DNA from: a virus
Length of the DNA stretch: 42,111 bases
Strand: one strand, 5' to 3'
IMG/VR virus record: IMGVR_UViG_3300017527_000425
Coordinates: 1 to 42,111 of that record
A program made the position numbers and the translations under genes. Shown piece after piece: positions 1 to 42,111 of the stretch. The number at the start of each line of letters is the position of its first letter. Positions within the stretch are counted from its first letter, which is position 1. Under the pieces are notes generated by a model. The model was not told the DNA's origin. It did not search any database and saw only the letters and a list, made by a program, of their open reading frames with translations.

Positions 1-99
1 GATGCGACAAATTACCTCACAGCGGTTCTATTAGATGACGGACATACGACTTTCACCACCGTTGACCCTGATGGTGCGGAAGCCGATATCAACTTTGCA
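1..99. repeat. Terminal direct repeat, left copy (circular closure)
   Basis: These 99 bases are identical to the last 99 bases of the window (42013-42111). The reading frame of the gene spanning the junction is maintained across the overlap. This is what a circular or circularly permuted genome gives when an assembler leaves a k-mer-sized overlap. The cut falls in the middle of a gene, which argues against a true phage terminal repeat. Confidence 0.95.
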
Positions 100-1977
100 C
101 CTGATGGCAATGTCGGGATTAAAACGGCGGCTCCATCAACTGCTTTAGAGGTTACGGGTACGGTGACAGCAACGGAATTTGCAGGTGGTGGTGGAAGCCT
201 CACAGGTGTCGATGCAGCAACCGGAGACTCAGCGACAGATTTCTTTGACGCTGGAGAATTTGCAGATGCCAGAGTCCCGGATGCCCATTCCCACGCCGCA
301 GATGCTATAGACGCCATAACCGAAATTGCGGCTGCGTTAAAAAGCGGTTCTGATGGCAAAGTGATAACGGGAACCGCTGGGACAAGCACCTATACTGCTG
401 TATGGAATGCTGACGGCGATCTGGTAGACGGGGCCGACCCGTCCACTTATGCCCTGACAACATCTATCAACACAACAGCAAAGTTGGAAACAGTATCCAA
501 TGCCGGGGCGTATGCAAGCGATATCTTAGACGTTACCAACCAAGCTGGATTGACCGCACTAATTGCTGCTGGGACAATTTCGACATCTGGCGCGGTCGAA
601 TTAGCCACCAATGAAGAAACGGTGACCGGTACGGATACGAGCAGGGCGGTCACACCTGATGGCTTGACAGATAGGTTACTTACGCCTGGCGGTATAGGTG
701 CAGGCACTCCATCAACCGGAGACTTTACGACTATTTCTGCCCAATTGATGGCATCTTCCCTTGGTGCGACGATGGCAAATGGCGGTTATTATAGGATTGC
801 AACCCAAACCAATGGTCACGCATGGGCAATCCAAATCTATGATACAGACGGTGCGTGGGTGGATGCCATGACATTCACTAACAGCGCCACACCTACAATC
901 ACGTTTAACGCGATTTTGGCAGGGTTAGGAGCATGGAACGGTAACTTTGTATCGGCTACAAACGCAACTGATGACCTTGGTTCAACTGCTATCGGATGGG
1001 ATGATTTATTTCTTGCTAATGGTGGTGTAATTCAATTAGGTGATGACCAAGATGTGACCGTAAAGCACGTCCATGACGCAGGTTTGAATATGAAGCAAGT
1101 TACCGATGCTGACGATAATCCTTTTATTCTGATACTTCAAACGGGCGAAACCGACATGGCCGTTGATGATGTATTAGGCGGTGTGTACTTTCAGGCACCG
1201 GATGAAGGCACCGGCACAGCCGCCATCTTGGTGGCGGCTGGTATCGAAGCGGTGTCCGAGGGAGATTTCGCAGCGGATTCCAATGCAACTAAACTTAGTT
1301 TTCAGACAGCGTCAAGTGCCACGGCTGCCGAGACAATGTCGCTTAGTTCTGGTGGAAATCTTGCTGTAACCGGAAGTGTCACAGCTACCACGTCTTTCAT
1401 TAGAGGCACTGCGGACCTTAACGAAACCGACCTTGAGAAATTAGACGGAATCACAAATGGCACTCAAGCGGCAAATAAAGCGGTTGTTGCAGACGCCAAC
1501 GTGAATACCGGAGTGTCAAAGGTGACTGAGCTACACATGGGAACATCCGGTTCTGAGGTAAAGATAACCCATCCTGATCGTGCTGTATGGTTAGGTCGGG
1601 ATTTTTCAAAAACAGACCTGACAAACGGAGCAACTCAAACGGCATTGTCTGAAGCAACCCTAATGGCAAACTATTGGATTGCCAATAATGGAGGGTCGGC
1701 TGAAGAAGATATTCTTTTGGTTGACATTACTTTCCCGATTAAATTCGCCCTGACTGATGAAGAAGGAACTGGTTATGAGGTTTGTCCCCCGTCAGGTGAA
1801 CAATTTGACCTTAATAACGGTGAAACACTCTTAACCGCTGATTATTGTATTGAATCTGGTGGCGATAAAGGAGACATGGCAATATTTATACGCGGTGAAG
1901 ATGAAGACGGTGCTTGGATATGGCGAGTTAGGACAGTACAGGGTGCTTGGATAGATGGAGGAGATTCCGGTGATTAA
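1..1977 (+). CDS. Long fibre-like protein, C-terminal part of a junction-spanning gene
   Basis: This is the continuation of the gene that starts at 41440; position 1 is the first base of a codon in that frame. The joined gene is 2,550 nt, or 849 residues. This part is rich in Gly, Thr, Ala and Asp with few Lys. It has short beta-prone repeats and fibre-like phrases (EVTGTVTA, GTPSTGDFTT) of the kind seen in phage tail fibres and in bacterial surface proteins with trimeric beta structure. I see no peptidase S74 or other catalytic domain. It ends at a TAA that overlaps the GTG start of the next gene by 8 nt, so the two are probably translationally coupled. An ATG at 163 is internal and should not be taken as the start. 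The fibre role is inferred from composition and place; the exact family is not recognised. Confidence 0.85.
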   Translation, partial: DATNYLTAVLLDDGHTTFTTVDPDGAEADINFAPDGNVGIKTAAPSTALEVTGTVTATEFAGGGGSLTGVDAATGDSATDFFDAGEFADARVPDAHSHAADAIDAITEIAAALKSGSDGKVITGTAGTSTYTAVWNADGDLVDGADPSTYALTTSINTTAKLETVSNAGAYASDILDVTNQAGLTALIAAGTISTSGAVELATNEETVTGTDTSRAVTPDGLTDRLLTPGGIGAGTPSTGDFTTISAQLMASSLGATMANGGYYRIATQTNGHAWAIQIYDTDGAWVDAMTFTNSATPTITFNAILAGLGAWNGNFVSATNATDDLGSTAIGWDDLFLANGGVIQLGDDQDVTVKHVHDAGLNMKQVTDADDNPFILILQTGETDMAVDDVLGGVYFQAPDEGTGTAAILVAAGIEAVSEGDFAADSNATKLSFQTASSATAAETMSLSSGGNLAVTGSVTATTSFIRGTADLNETDLEKLDGITNGTQAANKAVVADANVNTGVSKVTELHMGTSGSEVKITHPDRAVWLGRDFSKTDLTNGATQTALSEATLMANYWIANNGGSAEEDILLVDITFPIKFALTDEEGTGYEVCPPSGEQFDLNNGETLLTADYCIESGGDKGDMAIFIRGEDEDGAWIWRVRTVQGAWIDGGDSGD

Positions 1978-3442
1978 AAAACTAATTTTAATATTTGCTG
2001 TATTTTTTCTACTTGGTGGGGTTGGGTGGGGTGAGACATATTACTATGTAGATCCTGATTTTGGAGGGACACCGGATGGGAGTGCCGCTACTCCTTGGAC
2101 GTTAATCGATAATGAGGGTGCAGTTAATGAATGGACTGCTATTAATTCGGCGCTTGCTTCTGATTCGGTTACAATATATTTTTCAGCACGCAATGCTTCA
2201 GCAGATACAGACGAAACCGCTACGGATAGCATAGAGGTTTTACGGACGGACGGTAGCGCAAATCGACTGACATTAGATGGAATGTCACAATATAACACTA
2301 ATGACTCAACTCCATCTTGGTCGGCGTATAGCGGTAGTAGTCGTTTTACCGTAACTGCCTCGTATCCTTTGGATTTTTTTGAAAGAGATACCGAAACTAC
2401 AGTTTCCGACAATATAACCGTCCAGGGGTTTCATTTTGACACAACTGGTGGATTTTGCGCTTACATCGGAGGGGATAATCTTATTATACAGGACAATGAG
2501 TTTGAAGCAACCGCCCCACAGGTCGGACCACTGGTACAGTTTAGATATTCTGATGATGTTGGTGTGCAAACAAATTTAATTTTCCGCCGAAACACATTAC
2601 ACGACACACACGGGGAGGCACTATACATTGGCGGAGATGGCAATAATGGAAATCCCAGTCATACTTATATTTATATTTACGAAAATGAGATTTATGATAT
2701 CGGCACTCTTGGGGGCGAAGGCGACGGGATTGATATAAAAGACGAGATGCGTTATGTCTATGTATATAATAATTATCTTTATGATATAGGCAATATTGGT
2801 ATTGTATCTCATACGTGGGACGATATTTATATATATAATAACCTAATTTACTCGGGGGGTAGTCACGGCATCGCTTTAAACGGTTCCTTTGGCACCGGAG
2901 GTGATCTTGCTGCTATATATGGTAACATAATATATGATCATGGCACATCTGATGATAGTTACGCCATTGCCTTAACCGCAACACATGATGGTGATGAGGT
3001 TGACGATGTTAGAGTATATAATAATACTATCAACAACAATGAGCGGGGGATTGCTTTTAGTGCAACTACGGATGGTGATTTTACAAATGCAGTAATGCGA
3101 AATAATTTAGTGACCAACAATGACGAAGTAGGGGTAAAAGCATATAATGTTACCCCTACTTTTTTTAATAATGATGTGTATAATAATACTGATAATTATC
3201 AATCAATTGCTGAGCAGGGAGGTAGTAACGGTAACATAACAGTTGATCCTCTATACGACGATGCCGGTTCAGGTGATTTCAACTTAGACCCAAGCTCCCC
3301 AGCATGTTTTGGAGGCACAGCAATATCAGGATATAACACAAGATTAGACCCAACATCCTCCTGGCCGGATGATGTGAGAACAAGGGGCGATACAAGACAA
3401 ATGGGCGCTCATGTTTGCAATGGTGGCGCTGCGGGAATGTAA
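1970..3442 (+). CDS. Secreted right-handed beta-helix protein (pectate-lyase-like fold)
   Basis: The start is chosen as GTG 1970, because a GGAGGAG lies 6 nt upstream and the protein then begins with a classical signal peptide (IKKLILIFAVFFLLGGVGWG, then ETYYYVDPDFGG). An ATG at 1955 lies before that SD. The opening YYYVDP..GG..DGS.ATPW is typical of parallel beta-helix surface proteins and phage polysaccharide depolymerases. The repeated N-N-x-I/L-Y/x-D-N rungs over residues ~130-430 fit a right-handed beta-helix. No catalytic triad can be assigned by eye. It probably binds or cleaves host surface polysaccharide. Unlike its downstream paralogue it stops before a conserved C-terminal tail that is present, out of frame, in the following DNA (3459-3515). 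Confidence 0.85.
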   Translation: MIKKLILIFAVFFLLGGVGWGETYYYVDPDFGGTPDGSAATPWTLIDNEGAVNEWTAINSALASDSVTIYFSARNASADTDETATDSIEVLRTDGSANRLTLDGMSQYNTNDSTPSWSAYSGSSRFTVTASYPLDFFERDTETTVSDNITVQGFHFDTTGGFCAYIGGDNLIIQDNEFEATAPQVGPLVQFRYSDDVGVQTNLIFRRNTLHDTHGEALYIGGDGNNGNPSHTYIYIYENEIYDIGTLGGEGDGIDIKDEMRYVYVYNNYLYDIGNIGIVSHTWDDIYIYNNLIYSGGSHGIALNGSFGTGGDLAAIYGNIIYDHGTSDDSYAIALTATHDGDEVDDVRVYNNTINNNERGIAFSATTDGDFTNAVMRNNLVTNNDEVGVKAYNVTPTFFNNDVYNNTDNYQSIAEQGGSNGNITVDPLYDDAGSGDFNLDPSSPACFGGTAISGYNTRLDPTSSWPDDVRTRGDTRQMGAHVCNGGAAGM

Positions 3443-3533
3443 ATATATTCGATCAATCTCAGCAGGTGGAGCTAACACAATAGCGGTGGGAAACAATTCA
3501 ATAGGTGTGCCATGAGGGGCCGGAGGGTAAAAA
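3443..3533 (+). pseudogene. Out-of-frame C-terminal tail module after the first beta-helix gene
   Basis: Bases 3463-3515 match 5215-5267 at 44 of 53 positions. In the second copy they encode the last residues of the downstream beta-helix protein (GGANTVSIGSNSIGVP, stop). Here they would read GGANTIAVGNNSIGVP, stop, but in the +1 frame relative to the upstream gene, which ends at 3442. The differences are mostly A/G changes that keep the peptide similar, so this was under protein-level selection. The simplest reading is an indel near the stop of the upstream gene; a +1 recoding event or recombination are alternatives. The SD for the next gene (GGAGGG) follows at about 3521. Confidence 0.6.
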
Positions 3534-5267
3534 ATGAAACGACTAATTTATATCCTGATAATTTTTTGCTTTACTGCGAATGTGTGGGGGGCGACCTATG
3601 ACGTTTGTGCTTCTGGTTGTGATGGAACGATAGCAAATTTTGAAGCTGGTGATTCCCCGTTTGATGCCCTGGCATCAGATACAGTTACTTTTACCGACTC
3701 AACCCAAAATGCAACTCTTGTGTTTCCTGATTCATTTGGGACTCAGGAATCACACCGCGCCACTCTTGTTTTCACTGGAGTTACGATAACAGTTGCTGGT
3801 TCATGCCTGGACACTAACGGCAGAGATTATGTAACGATAAGTGGGGGAACGTTCAGCGGGGGTAATGGGTCAACCGCATGTATTGAGGTTGATGCAAACT
3901 CTGTAGGTATTACGCTTGATGGAATCACCGTAAACCCGAATAGTGGGAATAATAGACTTTTTAGAATATGGGAAGGTGCCAATTATTTTATATTGAAAAA
4001 TAGTACAATTAACTCTCAGACTACAACGCAAAATGCCTTTCATGTCTACTTGGCTGGAGGAACTGCGTTAACAAATGTAACTATTGATAATAATACATTT
4101 ACTGGAGGTGGGGGTCATATTCTTCATGTGGTACCTCCTGGAGATGCCGGTACAGATATTACTGATTTTGTAATTTCAAATAATACTTTCACCGATTGGG
4201 GAGATAGTGCCGGTGATGTTGTTATCAGAATCATTTGGAAAGATTCAACTGTAGTGAGTGGTCTGACTATTTCCGGTAATACCTTCACTGACGGACAAAG
4301 AGGACTTCTTATCGAAGGTGATCACACCGAAGCTTCAATCGCGGCATATGATATAGATATTGATGGTAACAGCTTTAGCGACACAGGATCAATTGCAGCT
4401 ATTGACATTAATACCGTAACCTCTACAGCAGGAACATCATATATACGAAATAACATAGTGTATAGAGCAGGCGGTTCTGGAGGATATGCAACTATTAATG
4501 GGTTAAGGTGTGGTGTTTGTAACGGTGTAATAATTGAAAACAATGAAGTTTCATATTCAAATAGTTTAACTACGGATGGAAATGGAATCATTGTCGATAA
4601 ACACGAGATTGACAACGTTGACAACCAACCAAGTGTTAATGTGATAGTCCGAAATAATAGAGTTCACGATAATACGACTATCGGTGGACGGGGAATATCG
4701 GTTTATGTTTCGACTGGTACAAAAGTTTATAATAATATTTCTTACAGCAACACAAGAGGTATTGGAGCCGGCGGAAATGCAACTCAAGCATCAAGCGGTA
4801 CTTTAGTTTACAACAATACGCTTTACGGAAATTCTGATGCTGGTTTGCAGGTTCGACAATATGGCGGCGATGTAACAGCCAATAATAACATTCTTGTGGG
4901 TAATAACTATGGAGTTCTCGAAGAAAGCAGTGCAGACACACCCACGATAGATTATAATTTATATGATAACAATACGACCGCCGATGTATCTGATGAAGAT
5001 GCCGGGGCGCTGGCAAAAGGAGCAAATGCAGTGTCTTCAGATCCCAAATTCGTCAACGCAGCCGGTGGAAATTTCAATTTGGCAGAAGGTTCGCCAGTAA
5101 TCGACGCCGGTGTAGATCTATCTGGCACGTTCACCGACGATTATTTAGGCCGGACGAGACCGTATGGAGACGCCTGGGACATAGGCGCTTATGAATATGC
5201 AGACAAATTGATATCAGGTGGAGCTAACACGGTATCAATAGGAAGCAATTCGATAGGTGTGCCGTGA
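3534..5267 (+). CDS. Secreted right-handed beta-helix protein, paralogue of the previous one
   Basis: 577 residues. The N-terminus is a Sec signal peptide (MKRLIYILIIFCFTANVWG, cleavage likely before ATYDVC). The body has many IxNNTFT / VYNNT rungs, as in Pfam-type beta-helix proteins, then a C-terminal segment of the kind SPVIDAGVD..DYLGRTRPYGDAWDIGAYEY. That closing phrase is very common in bacterial secreted beta-helix proteins (choice-of-anchor type). It ends with the tail GGANTVSIGSNSIGVP, also found in shifted frame behind the upstream gene. Role inferred: host-surface polysaccharide recognition or degradation by a tail spike, or a protein exported by the infected cell. The signal peptide is odd for a virion protein. 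Confidence 0.85.
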   Translation: MKRLIYILIIFCFTANVWGATYDVCASGCDGTIANFEAGDSPFDALASDTVTFTDSTQNATLVFPDSFGTQESHRATLVFTGVTITVAGSCLDTNGRDYVTISGGTFSGGNGSTACIEVDANSVGITLDGITVNPNSGNNRLFRIWEGANYFILKNSTINSQTTTQNAFHVYLAGGTALTNVTIDNNTFTGGGGHILHVVPPGDAGTDITDFVISNNTFTDWGDSAGDVVIRIIWKDSTVVSGLTISGNTFTDGQRGLLIEGDHTEASIAAYDIDIDGNSFSDTGSIAAIDINTVTSTAGTSYIRNNIVYRAGGSGGYATINGLRCGVCNGVIIENNEVSYSNSLTTDGNGIIVDKHEIDNVDNQPSVNVIVRNNRVHDNTTIGGRGISVYVSTGTKVYNNISYSNTRGIGAGGNATQASSGTLVYNNTLYGNSDAGLQVRQYGGDVTANNNILVGNNYGVLEESSADTPTIDYNLYDNNTTADVSDEDAGALAKGANAVSSDPKFVNAAGGNFNLAEGSPVIDAGVDLSGTFTDDYLGRTRPYGDAWDIGAYEYADKLISGGANTVSIGSNSIGVP

Positions 5268-5434
5268 TTGCACATAAACATGGGCATGCACACAAACATG
5301 TGCATATCAAAAGAGGCTTTTTCTGTTAATAATTGTAACATATTGAATTTATTAATACAAAAATTGTGGCACGTGCATTGCAATATTATTTATGTGGGAA
5401 TTAATGAAAATTTCCGTAAACCGGGAGAACAAAT
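5268..5434 (+). promoter_or_regulatory. Intergenic region with a hairpin; possible terminator
   Basis: A perfect 7-bp inverted repeat, ATGCACA / TGTGCAT at 5286-5292 and 5299-5305, is followed by AAAAGAGGCTTTTTCT at about 5310-5325, which could form a weak Rho-independent terminator. The rest is AT-rich with no ORF and no clear promoter. The next gene has GGGAG upstream of its GTG start. Confidence 0.35.
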
Positions 5435-5740
5435 GTGCTAAACGAAAAAACATACGATCCCCATTGCATACATTCGGAAGACTGGGGCCACATAAAAACC
5501 AAGGTTGCAGTGATCTGTAAAGAGCGGATAGCAGACAAAAAAGAATCTCACGAGTTTGAAACATTTATAGTCGCGCAATTAAAAGACCAACGCAATTCTA
5601 TTAAAAACGATTTTGAAAAAGCCGAGGTCGCAGCAAAGGAGACTTTCGTCACAAAAGATGAGGCCAAGTCCATGATACGAGTTTTTTACTTTTTTATCGC
5701 AGCGGTTATTAGTTATTTGATGAGAGATTTAGTCCCATGA
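5435..5740 (+). CDS. Small protein with coiled coil and C-terminal membrane anchor (XhlA-like?)
   Basis: GTG start at 5435 with GGGAG about 9 nt upstream; 101 residues. The middle (~30-75) is charged and likely a coiled coil. Residues ~82-98 (RVFYFFIAAVISYLMRD) form one transmembrane segment at the extreme C-terminus. That architecture resembles haemolysin XhlA-type phage proteins, which help attach lysis proteins to the membrane, but I see no strict family motif. Its stop overlaps the next start (ATGA). It opens the small-gene cassette at the end of the late operon, where lysis genes commonly lie. Confidence 0.65.
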   Translation: MLNEKTYDPHCIHSEDWGHIKTKVAVICKERIADKKESHEFETFIVAQLKDQRNSIKNDFEKAEVAAKETFVTKDEAKSMIRVFYFFIAAVISYLMRDLVP

Positions 5741-6189
5741 AAAATCTGATAAACTGGATAATAATTCTATTGATATTGTTTATAGTTTATAACACTGCGA
5801 TGGTAGGTGCAAATTTCATCCCCTGGTACACCCAAGAGGATCCGATGACAATCGACAGGCAGGCGTACAATCCAGGAGATTCTGTAACGTTAACAATCAG
5901 CCGGCGGGCGCTTGTTGATCTGACCGCATGGGTTACAGCAGAGTTAATAAGATTAGACGGAGAGGTTGAGGTTGAAGTTTACAAAAAAACCTGGAAGATC
6001 GTGATGGGCGCTGGTAGAAAAACACTGGAGGTTGATTGGCTTTTACCGAGTAAAAAACAGTGTCCGTGGCTAGGAGCCAATACGTTTATTTGGAAGGGCG
6101 CGATTGAATATCAACCGCCCTTGGGATTGCCTAAAAGACTGGTTTATTTTAAATCAGAAAAATTCCATATCGAGGCGCCTGATGCGTGA
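5737..6189 (+). CDS. Membrane-anchored protein with a beta-sandwich-like domain, unknown
   Basis: 150 residues. Residues ~5-24 (INWIIILLILFIVYNTAMVG) are a strong N-terminal transmembrane helix or uncleaved signal anchor. The rest is beta-rich with alternating hydrophobic residues and ends in a domain resembling an Ig-like or periplasmic adaptor fold (YNPGDSVTLTISRR..LTAWVTAELI). I do not recognise a family. Position between two putative lysis-region proteins suggests a periplasm-facing role during lysis or assembly. It overlaps the upstream gene by 4 nt and the downstream gene by 8 nt. Confidence 0.6.
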   Translation: MKNLINWIIILLILFIVYNTAMVGANFIPWYTQEDPMTIDRQAYNPGDSVTLTISRRALVDLTAWVTAELIRLDGEVEVEVYKKTWKIVMGAGRKTLEVDWLLPSKKQCPWLGANTFIWKGAIEYQPPLGLPKRLVYFKSEKFHIEAPDA

Positions 6190-6361
6190 AATGCCACCGG
6201 AATGTGAGATTGTTAAAGAACTTTATTACCGACAATGCTGTGCGTGTAAAGAGAAGTGCGATGTTGGTAAGAGGGACATAGCAACGTTTGAGCGGCATCA
6301 GAACGACAAATGGTATTGTGAGATGTGGGAAGATATAGACGAAGTTTTGGGAAGCAGATGA
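6182..6361 (+). CDS. Cys-rich small protein, unknown
   Basis: 59 residues starting at ATG 6182, which overlaps the end of the previous gene. Cysteines at C8, C19, C20, C23, C27 and C46 (QCCACKEKC core) suggest metal binding. There is no signal peptide. Family not recognised. It is one of two adjacent Cys-rich ORFs with ATGA overlaps, so the cassette is tightly coupled. Confidence 0.55.
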   Translation: MREMPPECEIVKELYYRQCCACKEKCDVGKRDIATFERHQNDKWYCEMWEDIDEVLGSR

Positions 6362-6540
6362 AACATTGTGCAGAATTCAATAACCAGTATTGTGTGTGCG
6401 AAACGATTTTATGGGCAGCTCAAAATAACAAGTGTGATTATGCCGAAAAGTCGCGCTATCATAATCGATGTATGTACCAGGGGGATAATGAAAGATGTGA
6501 TAACTTAGACGTATTTAACGAATTGAAAGGTAAAAAATGA
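6358..6540 (+). CDS. Cys-rich small protein, unknown
   Basis: 60 residues from ATG 6358 (ATGA overlap with the previous stop). Seven cysteines (CAEFNNQYCVC, CDYAEKSRYHNRC, CDNL) suggest a zinc-binding or disulfide-bonded fold. No recognisable family. It overlaps the next gene by 4 nt. Confidence 0.55.
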   Translation: MKHCAEFNNQYCVCETILWAAQNNKCDYAEKSRYHNRCMYQGDNERCDNLDVFNELKGKK

Positions 6541-6731
6541 ACATTCCAAATTTCGATGATAAAGATCTAGCCATAATTGGCATTGTTATGATCGCAGTTG
6601 TTGGATTTTTAGTTGGGTGGGGCATGGGCGTTGAACCCACGGCGCTATATCCATTCGGTGGAACTTGTGTGGCTTGTATCGGGGCGCTTGCGACTGGCAG
6701 GAAAAAACAAGTTGAGCAGCCGGAGAAATAA
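6537..6731 (+). CDS. Putative holin-like protein with two membrane segments
   Basis: 64 residues. Two hydrophobic stretches (~11-30, LAIIGIVMIAVVGFLVGWGM; ~38-53, LYPFGGTCVACIGALATG) are separated by a short turn, with a charged C-terminal tail (GRKKQVEQPEK). This is the layout of small class II holins, but size and topology are the only evidence. It is the last gene of the late operon. No endolysin is recognisable beside it. Confidence 0.5.
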   Translation: MNIPNFDDKDLAIIGIVMIAVVGFLVGWGMGVEPTALYPFGGTCVACIGALATGRKKQVEQPEK

Positions 6732-6880
6732 GAGGCTTCCACCGATCGGCACGCTATACTGGGGTGTGCTGATTAGTTAAAAAATAAATTTCGGGCATCC
6801 CTGACATCGGTGCAGGGGTTGGAGCTCGTTGCGGTTAAGGTTCATGGGAGTGGCCCACCGCAGCGGGCTTTTTTGCGTTT
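6732..6880 (+). terminator. Structured intergenic region ending the late operon
   Basis: No ORF. Three possible hairpins: ATCGGCAC/GTGCTGAT (6745-6752 with 6766-6773, one G-U pair), CCCTG/CAGGG (6799-6803 with 6813-6817), and GCCC/GGGC (6853-6856 with 6865-6868) followed by six Ts at 6869-6874. The last is the likely Rho-independent terminator, although its stem is short. The upstream hairpins could be part of the 3' end of the late mRNA or of a small RNA. Confidence 0.45.
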
Positions 6881-6938
6881 ATAACATGGGGTTATAGTAA
6901 ATATAACATTATTTATTTTACAAATAGTAAAACAATGC

Positions 6939-6967
6939 TTGACAAGGTGTAAAGTTTTAGTTATTAT
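6939..6967 (+). promoter_or_regulatory. Sigma-70-type promoter for the rightward early genes
   Basis: TTGACA at 6939-6944, a 17-nt spacer, and TATTAT at 6962-6967. Downstream are an A-rich leader and a GGAG at 6991 before ATG 7002. It is the only convincing promoter ahead of the 7002-8543 block. Confidence 0.75.
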
Positions 6968-7001
6968 GAAATTAAAAACACAACAAAAAAGGAGAAAAAA
7001 A

Positions 7002-7172
7002 ATGTTAAACGCAGCGGACAGAAAAAGAATGAATGAAATAGTTTGCGACTCAATAGTAAAAAACATGAAAGCCGGTCTGACCTACAAAAAAGCAAAAAAT
7101 GCCACCTACAACAGAATGCACAGAGACCACTCGGAAGTTTTAGCAGCCTGGTTAAACCGAAATAAAAAATAA
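7002..7172 (+). CDS. Small basic helical protein, unknown
   Basis: 56 residues from ATG 7002, preceded by GGAG. The longer reading back to 6939 runs through the promoter and is rejected. The protein is Lys/Arg/Asn-rich and mostly helical (MLNAADRKRMNEIVCDSI). Possible nucleic-acid binding, but no motif is recognised. First gene behind a strong promoter, so probably highly expressed early. Confidence 0.6.
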   Translation: MLNAADRKRMNEIVCDSIVKNMKAGLTYKKAKNATYNRMHRDHSEVLAAWLNRNKK

Positions 7173-7180
7173 CCCAAACC

Positions 7181-7198
7181 GCCCCGCTTCGGCGGGGC
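7181..7198 (+). promoter_or_regulatory. Stable GC hairpin with a UUCG tetraloop
   Basis: GCCCCGC, loop TTCG, GCGGGGC: a perfect 7-bp stem with a canonical C(UUCG)G loop, 8 nt after the stop at 7172. There is no T-run after it (AAACGAGG follows), so it is more likely an mRNA stabiliser or processing barrier than a terminator. Confidence 0.6.
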
Positions 7199-7216
7199 AA
7201 ACGAGGAGAATGAAAA

Positions 7217-7420
7217 ATGAAAACATTTAAAAACGGACACGATGGATATCACGCGGGAGAAAATAGAAACTCAAAAAACGGTGTCCAGTGGTTAAAGGGC
7301 TGGGATAATGCCAAATTTGGACGCAGATTGAATGGGACATTGCCGAAAAATGATAGTGCGCGGCGGTACAGCGGGCCGCAAAATCTGGCGCGGAGTGTCG
7401 ATTTAGGCTATGCGCAATAA
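7217..7420 (+). CDS. Small protein, unknown
   Basis: 67 residues, with GAGGAG upstream of ATG 7217. Polar, rich in Gly, Asn and Arg, with few hydrophobics, probably largely unfolded alone. No family recognised. Likely in one operon with 7002 and 7472. Confidence 0.55.
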   Translation: MKTFKNGHDGYHAGENRNSKNGVQWLKGWDNAKFGRRLNGTLPKNDSARRYSGPQNLARSVDLGYAQ

Positions 7421-7471
7421 GATAGTTTGGAATTGGCTATAAAAACTAACCTTAAAACGGGAGGATGAAAA

Positions 7472-7846
7472 ATGAACGGAAGGCAATGGAAAGACGAAAT
7501 CGCGGTTATGACAAATTTTGAACTTGAGCATTACGAATTCGGCTTGAACAAACTGAAAAATTGGGAATCGTTTGAAAGGGAATTCGGTTGCGGTGCGAGT
7601 CTGGCTACCTTGCGCGGTATGATCAGCAATGAAAGGACAAGCAGAATTGTCGGCGGGTTCATTCCTGAAAAAAAGAAATTCGATCTGTACAAAACGGCAA
7701 AGGTCAAAACTTCTGCTCCGGTCGAACATGCCGGGGAGTTTGTCAAAGTTACCGGGCACGTCAACGAAACGCTGGTTGACATCGAATTTATCAACGGGGA
7801 GTCGGGCCGATATCACAAATGCCACCTGGAACGTTTCTGTCTGTAA
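7472..7846 (+). CDS. Early protein, unknown
   Basis: 124 residues with GGGAGG upstream. The N-terminal half is helical (residues ~1-60). The C-terminal half is a small beta-rich domain (EFVKVTGHVNETLVDIEFINGESGRYHKC). I recognise no family. It is followed directly by a terminator, so the 7002-7846 genes form a unit. Confidence 0.6.
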   Translation: MNGRQWKDEIAVMTNFELEHYEFGLNKLKNWESFEREFGCGASLATLRGMISNERTSRIVGGFIPEKKKFDLYKTAKVKTSAPVEHAGEFVKVTGHVNETLVDIEFINGESGRYHKCHLERFCL

Positions 7847-7856
7847 AATTTAACTT

Positions 7857-7883
7857 GCCGGAGCCTACGGGTTCCGGCTTTTT
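7857..7883 (+). terminator. Rho-independent terminator
   Basis: GCCGGA (7857-7862) pairs with TCCGGC (7873-7878) and is followed by five Ts at 7879-7883. It lies 10 nt after a stop codon. Confidence 0.75.
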
Positions 7884-7899
7884 AATTGGGAGGTAAATA

Positions 7900-8157
7900 A
7901 TGTTCAAATCAAATCAATGGATCAAGAGACCGTGGGGCTTGCAACTTGATTGCATGGAAATCACAACAACTAAGTTTGGGGAATATCGCTTGTGGGATTC
8001 ATCGGCGGAGCGCACCGGGGATTATACAATCGGGATATACCCTACGCTGGCAAAAGCCAAAAGGGTTGGCGTGGCGCTCTTGAATGAGGCCATGTGGGAA
8101 GGTGCTGAAAAGTGCGATCATATCATTTGGGGAGGTGGTGTATATGCGGCAACGTGA
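7900..8157 (+). CDS. Early protein, unknown
   Basis: 85 residues, GGGAGG upstream. Trp- and Gly-rich (KRPWGLQLDCMEITTTKFGEYRLWD). The later part resembles short phage proteins with an AP2-like or KOW-like beta unit, but nothing decisive is seen. It overlaps the next gene by 14 nt. Confidence 0.5.
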   Translation: MFKSNQWIKRPWGLQLDCMEITTTKFGEYRLWDSSAERTGDYTIGIYPTLAKAKRVGVALLNEAMWEGAEKCDHIIWGGGVYAAT

Positions 8158-8350
8158 ATTGGCGTTTAAATGTTCGGTGAGCGAATCGCAAATATCGCTT
8201 ATAATGTCCGGGGAGCGGCGTCCATCGTGGGATTTGGCAATTTTGTTGGGTCAGGAGACAGGAACGGAAACGTGGTTCTGGATGGAAAGCACACCGGAAG
8301 AAAAAAAGGCGGCACTGAAATCCGCTGGGAAAAAGGGAGGTGGTAAATAA
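8144..8350 (+). CDS. Cro/CI-type helix-turn-helix regulator
   Basis: 68 residues. ATG 8144 is chosen because GGGGAGGT precedes it by 8 nt; an ATG at 8084 in the same frame has no such site and would run deep into the previous gene. Residues ~3-45 form an HTH of the XRE family: ELAFKCSVSESQISLIMSGE, then RPSWDLAILLGQETG. Probable DNA-binding regulator of the lytic or lysogenic switch. The Lys/Gly-rich C-terminal tail is short, so there is no separate dimerisation domain. Confidence 0.8.
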   Translation: MRQRELAFKCSVSESQISLIMSGERRPSWDLAILLGQETGTETWFWMESTPEEKKAALKSAGKKGGGK

Positions 8351-8351
8351 A

Positions 8352-8543
8352 ATGCCGAGCAAATGGTTACAATTTGAAAGGGTAGAGTTCACCGGAAAAA
8401 CTGAAAAATGGGATGTTATTTCTAAATCAACAGGGGCTATTTTGGGGAGAATAAAGTGGTACGGGCCATGGCGACAATATTGCTTTTTTCCTTCCATTTC
8501 TCCATTTTGCGGAAAGCCATCTTGTATTGAGCCACCAGAATGA
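8352..8543 (+). CDS. Small conserved-looking phage protein, unknown
   Basis: 63 residues from ATG 8352; a GTG at 8340 is possible. The motif W-x-V/D-V-I-S-K-S-T-G-A-I-L-G-x-I-K-W-Y-G-x-W-R-Q-Y-x-F-F-P is a small beta unit I associate with short phage proteins of unknown role. Last gene of the rightward early block; converges with the minus-strand operon 33 nt away. Confidence 0.6.
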   Translation: MPSKWLQFERVEFTGKTEKWDVISKSTGAILGRIKWYGPWRQYCFFPSISPFCGKPSCIEPPE

Positions 8544-8576
8544 TTAACAACATCCTAATCCTGTCGTTCAACGCTT

Positions 8577-8822
8577 TCATTTTTTTTGTCCCTTCCATTT
8601 GTAAAACGGTCCCCAAGCAACATGATTTGGTGATGGCTGATTTATGAACGGTTCACCATCTTTTTTTAGGAAAAGGGGGCCGAAGTATGGGCTGTGTGTC
8701 CACTTCCATAATTTCCCGTTTATGTCCACACCTTCCCCGAAATAGAGAGCATGTGAACAGCTTGCGCAGTATTCGCAGTTGTAATGATGACAATCTAGGC
8801 TTGTACATTTATCTATACCCAT
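8577..8822 (-). CDS. Cys/His-rich small protein, unknown
   Basis: 81 residues if started at ATG 8822 with AGGA upstream; a GTG at 8843 is an alternative. The N-terminal region holds C6, C11, C16, C19, C22 and several His residues (a CHHYNCEYCASCSH cluster), which should bind zinc. The C-terminal half is Trp/Pro/Gly-rich. Last gene of the leftward early operon, overlapping the previous gene by 14 nt. Confidence 0.55.
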   Translation of the reverse strand: MGIDKCTSLDCHHYNCEYCASCSHALYFGEGVDINGKLWKWTHSPYFGPLFLKKDGEPFINQPSPNHVAWGPFYKWKGQKK

Positions 8823-9423
8823 GCCCCCACTTCCTATCCTCACGCTCCTCTATTCTTTTTCGGAATTTCAAATAATCGCGTTTCCATGAACTCTGCCAAC
8901 CGCATCGCCGCCCATATTTGCGGTGCAGCGTTGCCATTGTTTCCAGATTATCAGTACAAATATTGTCCCAAATATCATGCCACACAACATCATAGCGGGT
9001 GTTTTTGGGTGGTTTGTATTCAAGGGCGTTTGCGTGGATTATGGTTAACATGGGGTGGGTGAAATGAGAGCCAACTAAATTGATTACATCGGCTTCCTTT
9101 TCGACTACGACAACAGAATTAACCTCGGTTTTTTTAAGTATGGCGCTCAAGCAAACTCCAAGGCCCAACCCGTTAATCAGAACGGAACCTTTTGCAGCGT
9201 GAATAAAGGATATGTGATCTCCGATTTCATCAGGCGTGTTCGACATAATTGTCTGTCCGTTTCTTGTAAGGCGCTTGTATGTTCCGGGTTCATAGTTGGT
9301 TGTTGGGCCACTGGAAAACATTGAACGGATGTTGTGAAATTCGGCATCTTCTTTTGTGATTACAAAGGTGCTTATTTTCCAGGCTCCTATTTTACTATCG
9401 GGAATATCAACACTTATCTTCAT
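8809..9423 (-). CDS. SAM-dependent methyltransferase-fold protein (spermidine-synthase-like)
   Basis: 204 residues. Residues ~80-155 carry a class I methyltransferase core: motif I INGLGLG (84-89 region), acidic residue after strand 2 (VVVVEKE, ~104-110), then HANALEY and YDVVWHDIWD (144-152). This is the pattern of spermidine-synthase-like methyltransferases that recur in phages. The substrate cannot be told from sequence. The C-terminus (WKRDYLKFRKRIEER) is basic. It lies in the leftward early operon with nuclease and SSB genes. Confidence 0.7.
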   Translation of the reverse strand: MKISVDIPDSKIGAWKISTFVITKEDAEFHNIRSMFSSGPTTNYEPGTYKRLTRNGQTIMSNTPDEIGDHISFIHAAKGSVLINGLGLGVCLSAILKKTEVNSVVVVEKEADVINLVGSHFTHPMLTIIHANALEYKPPKNTRYDVVWHDIWDNICTDNLETMATLHRKYGRRCGWQSSWKRDYLKFRKRIEEREDRKWGHGYR

Positions 9424-9447
9424 TTTATAACTTCCTTCCTTTAGTCT

Positions 9448-9678
9448 TCATGGCGGATGACAAAGTTTGTGACACCAAAGGGAATTTTCCAGAGAATCAT
9501 CCCCGCCCGCGGCGACCGACTTAATATGGTGGATGCTGCCCTCTTCAAAATAGCACCATTTACCACAAACTTCACAGTTAAATTCAGCCCTCTTATAAGC
9601 TGCCATTCGTAGTTTATGATAATCTTCTTTGTTTAATTTGATTCGCTTTTTCTTTGGGTCGGGGTTGAAATATTCCAC
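9448..9678 (-). CDS. HNH endonuclease-like protein
   Basis: 76 residues from GTG 9678, preceded by AGAGGAA; a longer TTG start at 9708 has no SD. It has CEVCGKWC, then SIHHIKSVAAGGDDSLENSLWCHKLCH: the paired Cys, HH, N and CxxxC residues of an HNH nuclease. The domain is nearly the whole protein, and it stops two residues after the last Cys-His. It starts on the last base of the upstream stop codon. Possibly a nickase involved in recombination or packaging, or a selfish element. Confidence 0.75.
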   Translation of the reverse strand: MEYFNPDPKKKRIKLNKEDYHKLRMAAYKRAEFNCEVCGKWCYFEEGSIHHIKSVAAGGDDSLENSLWCHKLCHPP

Positions 9679-9899
9679 TACAGTTCCTCTAAGTCTAAAT
9701 AGCCCCAACCCTCGTCGGCCATCTCGTAATTGTATTTTTTAAGAATGAAGTCTTTCAAATCCTTTGGTAATTCAATATCGTTGATTTCAACATGAGCTGG
9801 TATTCTTGGTTCATTCCATCTATCGCCGGATTCTTTTTCATATTTAGCGTGGACTGTTACTTCAATTTCAACAGGAAATGGGTAGTTAATCTCGGTCAT
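9678..9899 (-). CDS. Small acidic protein, unknown
   Basis: 73 residues. A beta-rich first half (FPVEIEVTVHAKYEKESGDRW) is followed by an acidic helical tail ending GYLDLEEL. No family recognised. It uses TAG as its stop, so UAG serves as an ordinary stop in this genome. An SD (GGAGG) precedes the start. Confidence 0.55.
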   Translation of the reverse strand: MTEINYPFPVEIEVTVHAKYEKESGDRWNEPRIPAHVEINDIELPKDLKDFILKKYNYEMADEGWGYLDLEEL

Positions 9900-9909
9900 A
9901 GTGCCTCCT

Positions 9910-10293
9910 TCACCCTGTCATAAACCGTTCTGATTTATGCCAACTCAAATATGATCTGAGAATATCGAGCTGGCTTCTTAGATCCTTCATTGATTCTATA
10001 CAGGCCTTTTCAACACCAAGCGCGACCTCATATTTCATTTCTAATTTACTGACTTCACGATCCCCGGAAACTAATTCTTTTCTGATGGTTACGGGATCAT
10101 CGGATAGCTCTAATATTTTTCTTGCATAAGCAATTCGCCAATCCCGTTTCTTCTGAGCGCGGTCTTCAATGAGCTGAGAATATTCAACATTCTTAGAATT
10201 AAGCAGAATATTTTTCTTCTTTATTCCATGCTCAATTTGAGATACCGTGATTTCTAATTCTGATGGTGCCGGTGGTGTTTTGGATGGGAACAT
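9910..10293 (-). CDS. Coiled-coil early protein, unknown
   Basis: 127 residues with long charged helices (~20-120: heptad-like KKNILLNSKNVEYSQLIEDR, then SKLEMKYEVALGVEKACIES). Similar coiled-coil proteins often sit beside SSB and RecB-like nucleases in phage recombination operons. An AGGA lies 9 nt upstream of ATG 10293. Its 5' end overlaps the next gene by 62 nt, which is large for this genome, so one of the two boundaries may be off. Confidence 0.6.
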   Translation of the reverse strand: MFPSKTPPAPSELEITVSQIEHGIKKKNILLNSKNVEYSQLIEDRAQKKRDWRIAYARKILELSDDPVTIRKELVSGDREVSKLEMKYEVALGVEKACIESMKDLRSQLDILRSYLSWHKSERFMTG

Positions 10294-10456
10294 GTGTTTT
10301 TATCCTTTGATAATTATCTAGTTTACATTTTGGACATTTATTTTTACGTCTTACATCCTTTAAAAAAAATAATGATTTGCAATTAAAATTCCTGCATCTA
10401 ACCCAAGAACGATCAAATTCCGACCGGAACCATCTGTCTGTTAATTTTTTAGTCAT
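10232..10456 (-). CDS. Zinc-ribbon small protein
   Basis: 74 residues starting at ATG 10456, with GGAGGT directly upstream. Cysteines C-x4-C and C-x2-C (CRNFNC, then CPKC) form a zinc ribbon at about residues 20-45. The C-terminal part overlaps the downstream gene and looks less constrained. Role unknown; probably nucleic-acid binding. Confidence 0.6.
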   Translation of the reverse strand: MTKKLTDRWFRSEFDRSWVRCRNFNCKSLFFLKDVRRKNKCPKCKLDNYQRIKTHVPIQNTTGTIRIRNHGISN

Positions 10457-10467
10457 AGAGACCTCCA

Positions 10468-11175
10468 TCAAAAAGGAATGCCGTCGTCTTCTGCATCGAC
10501 TCCCGGTTCACGTGGTTCTTGTTTTTCCCAGGGATCTTGATCCGGACCGATAATCCGGTTTCCAGATTGACCTTGCTGGCCGGTTTCATTGTATTCTTTA
10601 GAATTAAAATCAGGCGGATTGTCTTGAAAAGTTTCACGTTCTTTTATAACAGAATTAAAAGCTGTGGCAGTATCAACTCTACCACCCCCTAAAGGAGGGC
10701 CGTCTTCTATCTTACACACTGCTCTAAGCCCTGCTCCTACGCCGAGTTTGCCCATATAATCGTAAGCGTAAAAACCGATGTACGCCTGGACTATACAGCC
10801 GCCATAAATTTCATTTTCGTCTTTGAGTTCTTCATTGTACACATTGACAATTTGAGGTTGCCAAGCACTTTTAGCATTGAAAAATATTTTGCCATAGTAA
10901 AAGTTGGTCTTGTCGATTTCACCATCTTTAATGGCTTTTGATTCGCCATTCCTAAGAGGAAGATTCAGTTTTGTGTAAAAGTCGGATGGATTGCTAGGCC
11001 ATTTTTTCATTGCTGCTGCCCTGATTGCGTTTCTTAACCCTGACATATCCTCAGCCTTATCAATCAAGAAAGTCGCTGAAAATTTCGGCGGATTGTCTTT
11101 AAAAGCTTTTGGTTCAAACAACTCCGGGTAAACGATAGTACATGGTGGTGTTAAACTAATTGTTGGATCTTGCAT
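10468..11175 (-). CDS. Phage single-stranded DNA-binding protein (DUF2815-like)
   Basis: 235 residues; GGAGGT upstream. The start (TPPCTIVYPELFEPKAF, then PPKFSATFLIDK) and the middle (YYGKIFFNAKSAWQPQIV.., IYGGCIVQAYIGFYAYDY, KLGVGAGLRAV) match the DUF2815 / T7 gp2.5-like OB-fold SSB group. The disordered tail ends in an acidic tip, EDDGIPF, the hallmark by which SSBs recruit replication partners. It protects ssDNA during replication or recombination. Next to a Cas4/RecB-like nuclease, as in many phage recombination modules. Confidence 0.9.
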   Translation of the reverse strand: MQDPTISLTPPCTIVYPELFEPKAFKDNPPKFSATFLIDKAEDMSGLRNAIRAAAMKKWPSNPSDFYTKLNLPLRNGESKAIKDGEIDKTNFYYGKIFFNAKSAWQPQIVNVYNEELKDENEIYGGCIVQAYIGFYAYDYMGKLGVGAGLRAVCKIEDGPPLGGGRVDTATAFNSVIKERETFQDNPPDFNSKEYNETGQQGQSGNRIIGPDQDPWEKQEPREPGVDAEDDGIPF

Positions 11176-11177
11176 GA

Positions 11178-12035
11178 TTACCTCCTTTGATATTGTTGGC
11201 AGAAATCTTTTACGTCACAATAATATTCACATCTGGTAGACTCCCCAGGACGTTTGACGATTGTATAGGTGTCTTTTGGTTTTGATTCGGCTAATTTATT
11301 AACCAATTTTATCGCATCCATTTCATCTTCAAATAATCTGGTAGCTTTTTTGTTGCCCTTTTTAATCACAGCATATTTGGTGGGTTTCTCCCATCTTTCT
11401 TCAGGAGTGCATTCTGGTAGTTTGCTGTCTGGTAGATCCTTACAATTTTCATGTTTAGCAATGCGATCTAAAATATAATCATTTGTTTGAGACATTTCCC
11501 ATTTCTTAACAGGCAAAACAGCTACTTGATGTTTTGGATAATCAGGTACTTTAGCAGCTTGGATTTTAGACCAGTCCCGAAAGATACAACATATTTTCAT
11601 TGCCGAAACATCAAATCCATTTTGTTTTAAAATCCATTTGTAAATATTTAATTGAGCTTCCCAGTCAGGTTTCACACCGTCAATTAATACCCACCTTGAC
11701 GTTAGTTTATAATCCCAAAGCACTTTATCAGAATCATAAAAATCCGGACTTCCAGATACCGTCCACAACCCACAAGTAGCCTTTAGCTGTTCTTCGATTA
11801 AAGCGTTTTTCACACCGCTGCGTTCAAGAATATAATGCAGATTATTTCCTACGAGGGGATAGATAAGGTCGGATACATCAATTTCTATTTTATCTTTATA
11901 TCTGTGCCTTAGTTCTCTGATTTGGGGCGGTCCTGGAAGCTCTGAGGCCGAATAATCACCTGTTTTATAATAGGGATCATTTGACAAGGATTTAAATAAG
12001 GTGTCAGGAAGGTTTGTTTTGTTTGTGTATTTCAT
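11178..12035 (-). CDS. Cas4/RecB-like PD-(D/E)XK nuclease with Fe-S cysteines
   Basis: 285 residues. Visible motifs: H67, D98 in SGSPDFYD, D108-Y-K110 in LWDYKLTSRW, and Q128..Y132 in EAQLNIYKW (the QxxxY motif). Cysteines C88 plus C269, C273 and C279 at the C-terminus would hold a 4Fe-4S cluster, as in Cas4 and AddB. It should be a 5'-3' or structure-specific exonuclease that makes recombinogenic ssDNA for the SSB encoded 2 nt downstream. SD AGGA before ATG 12035. Confidence 0.88.
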   Translation of the reverse strand: MKYTNKTNLPDTLFKSLSNDPYYKTGDYSASELPGPPQIRELRHRYKDKIEIDVSDLIYPLVGNNLHYILERSGVKNALIEEQLKATCGLWTVSGSPDFYDSDKVLWDYKLTSRWVLIDGVKPDWEAQLNIYKWILKQNGFDVSAMKICCIFRDWSKIQAAKVPDYPKHQVAVLPVKKWEMSQTNDYILDRIAKHENCKDLPDSKLPECTPEERWEKPTKYAVIKKGNKKATRLFEDEMDAIKLVNKLAESKPKDTYTIVKRPGESTRCEYYCDVKDFCQQYQRR

Positions 12036-12050
12036 TTAATTTCCTTTATT

Positions 12051-12275
12051 TTATGCCTGTACTATTACATGAACAAATCCAGGCCTATCGCTACAAGGTA
12101 CTCTCCCCAAAGATTCATCAAATCTCCAACCATGTGTTGTACCACAAGGATTTTTCTCTTCTGCAAGGTTTTCAATATCGTGATTCGACCAATCTTGTGG
12201 TATGCATAATTGCAACGATAACAATTCAGCACAAATTATTTCTGGTACATAATCATAGGCAATAGGCTTAGTCAT
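12051..12275 (-). CDS. Small early protein, unknown
   Basis: 74 residues from ATG 12275, with GGGAGGT 5 nt upstream. Contains three scattered cysteines and several Trp/His residues (CIPQDWSNHDIENLAEEKNP). No family recognised. Overlaps the upstream gene by 8 nt. Confidence 0.5.
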   Translation of the reverse strand: MTKPIAYDYVPEIICAELLSLQLCIPQDWSNHDIENLAEEKNPCGTTHGWRFDESLGRVPCSDRPGFVHVIVQA

Positions 12276-12438
12276 CCTCAACCTCCCTTATCTCAAATTT
12301 GGATTTAAATTTCGTCAGTCTCAACGGGGGAACAAACCTCCGGAAAGTTTCGTCCCAGTATTGCTGCTGCAACTTGTCGGTTTCGCGTATCAGAAATTCC
12401 AGTTTGTTTTTTAGTAATTCATATTCTTTATCTGTCAT
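12268..12438 (-). CDS. Small helical protein, unknown
   Basis: 56 residues from ATG 12438 (GGGAG 8 nt upstream; TAATG coupling to the upstream gene). Charged helix (MTDKEYELLKNKLEFLIRET) then a basic segment. No family recognised. Confidence 0.5.
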   Translation of the reverse strand: MTDKEYELLKNKLEFLIRETDKLQQQYWDETFRRFVPPLRLTKFKSKFEIREVEDD

Positions 12439-12641
12439 TAGTGTCGCTCCCATATCGGTTTAGAAACCCTATGGGCTTCTTTAATTCGTCTCTGACAGCC
12501 CTCACAACGACAAAACGGTACATTGTCACGATGAGATAACACGGACCCACACTCAGGGCATAATTCCAGCTTGGTTCCGATTTTAGGTCTTGGTGGTTTT
12601 TTTATGTTCAGAAATTCACAAATCCATTCAGGGGTTTCCAT
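12438..12641 (-). CDS. Zinc-ribbon small protein
   Basis: 67 residues from ATG 12641, with GGAGGC 4 nt upstream. Cysteines CPECG, then CRCEGC, form a zinc ribbon around residues 28-50. Basic tail. Probably a nucleic-acid-binding or protein-adaptor protein; role unknown. Confidence 0.6.
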   Translation of the reverse strand: METPEWICEFLNIKKPPRPKIGTKLELCPECGSVLSHRDNVPFCRCEGCQRRIKEAHRVSKPIWERH

Positions 12642-12676
12642 AGTTGCCTCCAATTAACTCTCGTCTATAATTGGTC

Positions 12677-12868
12677 CTATATATGGTGGCCGAGTTCAAC
12701 CGTATCTTTTCCTCCAGCAATTACGGTACGTTGCAATTCATCAGCGCAAGTTTCTAGCACCTGTGCTTCGGCATACCACGCTTGTTGCGTCATTGAGTTT
12801 TTAGTTTTATCGCCCGCTTTTCTGCAATTCTCCGCTTGTTTTCTCCATTTTGCTATTAAATTTTCCAT
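12677..12868 (-). CDS. Small helical protein, first gene of the leftward operon
   Basis: 63 residues, GGAGGA upstream of ATG 12868. Entirely helical and amphipathic (ENLIAKWRKQAENCRKAGDK, then QQAWYAEAQVLETCADELQR). Reminiscent of short phage helical-hairpin proteins but not assignable. Follows a ~170-nt structured leader. Confidence 0.55.
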   Translation of the reverse strand: MENLIAKWRKQAENCRKAGDKTKNSMTQQAWYAEAQVLETCADELQRTVIAGGKDTVELGHHI

Positions 12869-13043
12869 AATGTCCTCCTTATATTAAGGGGTGGCTCCCG
12901 TACCACCCCGCCAGAATCTGGTATAGGGACATCTGGTTCATCCCCAAATCTCATAAAATTTAACCCCGCTGGGGATACGGACGGTCACACAAAGCCTGAC
13001 ATACCGGCTACCTCCTTTCTGGGATCGTTTTAAGCATGGTTCT
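12869..13043 (-). promoter_or_regulatory. Structured 5' leader of the leftward early operon
   Basis: About 170 nt between the leftward promoter and the first gene. A perfect 7-bp hairpin (GGGGTGG 12888-12894 with CCACCCC 12903-12909) lies just before the SD, and CCCC-gct-GGGG lies near 12964-12974. On the minus strand an AGGAGGT stands 7 nt before a five-codon ORF, MSGFV, stop. This could be an attenuator, antitermination site or leader peptide; nothing proves function. Confidence 0.4.
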
Positions 13044-13073
13044 ATTATAAACATAGTCGATTAACGTTGTCAA
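13044..13073 (-). promoter_or_regulatory. Strong leftward early promoter
   Basis: On the minus strand: TTGACA (13068-13073), an 18-nt spacer, and TATAAT (13044-13049), both boxes perfect. Its -35 lies in ACGTTGTCAA, which recurs inverted as TTAACAACGT at 13107-13116 with one mismatch, a likely operator pair for a repressor. Confidence 0.85.
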
Positions 13074-13127
13074 GGATTTTATTCACATAATATAAAAATA
13101 AATATTTTAACAACGTCTATTATTTTG

Positions 13128-13157
13128 TTGACAGACCTATTCATATCGTGATATGTA
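13128..13157 (+). promoter_or_regulatory. Repressor-gene promoter and operator
   Basis: TTGACA at 13128-13133, then an inverted repeat CATATC-gt-GATATG at 13142-13155. A TATGTA at 13152-13157 (18-nt spacer) would place the transcript start at or next to ATG 13164, so the mRNA may be leaderless. TATAAA at 13156 is a better box but too far from the -35. The palindrome overlaps the -10 region and is a good operator candidate. The 50 bp to its left are very AT-rich. Confidence 0.55.
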
Positions 13158-13163
13158 TAAATT

Positions 13164-13352
13164 ATGAAATTAAATATTGAGAAAATAAAAAGAGAGAAAA
13201 CAAGGCTGGGTATGACATTACAGCAAATTGCGGATATATCCGGCATCAAACACCGACAGCAAATTGATTATTATTTAAGGACTGCGAGTATTAAAGGCGC
13301 TGAAATATTTGCAAAGGCTTTTGATGTTGAGCCGAAGGATTTGATTGTATGA
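13164..13352 (+). CDS. Small CI/Cro-like DNA-binding protein
   Basis: 62 residues. The helical fold matches a lambda-repressor-like HTH: MTLQQIADISGIKHRQQIDY (residues ~17-36), then a YLRTASIKGAEIFAKAFDVEP helix pair that ends such domains. It has no second domain, so it is likely a Cro-size regulator. There is no SD before the ATG, consistent with a leaderless mRNA. Divergent from the leftward early promoter, the classical place for the lysis/lysogeny switch. Confidence 0.8.
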   Translation: MKLNIEKIKREKTRLGMTLQQIADISGIKHRQQIDYYLRTASIKGAEIFAKAFDVEPKDLIV

Positions 13353-13387
13353 CCCCAGACCCTAAACATGGAGGTTGGAATGGTAGC

Positions 13388-13498
13388 ACAAAAAAAGCCA
13401 CCAAGTTGCACCTTGGTGGCTTTGATTGGTGCGGTGACCATCCAGACCGTTCACCGCTGACACCTCCCCCGCATTCTGGGCCAGATGCCGTAAGTTAA
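13388..13498 (-). ncRNA. Candidate minus-strand small RNA
   Basis: A minus-strand promoter (13505-13533) precedes ~110 nt without a credible ORF. The predicted transcript has a hairpin GCGGTGA/TCACCGC (13451-13457 with 13431-13437). It ends in a perfect 12-bp hairpin (13412-13423 with 13394-13405) followed, on this strand, by a run of Us. It would stop just before running antisense into the repressor gene. No known family recognised. Confidence 0.5.
13394..13423 (-). terminator. Terminator hairpin, best in the minus direction
   Basis: AAAGCCACCAAG and CTTGGTGGCTTT form a perfect 12-bp stem around a 6-nt loop. The minus strand has seven Ts from the stem end outward (As 13390-13396); the plus strand has only three. 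It may act weakly for the plus-strand repressor transcript too. Confidence 0.75.
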
Positions 13499-13504
13499 TG
13501 ATTA

Positions 13505-13533
13505 AACATAGTATAACGTGGAATTTATGTCAA
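13505..13533 (-). promoter_or_regulatory. Minus-strand promoter for the small RNA
   Basis: TTGACA (complement of 13528-13533), 17-nt spacer, TATGTT (complement of 13505-13510). It overlaps the start of the plus-strand gene at 13527. Confidence 0.6.
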
Positions 13534-13715
13534 TAGTAATTTATTTAAATGAAAATTTTTATGCAACATGCCCTGTATGCCGTTCCCAGGAATGGTTGTT
13601 ACCGATAAACGGCCCTGGTGACCAATGGAATAGTTTATTAGGGAGTGAATGTGCTAATTGTGGGTTTTTTATTGAGTGGAAATCAATAAAAAAGGAGGGT
13701 GAAGACAGATTTTGA
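13527..13715 (+). CDS. Zinc-ribbon small protein
   Basis: 62 residues from ATG 13527; GTG 13518 would add three residues. No SD precedes either, and a TATAAC lies at 13512, so the message may be leaderless. Cysteines CPVC and CANC (about residues 15-45) form a zinc ribbon. Role unknown. Confidence 0.5.
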
Positions 13716-13924
13716 TGAATTTAGATGATTTAAAAAAAGTCTCATGCCCATTTACGGCATATCAAAAAGGTCAACCTGCTGTTGTTGTCGGGTTCTCACA
13801 AAACGACCCCTTAGGCGTTGGCGGTGGGATATTTCCAGACATGCCAACCGTTTATTTTGAAAAAGGCGGGTGGGTGTTACTGCAAGATTTTTTAAAACAT
13901 TACGAATTAAAAGATGAACAATGA
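13715..13924 (+). CDS. Small protein, unknown
   Basis: 69 residues from ATG 13715, overlapping the preceding stop by 1 nt. A GGAGGG about 15 nt upstream is rather far. Beta-rich ([18 protein letters not shown], then [15 protein letters not shown]). No family recognised. Confidence 0.5.
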
Positions 13925-14040
13925 TGGGAATGGCATCAACTATAATTTTATTTATTGGAATAACCGCCCTGGCTCTATCGCTAGGTTACAAGATAGATTG
14001 CCTGGAGAAAAAAATTGATAAATTAATAAAGGAAAAATGA
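13921..14040 (+). CDS. Tiny membrane protein
   Basis: 39 residues, overlapping both neighbours by 4 nt (ATGA at each junction), which supports translation. One transmembrane helix ([20 protein letters not shown]), then a short charged tail ([13 protein letters not shown]). It could be a superinfection-exclusion or membrane-adaptor protein, but nothing specific is seen. Confidence 0.55.
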
Positions 14041-14354
14041 CAAGTTTTCAAGCAAAAACTTATATGGATTTTGGTAAGTTATATCTTTCGGTAACTCACA
14101 ACGGTTATCAATGGTCCTCTTTGTATCTTTCTGACCCGAAGGTTGAAATCCCACAAATAATAAAAGTACTTGAAAAGGCATTGAAAGAAACCTTGAATAA
14201 CGGACGCAAATGTAAGACAGACGTAGAAAAATTAAGAGCTGAAATCATAAAGGTAACGACTCAAATAAATTTACACAAAAACAAGATTGCAAGGCTCGAA
14301 AAACAAATTAGGAAGATCATGTACGAAAAACCCACGCTCATATCAACCAGATAG
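14037..14354 (+). CDS. Coiled-coil protein, unknown
   Basis: 105 residues. A beta-like N-terminal part (KTYMDFGKLYLSVTHNGYQW) precedes a helix ~45-95 with heptads (LRAEIIKVTTQINLHKNKIA) that should form a coiled coil. Stop codon is TAG. No family recognised. Confidence 0.5.
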   Translation: MTSFQAKTYMDFGKLYLSVTHNGYQWSSLYLSDPKVEIPQIIKVLEKALKETLNNGRKCKTDVEKLRAEIIKVTTQINLHKNKIARLEKQIRKIMYEKPTLISTR

Positions 14355-14357
14355 AAT

Positions 14358-14564
14358 ATGAAAAAGCCAGAAATAACAGAAAAAGAATTTTTTGACTGGG
14401 CAAAACATAACTGGATTGAATATGCGGCATGGACTAATTTTTCCGGTTACAGGTTGCGATTCAAGAGAAACATGACAGGAACGTATCGGGTCTATTTAGG
14501 CAAGAATATTTTATACGAAGGGTTAAATTTTAATTCTGCTGCTAAAGCATTTAATGAGGGTTAA
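14358..14564 (+). CDS. Small protein, unknown
   Basis: 68 residues, 3 nt after the previous stop. Aromatic- and Lys-rich (EFFDWAKHNWIEYAAWTNFS). The second half looks like a small beta unit (GTYRVYLGKNILYEG). No family recognised. Confidence 0.5.
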   Translation: MKKPEITEKEFFDWAKHNWIEYAAWTNFSGYRLRFKRNMTGTYRVYLGKNILYEGLNFNSAAKAFNEG

Positions 14565-14573
14565 GGAGGCAAA

Positions 14574-15056
14574 ATGGCGTATCTCACAAAAAAAGGCAAA
14601 ACATTAGAAGGTAAACGTCTCGAAACATTTTTAGCATTTTGGGACGTTTTTAATTACAAATCCGGAAAAGCCGAAGCTGCCGATTCATGGCTTGCCATTC
14701 CGACTCTAACTGATAAAATAGTAGGTGAGATATTACATGCTGCAAGACAAGAGGCGATACGAAGGCCAGAACTAAAAAAGCGCGGTACAACCCCTAAAAT
14801 GGCCCAGGGTTGGCTCACATCGAGAAGGTGGGAGGATGAGATGTACCAAACTCAAAGTCCCCGTAAACGCCAAATAAAACCGTCCAGACTCGATAATTTG
14901 AGGAGGGCATATAAGATGTTAACTCAATTGGGAGAAGACGCTTTCCAGTCCTATTGTAAACAGCTTCGGATGCCACCAGAGGACATTGAAGTGGTTTTAC
15001 TCAAGGATAAACGTGCGGCAATATTAAAACGCAAAGGTTTTGATGTGGTGGTATGA
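14574..15056 (+). CDS. Replication-protein-like (replisome organiser C-terminal type)
   Basis: 160 residues, GGAGG upstream. Residues ~20-85 match the C-terminal module of phage replication initiators: FLAFWDVFNYKSGKAEAADSW, then ILHAARQEA, then the signature PKMAQGWLTSRRWEDE (usually hPaTWLnggRWeDE). The usual N-terminal winged helix is absent. It may be a stand-alone replication accessory that recruits the host helicase. The helicase and polymerase would then come from the host; none is encoded here. Confidence 0.6.
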   Translation: MAYLTKKGKTLEGKRLETFLAFWDVFNYKSGKAEAADSWLAIPTLTDKIVGEILHAARQEAIRRPELKKRGTTPKMAQGWLTSRRWEDEMYQTQSPRKRQIKPSRLDNLRRAYKMLTQLGEDAFQSYCKQLRMPPEDIEVVLLKDKRAAILKRKGFDVVV

Positions 15057-15688
15057 AAGGCTACACCGTACAACCCATAAAGCGTTCTGATGCTATTCCG
15101 TGGATTAAGGTTAAGCATTATGCCAAGCGGATGCCATCCGGTGTTTTATTTTATGGGCTTTTTAAGGATGATATTATTTGTGGATGTTGCGTCTATAGTA
15201 TTATTGCAAACTTTGTTGAACAAAAAGCATGGTAGCCTTATGATTTATTAGAATTGGCAAGATTGGTAATAGAATGCGATAGAAAAAATATTGGTTCATG
15301 GTTTTTATCAAAAACATTTAAAATTATGAATACTCCAATGGTATTGATATCATACGCTGATATCGGTCAAAACCATGTTGGTTATATATATCAAGCAACT
15401 AATTGGATTTATACGGGGATAGGATCAGTCGGTAGTAAAAATTTTAAATATGCAGATGGATTTTCAGTCCATGAAAGACATAGCAAAAAAATAAATAATA
15501 GAAAAATAAAACCCGTTGATATTGTAAAGTCAAAAGGGAAACATAGATATTATAAATTTTTAGGGTCGAAGAAATTTAAAAAAGAAATGCTTAAAAAGCT
15601 AAGGTTTTCCATCCTGCCCTACCCAAAGGGTGAATCTAAACGATACGACACAAGTGCAACCTTCGCAAAACAGGTGCAAATGTTTTAG
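15053..15688 (+). CDS. mom: Mom-like DNA modification protein interrupted by an in-frame amber codon
   Basis: The reading frame from ATG 15053 (ATGA overlap with the previous stop) runs to 15688 with one stop inside, TAG at 15233-15235, codon 61 of 212. Both sides belong to one family. Before it: IKVKHYAKRMPSGVLFYGLF. After it: LARLVIECDRKN.GSWFLSK, VLISYADIGQNHVGYIYQAT, NWIYTG, and HRYYKFLGSKKFKKEMLKKL. These are signatures of phage Mu Mom-like GNAT-fold enzymes, which modify adenine in DNA and block restriction enzymes. The stop replaces exactly one residue between W60 and PYDLLELARL. It may be a nonsense mutation, a metagenomic variant, suppression, or pyrrolysine-type readthrough. A restart at TTG 15254 would lack the N-terminal third. 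Confidence 0.8.
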
Positions 15689-15689
15689 C

Positions 15690-15719
15690 TTGACACGTAA
15701 TACTGATACGTGCTACATA
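15690..15719 (+). promoter_or_regulatory. Promoter with an operator between its boxes
   Basis: TTGACA at 15690-15695, TACATA at 15714-15719 (18-nt spacer, preceded by TGC like an extended -10). An inverted repeat CACGTA / TACGTG (15694-15699 with 15707-15712) fills the spacer, so a repressor bound there would block the promoter. It would drive the methyltransferase genes just downstream. Confidence 0.65.
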
Positions 15720-15730
15720 AGGAATGGTTA

Positions 15731-15898
15731 ATGAAAAAGGACAAATGTAAGAGATGCGGCCATGAATGGTATCGTAGAAAGCCTGAAAAACCTATCCTAT
15801 GCCCAAATCCTAAATGTAGATCAGCCTATTGGGATATTGATAGGAAACACAACGGCACTCACGATTTAAATAAGCTACCTCAGATGCGGGGCGTATGA
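15731..15898 (+). CDS. Zinc-ribbon small protein
   Basis: 55 residues from ATG 15731 with AGGA 8 nt upstream. Motif C-x2-CGHEWxxRKPEKPxxCPNPKC-x-S-A-Y-W-D is a common bacterial/archaeal zinc ribbon. In phage Mu a zinc-finger protein, Com, controls mom translation; this one lies next to a Mom-like gene but downstream of it and is not Com-like in sequence, so the link is only suggestive. Confidence 0.65.
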   Translation: MKKDKCKRCGHEWYRRKPEKPILCPNPKCRSAYWDIDRKHNGTHDLNKLPQMRGV

Positions 15899-16578
15899 AA
15901 CCATACTACGAAACAGATTTAGGACGACTTTATCACGGTGACTGTCTTGAAATTATGGGGCAGCTTGAACCGGTTGATTTGGTTTTAACTGATCCACCTT
16001 ATGGGGTTTCGTGGCAATCAAATTGGCGGAAGAATAAATTTAATAAAATACATAATGACGAAAAAGTGCATTATAAATGGCTCAGTTATTTAAAGACAAA
16101 TGTTTTGTATTCTTTTGCTAAATGGTCAGTGATGCAGGAATGGATTGACCAGGTTTTAGCCGTTGGTCTATCTGTTAATGATGTTCTTATTTGGGATAAG
16201 TTAGCGCATGGCGCTGGAAATTTGAAATCATGGGCACCCACTTATGAGATGATAATTTACGCAACCAATGGAAGAGTCGAATTAAACGGGAAACGCCCTC
16301 AAAATGTTTTAAGGCATTGGCGAGTTGATGCTGGGGCAACTGGGAAGAGTAGTGGAAAATTGTTAAAGCATCCAGCACAAAAACCAGAATCATTATTTAT
16401 TGAAATTATTAAACGACATAGCGGTATTGTTTTAGACCCCTTCATAGGTTCAGGCACAACAGCAATAGCCTGTGAACGTCTTAACCGAAAGTGGATAGGC
16501 ATAGAAATCGAAGAAAAGTACTGTGAAATAGCTGCAAAGAGAATTGAATTGGAAAGAAAACAAAGAAAATTATTTTAA
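15895..16578 (+). CDS. Site-specific DNA methyltransferase (N4-cytosine/N6-adenine type)
   Basis: 227 residues. DPPYG (D33-G37, catalytic motif IV) precedes the SAM motif I LDPFIGSGTT (D181..G187), the order of beta-class enzymes. HPAQKP before motif I is the usual partner segment. C-terminal IGIEIEEKYCEIAAKRIE is typical. It methylates an adenine or cytosine in a short target, probably to protect phage DNA; no cognate endonuclease is adjacent. Overlaps the previous gene by 4 nt. Confidence 0.92.
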   Translation: MKPYYETDLGRLYHGDCLEIMGQLEPVDLVLTDPPYGVSWQSNWRKNKFNKIHNDEKVHYKWLSYLKTNVLYSFAKWSVMQEWIDQVLAVGLSVNDVLIWDKLAHGAGNLKSWAPTYEMIIYATNGRVELNGKRPQNVLRHWRVDAGATGKSSGKLLKHPAQKPESLFIEIIKRHSGIVLDPFIGSGTTAIACERLNRKWIGIEIEEKYCEIAAKRIELERKQRKLF

Positions 16579-16581
16579 TGC

Positions 16582-16610
16582 TTGACATTTCAAATAAAAA
16601 AATGGATAAT
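16582..16610 (+). promoter_or_regulatory. Strong consensus promoter for a non-coding RNA
   Basis: TTGACA (16582-16587), a 17-nt AT-rich spacer, GATAAT (16605-16610). It overlaps nothing downstream that looks coding; the transcript would start near 16617. Confidence 0.8.
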
Positions 16611-16706
16611 ATTTACATGATTAAGCATCCGCCAGAAAATATACCAGCAAAAAATATACAAATTGGCCCCTGTTTCCTGGCGGATGCACATAAAGCCAAT
16701 ATCTCA

Positions 16707-16744
16707 GAAAGCCCTTCAGTTCGCTGCGGGGCTTTCGCTTTTTT
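16707..16744 (+). terminator. Rho-independent terminator 1 of the candidate RNA
   Basis: GAAAGCCC (16707-16714) pairs with GGGCTTTC (16729-16736). The inner part is CAG-TTCG-CTG, a second 3-bp stem with a UUCG loop. Six Ts lie at 16739-16744. Confidence 0.8.
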
Positions 16745-16745
16745 C

Positions 16746-16780
16746 AAGCCCATTGGCAGAAATGCCTCTGGGCTTTTTTT
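16746..16780 (+). terminator. Rho-independent terminator 2 of the candidate RNA
   Basis: AAGCCCA (16746-16752) pairs with TGGGCTT (16769-16775). The inner stem GGCA/TGCC is closed by a GAAA tetraloop, and a run of Ts reaches 16780. Confidence 0.8.
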
Positions 16781-16789
16781 GTGTGAAAT

Positions 16790-16972
16790 ATGACTGAAGA
16801 CGAATATTTAAAAGCAACAAACCGAGTTAAAATATCTGCTGCGCTCAATATTTTACGGGATGTTTTAGGCGGATATGGAATAAGCAACCTTGAATTGTTA
16901 GCCATTTGTAAATTATTGGCCGAGGCCGAAACAAAACTTTTTAGTTCATATAAGTTAGAAGAGCCAGAATAG
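16790..16972 (+). CDS. Small helical protein, unknown
   Basis: 60 residues, helical throughout (KATNRVKISAALNILRDVLG, then NLELLAICKLLAEAETKLF). No SD, only GTGTGAAAT before ATG. It sits behind two terminators, so expression requires readthrough or an unseen promoter. Stop is TAG, inside the next terminator. No family recognised. Confidence 0.5.
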   Translation: MTEDEYLKATNRVKISAALNILRDVLGGYGISNLELLAICKLLAEAETKLFSSYKLEEPE

Positions 16973-16986
16973 TCGGCTCTTTTTTT
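16960..16986 (+). terminator. Rho-independent terminator
   Basis: AGAGCC (16960-16965) pairs with GGCTCT (16975-16980), then T6 (16981-16986). It overlaps the last codons of the preceding gene. Confidence 0.75.
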
Positions 16987-16987
16987 A

Positions 16988-17341
16988 TGCCCAAAGGATG
17001 TCCTTTAAGGGATTAGAGAAATCTTTCAATCTGTGGGCGAGACATAATCACAAATCATATCGGAATACATATAAAACGTCCTAGTGGCGTATCGGCTGGC
17101 TCACCGATGCTAAAAACAAGAGCTAACCTGACCTTGTGACCGTAAGTGCGAAAGCAAGGGCTGGCTCATCCGGGTACTAAGATGTGATTAGAGAGTATTC
17201 ATAGGTTATCGCTTACCAGGGCCTATTGAGTTTATGCGACCGAAACGACCGAAGGGAAATAGTTGCAAGCCCTCCCTTAAATGAGGATTTTTATCTTTAT
17301 CTTCATTTAGGGGGGGCACTTCCCTCCACTCTCTCAGGGAA
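16988..17341 (+). ncRNA. Structured non-coding region before the HNH gene
   Basis: 354 nt with no credible ORF and many possible helices: AAAGGA-tg-TCCTTT (16993-17006) inside GCCC../TGGGC, ATCGG/CCGAT (17091-17095 with 17104-17108), CCTTG/CAAGG (17132-17136 with 17155-17159) containing GC-GAAA-GC. The strongest is a continuous 16-bp hairpin with G-U pairs, 17271-17286 with 17301-17316, ending 25 nt before the HNH ORF. Structured RNA plus an HNH gene recalls mobile introns or HEARO-like RNAs, but I cannot find group I core motifs or a group II domain V. Could also be a control region. Confidence 0.35.
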
Positions 17342-17863
17342 ATGGAAAAAATGATAAAACATAGTCAATTAAGAAAAGCAGCAATTAATCGTTTTAAAGA
17401 AGAGAATTTCACAATATCAAACAATATTTCCTATCGGGATCTTGCTAGTATTATAAATATAGCGACTGGCTGGGGTGGTGTTTTAAAGAAGAGCAAAAAA
17501 CAAGTATATAAAGAGAAAATAAGGCGATTTTATTATGAAACTCCAAGCATTGACAATACTAAGGTAAATTTTTTAAAGTATCAGCAAGCGAAAATTCCTA
17601 AAAAGAAAGAATTTTGTCAAACGGATGATTTTTTAGGTTCGTTTGAGTGGCGTAGGGTGAGGTTTGAGGCATTAAAGAAAAATAATGGTTGTTGCGAGCT
17701 TTGTGGCAGAAATAAGCATGATGATATTAAATTAAATGTTGATCATATCAAACCCAGGAAAAAACACCCTGAATTAGCTCTTGATGTGAATAATTTACAG
17801 GTTTTGTGTAATGAATGCAATCATGGTAAGGGTAACTGGGATGAAACGGATTGGAGGAAATGA
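17342..17863 (+). CDS. HNH endonuclease
   Basis: 173 residues. The C-terminal domain holds C118/C121, D134-H135 (NVDHIKPRKKHPELALD), N151, C156/C159 and H161 (CNECNHGKGN), then a typical TDWR end. Residues 98-112 (LGSFEWRRVRFEALK) are the usual lead-in of this HNH group. The N-terminal ~90 residues are basic and helical and may bind DNA. Likely a homing-type or free-standing phage nuclease; the structured region in front supports mobility but does not prove it. GGGA is the only weak SD. Confidence 0.9.
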   Translation: MEKMIKHSQLRKAAINRFKEENFTISNNISYRDLASIINIATGWGGVLKKSKKQVYKEKIRRFYYETPSIDNTKVNFLKYQQAKIPKKKEFCQTDDFLGSFEWRRVRFEALKKNNGCCELCGRNKHDDIKLNVDHIKPRKKHPELALDVNNLQVLCNECNHGKGNWDETDWRK

Positions 17864-18063
17864 AGCAACCGTTATCAGAACATAAAACCCAATTAAAAGA
17901 AATCAAAAACTGGCTAAAAAAAGAGCACAGTTATTTAGATGTATTAAATCAAAGACTTGCTGAGAGGGACCGTGAATTTAAATTTTACATGAGACAATAC
18001 GAAACAGCTCTGGGAAGCGGGAAGAAATCATTTGATCGAAATGATTACCTGGTGAAACAATGA
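17860..18063 (+). CDS. Coiled-coil small protein, unknown
   Basis: 67 residues from ATG 17860 (ATGA with the previous stop); TTG 17851 is the alternative. Charged helical sequence with heptads (LKEIKNWLKKEHSYLDVLNQ). No family recognised. Confidence 0.5.
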   Translation: MKQPLSEHKTQLKEIKNWLKKEHSYLDVLNQRLAERDREFKFYMRQYETALGSGKKSFDRNDYLVKQ

Positions 18064-18077
18064 GAGGGAGGTAACAG

Positions 18078-18377
18078 ATGTCAACATTTACAGTAAAAGA
18101 TATGGAAGAAGCAGCACAAAAAATGAAAGAGTTTTCGCATTTTGACACAATTATAGGCCATCCGTCGGTTCTTAATCCCATTGGCGATATACCGGGGATC
18201 AGTATTGTTGGCAATCCAACATTAACAAAAACAAAGCAAACGAAATTTCCATGTTCAAAAAAGAAACGAATTCGTAAAAAATTTGCAAAAAAATACACAA
18301 AACAGGTTCCGAGTGACGAGGTTTATTTATTAAATACAGATATATTTAACCGATGGAATCCACGGTGGGAGATATGA
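18078..18377 (+). CDS. Basic protein, unknown
   Basis: 99 residues, GGGAGG upstream. Begins with an amphipathic helix; the middle and end are very basic (CSKKKRIRKKFAKKYTKQVP). Possibly nucleic-acid binding. It resembles the short, basic, Ile/Pro-rich phage proteins often found between replication and packaging genes, but no family is recognised. Confidence 0.5.
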   Translation: MSTFTVKDMEEAAQKMKEFSHFDTIIGHPSVLNPIGDIPGISIVGNPTLTKTKQTKFPCSKKKRIRKKFAKKYTKQVPSDEVYLLNTDIFNRWNPRWEI

Positions 18378-18402
18378 TGCAAAATTGAAGGGGGATGAAT
18401 AA

Positions 18403-18699
18403 ATGTCAACAAAACACACGTTTATATCAAAAGACGGTCATAAAACTAAAGTTTTAAGCCCGACAAAGGCTATCCGAGAGAAATGTCTTGAATGTTCATG
18501 CTGGCAAAATGAAGAGGTTAAAGAATGTCCGGCGACCGATTGCGCCTTGTATCCGTTTCGGTTCGGGAAAGATCCGGGTCGTAAAAAAGTTGTTATGAGT
18601 GCTGAAAGAAAAGAGACGCTTAAAAAACAGTTAGAAACGGGAAGGAAAACGATGCAGGAATCAAATCCTATGCGTTTTGGCCCTACTGGCAGTCATTAA
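18403..18699 (+). CDS. Conserved phage Cys-motif protein
   Basis: 98 residues. CLECSCWQNEEVKECPATDC-A-LYPFRFGKDPGRK is a recurrent phage/prophage motif (four or more cysteines followed by LYPFRxG). It should bind zinc. Function of the family is unknown to me. GGGGG upstream of ATG. Confidence 0.65.
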   Translation: MSTKHTFISKDGHKTKVLSPTKAIREKCLECSCWQNEEVKECPATDCALYPFRFGKDPGRKKVVMSAERKETLKKQLETGRKTMQESNPMRFGPTGSH

Positions 18700-18791
18700 A
18701 ATCAGAATAAAATTAAAAAGGCATAGGTAGACAAGGGGTGAGTGAATAAGACATCTTAAAACGCACGCGAGAGCTTTGAAGGAGGCAAACG

Positions 18792-19070
18792 ATGAAATTA
18801 ACAAAAACAATCCCAGAGAGAAAGAAAACTGTTAAATTCAAATGGGCGTATCGTGATTCCATGCAGGCAACAGCGGGTTATTTTAAGGCTCGGAATAGTT
18901 TGAGTGGAAAACGCCGGGGAACTATGACAAAATGTGACTGGTGTCAGAAAAAGTTTAAAAAAGATGAATGGTTTGCTTTGGCACAACCAGAACAAGGACA
19001 AACAGGTCCCACAAGGAATTGGTGTTTGTGCGATGATTGCGCAAAATCTATTGGAGCACCGAGGAGATGA
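18792..19070 (+). CDS. Zinc-ribbon phage protein
   Basis: 92 residues, GGAGG upstream. C-terminal CDWCQKKFKKDEWFALAQP...CLCDDC gives a four-cysteine zinc ribbon; the N-terminus is basic. Such proteins occur near VRR-NUC nuclease genes in phages. It overlaps the next start (ATGA). Role unknown, possibly DNA or RNA binding. Confidence 0.65.
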   Translation: MKLTKTIPERKKTVKFKWAYRDSMQATAGYFKARNSLSGKRRGTMTKCDWCQKKFKKDEWFALAQPEQGQTGPTRNWCLCDDCAKSIGAPRR

Positions 19071-19537
19071 TAAAAAATAATTTATCAGAATATGAGCATC
19101 AGGTCCAGGTGTTCGAATGGGCGAAAATGATGGAAGTTCAAAAGCCAGAGTTAAAACTATTGAATGCGTCGCTTATGGGGGTTCATGTTTCACTGAAGTT
19201 ATTAAATAAATATAAAAAAGCGGGAGTTAAAAAAGGTTATCCTGATTTGTTTTTACCGGTTCCCAGAGGGGAGCATCACGGGCTATTTATTGAACTAAAA
19301 AAAATTGGTGGTAGAAAGCCAAAAGACGAACAAAAACAATGGTTAGAAGATTTACAAGCGCAGGGTTATGATTGTTACACATGTTTTGGTAGTGAGCAAA
19401 CTATTTTTGTAATTATATCGTATTTGAATGGCAAGAAGTATGAGCGTTGTCCGGGAAGAGGTGCAATAGATTTAACTCTAAAAACCTCAGAACTCAAACG
19501 CTGGAAACCATCTGACATTAACAGCAAAAAATTCTAA
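19067..19537 (+). CDS. VRR-NUC domain nuclease
   Basis: 156 residues from ATG 19067 (ATGA overlap). VRR-NUC signatures: SEYEHQVQVFEWAK (E10 helix), GVKKGYPDLFLP (D60), HHGLFIELKK (E76-L-K78), then a helix with KQWLEDLQAQGYDC. This is a PD-(D/E)XK endonuclease acting on branched DNA, common just before phage packaging genes, where it can resolve junctions. A -1 slip on the A6 run at 19526-19531 would skip the stop and add 24 sensible residues to 19605, where TAA overlaps the next ATG. Confidence 0.85.
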   Translation: MIKNNLSEYEHQVQVFEWAKMMEVQKPELKLLNASLMGVHVSLKLLNKYKKAGVKKGYPDLFLPVPRGEHHGLFIELKKIGGRKPKDEQKQWLEDLQAQGYDCYTCFGSEQTIFVIISYLNGKKYERCPGRGAIDLTLKTSELKRWKPSDINSKKF

Positions 19538-19605
19538 AATCACTAAAAGAGCTCGGCCTATCATCGACTGAGCTCGAAAAACGAAAGGCTATGAGGTATC
19601 GGTAA
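19531..19605 (+). other. -1-frame extension of the VRR-NUC gene
   Basis: In the -1 frame after the A6 run, 24 codons read as a helical peptide (LKSLKELGLSSTELEKRKAM). They end in TAA that shares a base with the next ATG (TAATG). There is no start codon of its own in a sensible place. This looks like the true 3' end of a gene. It could be reached by ribosomal slippage, or have been cut off by an indel. Confidence 0.5.
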
Positions 19606-19826
19606 TGGAAGACATTCAAGGGGCCATATTTGATTATGGTATTGGCGAAATGCATATCGTTCAGTTAACCCAGGACCAGCTAAAAGATGTGATCAAGCGC
19701 TATCCATATGAGCGGATCTCCACTGTTGGGGAACGTTCTAAACGCTCTATCAGCAGCTATCGTATAATGTCATTACGGCGAATAGCCGCCATTAATAAAG
19801 CCGCGACAGACTGGTTGGAGTATTAA
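19605..19826 (+). CDS. Small protein, possibly a late regulator; unknown
   Basis: 73 residues. Helical with a basic patch (ERSKRSISSYRIMSLRRIAA). Position just before the terminase genes is where ArpU-like late transcription regulators often lie, but no clear HTH motif is visible. TAATG coupling to the extension of the previous gene. Confidence 0.5.
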   Translation: MEDIQGAIFDYGIGEMHIVQLTQDQLKDVIKRYPYERISTVGERSKRSISSYRIMSLRRIAAINKAATDWLEY

Positions 19827-20131
19827 ATCCACGCCCGGCTCCGAGGCGTTGTATCGGGTTCTCCTTTCGCCCGGCTGCCGTCACGGGTTAAGTAGCAGCG
19901 CACAGGGACGCTTGCGAAGGCGGCACTCGGCTACGACCAGGAATTATGAGCCACAGAGGTAATGAAACCCAGTAAGTGCTTGCGAGCCAGGATAAAAATT
20001 GAAACCATTCTACCGATGCGAAAATCTTTTTCTTGACAAACCCGTAACCATGTGAAACACTTGTCTAATATCTGGTTATTATTAGGCGAGCGTTTTTTTA
20101 TGTATTCAACAAATGATTAACAAAGTGTGTT
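19827..20131 (+). other. Non-coding region before the terminase genes; candidate packaging site
   Basis: 305 nt with no ORF. The first ~200 nt are GC-rich and repetitive: CGCCCGGCT occurs at 19832-19840 and 19868-19876, and other short repeats follow. The last ~100 nt are AT-rich, with TTGACA at 20033-20038 lacking a good -10, and CTAATA/TATTAG (20065-20070 with 20080-20085) before T7 at 20093-20099. Position next to terS is typical of cos or pac sites. Confidence 0.4.
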
Positions 20132-20506
20132 ATGGGAAATCCAAACTGGGTACAGGGCGTTTCAGGGAACCCAAATGGAAGACCAAAAGGGGCGAGATCA
20201 AGGAACCAGGGCGACCTATTAGACCGTATTGTGGATGTTTGGAACGCTCTCGAAAATGACGATTCTACAAAGCTTGAGACTCTCGCAAAGGAAAACCCAC
20301 AATGGTTCTATAAGCACTTTCTATCCAAGATGATACCCCGCAATATCGATATAGGGCTATTTGCTGGGAGGTCCAGCGACCACAACACAATTACAGATGC
20401 AGACCTAATCGGCATTATCCGTAATGGCAATGGCAACGGTAAGCAACCACCAGAACCGAAGTTAAAAAGGGCTGGAAACGGTTCGACACGCTCACATAAA
20501 AAATGA
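20132..20506 (+). CDS. Small terminase subunit candidate (DUF5681-like)
   Basis: 124 residues. The N-terminus W-x-x-GVSGNPNGRPKGARSRN is the DUF5681-like motif of phage DNA-packaging/small-terminase proteins. The helical middle could oligomerise, and the Gly/Asn/Lys-rich tail is disordered. It would recognise phage DNA and load TerL, which follows 7 nt later. No SD is seen. Confidence 0.7.
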   Translation: MGNPNWVQGVSGNPNGRPKGARSRNQGDLLDRIVDVWNALENDDSTKLETLAKENPQWFYKHFLSKMIPRNIDIGLFAGRSSDHNTITDADLIGIIRNGNGNGKQPPEPKLKRAGNGSTRSHKK

Positions 20507-20513
20507 GTGATAA

Positions 20514-21986
20514 ATGGGCCAAATATCTCCTAAAATAGCCGCAAAGCTCCTTAGACACCGTAGATTATGCCGTTCAAACCTATCCCCATTTGTACGTGGC
20601 ACCTTCCAAATCGTTTCCCCAGGCGACCAGTATAAGCATAATTGGCATATAGATGTTATCTGCGAGCACTTGGAGGCCGTATATAAAAAGCAACTATTCC
20701 GGCTTATTATAAACATGCCGCCGCGTTATATGAAATCCATATCGGCCAGCGTGGCATTTCCGGCATGGGTACTCGGCCAGGACCCGACTCAGCAAATAAT
20801 GTGCGCAAGTTATTCCCATTTCCTTGCATTTAAACATTCAGGTGATTGTCGCTTAACAGTAGAAAGTCCCTGGTATCATTCTATTTTCCCAAATACTAAA
20901 TTACAGATCGGCAATATCGAAAAACGGAAGTTTGAAACAACGGCAAAGGGCCATAGAGTCTCCACGTCAGTGGGTGGCTCCACGGTTGGATTGGGTGGCA
21001 ATATTTTAATAGTTGATGACCCGATTGACCCTGAACAGGCCTATAGCGAATTAGAGCGCGAGCGGTCAAACCGCTGGTATGATCAGACGTTCAGCACTCG
21101 GCTAAACGATAAAAAAACCGGCGCTATCATAATCATTATGCACAGGCTCCACCAGAATGATCTGTGCGGCCATGTATTAAAAAAAGCTGCCGATGATTGG
21201 ACGGTTTTAAAGATACCCGGTGAATTCAAAAAAAAAGCTACTTATTGCGTAAAGTCTGTTACCGAAATTGCCGGGGCGCGGAAACGCAAGAAACATATTA
21301 AAAAAGATTCGTTGTTGCACCCTGACTATGAGGGCCGGGTTGAGATAGAACGAGCTAAAACAACCCTGGGCAGCTATGGCTATTCATCACAATACCAACA
21401 GAACCCGTCTCCGGAAGGCGGCGGCATAATCAAACTAAAGTGGTTTGGGCGCTATAAATCGCTCCCGCCAATGAATGAGGTTGTGCAGGTCAGCCAGTTT
21501 TGGGACACCGCACAAAAATCCGACGAGGTATTACACGCTCCCTGGGTATGTGGCACATGGTATTCGACATACACCCACCATTATCTGGTACATATTTATC
21601 GGGACTGGATGGACTATCCCACCGGAAAGCGCACATTAAAAAACCTGGCTACGAAATGGAAACCCCACCAGATAGTGATCGAAGACAAGTCCACCGGCCA
21701 AAGCCTTATACAGGAGGTTGCAGGATTACCCACAATCCCGTTTGAGCCTGACGCCGACAAGATAACCCGACTCAGCACCGAAAGTCCGCTGGTCGAGTCC
21801 GGCATTATCATACTGCCGGAAGAGGCCAACTGGCTATTTGAATTTGAAGAGGAAATCCAACTATTTCCGAACTCGACATATAAAGACCAGGCTGATATGC
21901 TATCTATGGCGCTTAAGTTTTTCCGTACACGATTTCTAACTAACACGATCAATATAGGGGCCGGGGCCTCATCAATACCTCAATAA
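20514..21986 (+). CDS. terL: Large terminase subunit (ATPase and nuclease)
   Basis: 490 residues. ATPase: NMPPRYMKS (67-75, Walker A-like), ILIVDD (164-169, Walker B), motif around IIIIMHRLHQND (204-215). RNase H-fold nuclease: FWDTA with D331, VIEDKSTG (E390/D391), and DQADMLSMAL (D458/D461). It cuts and pumps DNA into the procapsid. ATG 20514 has no SD. An ATG at 20503, overlapping the TerS stop, opens a different frame reading MSDKWAKYLLK before a stop, which may be the original N-terminus displaced by an indel. Confidence 0.96.
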   Translation: MGQISPKIAAKLLRHRRLCRSNLSPFVRGTFQIVSPGDQYKHNWHIDVICEHLEAVYKKQLFRLIINMPPRYMKSISASVAFPAWVLGQDPTQQIMCASYSHFLAFKHSGDCRLTVESPWYHSIFPNTKLQIGNIEKRKFETTAKGHRVSTSVGGSTVGLGGNILIVDDPIDPEQAYSELERERSNRWYDQTFSTRLNDKKTGAIIIIMHRLHQNDLCGHVLKKAADDWTVLKIPGEFKKKATYCVKSVTEIAGARKRKKHIKKDSLLHPDYEGRVEIERAKTTLGSYGYSSQYQQNPSPEGGGIIKLKWFGRYKSLPPMNEVVQVSQFWDTAQKSDEVLHAPWVCGTWYSTYTHHYLVHIYRDWMDYPTGKRTLKNLATKWKPHQIVIEDKSTGQSLIQEVAGLPTIPFEPDADKITRLSTESPLVESGIIILPEEANWLFEFEEEIQLFPNSTYKDQADMLSMALKFFRTRFLTNTINIGAGASSIPQ

Positions 21987-21996
21987 GGTTCTATTT

Positions 21997-24198
21997 ATGG
22001 GTATATTTGATATTTTTAGAAAAGACAGTGGCCAGCCGGATCAGCCAGCGCCGGTTCCCACCGGAGAGGTCGGCTATTCATTTTCCACTATATACACCAG
22101 CGGTGATTTCCCACGGTACAACCCCGATAGCCTTTTGATCAACCGAGGCCGGGCCATATATGACAAAATGATGGAGGACGACCAGGTAAAAGCGGTAATG
22201 CTGTTCAAGCAGATGGCCGTGGTATCCCGCAAGTATTTTTTCGATGTCAAGGTATCGGATGATGGAGTTAAAGATACGGAGCAAGAGAAGATAGCTGATT
22301 TTTTCCAGGTAGTTATCAACTGTATTGTGGGGTCATGGTCCGACAAACTGATCGAAATTTTATCTGCTATGAAATATGGGTTTTCTGTTTGCGAGAAAAT
22401 ATTTATTCCCGTAAAGTATGATTCCCGCGAGTACTGGGGGCTGCAGGACATAAAGCTTCGCCCGTTTAATTCGTTTGATGGCGGATTTAAAACAGACAAG
22501 CATGGAAATATTACCACAATAGTGCAAATGACCGACGATGCAACCGAAATTAAAATACCGCCGAACAAGGTGATTCACTTTGTATATCAGCCGGATATAG
22601 ATAGGCATTATGGCGAGAGTGATCTTCGGACCGCATACCGGCCGTATTGGTCTAAAGATGTGGCAATTAAGTTTGAGAATATCCACCTGGAACGTCATGC
22701 TCACGGTTTTATATGGGCACAGACTGACCCGGCCAAGGGCGCTTTAACCAGTAAGCAGATATCAGACCTTGAATCCGTACTAGACAATATTACGGCAAAA
22801 ACATCCTTGCATGTTCCGGCATCCGTTGAAATCAACACGATCCAACCGCTACGGACAGACGCCTATAATCTCGCAATCCAGCGGCATGATAAGGCTATCG
22901 CAAAATCCTTACTGGTTCCCAACCTACTCGGCCTATCAGAGCAAGGCTCCACCGGGAGCTATGCGCAAAGCTCAACACAGTTAGAAGCGTTTTTTTGGAT
23001 ACTGGACTTTATGGCCAATCGTTTGGCCGAGGCATTAAACGAGCAGTTATTTCGAGACCTTTCGATATGGAACTTCGGGACAGAAGATTTTCCACAGTTT
23101 AAATTTGAGCCGATCTCAGACTCCAAAAAGCTTGAAATCATCAAACAGTGGAACGAGATGGTCAAGGGCCACTCGGTTACGAAATCAGATTCGGACGAGG
23201 CGTATGTACGTCAGATTATGGACTTTCCCAAAAAAGAGGAGCAGGGCGAATTGCCCGACGATTCTGATCATCTTCCGGTCGAGCAACCAGATGAAGTTGA
23301 ACTCAGCGATTGGCTTTCCGGGAAGGACCGGCAGTTAATAAAAGAATTTGCAGAAAGCCCATGGATGCGCCGGGTAAATTTTGTGAAGATCGAAAAAGGT
23401 TTAAATGCTCAGGATATGGAATTTTCCAGGGAACTATCTATGGTCATGGGCCAGGTGCGCCTATCACTTGAAAAACAAATAGTGAGTGTTGGTGGCACCC
23501 GGAGCTGGGGAAACGTAAACCCCAAAGAAGTCGGGAGCATAAAAATCCCGGCGACTCTCGTGTCAAAGATCAGAAAGGTGATCCGCACGAATACCGAGGC
23601 GTCATTGAATAGCAATTACGAAACGGCGAGGCGCGAGCTACCAGTTAAAAAGTTTGCAAAGATAAACCCTGGGATGACAAAAGACAAAGCCATGCAGTAT
23701 CTATCATCTGCCGCAATGCGAGGGGCACAAACGCTTGATCACGATGTGATAGACGCTATCCGTATCGTTTTGCAGAATGCGATTAAATACGACAAGAGCC
23801 TACGAGACACCATCGCCTCACTTAATGACAATACGACCTTGGCAACCACATTACCGCAAATAGATGCTGCCGGTCGCGCGGTGAATATACCAGCAAGGCT
23901 TGAGACCATAGCACGCACTAATACCGCTGATGCTATGAATCAGGCCAGAACGAGTCTATTTAATAATCCAGAGCTGAAGGGGTTTGTCCAAGCGTTTGAA
24001 TATGCAGCGATTCTGGATGATAGGATAACTGATATATGCGAGCATTTAAACGGGAAAAAACTTAGGGACTTTGCCAACTACACCCCGCCAAATCATTTTA
24101 ATTGTAGGTCGATATTAATTGCGATAACAAAGGTCGATGATTGGAACGGGAAAGAGTCGGCGCCACCTTCACAACGGCCACAAAAAGGTTTTTATTGA
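21997..24198 (+). CDS. Portal protein fused to a Mu-F-like head morphogenesis domain
   Basis: 733 residues. Residues ~1-430 match the DUF935 portal group of Mu-like phages (KVIHFVYQPDIDRHYGESDL, then YWSKDVAIKFENIHLERHAH, then LGLSEQGSTGSYAQ). Residues ~600-720 match the phage Mu F minor-head domain (IARTNTADAMNQARTSLF, then ILDDRITDICEHLNGK, ending PPNHFNCRS). In Mu these are separate genes; here one polypeptide carries both. It forms the dodecameric DNA entry ring and presumably brings the MuF part into the head. Confidence 0.9.
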   Translation: MGIFDIFRKDSGQPDQPAPVPTGEVGYSFSTIYTSGDFPRYNPDSLLINRGRAIYDKMMEDDQVKAVMLFKQMAVVSRKYFFDVKVSDDGVKDTEQEKIADFFQVVINCIVGSWSDKLIEILSAMKYGFSVCEKIFIPVKYDSREYWGLQDIKLRPFNSFDGGFKTDKHGNITTIVQMTDDATEIKIPPNKVIHFVYQPDIDRHYGESDLRTAYRPYWSKDVAIKFENIHLERHAHGFIWAQTDPAKGALTSKQISDLESVLDNITAKTSLHVPASVEINTIQPLRTDAYNLAIQRHDKAIAKSLLVPNLLGLSEQGSTGSYAQSSTQLEAFFWILDFMANRLAEALNEQLFRDLSIWNFGTEDFPQFKFEPISDSKKLEIIKQWNEMVKGHSVTKSDSDEAYVRQIMDFPKKEEQGELPDDSDHLPVEQPDEVELSDWLSGKDRQLIKEFAESPWMRRVNFVKIEKGLNAQDMEFSRELSMVMGQVRLSLEKQIVSVGGTRSWGNVNPKEVGSIKIPATLVSKIRKVIRTNTEASLNSNYETARRELPVKKFAKINPGMTKDKAMQYLSSAAMRGAQTLDHDVIDAIRIVLQNAIKYDKSLRDTIASLNDNTTLATTLPQIDAAGRAVNIPARLETIARTNTADAMNQARTSLFNNPELKGFVQAFEYAAILDDRITDICEHLNGKKLRDFANYTPPNHFNCRSILIAITKVDDWNGKESAPPSQRPQKGFY

Positions 24199-24204
24199 TA
24201 ATCC

Positions 24205-24915
24205 GTGGTAAAATTAAATACTATAACAACGATTGAACTTTCATCTGCTTGTAATTTAAAATGCAGTTATTGTGTGAACAGGCTCATTGGTGTAAATTCA
24301 GATAGAGTACCAGGAATAATGAGCGATTCGGTGTTTAGTGCATCGGTAAAGCTTTTGAAGAGGTTGGTTGATAGAGGAACCCAAAAAGAAATCAGTTTAA
24401 ACGGGAACGGCGAGAGCTTTTTAGACACATCACTCATAGAACGTGTTAAAACAGTAAGGAAGATTCTCGGAGATAACAACTTATTGTTAATGTCAACAAA
24501 TTCTACGCTTGTGACTAAAGAGATTGCTATTTCGTTGAAAGATGCGGGTTTGGATGAGATTCATACGTCGATACATAAACCGGAAGCGGTTAGAAAGGCG
24601 TTGCCGATATTTTCTGATGCAGGGTTGAAAACCGTTATCAATGCAGGGGTTATTATATTTTCTCATAACTGGGCAGGGCAACTTGAAGATGAAAACAAAG
24701 TGCCCAAGGAAAGGTTGCCGGACATTCAATGCGACCCGCTTATTGACGGTAGAGGGTACGTGTCGGCAGAGGGGAACATAAGCCCATGTTGTTATGACTA
24801 TCGGAATATAGGAGTATTTGGGACTGTATTTAATAAAGATATACTGGATAAAGAATACGGCGCATATGAGTTGTGTCGTGGATGCCATCAGGTAATACCA
24901 CCGGAATTATTATGA
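24205..24915 (+). CDS. Radical SAM enzyme 1
   Basis: 236 residues. C16-x3-C20-x2-C23 (ACNLKCSYC) binds the catalytic 4Fe-4S cluster that cleaves SAM. GNGE, LLLMSTNST and the beta/alpha strands follow the radical SAM barrel. The C-terminal part has CC (SPCCYDYRNIGVFG) and CRGC, which could hold one auxiliary cluster as in SPASM/twitch enzymes. Starts at GTG 24205; weak SD. It is paralogous to the next gene and overlaps it (ATGA). Such enzymes often modify peptides, but many other substrates exist. Its place between the portal and protease/scaffold genes is unusual. Confidence 0.88.
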   Translation: MVKLNTITTIELSSACNLKCSYCVNRLIGVNSDRVPGIMSDSVFSASVKLLKRLVDRGTQKEISLNGNGESFLDTSLIERVKTVRKILGDNNLLLMSTNSTLVTKEIAISLKDAGLDEIHTSIHKPEAVRKALPIFSDAGLKTVINAGVIIFSHNWAGQLEDENKVPKERLPDIQCDPLIDGRGYVSAEGNISPCCYDYRNIGVFGTVFNKDILDKEYGAYELCRGCHQVIPPELL

Positions 24916-25649
24916 AAATTATTGAGACAATCAACACCATTGAGCTTTCGTCGGTCTGTGACAATAAGTGCCAGTATTGCCCGGCGCGATTGCAGTCCGA
25001 GCATAGACTTACTGGCTTTATGTCATGGGCGACATTTAAGCACGCTATTGATAAAGCCTTAGTCTTTGCGCGAGCCGGAACACAGCGGGAAATCAACCTG
25101 TTCGGGGTAGGTGAGCCAACGCTGCATAAATATATAGTGGCTATGGTACGCTATGCCAGGGAGCATTTACCGTTTAATCAGGTTTTGCACCTGAATACCA
25201 ATGGCAACACCATGACGATGCAACTCGCCAAGGACCTAAAGGACGCCGGCATCACGTCGATTGACATAACGGGCCACGATCATGCTGTAACTGCAAAAAC
25301 AATTAAAATATTCCGAGAATTAGAAATAGTTGGAAATTTGTCATATGATTTTGTCACTGCTCCGAACAACTGGGCGGGTCAAGTGGATTGGTTTGAACCT
25401 GACACCCGGCTACCAGTATATCGTAATAATCCCTGTCCGTGGCTGGAACGTGGCCAGGTTATGGTGATGAGTGACGGCCTTATCACGACTTGCTGCATCG
25501 ATGCCTTTGGGCGAAACGTTATTTGCGACATATCAGACAACCTTGAAAATTTTGAGGTTGCAGAAAGTGAGCTATGTAAAAGCTGTCATCACAAAATCCC
25601 GGAAACATCATCAAAATTTGAGCAGACCTTAGACTTGATGGCGGTGTAA
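24912..25649 (+). CDS. Radical SAM enzyme 2
   Basis: 245 residues from ATG 24912; an upstream ATG at 24873 lies inside the previous gene and is not used. Cysteines at the same positions as in the first paralogue, C16, C20 and C23 (VCDNKCQYC). Shared phrases include ETINTIELSS, NxWAGQxD/E, a GxGE strand and a C-terminal CKSCHHKIP. The C-terminal CC and CxxC may bind an auxiliary Fe-S cluster. Tandem duplication followed by divergence is clear. Substrate unknown. Lies 21 nt before the protease/scaffold gene, so it is made with head proteins. Confidence 0.88.
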   Translation: MKIIETINTIELSSVCDNKCQYCPARLQSEHRLTGFMSWATFKHAIDKALVFARAGTQREINLFGVGEPTLHKYIVAMVRYAREHLPFNQVLHLNTNGNTMTMQLAKDLKDAGITSIDITGHDHAVTAKTIKIFRELEIVGNLSYDFVTAPNNWAGQVDWFEPDTRLPVYRNNPCPWLERGQVMVMSDGLITTCCIDAFGRNVICDISDNLENFEVAESELCKSCHHKIPETSSKFEQTLDLMAV

Positions 25650-25670
25650 TTACCACGAAAGGAAATAATC

Positions 25671-26915
25671 ATGCCATATGATAGCAATGAAAAATTACCG
25701 GATACCGTAAAAGTTCTTCCAGATGCTGCACAAACGATCTGGCGCAATGCGTTTAACTCGGCCAATAAGTCTGGCAAAGATGACGAGTCTTCCTCCAAGA
25801 TCGGATGGGGTGCCGTAAAGAACGCTGGCTGGTCAAAGGGTCAAGATGGCAACTGGGCCAAGTCGCAGAGTGACACCGGCCACGAATTCGATGTTGAGGT
25901 GATGTCGGTCGGAACCTGGAACGGTGACAAGTTCACAACCGAACATCTACAAAACCTTGCCCACAACTTCGATGCGTTGAAGGATACGGTTAAGCCATTT
26001 TTAAAGCTCGGCCATAACCAGAAACAGGAAGATGGTAAACCCTCCATGGGCTGGGTTAAGGCGCTGAAGGTATCAGGTGACAAACTTATTGCAACATTAA
26101 CACAAGTGCCTGAAGTTGTTTATAAAGCGATCAAGGGTGGGCGATATAAACGCCTATCAGCAGAGATATATTTCAATATGCGCGACAAGGCCGGTAATAT
26201 CCGCAAGCGTGTATTACGAGCGGTCGCACTCCTCGGCGCCGATGTTCCCGCAGTCGATAACCTGGCAGATATAGACGCCTACTTAACTCAATCCATTCTG
26301 AATGAACAGTTTGACAAGGTAATGGCGTATACCTGGCAAATGAATAATTTTGATAAAAAAGAACTAACTATCAACGGAATTGTAAACCAGACAAGAGGTG
26401 ATACCATGGCTGATGATGAAAAGAGGGATAAAGAAATAAAAGAGTTTAAGGACCGCCTTGAACTCGCTGAAAAAGAAAAGGCGGACGCCCAAAAACTGGC
26501 GGATGATAACGCCACCAAGCTGAAGGAATTCGAGGAAAATAAAGCCGCCGAAGAAAAAGCATCCAATGAGAAGGAATTTAAGGCTTTCTGTGAGGCGGCC
26601 GTGAAAGGCGGAAAGCTTACGCCGGCATCCAGGGACGAGCTCGTCAAGGGTTTCGTCTATGATGCAAAGCAGGGGTATCTGTGTCCGTTCAGCGTGTTTA
26701 AAAAATACGTGGAAGACACAAAAATCATCCTTGATATGCGCGAGTATGGGCACGATACCGACAACACAAATTATGGGGATGGTGCCACGGTCCAAAAGAT
26801 CGTCGATACCAAAGCCACGGAATACGCAGCAAAGCATAAGGTTGATTACAGTACCGCAATGCTCGCTGTTCTGAACGATAACCCGAAACTTGCAAACGCT
26901 TACGTCAAAGAATAG
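25671..26915 (+). CDS. Head maturation protease with scaffold domain (Mu gpI-like), ChaB-like N-terminus
   Basis: 414 residues in three parts. Residues ~1-65 are ChaB-like (LPDTVKVLPDAAQTIWRNAF, then GWGAVKNAGW). Residues ~70-225 resemble the Mu gpI protease (DVEVMSVGTWNGDKFTTEHL, then KPFLKLGHNQ, then AEIYFNM, then ALLGADVPAV). Residues ~246-330 are a charged coiled coil typical of scaffolds. An internal start at 26406 with a strong SD can make the scaffold alone. The protease cleaves scaffold and other head proteins during maturation. Stop is TAG. Confidence 0.88.
   Translation: MPYDSNEKLPDTVKVLPDAAQTIWRNAFNSANKSGKDDESSSKIGWGAVKNAGWSKGQDGNWAKSQSDTGHEFDVEVMSVGTWNGDKFTTEHLQNLAHNFDALKDTVKPFLKLGHNQKQEDGKPSMGWVKALKVSGDKLIATLTQVPEVVYKAIKGGRYKRLSAEIYFNMRDKAGNIRKRVLRAVALLGADVPAVDNLADIDAYLTQSILNEQFDKVMAYTWQMNNFDKKELTINGIVNQTRGDTMADDEKRDKEIKEFKDRLELAEKEKADAQKLADDNATKLKEFEENKAAEEKASNEKEFKAFCEAAVKGGKLTPASRDELVKGFVYDAKQGYLCPFSVFKKYVEDTKIILDMREYGHDTDNTNYGDGATVQKIVDTKATEYAAKHKVDYSTAMLAVLNDNPKLANAYVKE
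26406..26915 (+). CDS. Scaffolding protein from an internal start
   Basis: ATG 26406 is in frame with the protease gene (codon 246). It is preceded by AGAGGTGAT 4 nt upstream, an excellent SD that a merely internal Met would not need. The product (169 residues, beginning ADDEKRDKEIKEFKDRLELA) is a helical, acidic scaffold with a C-terminal globular region. This mirrors lambda Nu3 and Mu gpZ, nested in their protease genes. Confidence 0.75.
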   Translation: MADDEKRDKEIKEFKDRLELAEKEKADAQKLADDNATKLKEFEENKAAEEKASNEKEFKAFCEAAVKGGKLTPASRDELVKGFVYDAKQGYLCPFSVFKKYVEDTKIILDMREYGHDTDNTNYGDGATVQKIVDTKATEYAAKHKVDYSTAMLAVLNDNPKLANAYVKE

Positions 26916-26947
26916 CCCTTGATTGGGCGCAGGAGGTGTAAAGAATT

Positions 26948-27322
26948 ATGGCAACTGAAAATAAAAATTGGTTCCTGACCTTTGAAGCGGCAGAGGATCT
27001 TTCATCGTTGGAGTACCAGATTGTTACGATTGCTGACGACAAGATTGCCAATGATGGCCAGGAAGCCACTGGGGTACTGGTATCTAAACCGAAATCAGGT
27101 GAACATGGATCGATCATGTTTATGGGGATCGGAAAGGCCAGGGCCGGTGGAGCAATCGCAAAAAATGGTGTGTTTAAGACCGTCACATCCGGGTATATCT
27201 CGGCGGCAACTTCTGGTGGCTGGGTAAATGGTCGCGCACTTGAGGCAATCACGTCAGGGAGTATCGGTAAAATTTTCTGGCATGGCGTAAACCAGTATCA
27301 GGTTAGTTCGATTGATGGATAA
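26948..27322 (+). CDS. Head decoration protein (DUF2190-like)
   Basis: 124 residues, GGAGGT upstream. Small beta-rich domain with the phrases GIGKARAGGAIAKNGVFKTV, SGGWVNGRALE and SGSIGKIFW, the pattern of capsid-stabilising/decoration proteins that trimerise on HK97-type shells. Just before the capsid gene, which fits. Confidence 0.85.
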   Translation: MATENKNWFLTFEAAEDLSSLEYQIVTIADDKIANDGQEATGVLVSKPKSGEHGSIMFMGIGKARAGGAIAKNGVFKTVTSGYISAATSGGWVNGRALEAITSGSIGKIFWHGVNQYQVSSIDG

Positions 27323-27338
27323 AAGGAGGTGATGAGTA

Positions 27339-28301
27339 ATGGGAGCACGAGGACACGATTTACATATTGACCAGCCACTGAGCAACGTGGCAATGAGCTA
27401 CAGGCCGGAGGGCATGATCGCTGATATTGTAGCGCCGGAGGTTCCGGTGCAAAAGCAATCAGATTCATATACGATATGGTCACAAGCCGATGCCCTGCGG
27501 ACTGAGGACGATAAACGAGCCCCGGGAACCGAGGCTAACCTGATCACTCGTGGTGTATCAAGTGATACGTATTTCGCCAATAACTTTGCGCTGAAATCCG
27601 CATTGACATTGGAGGACCGCGAGAATATGGACGCCGCTTTCATCCAACAGTTGCGAAACGGCAAAGTTGAATACATCAAAGATAAGCTGACCCTTAACTG
27701 GGAAAAACGTCTTGCGGACAAGGTGACGAGTGGCTCAAATGTTGGCAGCTATTCAACAATAGATTCTGACTGGCAAGATTATACCACGGGCCAATCAGAT
27801 CCTATCGGAGATATGCAAACGGCGATTACCAATGTTCAGGATGCCACCGGGTATCGTCCCAACCGTTGCCTCATGGGTGGCCTTGCTTGGCGTCATTTCC
27901 GAAGGCATGAAGACGTTATCGATCTTTTGTATGGGTCCTCTGGCCAGGGCAAAGTCCGTTATGCCTCACGCGAACAGGCAAAGGAAATCTTCGAGGTGGA
28001 TCAACTTATCATTGGTGAAACATACTACAACAGCGGCGCTGAAGGTCAAAGCCTAGCATTGCAACATATGTGGTTAGATTATGTCTTGGTCTATTATGCA
28101 CCTTCACGGCCCTCTCGGGAAACGCCCAGTTTCATGTATTCATTTCGTTGGAAAAAACCCGCTATCCCAAATATGGCGGCAGAGGTTCATCCGTTCGACC
28201 GCAAGACAAAATCAGAGGAGGTCGAGCTTGGCTATTACCAGGACGAAAAAATCACTGGCGCTAACCTGGGGTTTCTTTTAACTCATGTAACCAGCGTTTA
28301 A
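27339..28301 (+). CDS. Major capsid protein
   Basis: 320 residues, GGAGGTGAT upstream. The type (ISNxAMSYRPEGMIADIVAPEV start, RAPGTEANLITRGVSSDTYF, LEDRENMDAAF) is the HK97-fold major capsid group found with DUF2190-like decoration proteins in siphoviruses. The C-terminal half holds the A-domain (YYNSGAEGQSLALQHMW, SRPSRETPSFMYSFRW). Forms the shell. A 12-bp hairpin follows its stop, and a glycosyltransferase gene lies downstream, so it may be glycosylated. Confidence 0.9.
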   Translation: MGARGHDLHIDQPLSNVAMSYRPEGMIADIVAPEVPVQKQSDSYTIWSQADALRTEDDKRAPGTEANLITRGVSSDTYFANNFALKSALTLEDRENMDAAFIQQLRNGKVEYIKDKLTLNWEKRLADKVTSGSNVGSYSTIDSDWQDYTTGQSDPIGDMQTAITNVQDATGYRPNRCLMGGLAWRHFRRHEDVIDLLYGSSGQGKVRYASREQAKEIFEVDQLIIGETYYNSGAEGQSLALQHMWLDYVLVYYAPSRPSRETPSFMYSFRWKKPAIPNMAAEVHPFDRKTKSEEVELGYYQDEKITGANLGFLLTHVTSV

Positions 28302-28334
28302 CCATCGTTCTTAACAGACACCCATAGCAGAGGA

Positions 28335-28362
28335 GCGACCAGTCTCACGCGAGACTGGTCGC
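28335..28362 (+). promoter_or_regulatory. Perfect 12-bp hairpin after the capsid gene
   Basis: GCGACCAGTCTC and GAGACTGGTCGC with an ACGC loop. No T-run follows, so it is more likely a 3' end stabiliser or partial transcription barrier that keeps capsid mRNA more abundant than the downstream genes. Confidence 0.65.
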
Positions 28363-28383
28363 CATTCAAACAGGAGTTATCAC

Positions 28384-28545
28384 ATGCTGCGCGATGATGC
28401 GATAAAAAAGGGCTTGATAAAGCCAAAGGATAAAGAAGAGGCCGACCGATTCGGGATGGATTTTCAGCCGGTCAACATACCGAAATCCGAAAGACCAAAC
28501 GTGTCGACGACTCCAAAGTATCGGCATAAAAAGAAATCAAGATAA
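28384..28545 (+). CDS. Small basic protein between capsid and glycosyltransferase genes
   Basis: 53 residues, AGGAG upstream of ATG 28384. Begins with a charged helix (MLRDDAIKKGLIKPKDKEEA) and ends in a very basic tail (PKYRHKKKSR). No family recognised. Such short ORFs after the capsid gene can be head-stabilising proteins. It could also be a substrate for the neighbouring modifying enzymes, but nothing in it shows that. Confidence 0.5.
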   Translation: MLRDDAIKKGLIKPKDKEEADRFGMDFQPVNIPKSERPNVSTTPKYRHKKKSR

Positions 28546-28569
28546 AACAGGATATTGGGTGATATCTAA

Positions 28570-31488
28570 ATGAGAATAATATTTCATGTTGGTGGCATGC
28601 CTTTTAACGGCTCCACTATTTCGGATGGAAAGAGCCTCGGCGGGTCAGAAAGCGCCGGGTATTATATGGCGAGGGAGATGGCCAGGTTAGGCCATGAAGT
28701 TGTAATTTTTACCTCGTCACCTGACACCGGTTTTTCAGATGGCGTGTTTTTTGAATGGATGGGGGAACGCTCGGAGCAATACCCGCTCGGCCACAGGTTC
28801 GACGTTTCCAGCAAGGTTCCCGCAGATGTAACTATCATCCAACGTATACCGTTTGCGTTCCGCAAGCCGATCAACTCAAAATTAAATATATGGTGGGTAC
28901 ATGATATCGGTTTGATGCGTCACTCCATGATCGTGCAGCAACAACTCGTTAATATCGATCAGATATTTACCGTTTCAGAATTTCATAAAAACCAATTCGC
29001 AAAAGTGTTCGATATTCCAAAGCATATCATTACCGCAACATTCAACGGGGTTGATTATACGTATCCTGAAGAACTGGAAGCGCAAAATTTACCACGGGTA
29101 CCAAAGTCGCTGGTTTTTGCATCGAGACCTGAGCGAGGACTTGAAAACCTTGTGGGCCGCAACGGAATAATGAAAAGCCTGCCTGATTGTCACCTGTATG
29201 TATGTGGGTATGACAATACCGTTCCCCAGATGAGGGACTATTACCGGTATTTATATAACAGGTGCGACCAACTGGACAATGTGACAAACCTTGGCAGCCT
29301 CGGTAAAAATGAATTATATAAGTTACTTGCAAAGTCGGAGTTGTGTGTATACCCAACCACCTTTGAAGACACCAGCAACATGATGTTGCTTGAATCCAAT
29401 GCGGTCGGTACGCCGTTTATTGGGCCAAAGGATCGCGCAGCACTTCCGCAAACCGGCCATAACGCCGGTGTGAAATTTGTGCCATTAAAAGACGGGAAAA
29501 TCCACAAACAGGCATTTGTGAAATGTATAAAAGAATGTCTCGAAGCATCCACCTGGGATAGGCTCCACATTAAAGCGCTCGGCAAAGAACAGACATGGAA
29601 AGCGGCTGCTATGCAATGGGATCAGGTATTCAACGACCTGTTATATTATAAATGCAATGATAAAAGGCGTTTATACAAACACCTGGAACATCATAGCGAT
29701 ATCATTGCCATAGGTGAGGACCACCCGGCACCGGACATGCAACTTCTGGAAAGTGTTCTTCCCGGGTTCAGAAAAAACTACGAGTTTTTGTATAATAACG
29801 ATTTCAAGGGCCACTATGATCGCTATTATGAGTATGAGGAAAGCAGGGGCGTAAAATATGGCCCTGAAGATCTAACCGGGCAGCCCAGGTTTGAGCACAC
29901 GGCACGGCTGATTGATGAAATGGGTCCAGGTGCAATACTTGATTACGGATGTGCCCACGGACATTATGTTATGAACCTTATGAACCGGTATCCGCATATA
30001 CGTTTTTTCGGGGCTGATATAAACGCGAAAAACATAGAGATTGCGAGGCGTTGGGCACTTGATGTCATTGGCGACAAGTCCGAGCAGGATCAGGCGCTGG
30101 ACACGGTTAATAATTTGTTTTTTCAGTCAACAGCAGATGATGATTTTGACCTTGCTTGCAATGTGGACGTTATCTTGCTTCAGGAAATTTTGGAGCATGT
30201 TCCCAATCCGGGAACTTTGGTTGAACAGTTAAGTACGCACCTGGCACCGGAAGGGCATTTTTTAATATCGGTCCCGTATGGTCCATGGGAGGCCCTGGGG
30301 TATAAAAAACACCCTGGATGGAGAGCGCATATCCATCATATCGAACGTGAGGACCTTTATGAACTATTTAGGGCACAGGAAGACTTTAAACTGATCGCGT
30401 TGCCACACAGAGACAATATGGGCCACTATATTGTCACGTTTAAGTATAACCCTGATATACCTATCGGCAAAATCGATTATGTCCGCAAATTAAAACAACA
30501 GGCACCACGTGAAACATTATCAGTTTGCATGATCGCAAAAAATGAGCAGCACACTATTGGAAGGACCATTGAGTCGATAATAGATATTGCGGATGAAATA
30601 ATTATAGGCCTGGATGAAACTACAACAGATGAAACCTACGCAGTGGCCATGCAGTTTGTTGGCCCTGAAAATATCATCCCGATTAAATCACCGATGGAAA
30701 CCGGGTTCGCCGTGGCAAGGCAGGTAACTATCGATGCCGCTTCTATGGATTGGATATTGTGGATTGACTGCGACGAAACTTTCGAGCAAGCTGAGAACCT
30801 ACCGAAATACTTACGCAATAACTGTATGGATGGATATGGAATCAAGCAACACCACTATGCAGTTGAGCCTGCGGAGTTGTTTAAAACAGATTACCCCTGC
30901 CGGTTATTCCGCAATAATAAGGGCATGAAATTTTTTGGCTTTGTCCACGAGCACCCGGAAAAAGAAATGAACAAGGGCCCTGGTAAAACTCATCTTATCG
31001 ATGACGTGGCTATTATGCATACCGGATATCCGACCGAGCAGGTGCGGCGGAAACGGTTTGAGCGCAATTTCCCGTTGATACAAAAAGATCGGGAGCTTAA
31101 TCCCGATAGAAATCTTGGAAAATTCCTGTGGGTACGAGACCTCGCCCACTTCGCCCGGTACAGCATGGAGCAAAACGGCGGGGTTGTAACCCCACGGATT
31201 GAAGATGCAGCTGCCCAGGGAATTGAGATGTGGCGTGAACTTTTAAAGACTGGCGACCTTCGGCTGATCACGCAAAGTATCCCGTTTTATTCCGAATGTG
31301 TTTATCGATTAATGAACGGCAACGGCATTGATTTCACCCTGGCGATCACTTCGGGTAAGGGTGGCAATCGTTTTGTATTGCCGGACCGAAAGATCGAGGG
31401 TTTGTTTGCCAGCATCGAGGACATTAAAAAGCTAAATAAAGTTATCGTTGACAAGTCTGTCGAGCATTACGAAAATAAATATTATTAA
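28570..31488 (+). CDS. Trifunctional glycosyltransferase (GT4) - methyltransferase - glycosyltransferase (GT2)
   Basis: 972 residues, three domains. ~1-365: GT-B fold like GT4 (GGSESAGYYMAREMARLGHE, VFASRPERGLENL, then YPTTFEDTSNMMLLESNAVG with E266 and E276). ~430-620: class I methyltransferase (LDYGCAHG at 457-464, FFGADINAKNIEIARRWALD, LLQEILEHVPNP). ~640-960: GT-A fold like GT2 (LSVCMIAKNEQHTIGRTIES, IIIGLDETTTDET, WIDCDE at 731-736 as the DxD-like metal site). It should build and methylate a glycan, most likely on a virion protein, because it lies between capsid and connector genes. Capsid and tail glycosylation by structural-operon GTs is known in some mycobacteriophages. Confidence 0.88.
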   Translation: MRIIFHVGGMPFNGSTISDGKSLGGSESAGYYMAREMARLGHEVVIFTSSPDTGFSDGVFFEWMGERSEQYPLGHRFDVSSKVPADVTIIQRIPFAFRKPINSKLNIWWVHDIGLMRHSMIVQQQLVNIDQIFTVSEFHKNQFAKVFDIPKHIITATFNGVDYTYPEELEAQNLPRVPKSLVFASRPERGLENLVGRNGIMKSLPDCHLYVCGYDNTVPQMRDYYRYLYNRCDQLDNVTNLGSLGKNELYKLLAKSELCVYPTTFEDTSNMMLLESNAVGTPFIGPKDRAALPQTGHNAGVKFVPLKDGKIHKQAFVKCIKECLEASTWDRLHIKALGKEQTWKAAAMQWDQVFNDLLYYKCNDKRRLYKHLEHHSDIIAIGEDHPAPDMQLLESVLPGFRKNYEFLYNNDFKGHYDRYYEYEESRGVKYGPEDLTGQPRFEHTARLIDEMGPGAILDYGCAHGHYVMNLMNRYPHIRFFGADINAKNIEIARRWALDVIGDKSEQDQALDTVNNLFFQSTADDDFDLACNVDVILLQEILEHVPNPGTLVEQLSTHLAPEGHFLISVPYGPWEALGYKKHPGWRAHIHHIEREDLYELFRAQEDFKLIALPHRDNMGHYIVTFKYNPDIPIGKIDYVRKLKQQAPRETLSVCMIAKNEQHTIGRTIESIIDIADEIIIGLDETTTDETYAVAMQFVGPENIIPIKSPMETGFAVARQVTIDAASMDWILWIDCDETFEQAENLPKYLRNNCMDGYGIKQHHYAVEPAELFKTDYPCRLFRNNKGMKFFGFVHEHPEKEMNKGPGKTHLIDDVAIMHTGYPTEQVRRKRFERNFPLIQKDRELNPDRNLGKFLWVRDLAHFARYSMEQNGGVVTPRIEDAAAQGIEMWRELLKTGDLRLITQSIPFYSECVYRLMNGNGIDFTLAITSGKGGNRFVLPDRKIEGLFASIEDIKKLNKVIVDKSVEHYENKYY

Positions 31489-31500
31489 AGGGTCTATCCT

Positions 31501-31959
31501 ATGTACGCAACATATTCAGATTGTTCCGTTCGATACCCAATACTGAGCAAATGGAATCCGTCCAGTGTATCGGCTGTTAATTCGGACCTTGTATATTATG
31601 CCGAAAAAGAAATCGACGGTCGCCTGGCTTCACACTTTGCGGTGCCATTCACTGATGTGCCGCCGACCATATCCGACCTAACCATCGATTATGTATATCT
31701 GAAAATGTTGCGGTCGCGGGATCTGGATAAAGCCGCTGAGTTTGAAAAAATACTTGATGCCCGAATTGAACGGCTCAAGGAAGGCGAGGAATATATTTTT
31801 ACCGAGTCAGGCACCACCATTGCACCTGCAGGTGCCAGTGATGGAGTATGGTCGAACACGAAGGACTATTACCCAGTTCATTCTATACTGGATGCCGATT
31901 CACCTTACGCCGGATTTGATTCGGATATGATAGACGACGAGGAAGACATCAGGAGCTAA
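31501..31959 (+). CDS. Head-tail connector/adaptor protein (Mu gp36-like, DUF1320 type)
   Basis: 152 residues. The start YSDCSVRYPILSKW, then VNSDLVYYAEKEIDGRLASH and DLTIDYVYLKML, follow the helical adaptor proteins that bind the portal. The acidic C-terminus (DSDMIDDEEDI) is unusual. Overlaps the next start (TAATG). It joins portal and tail during assembly. Confidence 0.75.
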   Translation: MYATYSDCSVRYPILSKWNPSSVSAVNSDLVYYAEKEIDGRLASHFAVPFTDVPPTISDLTIDYVYLKMLRSRDLDKAAEFEKILDARIERLKEGEEYIFTESGTTIAPAGASDGVWSNTKDYYPVHSILDADSPYAGFDSDMIDDEEDIRS

Positions 31960-32423
31960 TGGTTGCACGAGCGGAATTTAAAATAAAGGGCATTAATACA
32001 TTGGCCCGCAATATGTTGCACATAAGCAAGAAGCTGAAAAACCAACGGGCTACAAACCATAAGGCAGTTATATTGATTGATCGTTGGGTCCAAAAGAATT
32101 TCCAGCAAGAGGGCAAGATGGCCACACACGGCGGCTGGGAACCGCTATTAGCGGCAACTATTAAAAGGCGGCGCATAGGGCCAAAGGCAAAAACCAAGGG
32201 CCGTAAAGTCCGTATATTACAGGACACGGGGCAACTGAGATCACGCTGGGAGCACTATTACACACAACGTATGGGCAAGGTCACATCGGCAGTTGATTAC
32301 GGTATATATCATGATGAGGGCTGGGGGCATCTTCCCGAACGGGCAATAATACCGACCGAGGCACAAATGATGCCCGAATTACTAAAGCTGTTTAGAAAAC
32401 ACATTCAAACGAGCTTGCAATGA
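31959..32423 (+). CDS. Tail completion / virion morphogenesis protein (Mu gpG-like)
   Basis: 154 residues. The pattern W-x-P-L-L/x-x-T (GGWEPLLAATIKRRR), DTGQLRSRW, and VDYGIYHDEGWGHLPERAII matches phage virion-morphogenesis proteins that act as head-tail joining factors. Basic throughout. Overlaps both neighbours by a few bases. Confidence 0.8.
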   Translation: MVARAEFKIKGINTLARNMLHISKKLKNQRATNHKAVILIDRWVQKNFQQEGKMATHGGWEPLLAATIKRRRIGPKAKTKGRKVRILQDTGQLRSRWEHYYTQRMGKVTSAVDYGIYHDEGWGHLPERAIIPTEAQMMPELLKLFRKHIQTSLQ

Positions 32424-32854
32424 TTAATTTCTCGCATATCACCCAGGCAATTGAAACGTTATTGACTGATGGCCTAACAGGTTATGATATAACCCGCAAT
32501 GCCGAGCGCAATTCTGATTATAACAGACCGGCCAATGCCGTTGCCTGGGTCGGGATATACCGGGGATCTATTGACTACGAGGCTCATTTGATTGGCAATG
32601 TGCCCTGGATGGCGTCTATTGATTCTATCATTGAAATACAGGTGGCGAGCATGATCAGCGGCGCTGATGCCGAAAATAAACTCCAAGCGGCAGAGCTTGA
32701 GGTTATGGATATATTGACAGCAAACAAAAAGCTGAGTGGCACCGTTAATATGACAAACGGCTATTCAATAGAGTATGAGTATAACGCAGATACAGATATC
32801 GGTGTCTGGTTGCAAGCATCTGTAATTACAATGCATTCAAATGTAATGCAGTAA
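32420..32854 (+). CDS. Tail terminator / minor tail protein (Mu gp37-like)
   Basis: 144 residues. First helix (SHITQAIETLLTDGLTGYDI), then a beta/alpha unit (VAWVGIYRGSIDYEAH.., IIEIQVAS, LEVMDILTANKKLSGT) fit the tail-terminator fold that caps the tube. Family assignment rests on gene order and fold pattern, not on a hard motif. Confidence 0.65.
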   Translation: MINFSHITQAIETLLTDGLTGYDITRNAERNSDYNRPANAVAWVGIYRGSIDYEAHLIGNVPWMASIDSIIEIQVASMISGADAENKLQAAELEVMDILTANKKLSGTVNMTNGYSIEYEYNADTDIGVWLQASVITMHSNVMQ

Positions 32855-32872
32855 ATTTAAGGAGGTAACAAA

Positions 32873-33835
32873 ATGGCTTACGGACAGGACGGACATTTCG
32901 GAATAGGTTTTCAGGATAGCATGGGCACCAGTCTCACCGATTCAATGGATTATTTCGGATTTGTATCTGAAACATTGACACAGAATATCGAGGAGTTGAT
33001 GAGCGAGAGCCTATCATCCAGGTATGAGGAACCAGATGATTATGGTGGTATGCGGGAGATAGGCGGTGACATTGTCGGGGAAGTGCAGCCCCTTTCCTTT
33101 GGGAAGTTTCTAAAAGGATGGTGCGGCCAGGAGAGTGTTAGCTTTCAGGAAAGCTGTTACAGTCACTTGTTCGTACCGAGGCTAACCGACTGGCAAGAGG
33201 AAAACGCCGCACTTCCCCCAATGACTGTCGAGGTATACCGGGATACTGGGTCGGCATATCTTTATTATGACGCAATGATCGATACGCTCAATATCGAAAT
33301 CGCGCAGGGTGCGTTGATAAAATTTACAGCCGGGTTCAAAGGGTCTCAATTTTCATGGGCTGAAAAAACCACACCGGCCTATGATCCTGGGAGCTATTTC
33401 GCGTGGGACATTGCATCTATCAGCCTGGCGGGGGTGGCCATGACGGAATTTTCAAGTCTCAGCCTGAACTTTTCGAATAGCCTTGCAGGTAAAGCGTATA
33501 TCGATGGCAATAAATACGCCTCCCGGATTCTGCGGGACGGTTTTAGGACCGGAGAAATTTCGGGCACACTCTTGTTATCCGGTGACGATGAGGCTCGGAA
33601 TTTTAAAAACCGCACCAAGCAACGATTGCTTATATCTATCACAGATCCGACAACGGTAATGAACCATCATAACCAGTTGATTATAGATATACCGAAAATG
33701 GTATATACCGAGTTCCCTGCGAACATATCTGGGCCCGGATTGGTGGAGGTGTCCTTTTCTGCTAAGGCCAAGTATGACTCGGATTCATCTTATGCCATGC
33801 AGTTTACACTGACAAATACCGTCGAGGCATACTAA
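32873..33835 (+). CDS. Tail tube protein
   Basis: 320 residues, GGAGG upstream. GHFGIGFQDSMGTSLTDSMD.., then PDDYGGMREIGGDIVGEVQP, and later ISLAGVAMTEFSSLSLNFSN with DGFRTGEISGTLLLSGDD are characteristic of large siphovirus tail tube proteins with two beta-barrel halves. Forms the stacked rings of a non-contractile tail. No sheath gene follows, supporting siphovirus morphology. Confidence 0.85.
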   Translation: MAYGQDGHFGIGFQDSMGTSLTDSMDYFGFVSETLTQNIEELMSESLSSRYEEPDDYGGMREIGGDIVGEVQPLSFGKFLKGWCGQESVSFQESCYSHLFVPRLTDWQEENAALPPMTVEVYRDTGSAYLYYDAMIDTLNIEIAQGALIKFTAGFKGSQFSWAEKTTPAYDPGSYFAWDIASISLAGVAMTEFSSLSLNFSNSLAGKAYIDGNKYASRILRDGFRTGEISGTLLLSGDDEARNFKNRTKQRLLISITDPTTVMNHHNQLIIDIPKMVYTEFPANISGPGLVEVSFSAKAKYDSDSSYAMQFTLTNTVEAY

Positions 33836-33854
33836 CAACCATTAAGGGGGAATA

Positions 33855-34232
33855 ATGGACGTTTTAATCGGATGGAAAGAAAAAGAGTATGAGTTCGCGG
33901 GAAGCAAGGTGACAATCGAGGTACGACCATTGCAAATAGCTGCAATGATAGCCTTGCTTCCCCACATGGTAGACGCACCAACGGATGATGGCGATATGAA
34001 ATTGGCCATTGAATCATCGTTGAGGATACAGGAGGTGGCGGCGGAATTCTTTTTCGATCATGTGAGAAATGTAAGGGGAATAACAATAAATGGTGAAACA
34101 ATCGAGAACCCGGCGGTACTTTGCCAGGAGATTGTTTTCTCCACTTTAGTCGTGCAGATAGTCGGCGATCTGATTCAGGTCAGCACGCTATCAGAGACAA
34201 ATGAAATAAATTTAGACGAGCCTGTCACCTGA
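33855..34232 (+). CDS. Tail assembly chaperone (G-like), start of a frameshifted pair
   Basis: 125 residues; GGGGG upstream. Small alpha/beta protein whose gene lies between tail tube and tape measure, the place of lambda G. Helical middle (ALLPHMVDAP.., EEVAAEFFFDHVRN). A slippery heptamer A AAT TTA lies at 34208-34214, 17 nt before the stop. It enables a -1 shift into the next reading frame to give a longer G-T product that binds the tape measure. Confidence 0.8.
   Translation: MDVLIGWKEKEYEFAGSKVTIEVRPLQIAAMIALLPHMVDAPTDDGDMKLAIESSLRIQEVAAEFFFDHVRNVRGITINGETIENPAVLCQEIVFSTLVVQIVGDLIQVSTLSETNEINLDEPVT
34208..34214 (+). other. Slippery site for -1 ribosomal frameshifting
   Basis: A AAT TTA read in the zero frame as AAT-TTA: both tRNAs can re-pair on AAA and TTT. 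It is the X XXY YYZ pattern of known -1 sites (the same heptamer is used in Rous sarcoma virus). The -1 frame is open from 34205 to the stop at 34501, so a fusion of 120 plus 95 residues is made. Confidence 0.85.
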
Positions 34233-34501
34233 TAGACATAAACCCTGGCAGGGTGACGGGCAAAATAGCCGGTGTGCTGATTATCTCTTGGTTTCGACTG
34301 TTCGGGTTCTGTTATGAGTGGCATTGGGACGGTGCTTTCATGGCCGCTCGTCAAAAAGATAAAAGTATCAAATCCGGCTTTTATACTCGTGTGGCCTGGC
34401 CGGATGGTGGCGCGACTTTGGATCAATACAATATAGTGGCTGAGATATTCCATACGATAGTTGATGAGAAAAATCAGTCCCTATCAAAGAAGGTGCGGTA
34501 A
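34214..34501 (+). CDS. Tail assembly chaperone, frameshift extension (T-like)
   Basis: Read in the -1 frame after the slippery site. It has no good start of its own; the GTG at 34253 lacks an SD, so it is most likely made only as a fusion. Contains a hydrophobic segment (IAGVLIISWFRLFGFCY), then a small domain (AFMAARQKDKSIKSGFYTRV). In lambda the T part recruits the tail tube subunits to the tape measure. Its stop shares a base with the tape-measure ATG. Confidence 0.75.
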   Translation, partial: RRACHLIDINPGRVTGKIAGVLIISWFRLFGFCYEWHWDGAFMAARQKDKSIKSGFYTRVAWPDGGATLDQYNIVAEIFHTIVDEKNQSLSKKVR

Positions 34502-36486
34502 TGGCGGAAAAACTAACTATAGTTATCGGTGCAAAAGATAATTTTTCCAATGCATTTGCAAAGCTGCAAAGTTCTTTACCGGGGCTTAAAAAGCTTGCTG
34601 TCGGCACATCAGTTGCCATTGGTGGTATTGGCGCCGCACTATTTGCTATGACCAAAAGCACAGCTGTCGCTTATGATGCCGTTCAGAAGTTTTCAGACCA
34701 ATTAGGGTTGTCAACAGATTTCCTTTCCAGGATGGGTCACGCCGCCGAGCTTTCCGGTGTCGCACAAAACACGCTAAACAAGTCCCTTCAGATCTTTACC
34801 GTCCGGTTAGGTGAATATGGTAGAGGGATCGGAGAGGGTAAAGACGCCCTTGAAGAACTGGGGCTTGAATATCGAAATTTAAATGGCACATTAAAAACTG
34901 CCGAGCAACTTATACCGGATGTTGCTGAGGCTTTCGCAAGGATGACGGATCAAACCGAGAAGGCCGAGCTTGCGTCCAAAATATTTGGTCAACGTGGTCT
35001 GTCAATGCTTCAGATGTTCAAAGATGGCAAAGATGGTCTTGCAGCCATGACGGATGAGGCTGAAAAGTTCGGCCTCGTTATATCATCTAAAGCCGGTGTA
35101 AATGCCGCCGAATTCAACGATTCTTTAACCCGATTGACTGGATCATTTGCCGGGTTAAAGAATAAAATATCAGAAGACATCATGCCGGCGTTCACAAGCC
35201 TGGCTAATGCTATGGCTAATTTTGTGGCAGAGAACAGAACACAGATAGTTGCCACGCTGAGAAACTTCGGCATTGAAACTTACAACATGTTTAAAAGGTT
35301 CGCTTTGGGTACGGCTGGCCTTATAGACTCAATGAAACCGGCCATTGCATCCATCGGAAACGTGTTAAATGATATAATAGGGACATTTAATAATATGCCG
35401 AAGTGGCTACAGGGTGTCGGTATACTCGGTGCCCTGATGTACGGGAAGGCGGGTGCGATAGCTATTGGTGTAATATTAGATGGTATATCAAGGATCGACA
35501 AAGCGCACAAAGCTTTTAGCCAGGCACTTTTAGAGCGGCAGGAAGACAAGGGTTTCCTGGGGTTCGATCCAGATACAGTTAACAAGGCAAAGGAGTTGTT
35601 AGACTCTGGACAGATCATTATTCGTAAAAAAATAAATGAGATAAACGATGATATGCCAGCGATTGATTTTGGGCTCGCCGGATTTGACGACGATTCATTG
35701 AAGGGACAGCTTACTGGCATCTTTGCACAGATCGATGAAGCCGTGTCAGACGTGTCCACGTCCCTGTCAGTGGGCGAAGGGGCAAAAGGCATAGAACCCT
35801 TTACCCCTTCCGGTATGGCGGCAACCAAGGAGGTTATGGACCAGACAGCGGAGGCGTTTCGCAACTGGCGTCAGATGGAAGATGAGGCGTGGACCGAGTT
35901 TCGAACAAAACAGATTATAGCCGAATCTGATAAATTGTTGGGCACGCAAGAGGCGGAGTCACAGAGCCAAAGTAGTCGGAAATTGTCCACACAAACATTT
36001 CTAAACGATTTGGGGACCATGGGAGCGGCTGCCGGAAAAAAAGGTTTCCGGTTAATGCAAGGGACATCTATAGCCGAGGCAACTATCAAGGCGATATTGG
36101 CATTCAATACCAATCTATCAGCGTTTCCATATCCGGTCGGGCCGATCTTGGCAGCAACGGCTTTAGCGGCAGGTATGGCGCAGGTGGCCGCGATTGCTGC
36201 TACAAAGCCACCAGCAGCGCATGGTGGGCTAACTTCCGTTCCGAATGAGCAAACATACCTGTTGAATAAAAATGAGCGTGTATTAAGCCCTGGCCAGAAC
36301 AAGGATCTGATTGAATTTATGGACCAGGGTGGCAACCGGGAGGCTATAGTTGTTGATAACCTGCGGGTGAACATTATGGCCCCGGAGCCGATAGAGGGTA
36401 TGTCGGACACTGACTGGGATATCATGGTCGAAGAAAACATTGTCCCGTCATTGCGGCGTCTGTCAAGTTGGGGAATTGAACCATGA
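34501..36486 (+). CDS. Tape measure protein
   Basis: 661 residues, with TAATG coupling to the chaperone. Typical start (LTIVIGAKDNFSNAFAKLQS, LKKLAVGTSVAIGGIGAALF), helical body with repeats of D-x-L-x-R-x-G-H/A and GQRGLSMLQMFKDG, a hydrophobic stretch around residues 560-580, and a final glycine-rich GGxTSVPNEQTYLLNKNERV. At about 1.5 Angstrom per residue it predicts a tail near 100 nm. Sets tail length. Confidence 0.88.
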   Translation: MAEKLTIVIGAKDNFSNAFAKLQSSLPGLKKLAVGTSVAIGGIGAALFAMTKSTAVAYDAVQKFSDQLGLSTDFLSRMGHAAELSGVAQNTLNKSLQIFTVRLGEYGRGIGEGKDALEELGLEYRNLNGTLKTAEQLIPDVAEAFARMTDQTEKAELASKIFGQRGLSMLQMFKDGKDGLAAMTDEAEKFGLVISSKAGVNAAEFNDSLTRLTGSFAGLKNKISEDIMPAFTSLANAMANFVAENRTQIVATLRNFGIETYNMFKRFALGTAGLIDSMKPAIASIGNVLNDIIGTFNNMPKWLQGVGILGALMYGKAGAIAIGVILDGISRIDKAHKAFSQALLERQEDKGFLGFDPDTVNKAKELLDSGQIIIRKKINEINDDMPAIDFGLAGFDDDSLKGQLTGIFAQIDEAVSDVSTSLSVGEGAKGIEPFTPSGMAATKEVMDQTAEAFRNWRQMEDEAWTEFRTKQIIAESDKLLGTQEAESQSQSSRKLSTQTFLNDLGTMGAAAGKKGFRLMQGTSIAEATIKAILAFNTNLSAFPYPVGPILAATALAAGMAQVAAIAATKPPAAHGGLTSVPNEQTYLLNKNERVLSPGQNKDLIEFMDQGGNREAIVVDNLRVNIMAPEPIEGMSDTDWDIMVEENIVPSLRRLSSWGIEP

Positions 36487-36848
36487 GTCTGATTTATAAG
36501 CTTTGGGATTCATCCAGCAATTCGGCTATATTGACTCCGAGCTGGAATTTTAAAGACCGGAAACAAAAGATTGTTGATCGGAGCCGGGCCAAGACTGGTG
36601 GCTTGTTTCAATATAGTCATGGACACTTTAGAATGTTCACTTTAAATATCGAATTCGCGACCTCGTCAGTGGCATCCGTTGTCAACGAGTGGTGGGAAGA
36701 TCAGCAGCTATGCCAATTTGATATATCATCTGATGGATCGAGTGAAATAACAAGTGTGATGATTGTGAACAAAGAAAGCCCGTTTTTTAAATTCACGAAA
36801 CCATATACCGATAAATATACAGGAAAACTTGATCTAACCACTTATTAA
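36483..36848 (+). CDS. Distal-tail-like protein, short paralogue
   Basis: 121 residues, overlapping the tape measure by 4 nt. Sequence PSWNFKDRKQKIVDRSRAKT..GLFQYSHGHFRMFTL..W is also found at the C-terminus of the next protein (residues ~455-558), where PNWDYKKKQQRVMSKHRSKT aligns to it. So it is one of two related baseplate/distal tail proteins. Forms part of the tip complex. Confidence 0.65.
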   Translation: MSLIYKLWDSSSNSAILTPSWNFKDRKQKIVDRSRAKTGGLFQYSHGHFRMFTLNIEFATSSVASVVNEWWEDQQLCQFDISSDGSSEITSVMIVNKESPFFKFTKPYTDKYTGKLDLTTY

Positions 36849-36850
36849 AC

Positions 36851-38527
36851 ATGAACCCGTTATTTTTTCTCGCCACTGAGGTTAATAGTGAAATAATTGG
36901 CCATATCCCAAACGGAGATATGGAGGTTGATAGCAACTGGTCATTGATTAATGTCGGAAACTCTGATGCTTATACCGGAAGCCATTATATCACCACATCT
37001 TTTTATGCGCCTGGATCAAGTACGGCTTCTAGGCAGCTTGACGCCGGTGGGTGGGGAGTGGGGATTATCAGCGATCAATATCCGCTTGATGCCAGCCAGA
37101 AGTATCTATACACGATGCAGGTATACCCGGATCAATCCAGCGGATACTACCAGGAATATATCGGAGATGAAACATGGGTCAAGTGGGGTGCCGATGCCGA
37201 AAGCATTGTATTTAGCGGTGACATTTTAAAAGTCGGTCCTGTGGGGGAGGGCTATCCGTACACAAATATTGAATCTGCTGTATCCGTAGCAACCAGTGGT
37301 GATATGATTCAACTGTATCCAACTGATTGGACGGTGCAGGGTTCAGATGACGGATATATCGCCTATGATATATCCAGCGGGACATTCACCTTTGATAAAG
37401 ATCTGATTTTTAGGGGGATGGGGAGCAGGTACACAGCGGGTGTTTTAGTGGCTATTAGGGGGTATGACAACTTAGCTTCAGGGCAGGCAGGTTTTAAATT
37501 CATTGGCAGCTTTGACAATATCATATTTGAGAATTTGACCATAGATGGCGCTATTAACGCACGAAATTTAATTGATACAAGCTCTTGCCATGCCGATGCA
37601 AATATTCATTTCAACAGAAACCAAATCCGCGCAAATTGGCAGGGTGGAGTATTTGACCTGGAATTTTATCTTGGCAATTTGTATCTGCAAAATTGTCTGA
37701 TTGTCCCTGGTGGCAAAATTGGTGCTGGTGGTATGTGGTCATATTACCGCCTCGGGAAAAATACAGAGGTAAGCACCATATCAGTTTTAAAATGTCTTCA
37801 ATGGTTTGGGGAATCAAAGTGTACCGATTGCGAAAGGGGGCCTGACCCGAACGACTGGCTTGGCAATGAAGCAAGCGAGCCTGGGTACGGGATGCAATAC
37901 GGGGAAATGTGGATTAAATACAAGGCCAGTTTAATAGTTGAACCGGAAGGATGGGAAAGGCAATGCAACGTACAGATCAAAGATGGCGCGGGATCAACGA
38001 TATATGATGTTACCCATAAGTTGCTAACCAGCCAATGGTCACAAATAGATTTTATTTACACCGAATCAACAGGGGGTAATGATGGGCAGATCCAATTTTA
38101 TCATGCTGAGTCGTCCACCGAGATTGAGGCGGATATCTATAATCGAACATATTATATAGACGATGTTAAAATATATGCGGTAAACTGTGAAACCCAGCAA
38201 ATATATCCCAATTGGGACTACAAGAAAAAACAACAGCGGGTTATGTCAAAGCACAGGTCGAAAACAGGGCAGATGTTCCAGTATGAATGGAGCCGCTTTA
38301 GTAAGTTTGAATTCACGCTTGATTATTTGGCATCGAGTAAAGCAAAGCAGATAAATTCTTGGTGGCAGAGTTCAGCCGACCTTTTGTTTATGATTAATTC
38401 ATTTGGGGTTATGGAAGTCAACAGCGTAACATTTGATAACAAGTCGGAACCATTCGAGAAAATGCAACGTCCATATGCCGAATATTATAGTGGCAAGATA
38501 AAGCTGTCAGGCACAGCGGGTTTGTAA
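36851..38527 (+). CDS. Distal-tail-like protein with inserted carbohydrate-binding and beta-helix domains
   Basis: 558 residues. C-terminal ~105 residues are paralogous to the previous protein. Residues ~1-120 look like the first part of a CBM4/9-type jelly roll (IPNGDMEVDSNWSLINVGNS, AYTGSHYI). Residues ~125-320 are beta-helix-like (VGPVGEGYPYTNIESAVSVA, FKFIGSFDNIIFENLTIDGA). Residues ~345-450 read like the rest of the jelly roll (NVQIKDGAGSTIYDVTHKLL .. NRTYYIDDVKIY). So a beta-helix seems inserted into a sugar-binding domain. It probably binds host glycans at the tail tip. No enzyme motif is evident. Confidence 0.7.
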   Translation: MNPLFFLATEVNSEIIGHIPNGDMEVDSNWSLINVGNSDAYTGSHYITTSFYAPGSSTASRQLDAGGWGVGIISDQYPLDASQKYLYTMQVYPDQSSGYYQEYIGDETWVKWGADAESIVFSGDILKVGPVGEGYPYTNIESAVSVATSGDMIQLYPTDWTVQGSDDGYIAYDISSGTFTFDKDLIFRGMGSRYTAGVLVAIRGYDNLASGQAGFKFIGSFDNIIFENLTIDGAINARNLIDTSSCHADANIHFNRNQIRANWQGGVFDLEFYLGNLYLQNCLIVPGGKIGAGGMWSYYRLGKNTEVSTISVLKCLQWFGESKCTDCERGPDPNDWLGNEASEPGYGMQYGEMWIKYKASLIVEPEGWERQCNVQIKDGAGSTIYDVTHKLLTSQWSQIDFIYTESTGGNDGQIQFYHAESSTEIEADIYNRTYYIDDVKIYAVNCETQQIYPNWDYKKKQQRVMSKHRSKTGQMFQYEWSRFSKFEFTLDYLASSKAKQINSWWQSSADLLFMINSFGVMEVNSVTFDNKSEPFEKMQRPYAEYYSGKIKLSGTAGL

Positions 38528-38528
38528 A

Positions 38529-39710
38529 ATGTCTTATGATGTTACATCATGGTACGTAGACCAGCTTCAACTCAGGGCTTCGGCACCGGTGCGCCAGTTC
38601 ACTATCGGGTCGAGTGATTATTCCGATAGGGTTGTCAGGTGGCCGAAATTCAGTCGGTATGCCAATAGGATTATCGCGAGCAAGGCCACCGTAACGCTTG
38701 CAAATGATGATGGGCTGTTCAATAATTTTCATGAGCGGGTATGGACACTGCCGAATACCTGCTCGGTTTTGGTTGGCTATACCCATGCCAACTCTGGTGA
38801 TGAAACGGTATCAATATTTTCCGGTGATATAAAGGAGGTCCGCTATCCCAAAAAATCAGCTTGTGAACTTCATTTAAGAGATCGGCTGTGGGCGCTTACA
38901 GAAAAAAAGATCGGTACCTCTGATGAGCCGGTGGAGTTAAGCAGTCAAGTTCCATCTGATATAGCATGGACGATTTGCACGTGTTATGGCGAGTTAGATA
39001 ATACGGAAAGTGCGGCGAACCCTCATATTGATTGGGAATCCTTTAATGTGTGGGCCGAAAATTTCTCATCTGACAACATTGTAATGGCGGCATACTATAA
39101 CGGCATAAAGGTGGCGAAGGCCCTGGGTGATCTCGGTGACATGACGGACTCCGCTATCTGGACGGAGGGGGATGGCAGATTATATTTCCGGCGATACACG
39201 GAGCCAAGCTCGCTTGATTTCACCCTGGTTGCAGATGATATACTTGACGTTAACATAACTGTCGATGGAATGAACCTGGTAAATAAAGCCTGGGTATATG
39301 GCCTGTATTCCACCGATTCGGATTACTGGCAAATAGCAACTTATATGCAAGAGAGCACATCGGTTAATACTTTCGGGTTGCACGAAACGACCTGGAAAAA
39401 TAAAAACATCTGGTATGTTGACTCGGCGTCATGCCAAAACATGGCGCAGCGCAAAGCTCTGGCGAATCAATACCCACCGAGGAAATTTAAGCTAAGTGCC
39501 ACAGTCGTTGGGTTGTATCGTCAGCTTGGAGAAACGATACGGTTTGTAGACACTTTTTATAATATAAATTCCGGGACTGGCTGGCGCTTTGATGAGATGA
39601 AAATTGATACGGATAAATTCCGAGTTGATTACAAAATGAACGAGGCGACCGCTGGGGACGCTTTCTTTCTTGATGTTGATGTGCTGGATGGAGACAAGCT
39701 GCTATTATGA
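38529..39710 (+). CDS. Tail hub / baseplate protein (gp27- or Tal-like)
   Basis: 393 residues. Pattern of phage tail hub proteins: YSDRVVRWPKFSRYANRIIA, then ATVTLANDDGLFNNFHERVW, VSIFSGDIKEVRYPKKSACE, with later LDVNITVDGMNLVNKAWVYG and QLGETIRFVDTFYN. These are the beta domains that sit at the tail tip. No lysozyme domain is attached. Starts immediately after the distal tail gene, overlaps the next by 4 nt. Confidence 0.75.
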   Translation: MSYDVTSWYVDQLQLRASAPVRQFTIGSSDYSDRVVRWPKFSRYANRIIASKATVTLANDDGLFNNFHERVWTLPNTCSVLVGYTHANSGDETVSIFSGDIKEVRYPKKSACELHLRDRLWALTEKKIGTSDEPVELSSQVPSDIAWTICTCYGELDNTESAANPHIDWESFNVWAENFSSDNIVMAAYYNGIKVAKALGDLGDMTDSAIWTEGDGRLYFRRYTEPSSLDFTLVADDILDVNITVDGMNLVNKAWVYGLYSTDSDYWQIATYMQESTSVNTFGLHETTWKNKNIWYVDSASCQNMAQRKALANQYPPRKFKLSATVVGLYRQLGETIRFVDTFYNINSGTGWRFDEMKIDTDKFRVDYKMNEATAGDAFFLDVDVLDGDKLLL

Positions 39711-39901
39711 TATTGCGGACTATATATTGTAGCGTCCATAGATGCCCACGGGTTTATACGGAAAAGAAATTTAATGAGGGGTTTCCTGGGTGGGGGCATA
39801 TCAACGGGATTTATAATGATCAGACCGAGGAAGATATTGCACACTTATGCCCTGATCATTTAGAAAAAATAAAGGGGGTATTAAATAATGACCTGGACTA
39901 A
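39707..39901 (+). CDS. Small Cys-containing protein, unknown
   Basis: 64 residues. CSVHRCPRVYTEKKFNEGFP.., then HLCPDHLEK, could bind zinc through C, H, C and C. No family recognised. Overlaps both neighbours, so it is probably expressed within the tail operon. Confidence 0.5.
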   Translation: MILRTIYCSVHRCPRVYTEKKFNEGFPGWGHINGIYNDQTEEDIAHLCPDHLEKIKGVLNNDLD

Positions 39902-40205
39902 CTTATCAGGGGCTTTCGGGTACGGAACGAAACTGACATCTTCTCAGATGCAGCAATTACGGGATAACCTAACAGCCTTGGCTAATGGCGACTCGGGCGC
40001 GCCTGCGATCCAGGCGGCGGCGCTGGATAGCGCTTCGGTAACAACTGCCAAAATTGCGGACGGAGATGTGACCGAGGCCAAAATGGCTTATTTGGTTGGT
40101 GAAGTTACCCAGTACCATGAAGGAGAATCAGACAGTTTTTATCGGGTGAGACAGCTTGATGGCTCAAACATGCAGTGCTGCCCAACCTTCGATGATTCCC
40201 CTTAA
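39888..40205 (+). CDS. Small fibre-associated protein
   Basis: 105 residues. The start W-x-x-L-S-G-x-F-G-Y-G-x-K-L-T-S-S-Q-M-x-Q-L-R-D-N-L-x-A-L resembles the N-terminal adaptor part of phage tail fibre proteins, followed by a low-complexity Ala/Asp/Ser linker. It may be a tail-fibre attachment piece. No enzyme motif. Confidence 0.55.
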   Translation: MTWTNLSGAFGYGTKLTSSQMQQLRDNLTALANGDSGAPAIQAAALDSASVTTAKIADGDVTEAKMAYLVGEVTQYHEGESDSFYRVRQLDGSNMQCCPTFDDSP

Positions 40206-40244
40206 AATATAATTGCTGTCAAATAGGTAAAAAACGGGGGCACC

Positions 40245-40739
40245 ATGAAAAAGATTTTAGCGTTTGCATTCAGTATGTTTTTAATGTGTTCCAGTGCTTA
40301 TGCGGCAGAGATCACTTTCGCCTGGGACCCTAACACGGAAAATGATTTGGCAGGATATAAAATATATGCCGGTAAGGTATCACGTTTCGATCCGGCGTTG
40401 AATCCGGCCGATATATTGGCGGCTAAACAGGCAGAATGCGATACCCAGGAGTGCAAGGATACGTGGGCGGCGTTTTGTGACGATCCGGAAGATCCCTTAT
40501 GTGATTTTGATTTCTACACCTACGATTCTGTTGTTGATGTCGGCAATGTCACTGAGTACAAAATGTTAAATGTCGGAGAGGGGCCTGGATTTTATGCTGC
40601 AACGGCTTACGATACTTTCGGTAATGAGTCTAAATTTTCGGTCGAGTTGTCGCTGGTCATTAATACGTCGAGGCCGGGTGCTCCACAGGTTTTTAAAGCA
40701 ACAATAAAGGCAAGCAAAGTGACAGTTGAAACTGATTAA
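40245..40739 (+). CDS. Secreted fibronectin type III-like protein
   Basis: 164 residues, GGGGG upstream. Signal peptide (MKKILAFAFSMFLMCSSAYA, then AEITFAWDPNTENDLAGYKI): after cleavage, ITFAWDP..DLAGYKIYAG is the classic fibronectin type III opening found in secreted bacterial proteins. Two short Cys-containing loops follow (CDTQECKDTWAAFC), then VTEYKMLNVGEGPGFYAATA. First of the six signal-peptide genes. Possibly a virion adhesin or a host-surface protein. Confidence 0.75.
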   Translation: MKKILAFAFSMFLMCSSAYAAEITFAWDPNTENDLAGYKIYAGKVSRFDPALNPADILAAKQAECDTQECKDTWAAFCDDPEDPLCDFDFYTYDSVVDVGNVTEYKMLNVGEGPGFYAATAYDTFGNESKFSVELSLVINTSRPGAPQVFKATIKASKVTVETD

Positions 40740-40769
40740 ACCTCAAAATAATTACTTAGGAGTATAGAC

Positions 40770-41132
40770 ATGAAAAAAAACATTAAACGCAAACCATTTA
40801 TGATTATAGGGTTATTATTTTTCATTTGTGTGGCCATAGCGGCTGCGGGAGTGAACATAACCCTGACAATCAGCACAGACCCTGGGGCCGACTCATTCAC
40901 CTCAGACACGGCAAAGCTCGGCGGCGCTTTTGATCTATCAATATCGAACACCTGGGCCGGGACCGTGACGTTACAGCGTAGCTTTGATGGTAGTAACTGG
41001 GTAGATGTAGAAGAATGGACATCTAACGCTGAAAGAGTTGTCGATGAACCATCCCATGATGTTTATTACCGTATAGGTATGAAAAATGGTGACTATACCA
41101 GTGGGACTGTTGATATGCGGTTATTTAAATAA
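40770..41132 (+). CDS. Secreted small beta protein, unknown
   Basis: 120 residues. Basic N-terminus and hydrophobic core (MIIGLLFFICVAIAAA) form a signal peptide or anchor. The mature part is a beta sandwich-like domain (VNITLTISTDPGADSFT, AFDLSISNTWAGTVTLQRSF, DGSNWVDVEEW). It resembles small adhesin or fibre-cap domains, but I recognise no family. Confidence 0.65.
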   Translation: MKKNIKRKPFMIIGLLFFICVAIAAAGVNITLTISTDPGADSFTSDTAKLGGAFDLSISNTWAGTVTLQRSFDGSNWVDVEEWTSNAERVVDEPSHDVYYRIGMKNGDYTSGTVDMRLFK

Positions 41133-41180
41133 GGGGTGCCGCCATGATCAAAAGTATTCAAGCGGAGGCATTAATATAAA

Positions 41181-41435
41181 ATGAGAAAACTAATTCTGAT
41201 AATCCTGACAATTCTTTGCTTCGCTGCGTATGAGTATGTGGGTTTGGGTGGCTTGATTAGTAGCCCTCTGGCTGCATTAATAAGACCTGTTGTGCGGGGG
41301 CTGATATCAGATAGTCTTGTCAGGTGCCCGTCTGACGATTCTGATTGTCAGTATGCTGTGACCCAAAACAATATTTTATTTAGTACGGATAACGTAACCT
41401 TTGGAACCGATAACATTTATTTTGGGGAGTCTTAA
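41181..41435 (+). CDS. Secreted or membrane-anchored small protein
   Basis: 84 residues. N-terminal hydrophobic segment (MRKLILIILTILCFAAYEYV) acts as signal or anchor; a second hydrophobic stretch follows (GGLISSPLAALIRPVVRGLI). The end carries two imperfect repeats (NNILFSTDNVTFGTDNIYFG) like the start of a fibre. It is 4 nt before the large fibre gene. Confidence 0.55.
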   Translation: MRKLILIILTILCFAAYEYVGLGGLISSPLAALIRPVVRGLISDSLVRCPSDDSDCQYAVTQNNILFSTDNVTFGTDNIYFGES

Positions 41436-41439
41436 AACT

Positions 41440-42111
41440 ATGAAAAAACTACTAATTTCAATTATCTTGTCGATTGTGCTGTCTTTTCCTGTTTGGGCAG
41501 CGGATATTGATTGTGACGATACAGGGACCCCAAATGACGCAATGGATGTTAATTGCGGGGGGACTGATGCCACAACGCTGACAGACGGTGGCGTATTGTT
41601 GGGATCTGGAACGGGGCCGGTAACACCAATGGCTGTGTTGACTGATGGACAAATGATAGTTGGCGATGGGACCACGGACCCGGTGCCAGAATCAGGTGCG
41701 ACTCTCAGGACTTCCATTGGTAGCCCTGCCATAGACGATTCTGCCCTAACCGGAAATCCCGTAATCACGGACGCAGACCCAGGCTTGACATTCAATGACA
41801 GCACCGATGCCGCCGGGACTGCTAACATTCTATTTGGAACCACTCAGGCGACAAGGGATGTTGTAGCGACATTACAGGTAGACGTTAATAATACACCAGT
41901 GACATATATAACCTTAGACGGGACAAACGAAGATGTTGACGTAGCAAAGCCGCTTAACGTGGCCGGTAAAATAGCAGGGACAATAACCACAGAGCAACTT
42001 CGTCTAAGCTACGATGCGACAAATTACCTCACAGCGGTTCTATTAGATGACGGACATACGACTTTCACCACCGTTGACCCTGATGGTGCGGAAGCCGATA
42101 TCAACTTTGCA
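41440..42111 (+). CDS. Long fibre-like protein, N-terminal part (runs through the window end)
   Basis: Starts at ATG 41440 with GGGGAG about 10 nt upstream and is open to the end of the window, then continues at position 1 (the joined gene is 849 residues). A Sec signal peptide (MKKLLISIILSIVLSFPVWA, then ADIDCDDTGTPNDAMDVNCG) is clear. The rest is Gly/Thr/Asp-rich fibre sequence. No catalytic motif. Infer: surface or tail fibre with a signal peptide, in the same cluster as beta-helix proteins. Confidence 0.85.
   Translation, partial: MKKLLISIILSIVLSFPVWAADIDCDDTGTPNDAMDVNCGGTDATTLTDGGVLLGSGTGPVTPMAVLTDGQMIVGDGTTDPVPESGATLRTSIGSPAIDDSALTGNPVITDADPGLTFNDSTDAAGTANILFGTTQATRDVVATLQVDVNNTPVTYITLDGTNEDVDVAKPLNVAGKIAGTITTEQLRLSYDATNYLTAVLLDDGHTTFTTVDPDGAEADINFA
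42013..42111. repeat. Terminal direct repeat, right copy (circular closure)
   Basis: Exact copy of bases 1-99. The codon frame carries over: 41440 to 42012 is 573 nt, an exact multiple of three, so position 1 continues the same frame. Confidence 0.95.

Follow-up and report, generated by a model that had tools for sequence, protein, structure and literature searches.

Two tandem genes for paralogous radical-SAM enzymes, here called rsA and rsB, lie within the head module of an uncultured virus, known from a 42,111-base IMG/VR virus record that forms the window, i.e. the whole stretch of DNA that was analysed. Judged from sequence comparison and a predicted structure, both products are twitch radical-SAM enzymes that appear BtrN-like in architecture, which does not imply that they have the dehydrogenase activity of BtrN. 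With slightly better than even confidence, the head module may be viewed as a virion-protein glycosylation system in which rsA and rsB would serve, on a substrate and by a reaction that we infer, as accessory BtrN-like sugar-tailoring enzymes. What the analysis itself establishes are the intact genes, the fold, the conservation of the cluster ligands, the one-of-each pairing of the two paralogues, their location in the head module and the nearest relatives of a GT2 glycosyltransferase domain encoded after the capsid gene.

The head module, all genes of which described here are on the plus strand, starts with the gene for the terminase large subunit (20514..21986; PF17289; phrog_38, E 1e-90). 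The left flank of the pair is a portal gene fused to a Mu F-like head morphogenesis domain (portal-MuF, 21997..24198; PF06074, 155 bits; PF04233, 43.9 bits), and 6 bp downstream of it rsA begins with a GTG codon (24205..24915, 236 residues). The TGA stop codon of rsA (24913-24915) and the ATG start codon of rsB (24912-24914) have an ATGA in common, and rsB (24912..25649, 245 residues) is followed after 21 bp by the right flank, the gene for a Mu I-like head maturation protease/scaffold (25671..26915; PF10123; phrog_976), in which a ChaB domain (PF06150) is found N-terminal to the Mu I-like part. A small head protein (26948..27322), classed by PHROGs as head scaffolding (phrog_673, E 1.8e-8) and suggested by its position and size to be a decoration protein, precedes the major capsid protein (27339..28301; PF03864; phrog_1005, E 1e-61). 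The capsid gene is followed by the gene for a 972-residue protein composed, according to Pfam, of GT4, methyltransferase and GT2 domains (28570..31488, with the GT2 domain at about 30490-31485), referred to below as the mega-enzyme. The right edge of the module is a Mu gp36-like head-tail gene (31501..31959), recognised by its conserved position and by a PF07030 match of 22.5 bits, just below the cut-off. The coordinates, Pfam and PHROGs thus confirm the ATGA overlap and the place between portal-MuF and protease/scaffold that an earlier note on this DNA had described. The short spacing (6 and 21 bp) and the overlap suggest that the head genes around rsA and rsB may form one operon; a promoter scan of this operon gave a signal at background level. 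The GC content of rsA (0.40; GC3 0.38) is lower than that of rsB (0.46; GC3 0.50) and of the other operon genes, a hint that rsA may have been acquired separately or replaced. Between the capsid and mega-enzyme genes there is also an open reading frame of 53 residues (28384-28545), relatives of which occupy the same place in several other loci.

Both rsA (41.0 bits) and rsB (40.6 bits) pass the cut-off of 29.5 bits for the Pfam family Radical_SAM (PF04055), and they are 34% identical over nearly their whole length (E 2e-36), so that the paralogy proposed in the earlier note holds. Equally sound was its recognition of identical cysteines at positions 16, 20 and 23 (CX3CX2C) and of common CC and CxxC motifs near the C-terminus (C176, C195-C196 and C224xxC227 in rsA; C175, C194-C195 and C222xxC225 in rsB), since the core cysteines and the C-terminal C...CC...CxxC pattern are invariant in alignments of 19 rsA-type and 25 rsB-type relatives. 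The two alignments also have an N-W-A-G-Q signature in common. The invariant core motif, the PF04055 matches and, for rsA, the partial TIM barrel of an AF2 model and its Foldseek matches assign the proteins to the radical-SAM superfamily, as had been claimed from the letters of the DNA. The invariant C-terminal cysteines are those expected of a twitch domain and would bind one auxiliary Fe-S cluster. The SPASM motif has seven cysteines, arranged as CX9-15GX4C-gap-CX2CX5CX3C-gap-C (PMC6231123), versus only five conserved C-terminal cysteines here, and the domain is therefore a one-cluster twitch form; of the SPASM-like identity suggested before, the auxiliary-cluster domain stands and the full SPASM domain does not. 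A third radical-SAM match in the window, on the minus strand at 40617-40733, reached 14.4 bits, below the cut-off, in a frame of 58 residues and was treated as chance.

The AF2 model of rsA (pLDDT 96.3, pTM 0.92) forms the barrel from the very start of the chain, with no N-terminal peptide-recognition domain. The confidence of this model and the purifying selection seen in close radical-SAM relatives (dN/dS 0.05-0.18 in the pairs measured) argue that the pair is not a chance arrangement. In Foldseek the first match of the model is BtrN (4m7t; E 5e-14, TM 0.69/0.67), the next protein other than BtrN following at 4e-7; BtrN is also first in a profile search (E 2e-19 versus 4e-11 for the next) and the best solved relative of rsB in phmmer (E 7e-8). 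BtrN oxidises the aminocyclitol 2-deoxy-scyllo-inosamine (PMC9012708). It resembles rsA and rsB in length, in fold, in the C16/C20/C23 numbering of the core and in four aligned cysteines of the twitch cluster, C176 and C195 of rsA corresponding to BtrN 169 and 187 and the CxxC of rsB to BtrN 232/235. The viral proteins differ from it in that they are only 18-20% identical to it in the fold alignment, that they are a phage-encoded tandem pair and that the invariant Trp156 of the N-W-A-G-Q motif is aligned with BtrN Arg152, so that the arginine of the BtrN family is absent. Arg152 is an active-site residue of BtrN, and its replacement by Trp156 means that the chemistry of BtrN is not assured. 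In general, the substrates of twitch and SPASM enzymes are many, and within the subfamily function cannot be predicted from similarity (PMC6231123).

From SPASM-like peptide modification, the earlier note had arrived at a head protein, or another co-expressed product, as a possible substrate, and rsA and rsB might act on head-protein residues directly, by cross-linking, epimerisation or oxidation and independently of any glycan. Such a role would suit a pair found within the head module in nearly all loci, and Foldseek also matches the peptide-modifying enzymes SkfB, ChlB, TigE and EpeE, just as profiles also match the anaerobic sulfatase maturases, which act on proteins. BtrN is, however, clearly closer than any peptide maturase in both kinds of search, the rsA model starts with the barrel itself, and phages that lack the pair retain the portal, protease and capsid genes, so that no conserved head protein depends on it. 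Direct modification is, for these reasons, considered unlikely. The proposal has further lost ground because the nearest structure belongs to an aminocyclitol dehydrogenase and there is no candidate precursor peptide beside the pair, and because it overlooked both the protein-glycosyltransferase-like mega-enzyme after the capsid gene and the methyl- and sulfotransferases found in the same slot. Taken together, the evidence points more to tailoring of a glycan on a virion protein than to direct modification of a peptide. Hardly credible is a viperin-like function, i.e. the production of a chain-terminating nucleotide in defence or counter-defence: there are weak PADLOC matches to pVip (rsB, E 3e-9) and fold matches to viperin, but the former are limited to the common radical-SAM core (about residues 12-122), the NCBIfam model of prokaryotic viperin gives 32 bits against a cut-off of 180, with no full-length match, and the twitch cysteines and the BtrN-like length point elsewhere.

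The likely partner of the pair is the mega-enzyme, the gene of which lies at most 6 kb downstream of that for the capsid in every one of the 54 loci that were recruited through the capsid and had enough sequence, and in 43 of the 45 recruited through the radical-SAM genes. In a profile search against the PDB its GT2 domain matched GmaR (6e-26), SunS (6e-22) and ThuS (7msk, 2e-19), after which the values drop to 5e-7, and SunS is also the best Foldseek match (4e-15) when the full-length protein is modelled with AF2 (pLDDT 90). By profile and by predicted fold, the GT2 domain is accordingly placed nearest to the protein and peptide glycosyltransferases, with SunS and ThuS close in both respects and GmaR by profile; it differs from all three in being fused, as the C-terminal third, to GT4 and methyltransferase domains in a protein encoded in a phage head operon. 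The best NCBIfam match of the GT2 domain is again SunS, at 59.5 bits against an equivalog cut-off of 350, which makes it a relative and not a SunS. GmaR O-glycosylates flagellin, and SunS and ThuS S-glycosylate peptides; their PDB titles likewise name flagellin or peptide glycosylation. Since these relatives act on flagellin or peptides, the acceptor here would be a virion protein, and the major capsid protein is a candidate. Among deposited phages the mega-enzyme has matches in only three records, covering 34% of its length, and the cultured phages CRP-6 and KPP23, which have related capsids, have no annotated glycosyltransferase or radical-SAM gene at that place. Four loci (L222, L229, L231 and L237) have an extra GT4-type open reading frame between the capsid gene and that of the mega-enzyme.

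The same genes could instead tailor the surface polysaccharide or O-antigen of the host during infection, as a means of superinfection exclusion, their place in the head operon then being incidental. The GT4 domain of the mega-enzyme does resemble GT4 enzymes acting on small molecules and polysaccharides, and the host-recognition regions of pelagimyophages hold cassettes of glycosyltransferase and radical-SAM genes, modification of the O-chain having been proposed for the glycosyltransferases (PMC7029224). We regard this reading as decidedly unlikely: a place among the genes for portal, protease and capsid suggests that they are expressed late, together with the virion proteins, the best matches of the GT2 domain are protein and peptide glycosyltransferases, well ahead of cell-wall and other GT2 enzymes, and no membrane flippase or polymerase was recognised nearby.

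A tblastn search with rsA and rsB against 50,697 deposited phages gave no match, and no cultured member is known. Scans of IMG/VR returned 27, 78 and 80 loci; once overlaps had been removed, one or both radical-SAM genes were found in about 94 distinct viral loci, the window among them, and these counts include some near-identical contigs. In a maximum-likelihood tree of 135 proteins, the bootstrap values of which are not settled, the lineage of the window consists of paralogue groups A, with rsA, and B, where rsB is found with its B-type relatives, and a more distant lineage consists of groups X and Y, group B being what remains after A, X and Y. With the groups read off the same tree that was used for the count, the copies belong to different paralogue groups in all 44 of the 44 two-copy viral loci (22 A-B and 22 X/Y). 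Both gene orders occur in the X/Y loci (12 and 10), for which random pairing would yield about 11 mixed loci out of 22, the observed 22 being reached in none of 10,000 shuffles. Only one copy of usable length was present in 46 loci, partly because contigs are cut, and the pair is therefore common, not obligatory. An apparent radical-SAM protein of 430 residues in L080 proved to be an over-long frame overlapping the capsid gene and not a fusion.

In a scan of bacterial and archaeal genomes the sole match of phage-like similarity was L031, a contig of 10,453 bases binned as Zixibacteria, which agrees with IMG/VR locus L107 in its length and in that of the match and is probably the same phage contig. 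The other nine matches are distant, the cellular homologues other than L031 being only 21-34% identical. Four of these (L032, L034, L035 and L038) are located in nucleotide-sugar or polysaccharide gene clusters, beside genes for GDP-mannose dehydratase-like proteins, DegT aminotransferases and glycosyltransferases. In three bacterial MAGs (L035, 398-2484; L036, 6910-8780; L037, 147-2116) a radical-SAM gene, of the SPASM type in L035 and L036, overlaps a second one, in tandem like the phage pair; sugar genes adjoin the tandem of L035.

The site of the radical-SAM genes moves, yet it is nearly always within the head module and often beside the capsid or mega-enzyme gene. Where both flanks are visible, 61 copies lie between portal and protease, 16 between the mega-enzyme and gp36 and about 10 between the capsid and the mega-enzyme, and only three upstream of the portal gene. 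With nearly all copies in three slots between portal and gp36, the genes do not behave as random cargo at varied sites, a distribution that the earlier note had named as fatal to its idea. Only 12 of 25 complete head modules contain radical-SAM genes, which are thus accessory. In relatives the slot is shared with FkbM methyltransferases, class I methyltransferases, sulfotransferases and GT2 enzymes, and it also holds unrelated inserts such as an amidase, HTH proteins and virion proteins; phages that lack the pair have either no gene between portal and protease or other genes, many of which look structural on visual inspection. Large genes without a Pfam match adjoin the radical-SAM genes in L085 (11918-14052) and L133 (10688-11626). 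RiPP clusters often contain radical-SAM genes in pairs, and with short open reading frames near some copies the pair could be taken for maturases of a small precursor peptide. This is very improbable, because the 6 and 21 bp beside the pair in the window leave no room for a precursor gene, no adjacent precursor or recognition element being found there; the rsA model has no recognition-element domain, the recurrent neighbours that could be identified are sugar-, methyl- and sulfotransferases and virion proteins, and no conserved cysteine-rich short peptide occurs among the recurrent neighbour clusters.

A more specific form of the glycan-tailoring reading, to which we give somewhat less than an even chance, is that the large uncultured lineage glycosylates its capsid by means of the GT4-methyltransferase-GT2 enzyme and that the one-of-each twitch pair edits the virion glycan anaerobically, by oxidation or epimerisation. 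In the broader reading, the mega-enzyme would build and methylate a short glycan, and its GT2 domain would transfer sugar onto a protein of the virion, with the major capsid protein or the small head protein as the likeliest acceptor, comparable to GmaR with flagellin and SunS with its peptide. In rsA and rsB, the core [4Fe-4S] cluster and SAM would generate a 5'-deoxyadenosyl radical, which would take a hydrogen from a sugar carbon, the second electron passing to the twitch cluster; the outcome might be a keto sugar, through a BtrN-like oxidation, or a related epimerisation. Each paralogue may act at a position of its own, or one may act after the other, and this could be why both are kept. 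A sugar as the substrate, the reaction itself and a virion protein as the acceptor are what we infer. The functional link between the pair and glycosylation rests on position, slot-mates, the relationship to BtrN and the cellular contexts, and shared ancestry is its weakest point: every sampled member of the capsid clade has the mega-enzyme, pair or no pair, so that its co-occurrence with the pair is partly a matter of common descent.

To our knowledge, there are few established cases of phage virion glycosylation, and what it serves is for the most part unclear. In the open-access literature, to which the search was confined, no paper was found that describes such a pair in a head operon or its combination with a SunS/GmaR-like fusion, in agreement with the earlier statement that no phage system of this form is described. 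Multiple radical-SAM genes are found in the Campylobacter phages CP220 and CPt10, which have many (PMC2853527), and in pelagimyophages, the radical-SAM cassettes of which lie near glycosyltransferase genes (PMC7029224); in those phages they are described as an interchangeable module or as host-recognition cassettes, whereas here they form a one-of-each pair in a head operon. In mycobacteriophage Maravista, phage-encoded glycosyltransferases suggest glycosylation of the capsid (PMC11256854); it represents another phage lineage, and the abstract mentions two glycosyltransferases and no radical-SAM enzyme. In the uncultured lineage, a protein-glycosyltransferase-like enzyme appears to have become fixed next to the capsid gene, with tailoring enzymes being swapped in nearby slots, and these swapped enzymes (the radical-SAM pair, methyltransferases and sulfotransferases) would make the chemistry of the particle surface a variable, evolving trait. 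If true, radical chemistry would diversify the sugar coat of the virus particle, and the findings suggest, as a still unproven idea, that these viruses decorate their particles with chemically altered sugars. The pair also stands for two families of small twitch radical-SAM enzymes, both conserved and with a substrate class that can be tested, in a subfamily the functions of which are hard to predict from sequence.

Elsewhere in the window, two successive genes (1955-3442 and 3534-5267) encode beta-helix proteins that match DUF5123 and may be tail-spike paralogues in tandem. An Enc34-type single-stranded DNA-binding protein (PF10991) is encoded on the minus strand at 10468-11175, and an N6/N4-type DNA methylase (PF01555, 104 bits) at 15895-16578.

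Follow-up and report, generated by a model that had tools for sequence, protein, structure and literature searches.

Late operon and architecture of the fusion protein

The stretch analysed here, referred to as the window, is a virus record of 42,111 bases with a standard head-tail operon on its + strand. The features of this operon are as follows.

20514, + strand: TerL
21997, + strand: portal
24205..24915, + strand: radical SAM protein P0003, a possible glycan-tailoring partner
24873..25649, + strand: radical SAM protein P0002, with a BtrN-like (Twitch) fold, a possible glycan-tailoring partner
25671, + strand: protease
26948..27322, + strand: small head protein upstream of the major capsid protein; phrog_673, called scaffolding, with a decoration role possible; alternative acceptor
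27339..28301, + strand: major capsid protein (MCP); phrog_1005, E 1e-61; Phage_cap_E; candidate acceptor
28284..28298, + strand: C-terminal tail of the MCP, HVTSV, a candidate glycosylation site
28335..28362, + strand: 12-bp hairpin with no T-run between the MCP and fusion genes, a possible expression attenuator or processing site
28384..28545, + strand: conserved small ORF just 5' of the fusion gene, 53 residues, basic
28570..31488, + strand: GT4-methyltransferase-GT2 fusion P0001, 972 residues
31501, + strand: gp36-like, downstream flank of the fusion
31959, + strand: neck1, downstream flank of the fusion
32873..33835, + strand: tail tube protein (Phage_tube_2), alternative acceptor
34501, + strand: tape measure

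The fusion gene is flanked by the MCP gene upstream and by the gp36-like and neck1 genes downstream, in agreement with the initial annotation, which placed it between the capsid gene and the connector genes. Its end is separated by 12 bases from the next start codon, and its G+C content (45.4%) is that of its neighbours (45.7% in the late region), giving no sign of recent foreign insertion. The small ORF that precedes it is kept in several relatives as an ORF of 81-91 residues. Elsewhere in the window, beta-helix (spike-like) proteins are encoded at 1955-3442 and 3534-5267, and the product of 17342-17863 resembles HNH endonucleases and weakly matches IscB and retron-HNH models. The open ORFs at the two ends of the window (41401-42111 and 1-1977) share a frame if the record is circular, so it could represent a nearly complete, circularly permuted genome whose ends fall within one large tail-side gene. 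An Rfam search of the window gave no match, and a search for near-identical named phages found none.

The fusion gene translates to its full length without an internal stop. Pfam models, each scoring over its curated cut-off, and a predicted structure (mean pLDDT 84, pTM 0.81) agree that two glycosyltransferases (GTs) of different folds flank a methyltransferase (MT) in a single polypeptide, as had been proposed from the sequence at the outset. The Pfam matches comprise Glyco_transf_4 / Glyco_trans_1_4 in the N-terminal third, Methyltransf_23 at residues 446-602 (E 5e-17), and Glycos_transf_2 at residues 651-755 (E 7e-15). No transmembrane segment was found in P0001. Its regions, with their characteristic motifs, are the following.

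28570..29655, + strand: GT4-type GT-B domain, residues 1-362; GGSE 24-27, H111-D112, R186/R189, D267-x7-E275
29887..30429, + strand: class I SAM methyltransferase domain, about residues 440-620; LDYGCAHG 457-464, D483, E542-H543
30502..31149, + strand: GT2 (GT-A) domain, about residues 645-860, GmaR/SunS-related; D682, D733-x-D735-E736, VHEHP 792-796
31150..31485, + strand: C-terminal region, residues 861-972, mostly helical in the structure model

The model of the GT4 domain resembles GT4-like enzymes (MshA, BshA, HepE) with Z up to 31 over 344 residues. The VIA-align rows for the fusion covered residues 1-361, and the assignments of the MT and GT2 domains come from Foldseek, phmmer, and Pfam. 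The closest solved structures by sequence to the GT2 domain are those of SunS, ThuS, and GmaR, with homology over about 200 residues (E 6e-13 for GmaR and 2e-12 for SunS). GmaR glycosylates flagellin, and SunS glycosylates a peptide. These are, however, single GT enzymes with differing acceptors, and P0001 lies far below the cut-off of the SunS equivalog model TIGR04195 (56.9 bits versus 350).

Conservation was counted in a set of 115 distinct full-length homologues, the most remote of which have about 33% identity. Residues D682, D733, D735, E736, H793, E794, H795, and H817 of the GT2 domain are invariant, as are H111, D112, R186, and R189 of the GT4 domain. The core motifs initially assigned as LDYGCAHG (457-464) and WIDCDE (731-736) stand, while the acidic pair given as E266/E276 had to be replaced, since residue 276 is Ser and the pair is formed by D267 and E275. 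The first of these columns is Glu in 91/115 and Asp in 24/115 homologues, the second Glu in 110/115. In the MT domain, D458, G460, G464, and D483 are each kept in at least 110/115 (G464 in 114, D483 in 112). With active-site residues near-invariant across all three domains, all three activities appear to be under selection.

Linkage of the fusion to capsid genes

A scan of viral sequences with P0001 yielded 23 loci, and alignment yielded at least 224 relatives in IMG/VR, 80 of which were kept. The fusion, sought beside other phage capsid genes, is shared by many related phages from the environment, and its relatives sit in phage structural operons, contradicting the view that homologues might be confined to host LPS loci. 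In all 85 loci with a recognised MCP the fusion lies downstream of the MCP on the same strand (within 400 nt in 64 of them), and such regularity of domain order, place, and strand excludes chance. Since this set had been selected by the fusion itself, the linkage was retested starting from the MCP, using the 80 MCPs most like that of the window among at least 567 MCP relatives. The fusion was present within 5 kb downstream in 70 of the 72 loci with enough downstream sequence, some contigs in both the fusion-seeded and the MCP-seeded sets being near-duplicates. The two exceptions look like one phage seen twice, with a GT4-like ORF further on.

A profile of the fusion found no match in the 8-kb stretches around the MCPs of 12 cultured phages, which are distant MCP relatives (about 22-29% identity) with a similar order of head genes. 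A search of named phages for the full fusion found none and gave six partial matches at 24-30%. Pairwise distances of the fusion domains track those of the structural genes, the GT4 domain and MCP co-varying (r 0.68) as well as MCP and portal do with each other (r 0.69). As judged from these sequence comparisons, the fusion has the character of a core gene confined to a single clade and not of a passing moron.

The variants of the fusion differ in the connection, presence, and order of the domains. In one locus (L023) the protein is split into GT4 and MT-GT2, marking a domain border. Four loci, L033-L036, found in MAGs labelled Bacillota, Hebobacteria, and Armatimonadota, encode GT4-GT2 without a methyltransferase; homologues of the tail tube and of one neck-region gene of the window lineage are present there, whereas their MCP belongs to another family, identified in L034 and L033 as phrog_1328, which the fusion follows. 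The L035 locus, part of an Armatimonadota chromosome and containing a short remnant of an integrase, is probably an old prophage. A permuted protein of 1119 residues, GT2-TPR-MT-GT4, is encoded beside a Phage_cap_E-like MCP and a radical SAM gene (L236:8101-11457). In the podovirus ctxSa4 (MW202718, Manatee Spring), with an SU10-type MCP, a GT2-TPR-GT4 fusion and further GTs and methyltransferases follow the capsid gene; like the window, it combines both GT types in one protein, but there is no MT within the fusion, the domain order is reversed, and identity in the GT4 part is about 24%. The strongest case for a role in the virion is that GT2 together with GT4, whether or not an MT is included, is found behind three different MCP families. 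The four loci that share only tail and neck genes with the window lineage are at the same time a warning that the partner could be a tail protein.

Candidate acceptor, expression, and possible tailoring partners

A short Ser/Thr tail (NSST, TSST, TSV, GSSQ) is frequent at the C-terminus of MCPs from phages that carry the fusion; it extends a few residues past the end of the MCPs of most cultured relatives that have no GT. At least two Ser/Thr among the last six residues are found in 87/117 distinct MCPs and in 25/39 representatives below 60% identity, compared with 2/12 of the GT-less relatives (Fisher p 0.007 for the representatives, a value that ignores kinship and sets one clade against outgroups). 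Overall Ser/Thr content is alike in both groups. Two adjacent Ser columns are kept in 27/39 and 26/39 representatives, with variable columns just before them, and a third of the representatives have no Ser/Thr tail. The tail is not universal, as an NSST-like end is absent from the phrog_1328 MCP of L034 and the SU10 MCP ends differently. A search for a shared C-terminal motif showed that the MCP and the tail tube both often end near V-N-S/T; this was dropped as evidence, since the stretch in the tube may be a structural strand.

Capsid and tail-tube subunits of mycobacteriophages carry their glycans C-terminally, according to a citation of Freeman 2023 in PMC12619734. Taken together with the Ser/Thr tail of the MCP, this makes that tail the first site to test. 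From the position of the fusion gene, its recurrence after three MCP families, and the Ser/Thr tail, we infer that the MCP is the acceptor. The glycan originally suggested, on the capsid and also methylated, holds up in the latter respect, three intact active sites making a methylated glycan likely; the capsid as its carrier is a putative assignment.

The hairpin that follows the MCP gene in the window has a z of -3.64. Perfect stems of at least 9 bp within 130 nt after the MCP occur in 60/122 loci versus 46/610 mononucleotide shuffles, and after other genes of the operon in 6-15%. These post-MCP hairpins are enriched across the family though their sequences differ. Terminators placed after capsid genes lower downstream expression in other phages, and by analogy the hairpin may keep the expression of the enzyme below that of the capsid protein.

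The genes of P0003 and P0002 are arranged in tandem, overlapping, between the portal and the protease. The two proteins have in common a WAGQ motif, a CX3CX2C site, and four additional Cys. BtrN, a Twitch dehydrogenase whose substrate is sugar-like, is clearly the best match to the P0002 model, with Z 21.3 over 217 residues compared with 16.9 for the best non-BtrN chain. BtrN and P0002 are alike in fold, size, the CX3CX2C site, and four further Cys, but their identity is about 22%, and while BtrN oxidises an aminocyclitol in antibiotic synthesis, the role of P0002 as a dehydrogenase is putative. A scan for this radical SAM family gave 111 viral loci; of the 80 kept, the majority have genes for the portal, protease, MCP, and fusion around them. 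The WAGQ-motif family in viral contigs is largely confined to such head-gene operons, and a search of named phages for it found none. Within the stretch of sequence examined, the radical SAM gene is present in about a third of fusion-bearing loci and is on that account considered accessory. Relatives carry other genes inserted among their head genes, encoding a sulfotransferase-like protein, a short-chain dehydrogenase, an FkbM methyltransferase, and Methyltransf_11 proteins (L002:4161-4727, L002:12838-13509, L005:1973-2716, and L010:2547-3948). In the simplest reading, the radical SAM proteins and these added enzymes would constitute a tailoring set for one glycan.

Proposed pathway, alternatives, and known systems

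Taken together, these observations are best accounted for by a core machine, encoded by the phage, for glycosylating the virion in the host cytoplasm, with the MCP as the most likely acceptor; we assign this reading a probability of about two in three. The sequences themselves show the domains, their conserved active sites, a tight and long-standing association with capsid genes, and divergence in step with them; for the rest of this reading we infer a protein acceptor, the MCP in that capacity, a C-terminal site, a particular order of action, and a role for the radical SAM proteins. Late in infection, the SunS/GmaR-like GT2 domain would place the initial sugar on a virion protein, the likeliest being the MCP at its Ser/Thr C-terminal tail; the GT4 domain would extend it with a second sugar, and the MT domain would cap the product by methylation. 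The BtrN-like radical SAM pair, and in relatives the FkbM methyltransferase, sulfotransferase, or dehydrogenase, might alter the sugar further. The closeness of the GT2 sequence to GmaR and SunS, enzymes acting on proteins or peptides, points to a protein acceptor, but GT2 and GT4 domains of such types also act on lipopolysaccharides. We can speculate, more tentatively, that widespread uncultivated tailed phages possess, as a core trait, a self-contained pathway placing a short methylated glycan on the C-terminal Ser/Thr tail of their MCP, which many of them oxidise by radical SAM enzymes or sulfate, a wider scheme with perhaps a minor chance of being correct in full.

The same machine could instead act on a tail or appendage protein, such as the tail tube or the beta-helix spikes. 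The tail tube and neck-region homology of L033-L036, combined with an MCP of another family, is consistent with such an acceptor, as are the beta-helix and Lcl_C-domain proteins encoded in relatives directly after the fusion (for instance, a beta-helix protein before the connectors at L011:10892-12325) and the modification of the tail tube as well as the capsid reported for mycobacteriophages. However, the GT2-GT4 fusion of podovirus MW202718 follows the MCP although the sequence examined there lacks a siphovirus tail module of this kind, and in the window the fusion is on the MCP side of the connectors, with the beta-helix genes elsewhere. A tail acceptor is considered less likely than the MCP.

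Modification of a host surface glycan (LPS or capsule), leading to a superinfection block or a receptor change, appears less probable still. Sets of GT2, GT4, and MT are typical of polysaccharide loci, and phages are known to carry serotype-converting enzymes. Against this, a GtrA flippase was found in 0/13 records (the window and 12 related ones), an integrase in 1/13, so that lysogenic conversion is not the usual lifestyle, P0001 has no membrane segment, and its gene is fixed in the late structural operon. Glycosylation of phage DNA, for which GTs acting on modified bases are known, including those of T-even phages, is very improbable, as no thymidylate-synthase-type hydroxymethylase is present in the window and one clear match was found in the 12 related records, the gene sits between capsid and connector genes, and the closest solved GT2 relatives have protein or peptide acceptors.

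Returning to glycosylation of the virion, several known systems resemble the proposed machine in part. The chlorovirus PBCV-1 protein A064R (GT-GT-methyltransferase) acts on the glycan that capsid protein Vp54 carries (PMC9614988). Like P0001, it is a single cytoplasmic viral protein with two GTs and one MT, and mutants and assays have established that it builds and methylates the end of the capsid glycan; unlike P0001, with which it is compared by domains, it has 638 residues, the order GT-GT-MT, other GT folds and sugars, and a eukaryotic giant virus as its source. WsaE of Geobacillus stearothermophilus (methyltransferase-GT-GT), which participates in S-layer glycan synthesis (PMC2943079), is likewise a trifunctional soluble enzyme, with a chain capped by methylation, but it is cellular, has another domain order, and takes as substrate a lipid-linked chain that an ABC transporter exports, no such transporter being seen in the phage operon. 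In mycobacteriophages, virion glycosylation has been described for Che8 gp110, Corndog gp38, and Myrna (Freeman 2023, as cited in PMC12363180, PMC12619734, and PMC11256854). Phage-encoded GTs are linked there to capsid and tail-tube glycans, much as the P0001 family is tied to virion genes, whereas they are individual GTs (encoded in Maravista close to the genome's 3' end) from phages of actinobacterial hosts, and the passages on them in these sources mention neither a GT4-MT-GT2 fusion nor a radical SAM partner.

Phage virion glycosylation, from mycobacteriophages, and GT-GT-MT fusions, from A064R and WsaE, are known. A search of the open-access literature found nothing on a GT4-MT-GT2 fusion, on a constant position for it behind the MCP gene of tailed phages, or on accompanying radical SAM proteins. 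What looks new is the occurrence of this fusion in tailed phages, together with its core status and the radical SAM partners. For a chemically tailored sugar coat on a phage capsid, no described precedent in phages was found.

Reports of phage virion glycosylation are recent and concern a few actinobacterial phages. If the proposed reading is correct, glycosylated and methylated virions would be a constant feature across a large lineage of environmental phages, produced by one trifunctional enzyme that would offer a compact handle for testing the role of virion glycans in phages and a new GT4-MT-GT2 enzyme for work on protein glycosylation; the radical SAM proteins would have an unusual role in a virus particle. 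MAG contigs assigned to Desulfobacterales, SAR324, and Deltaproteobacteria contain close relatives (L025-L031), a hint at the hosts of this phage group.
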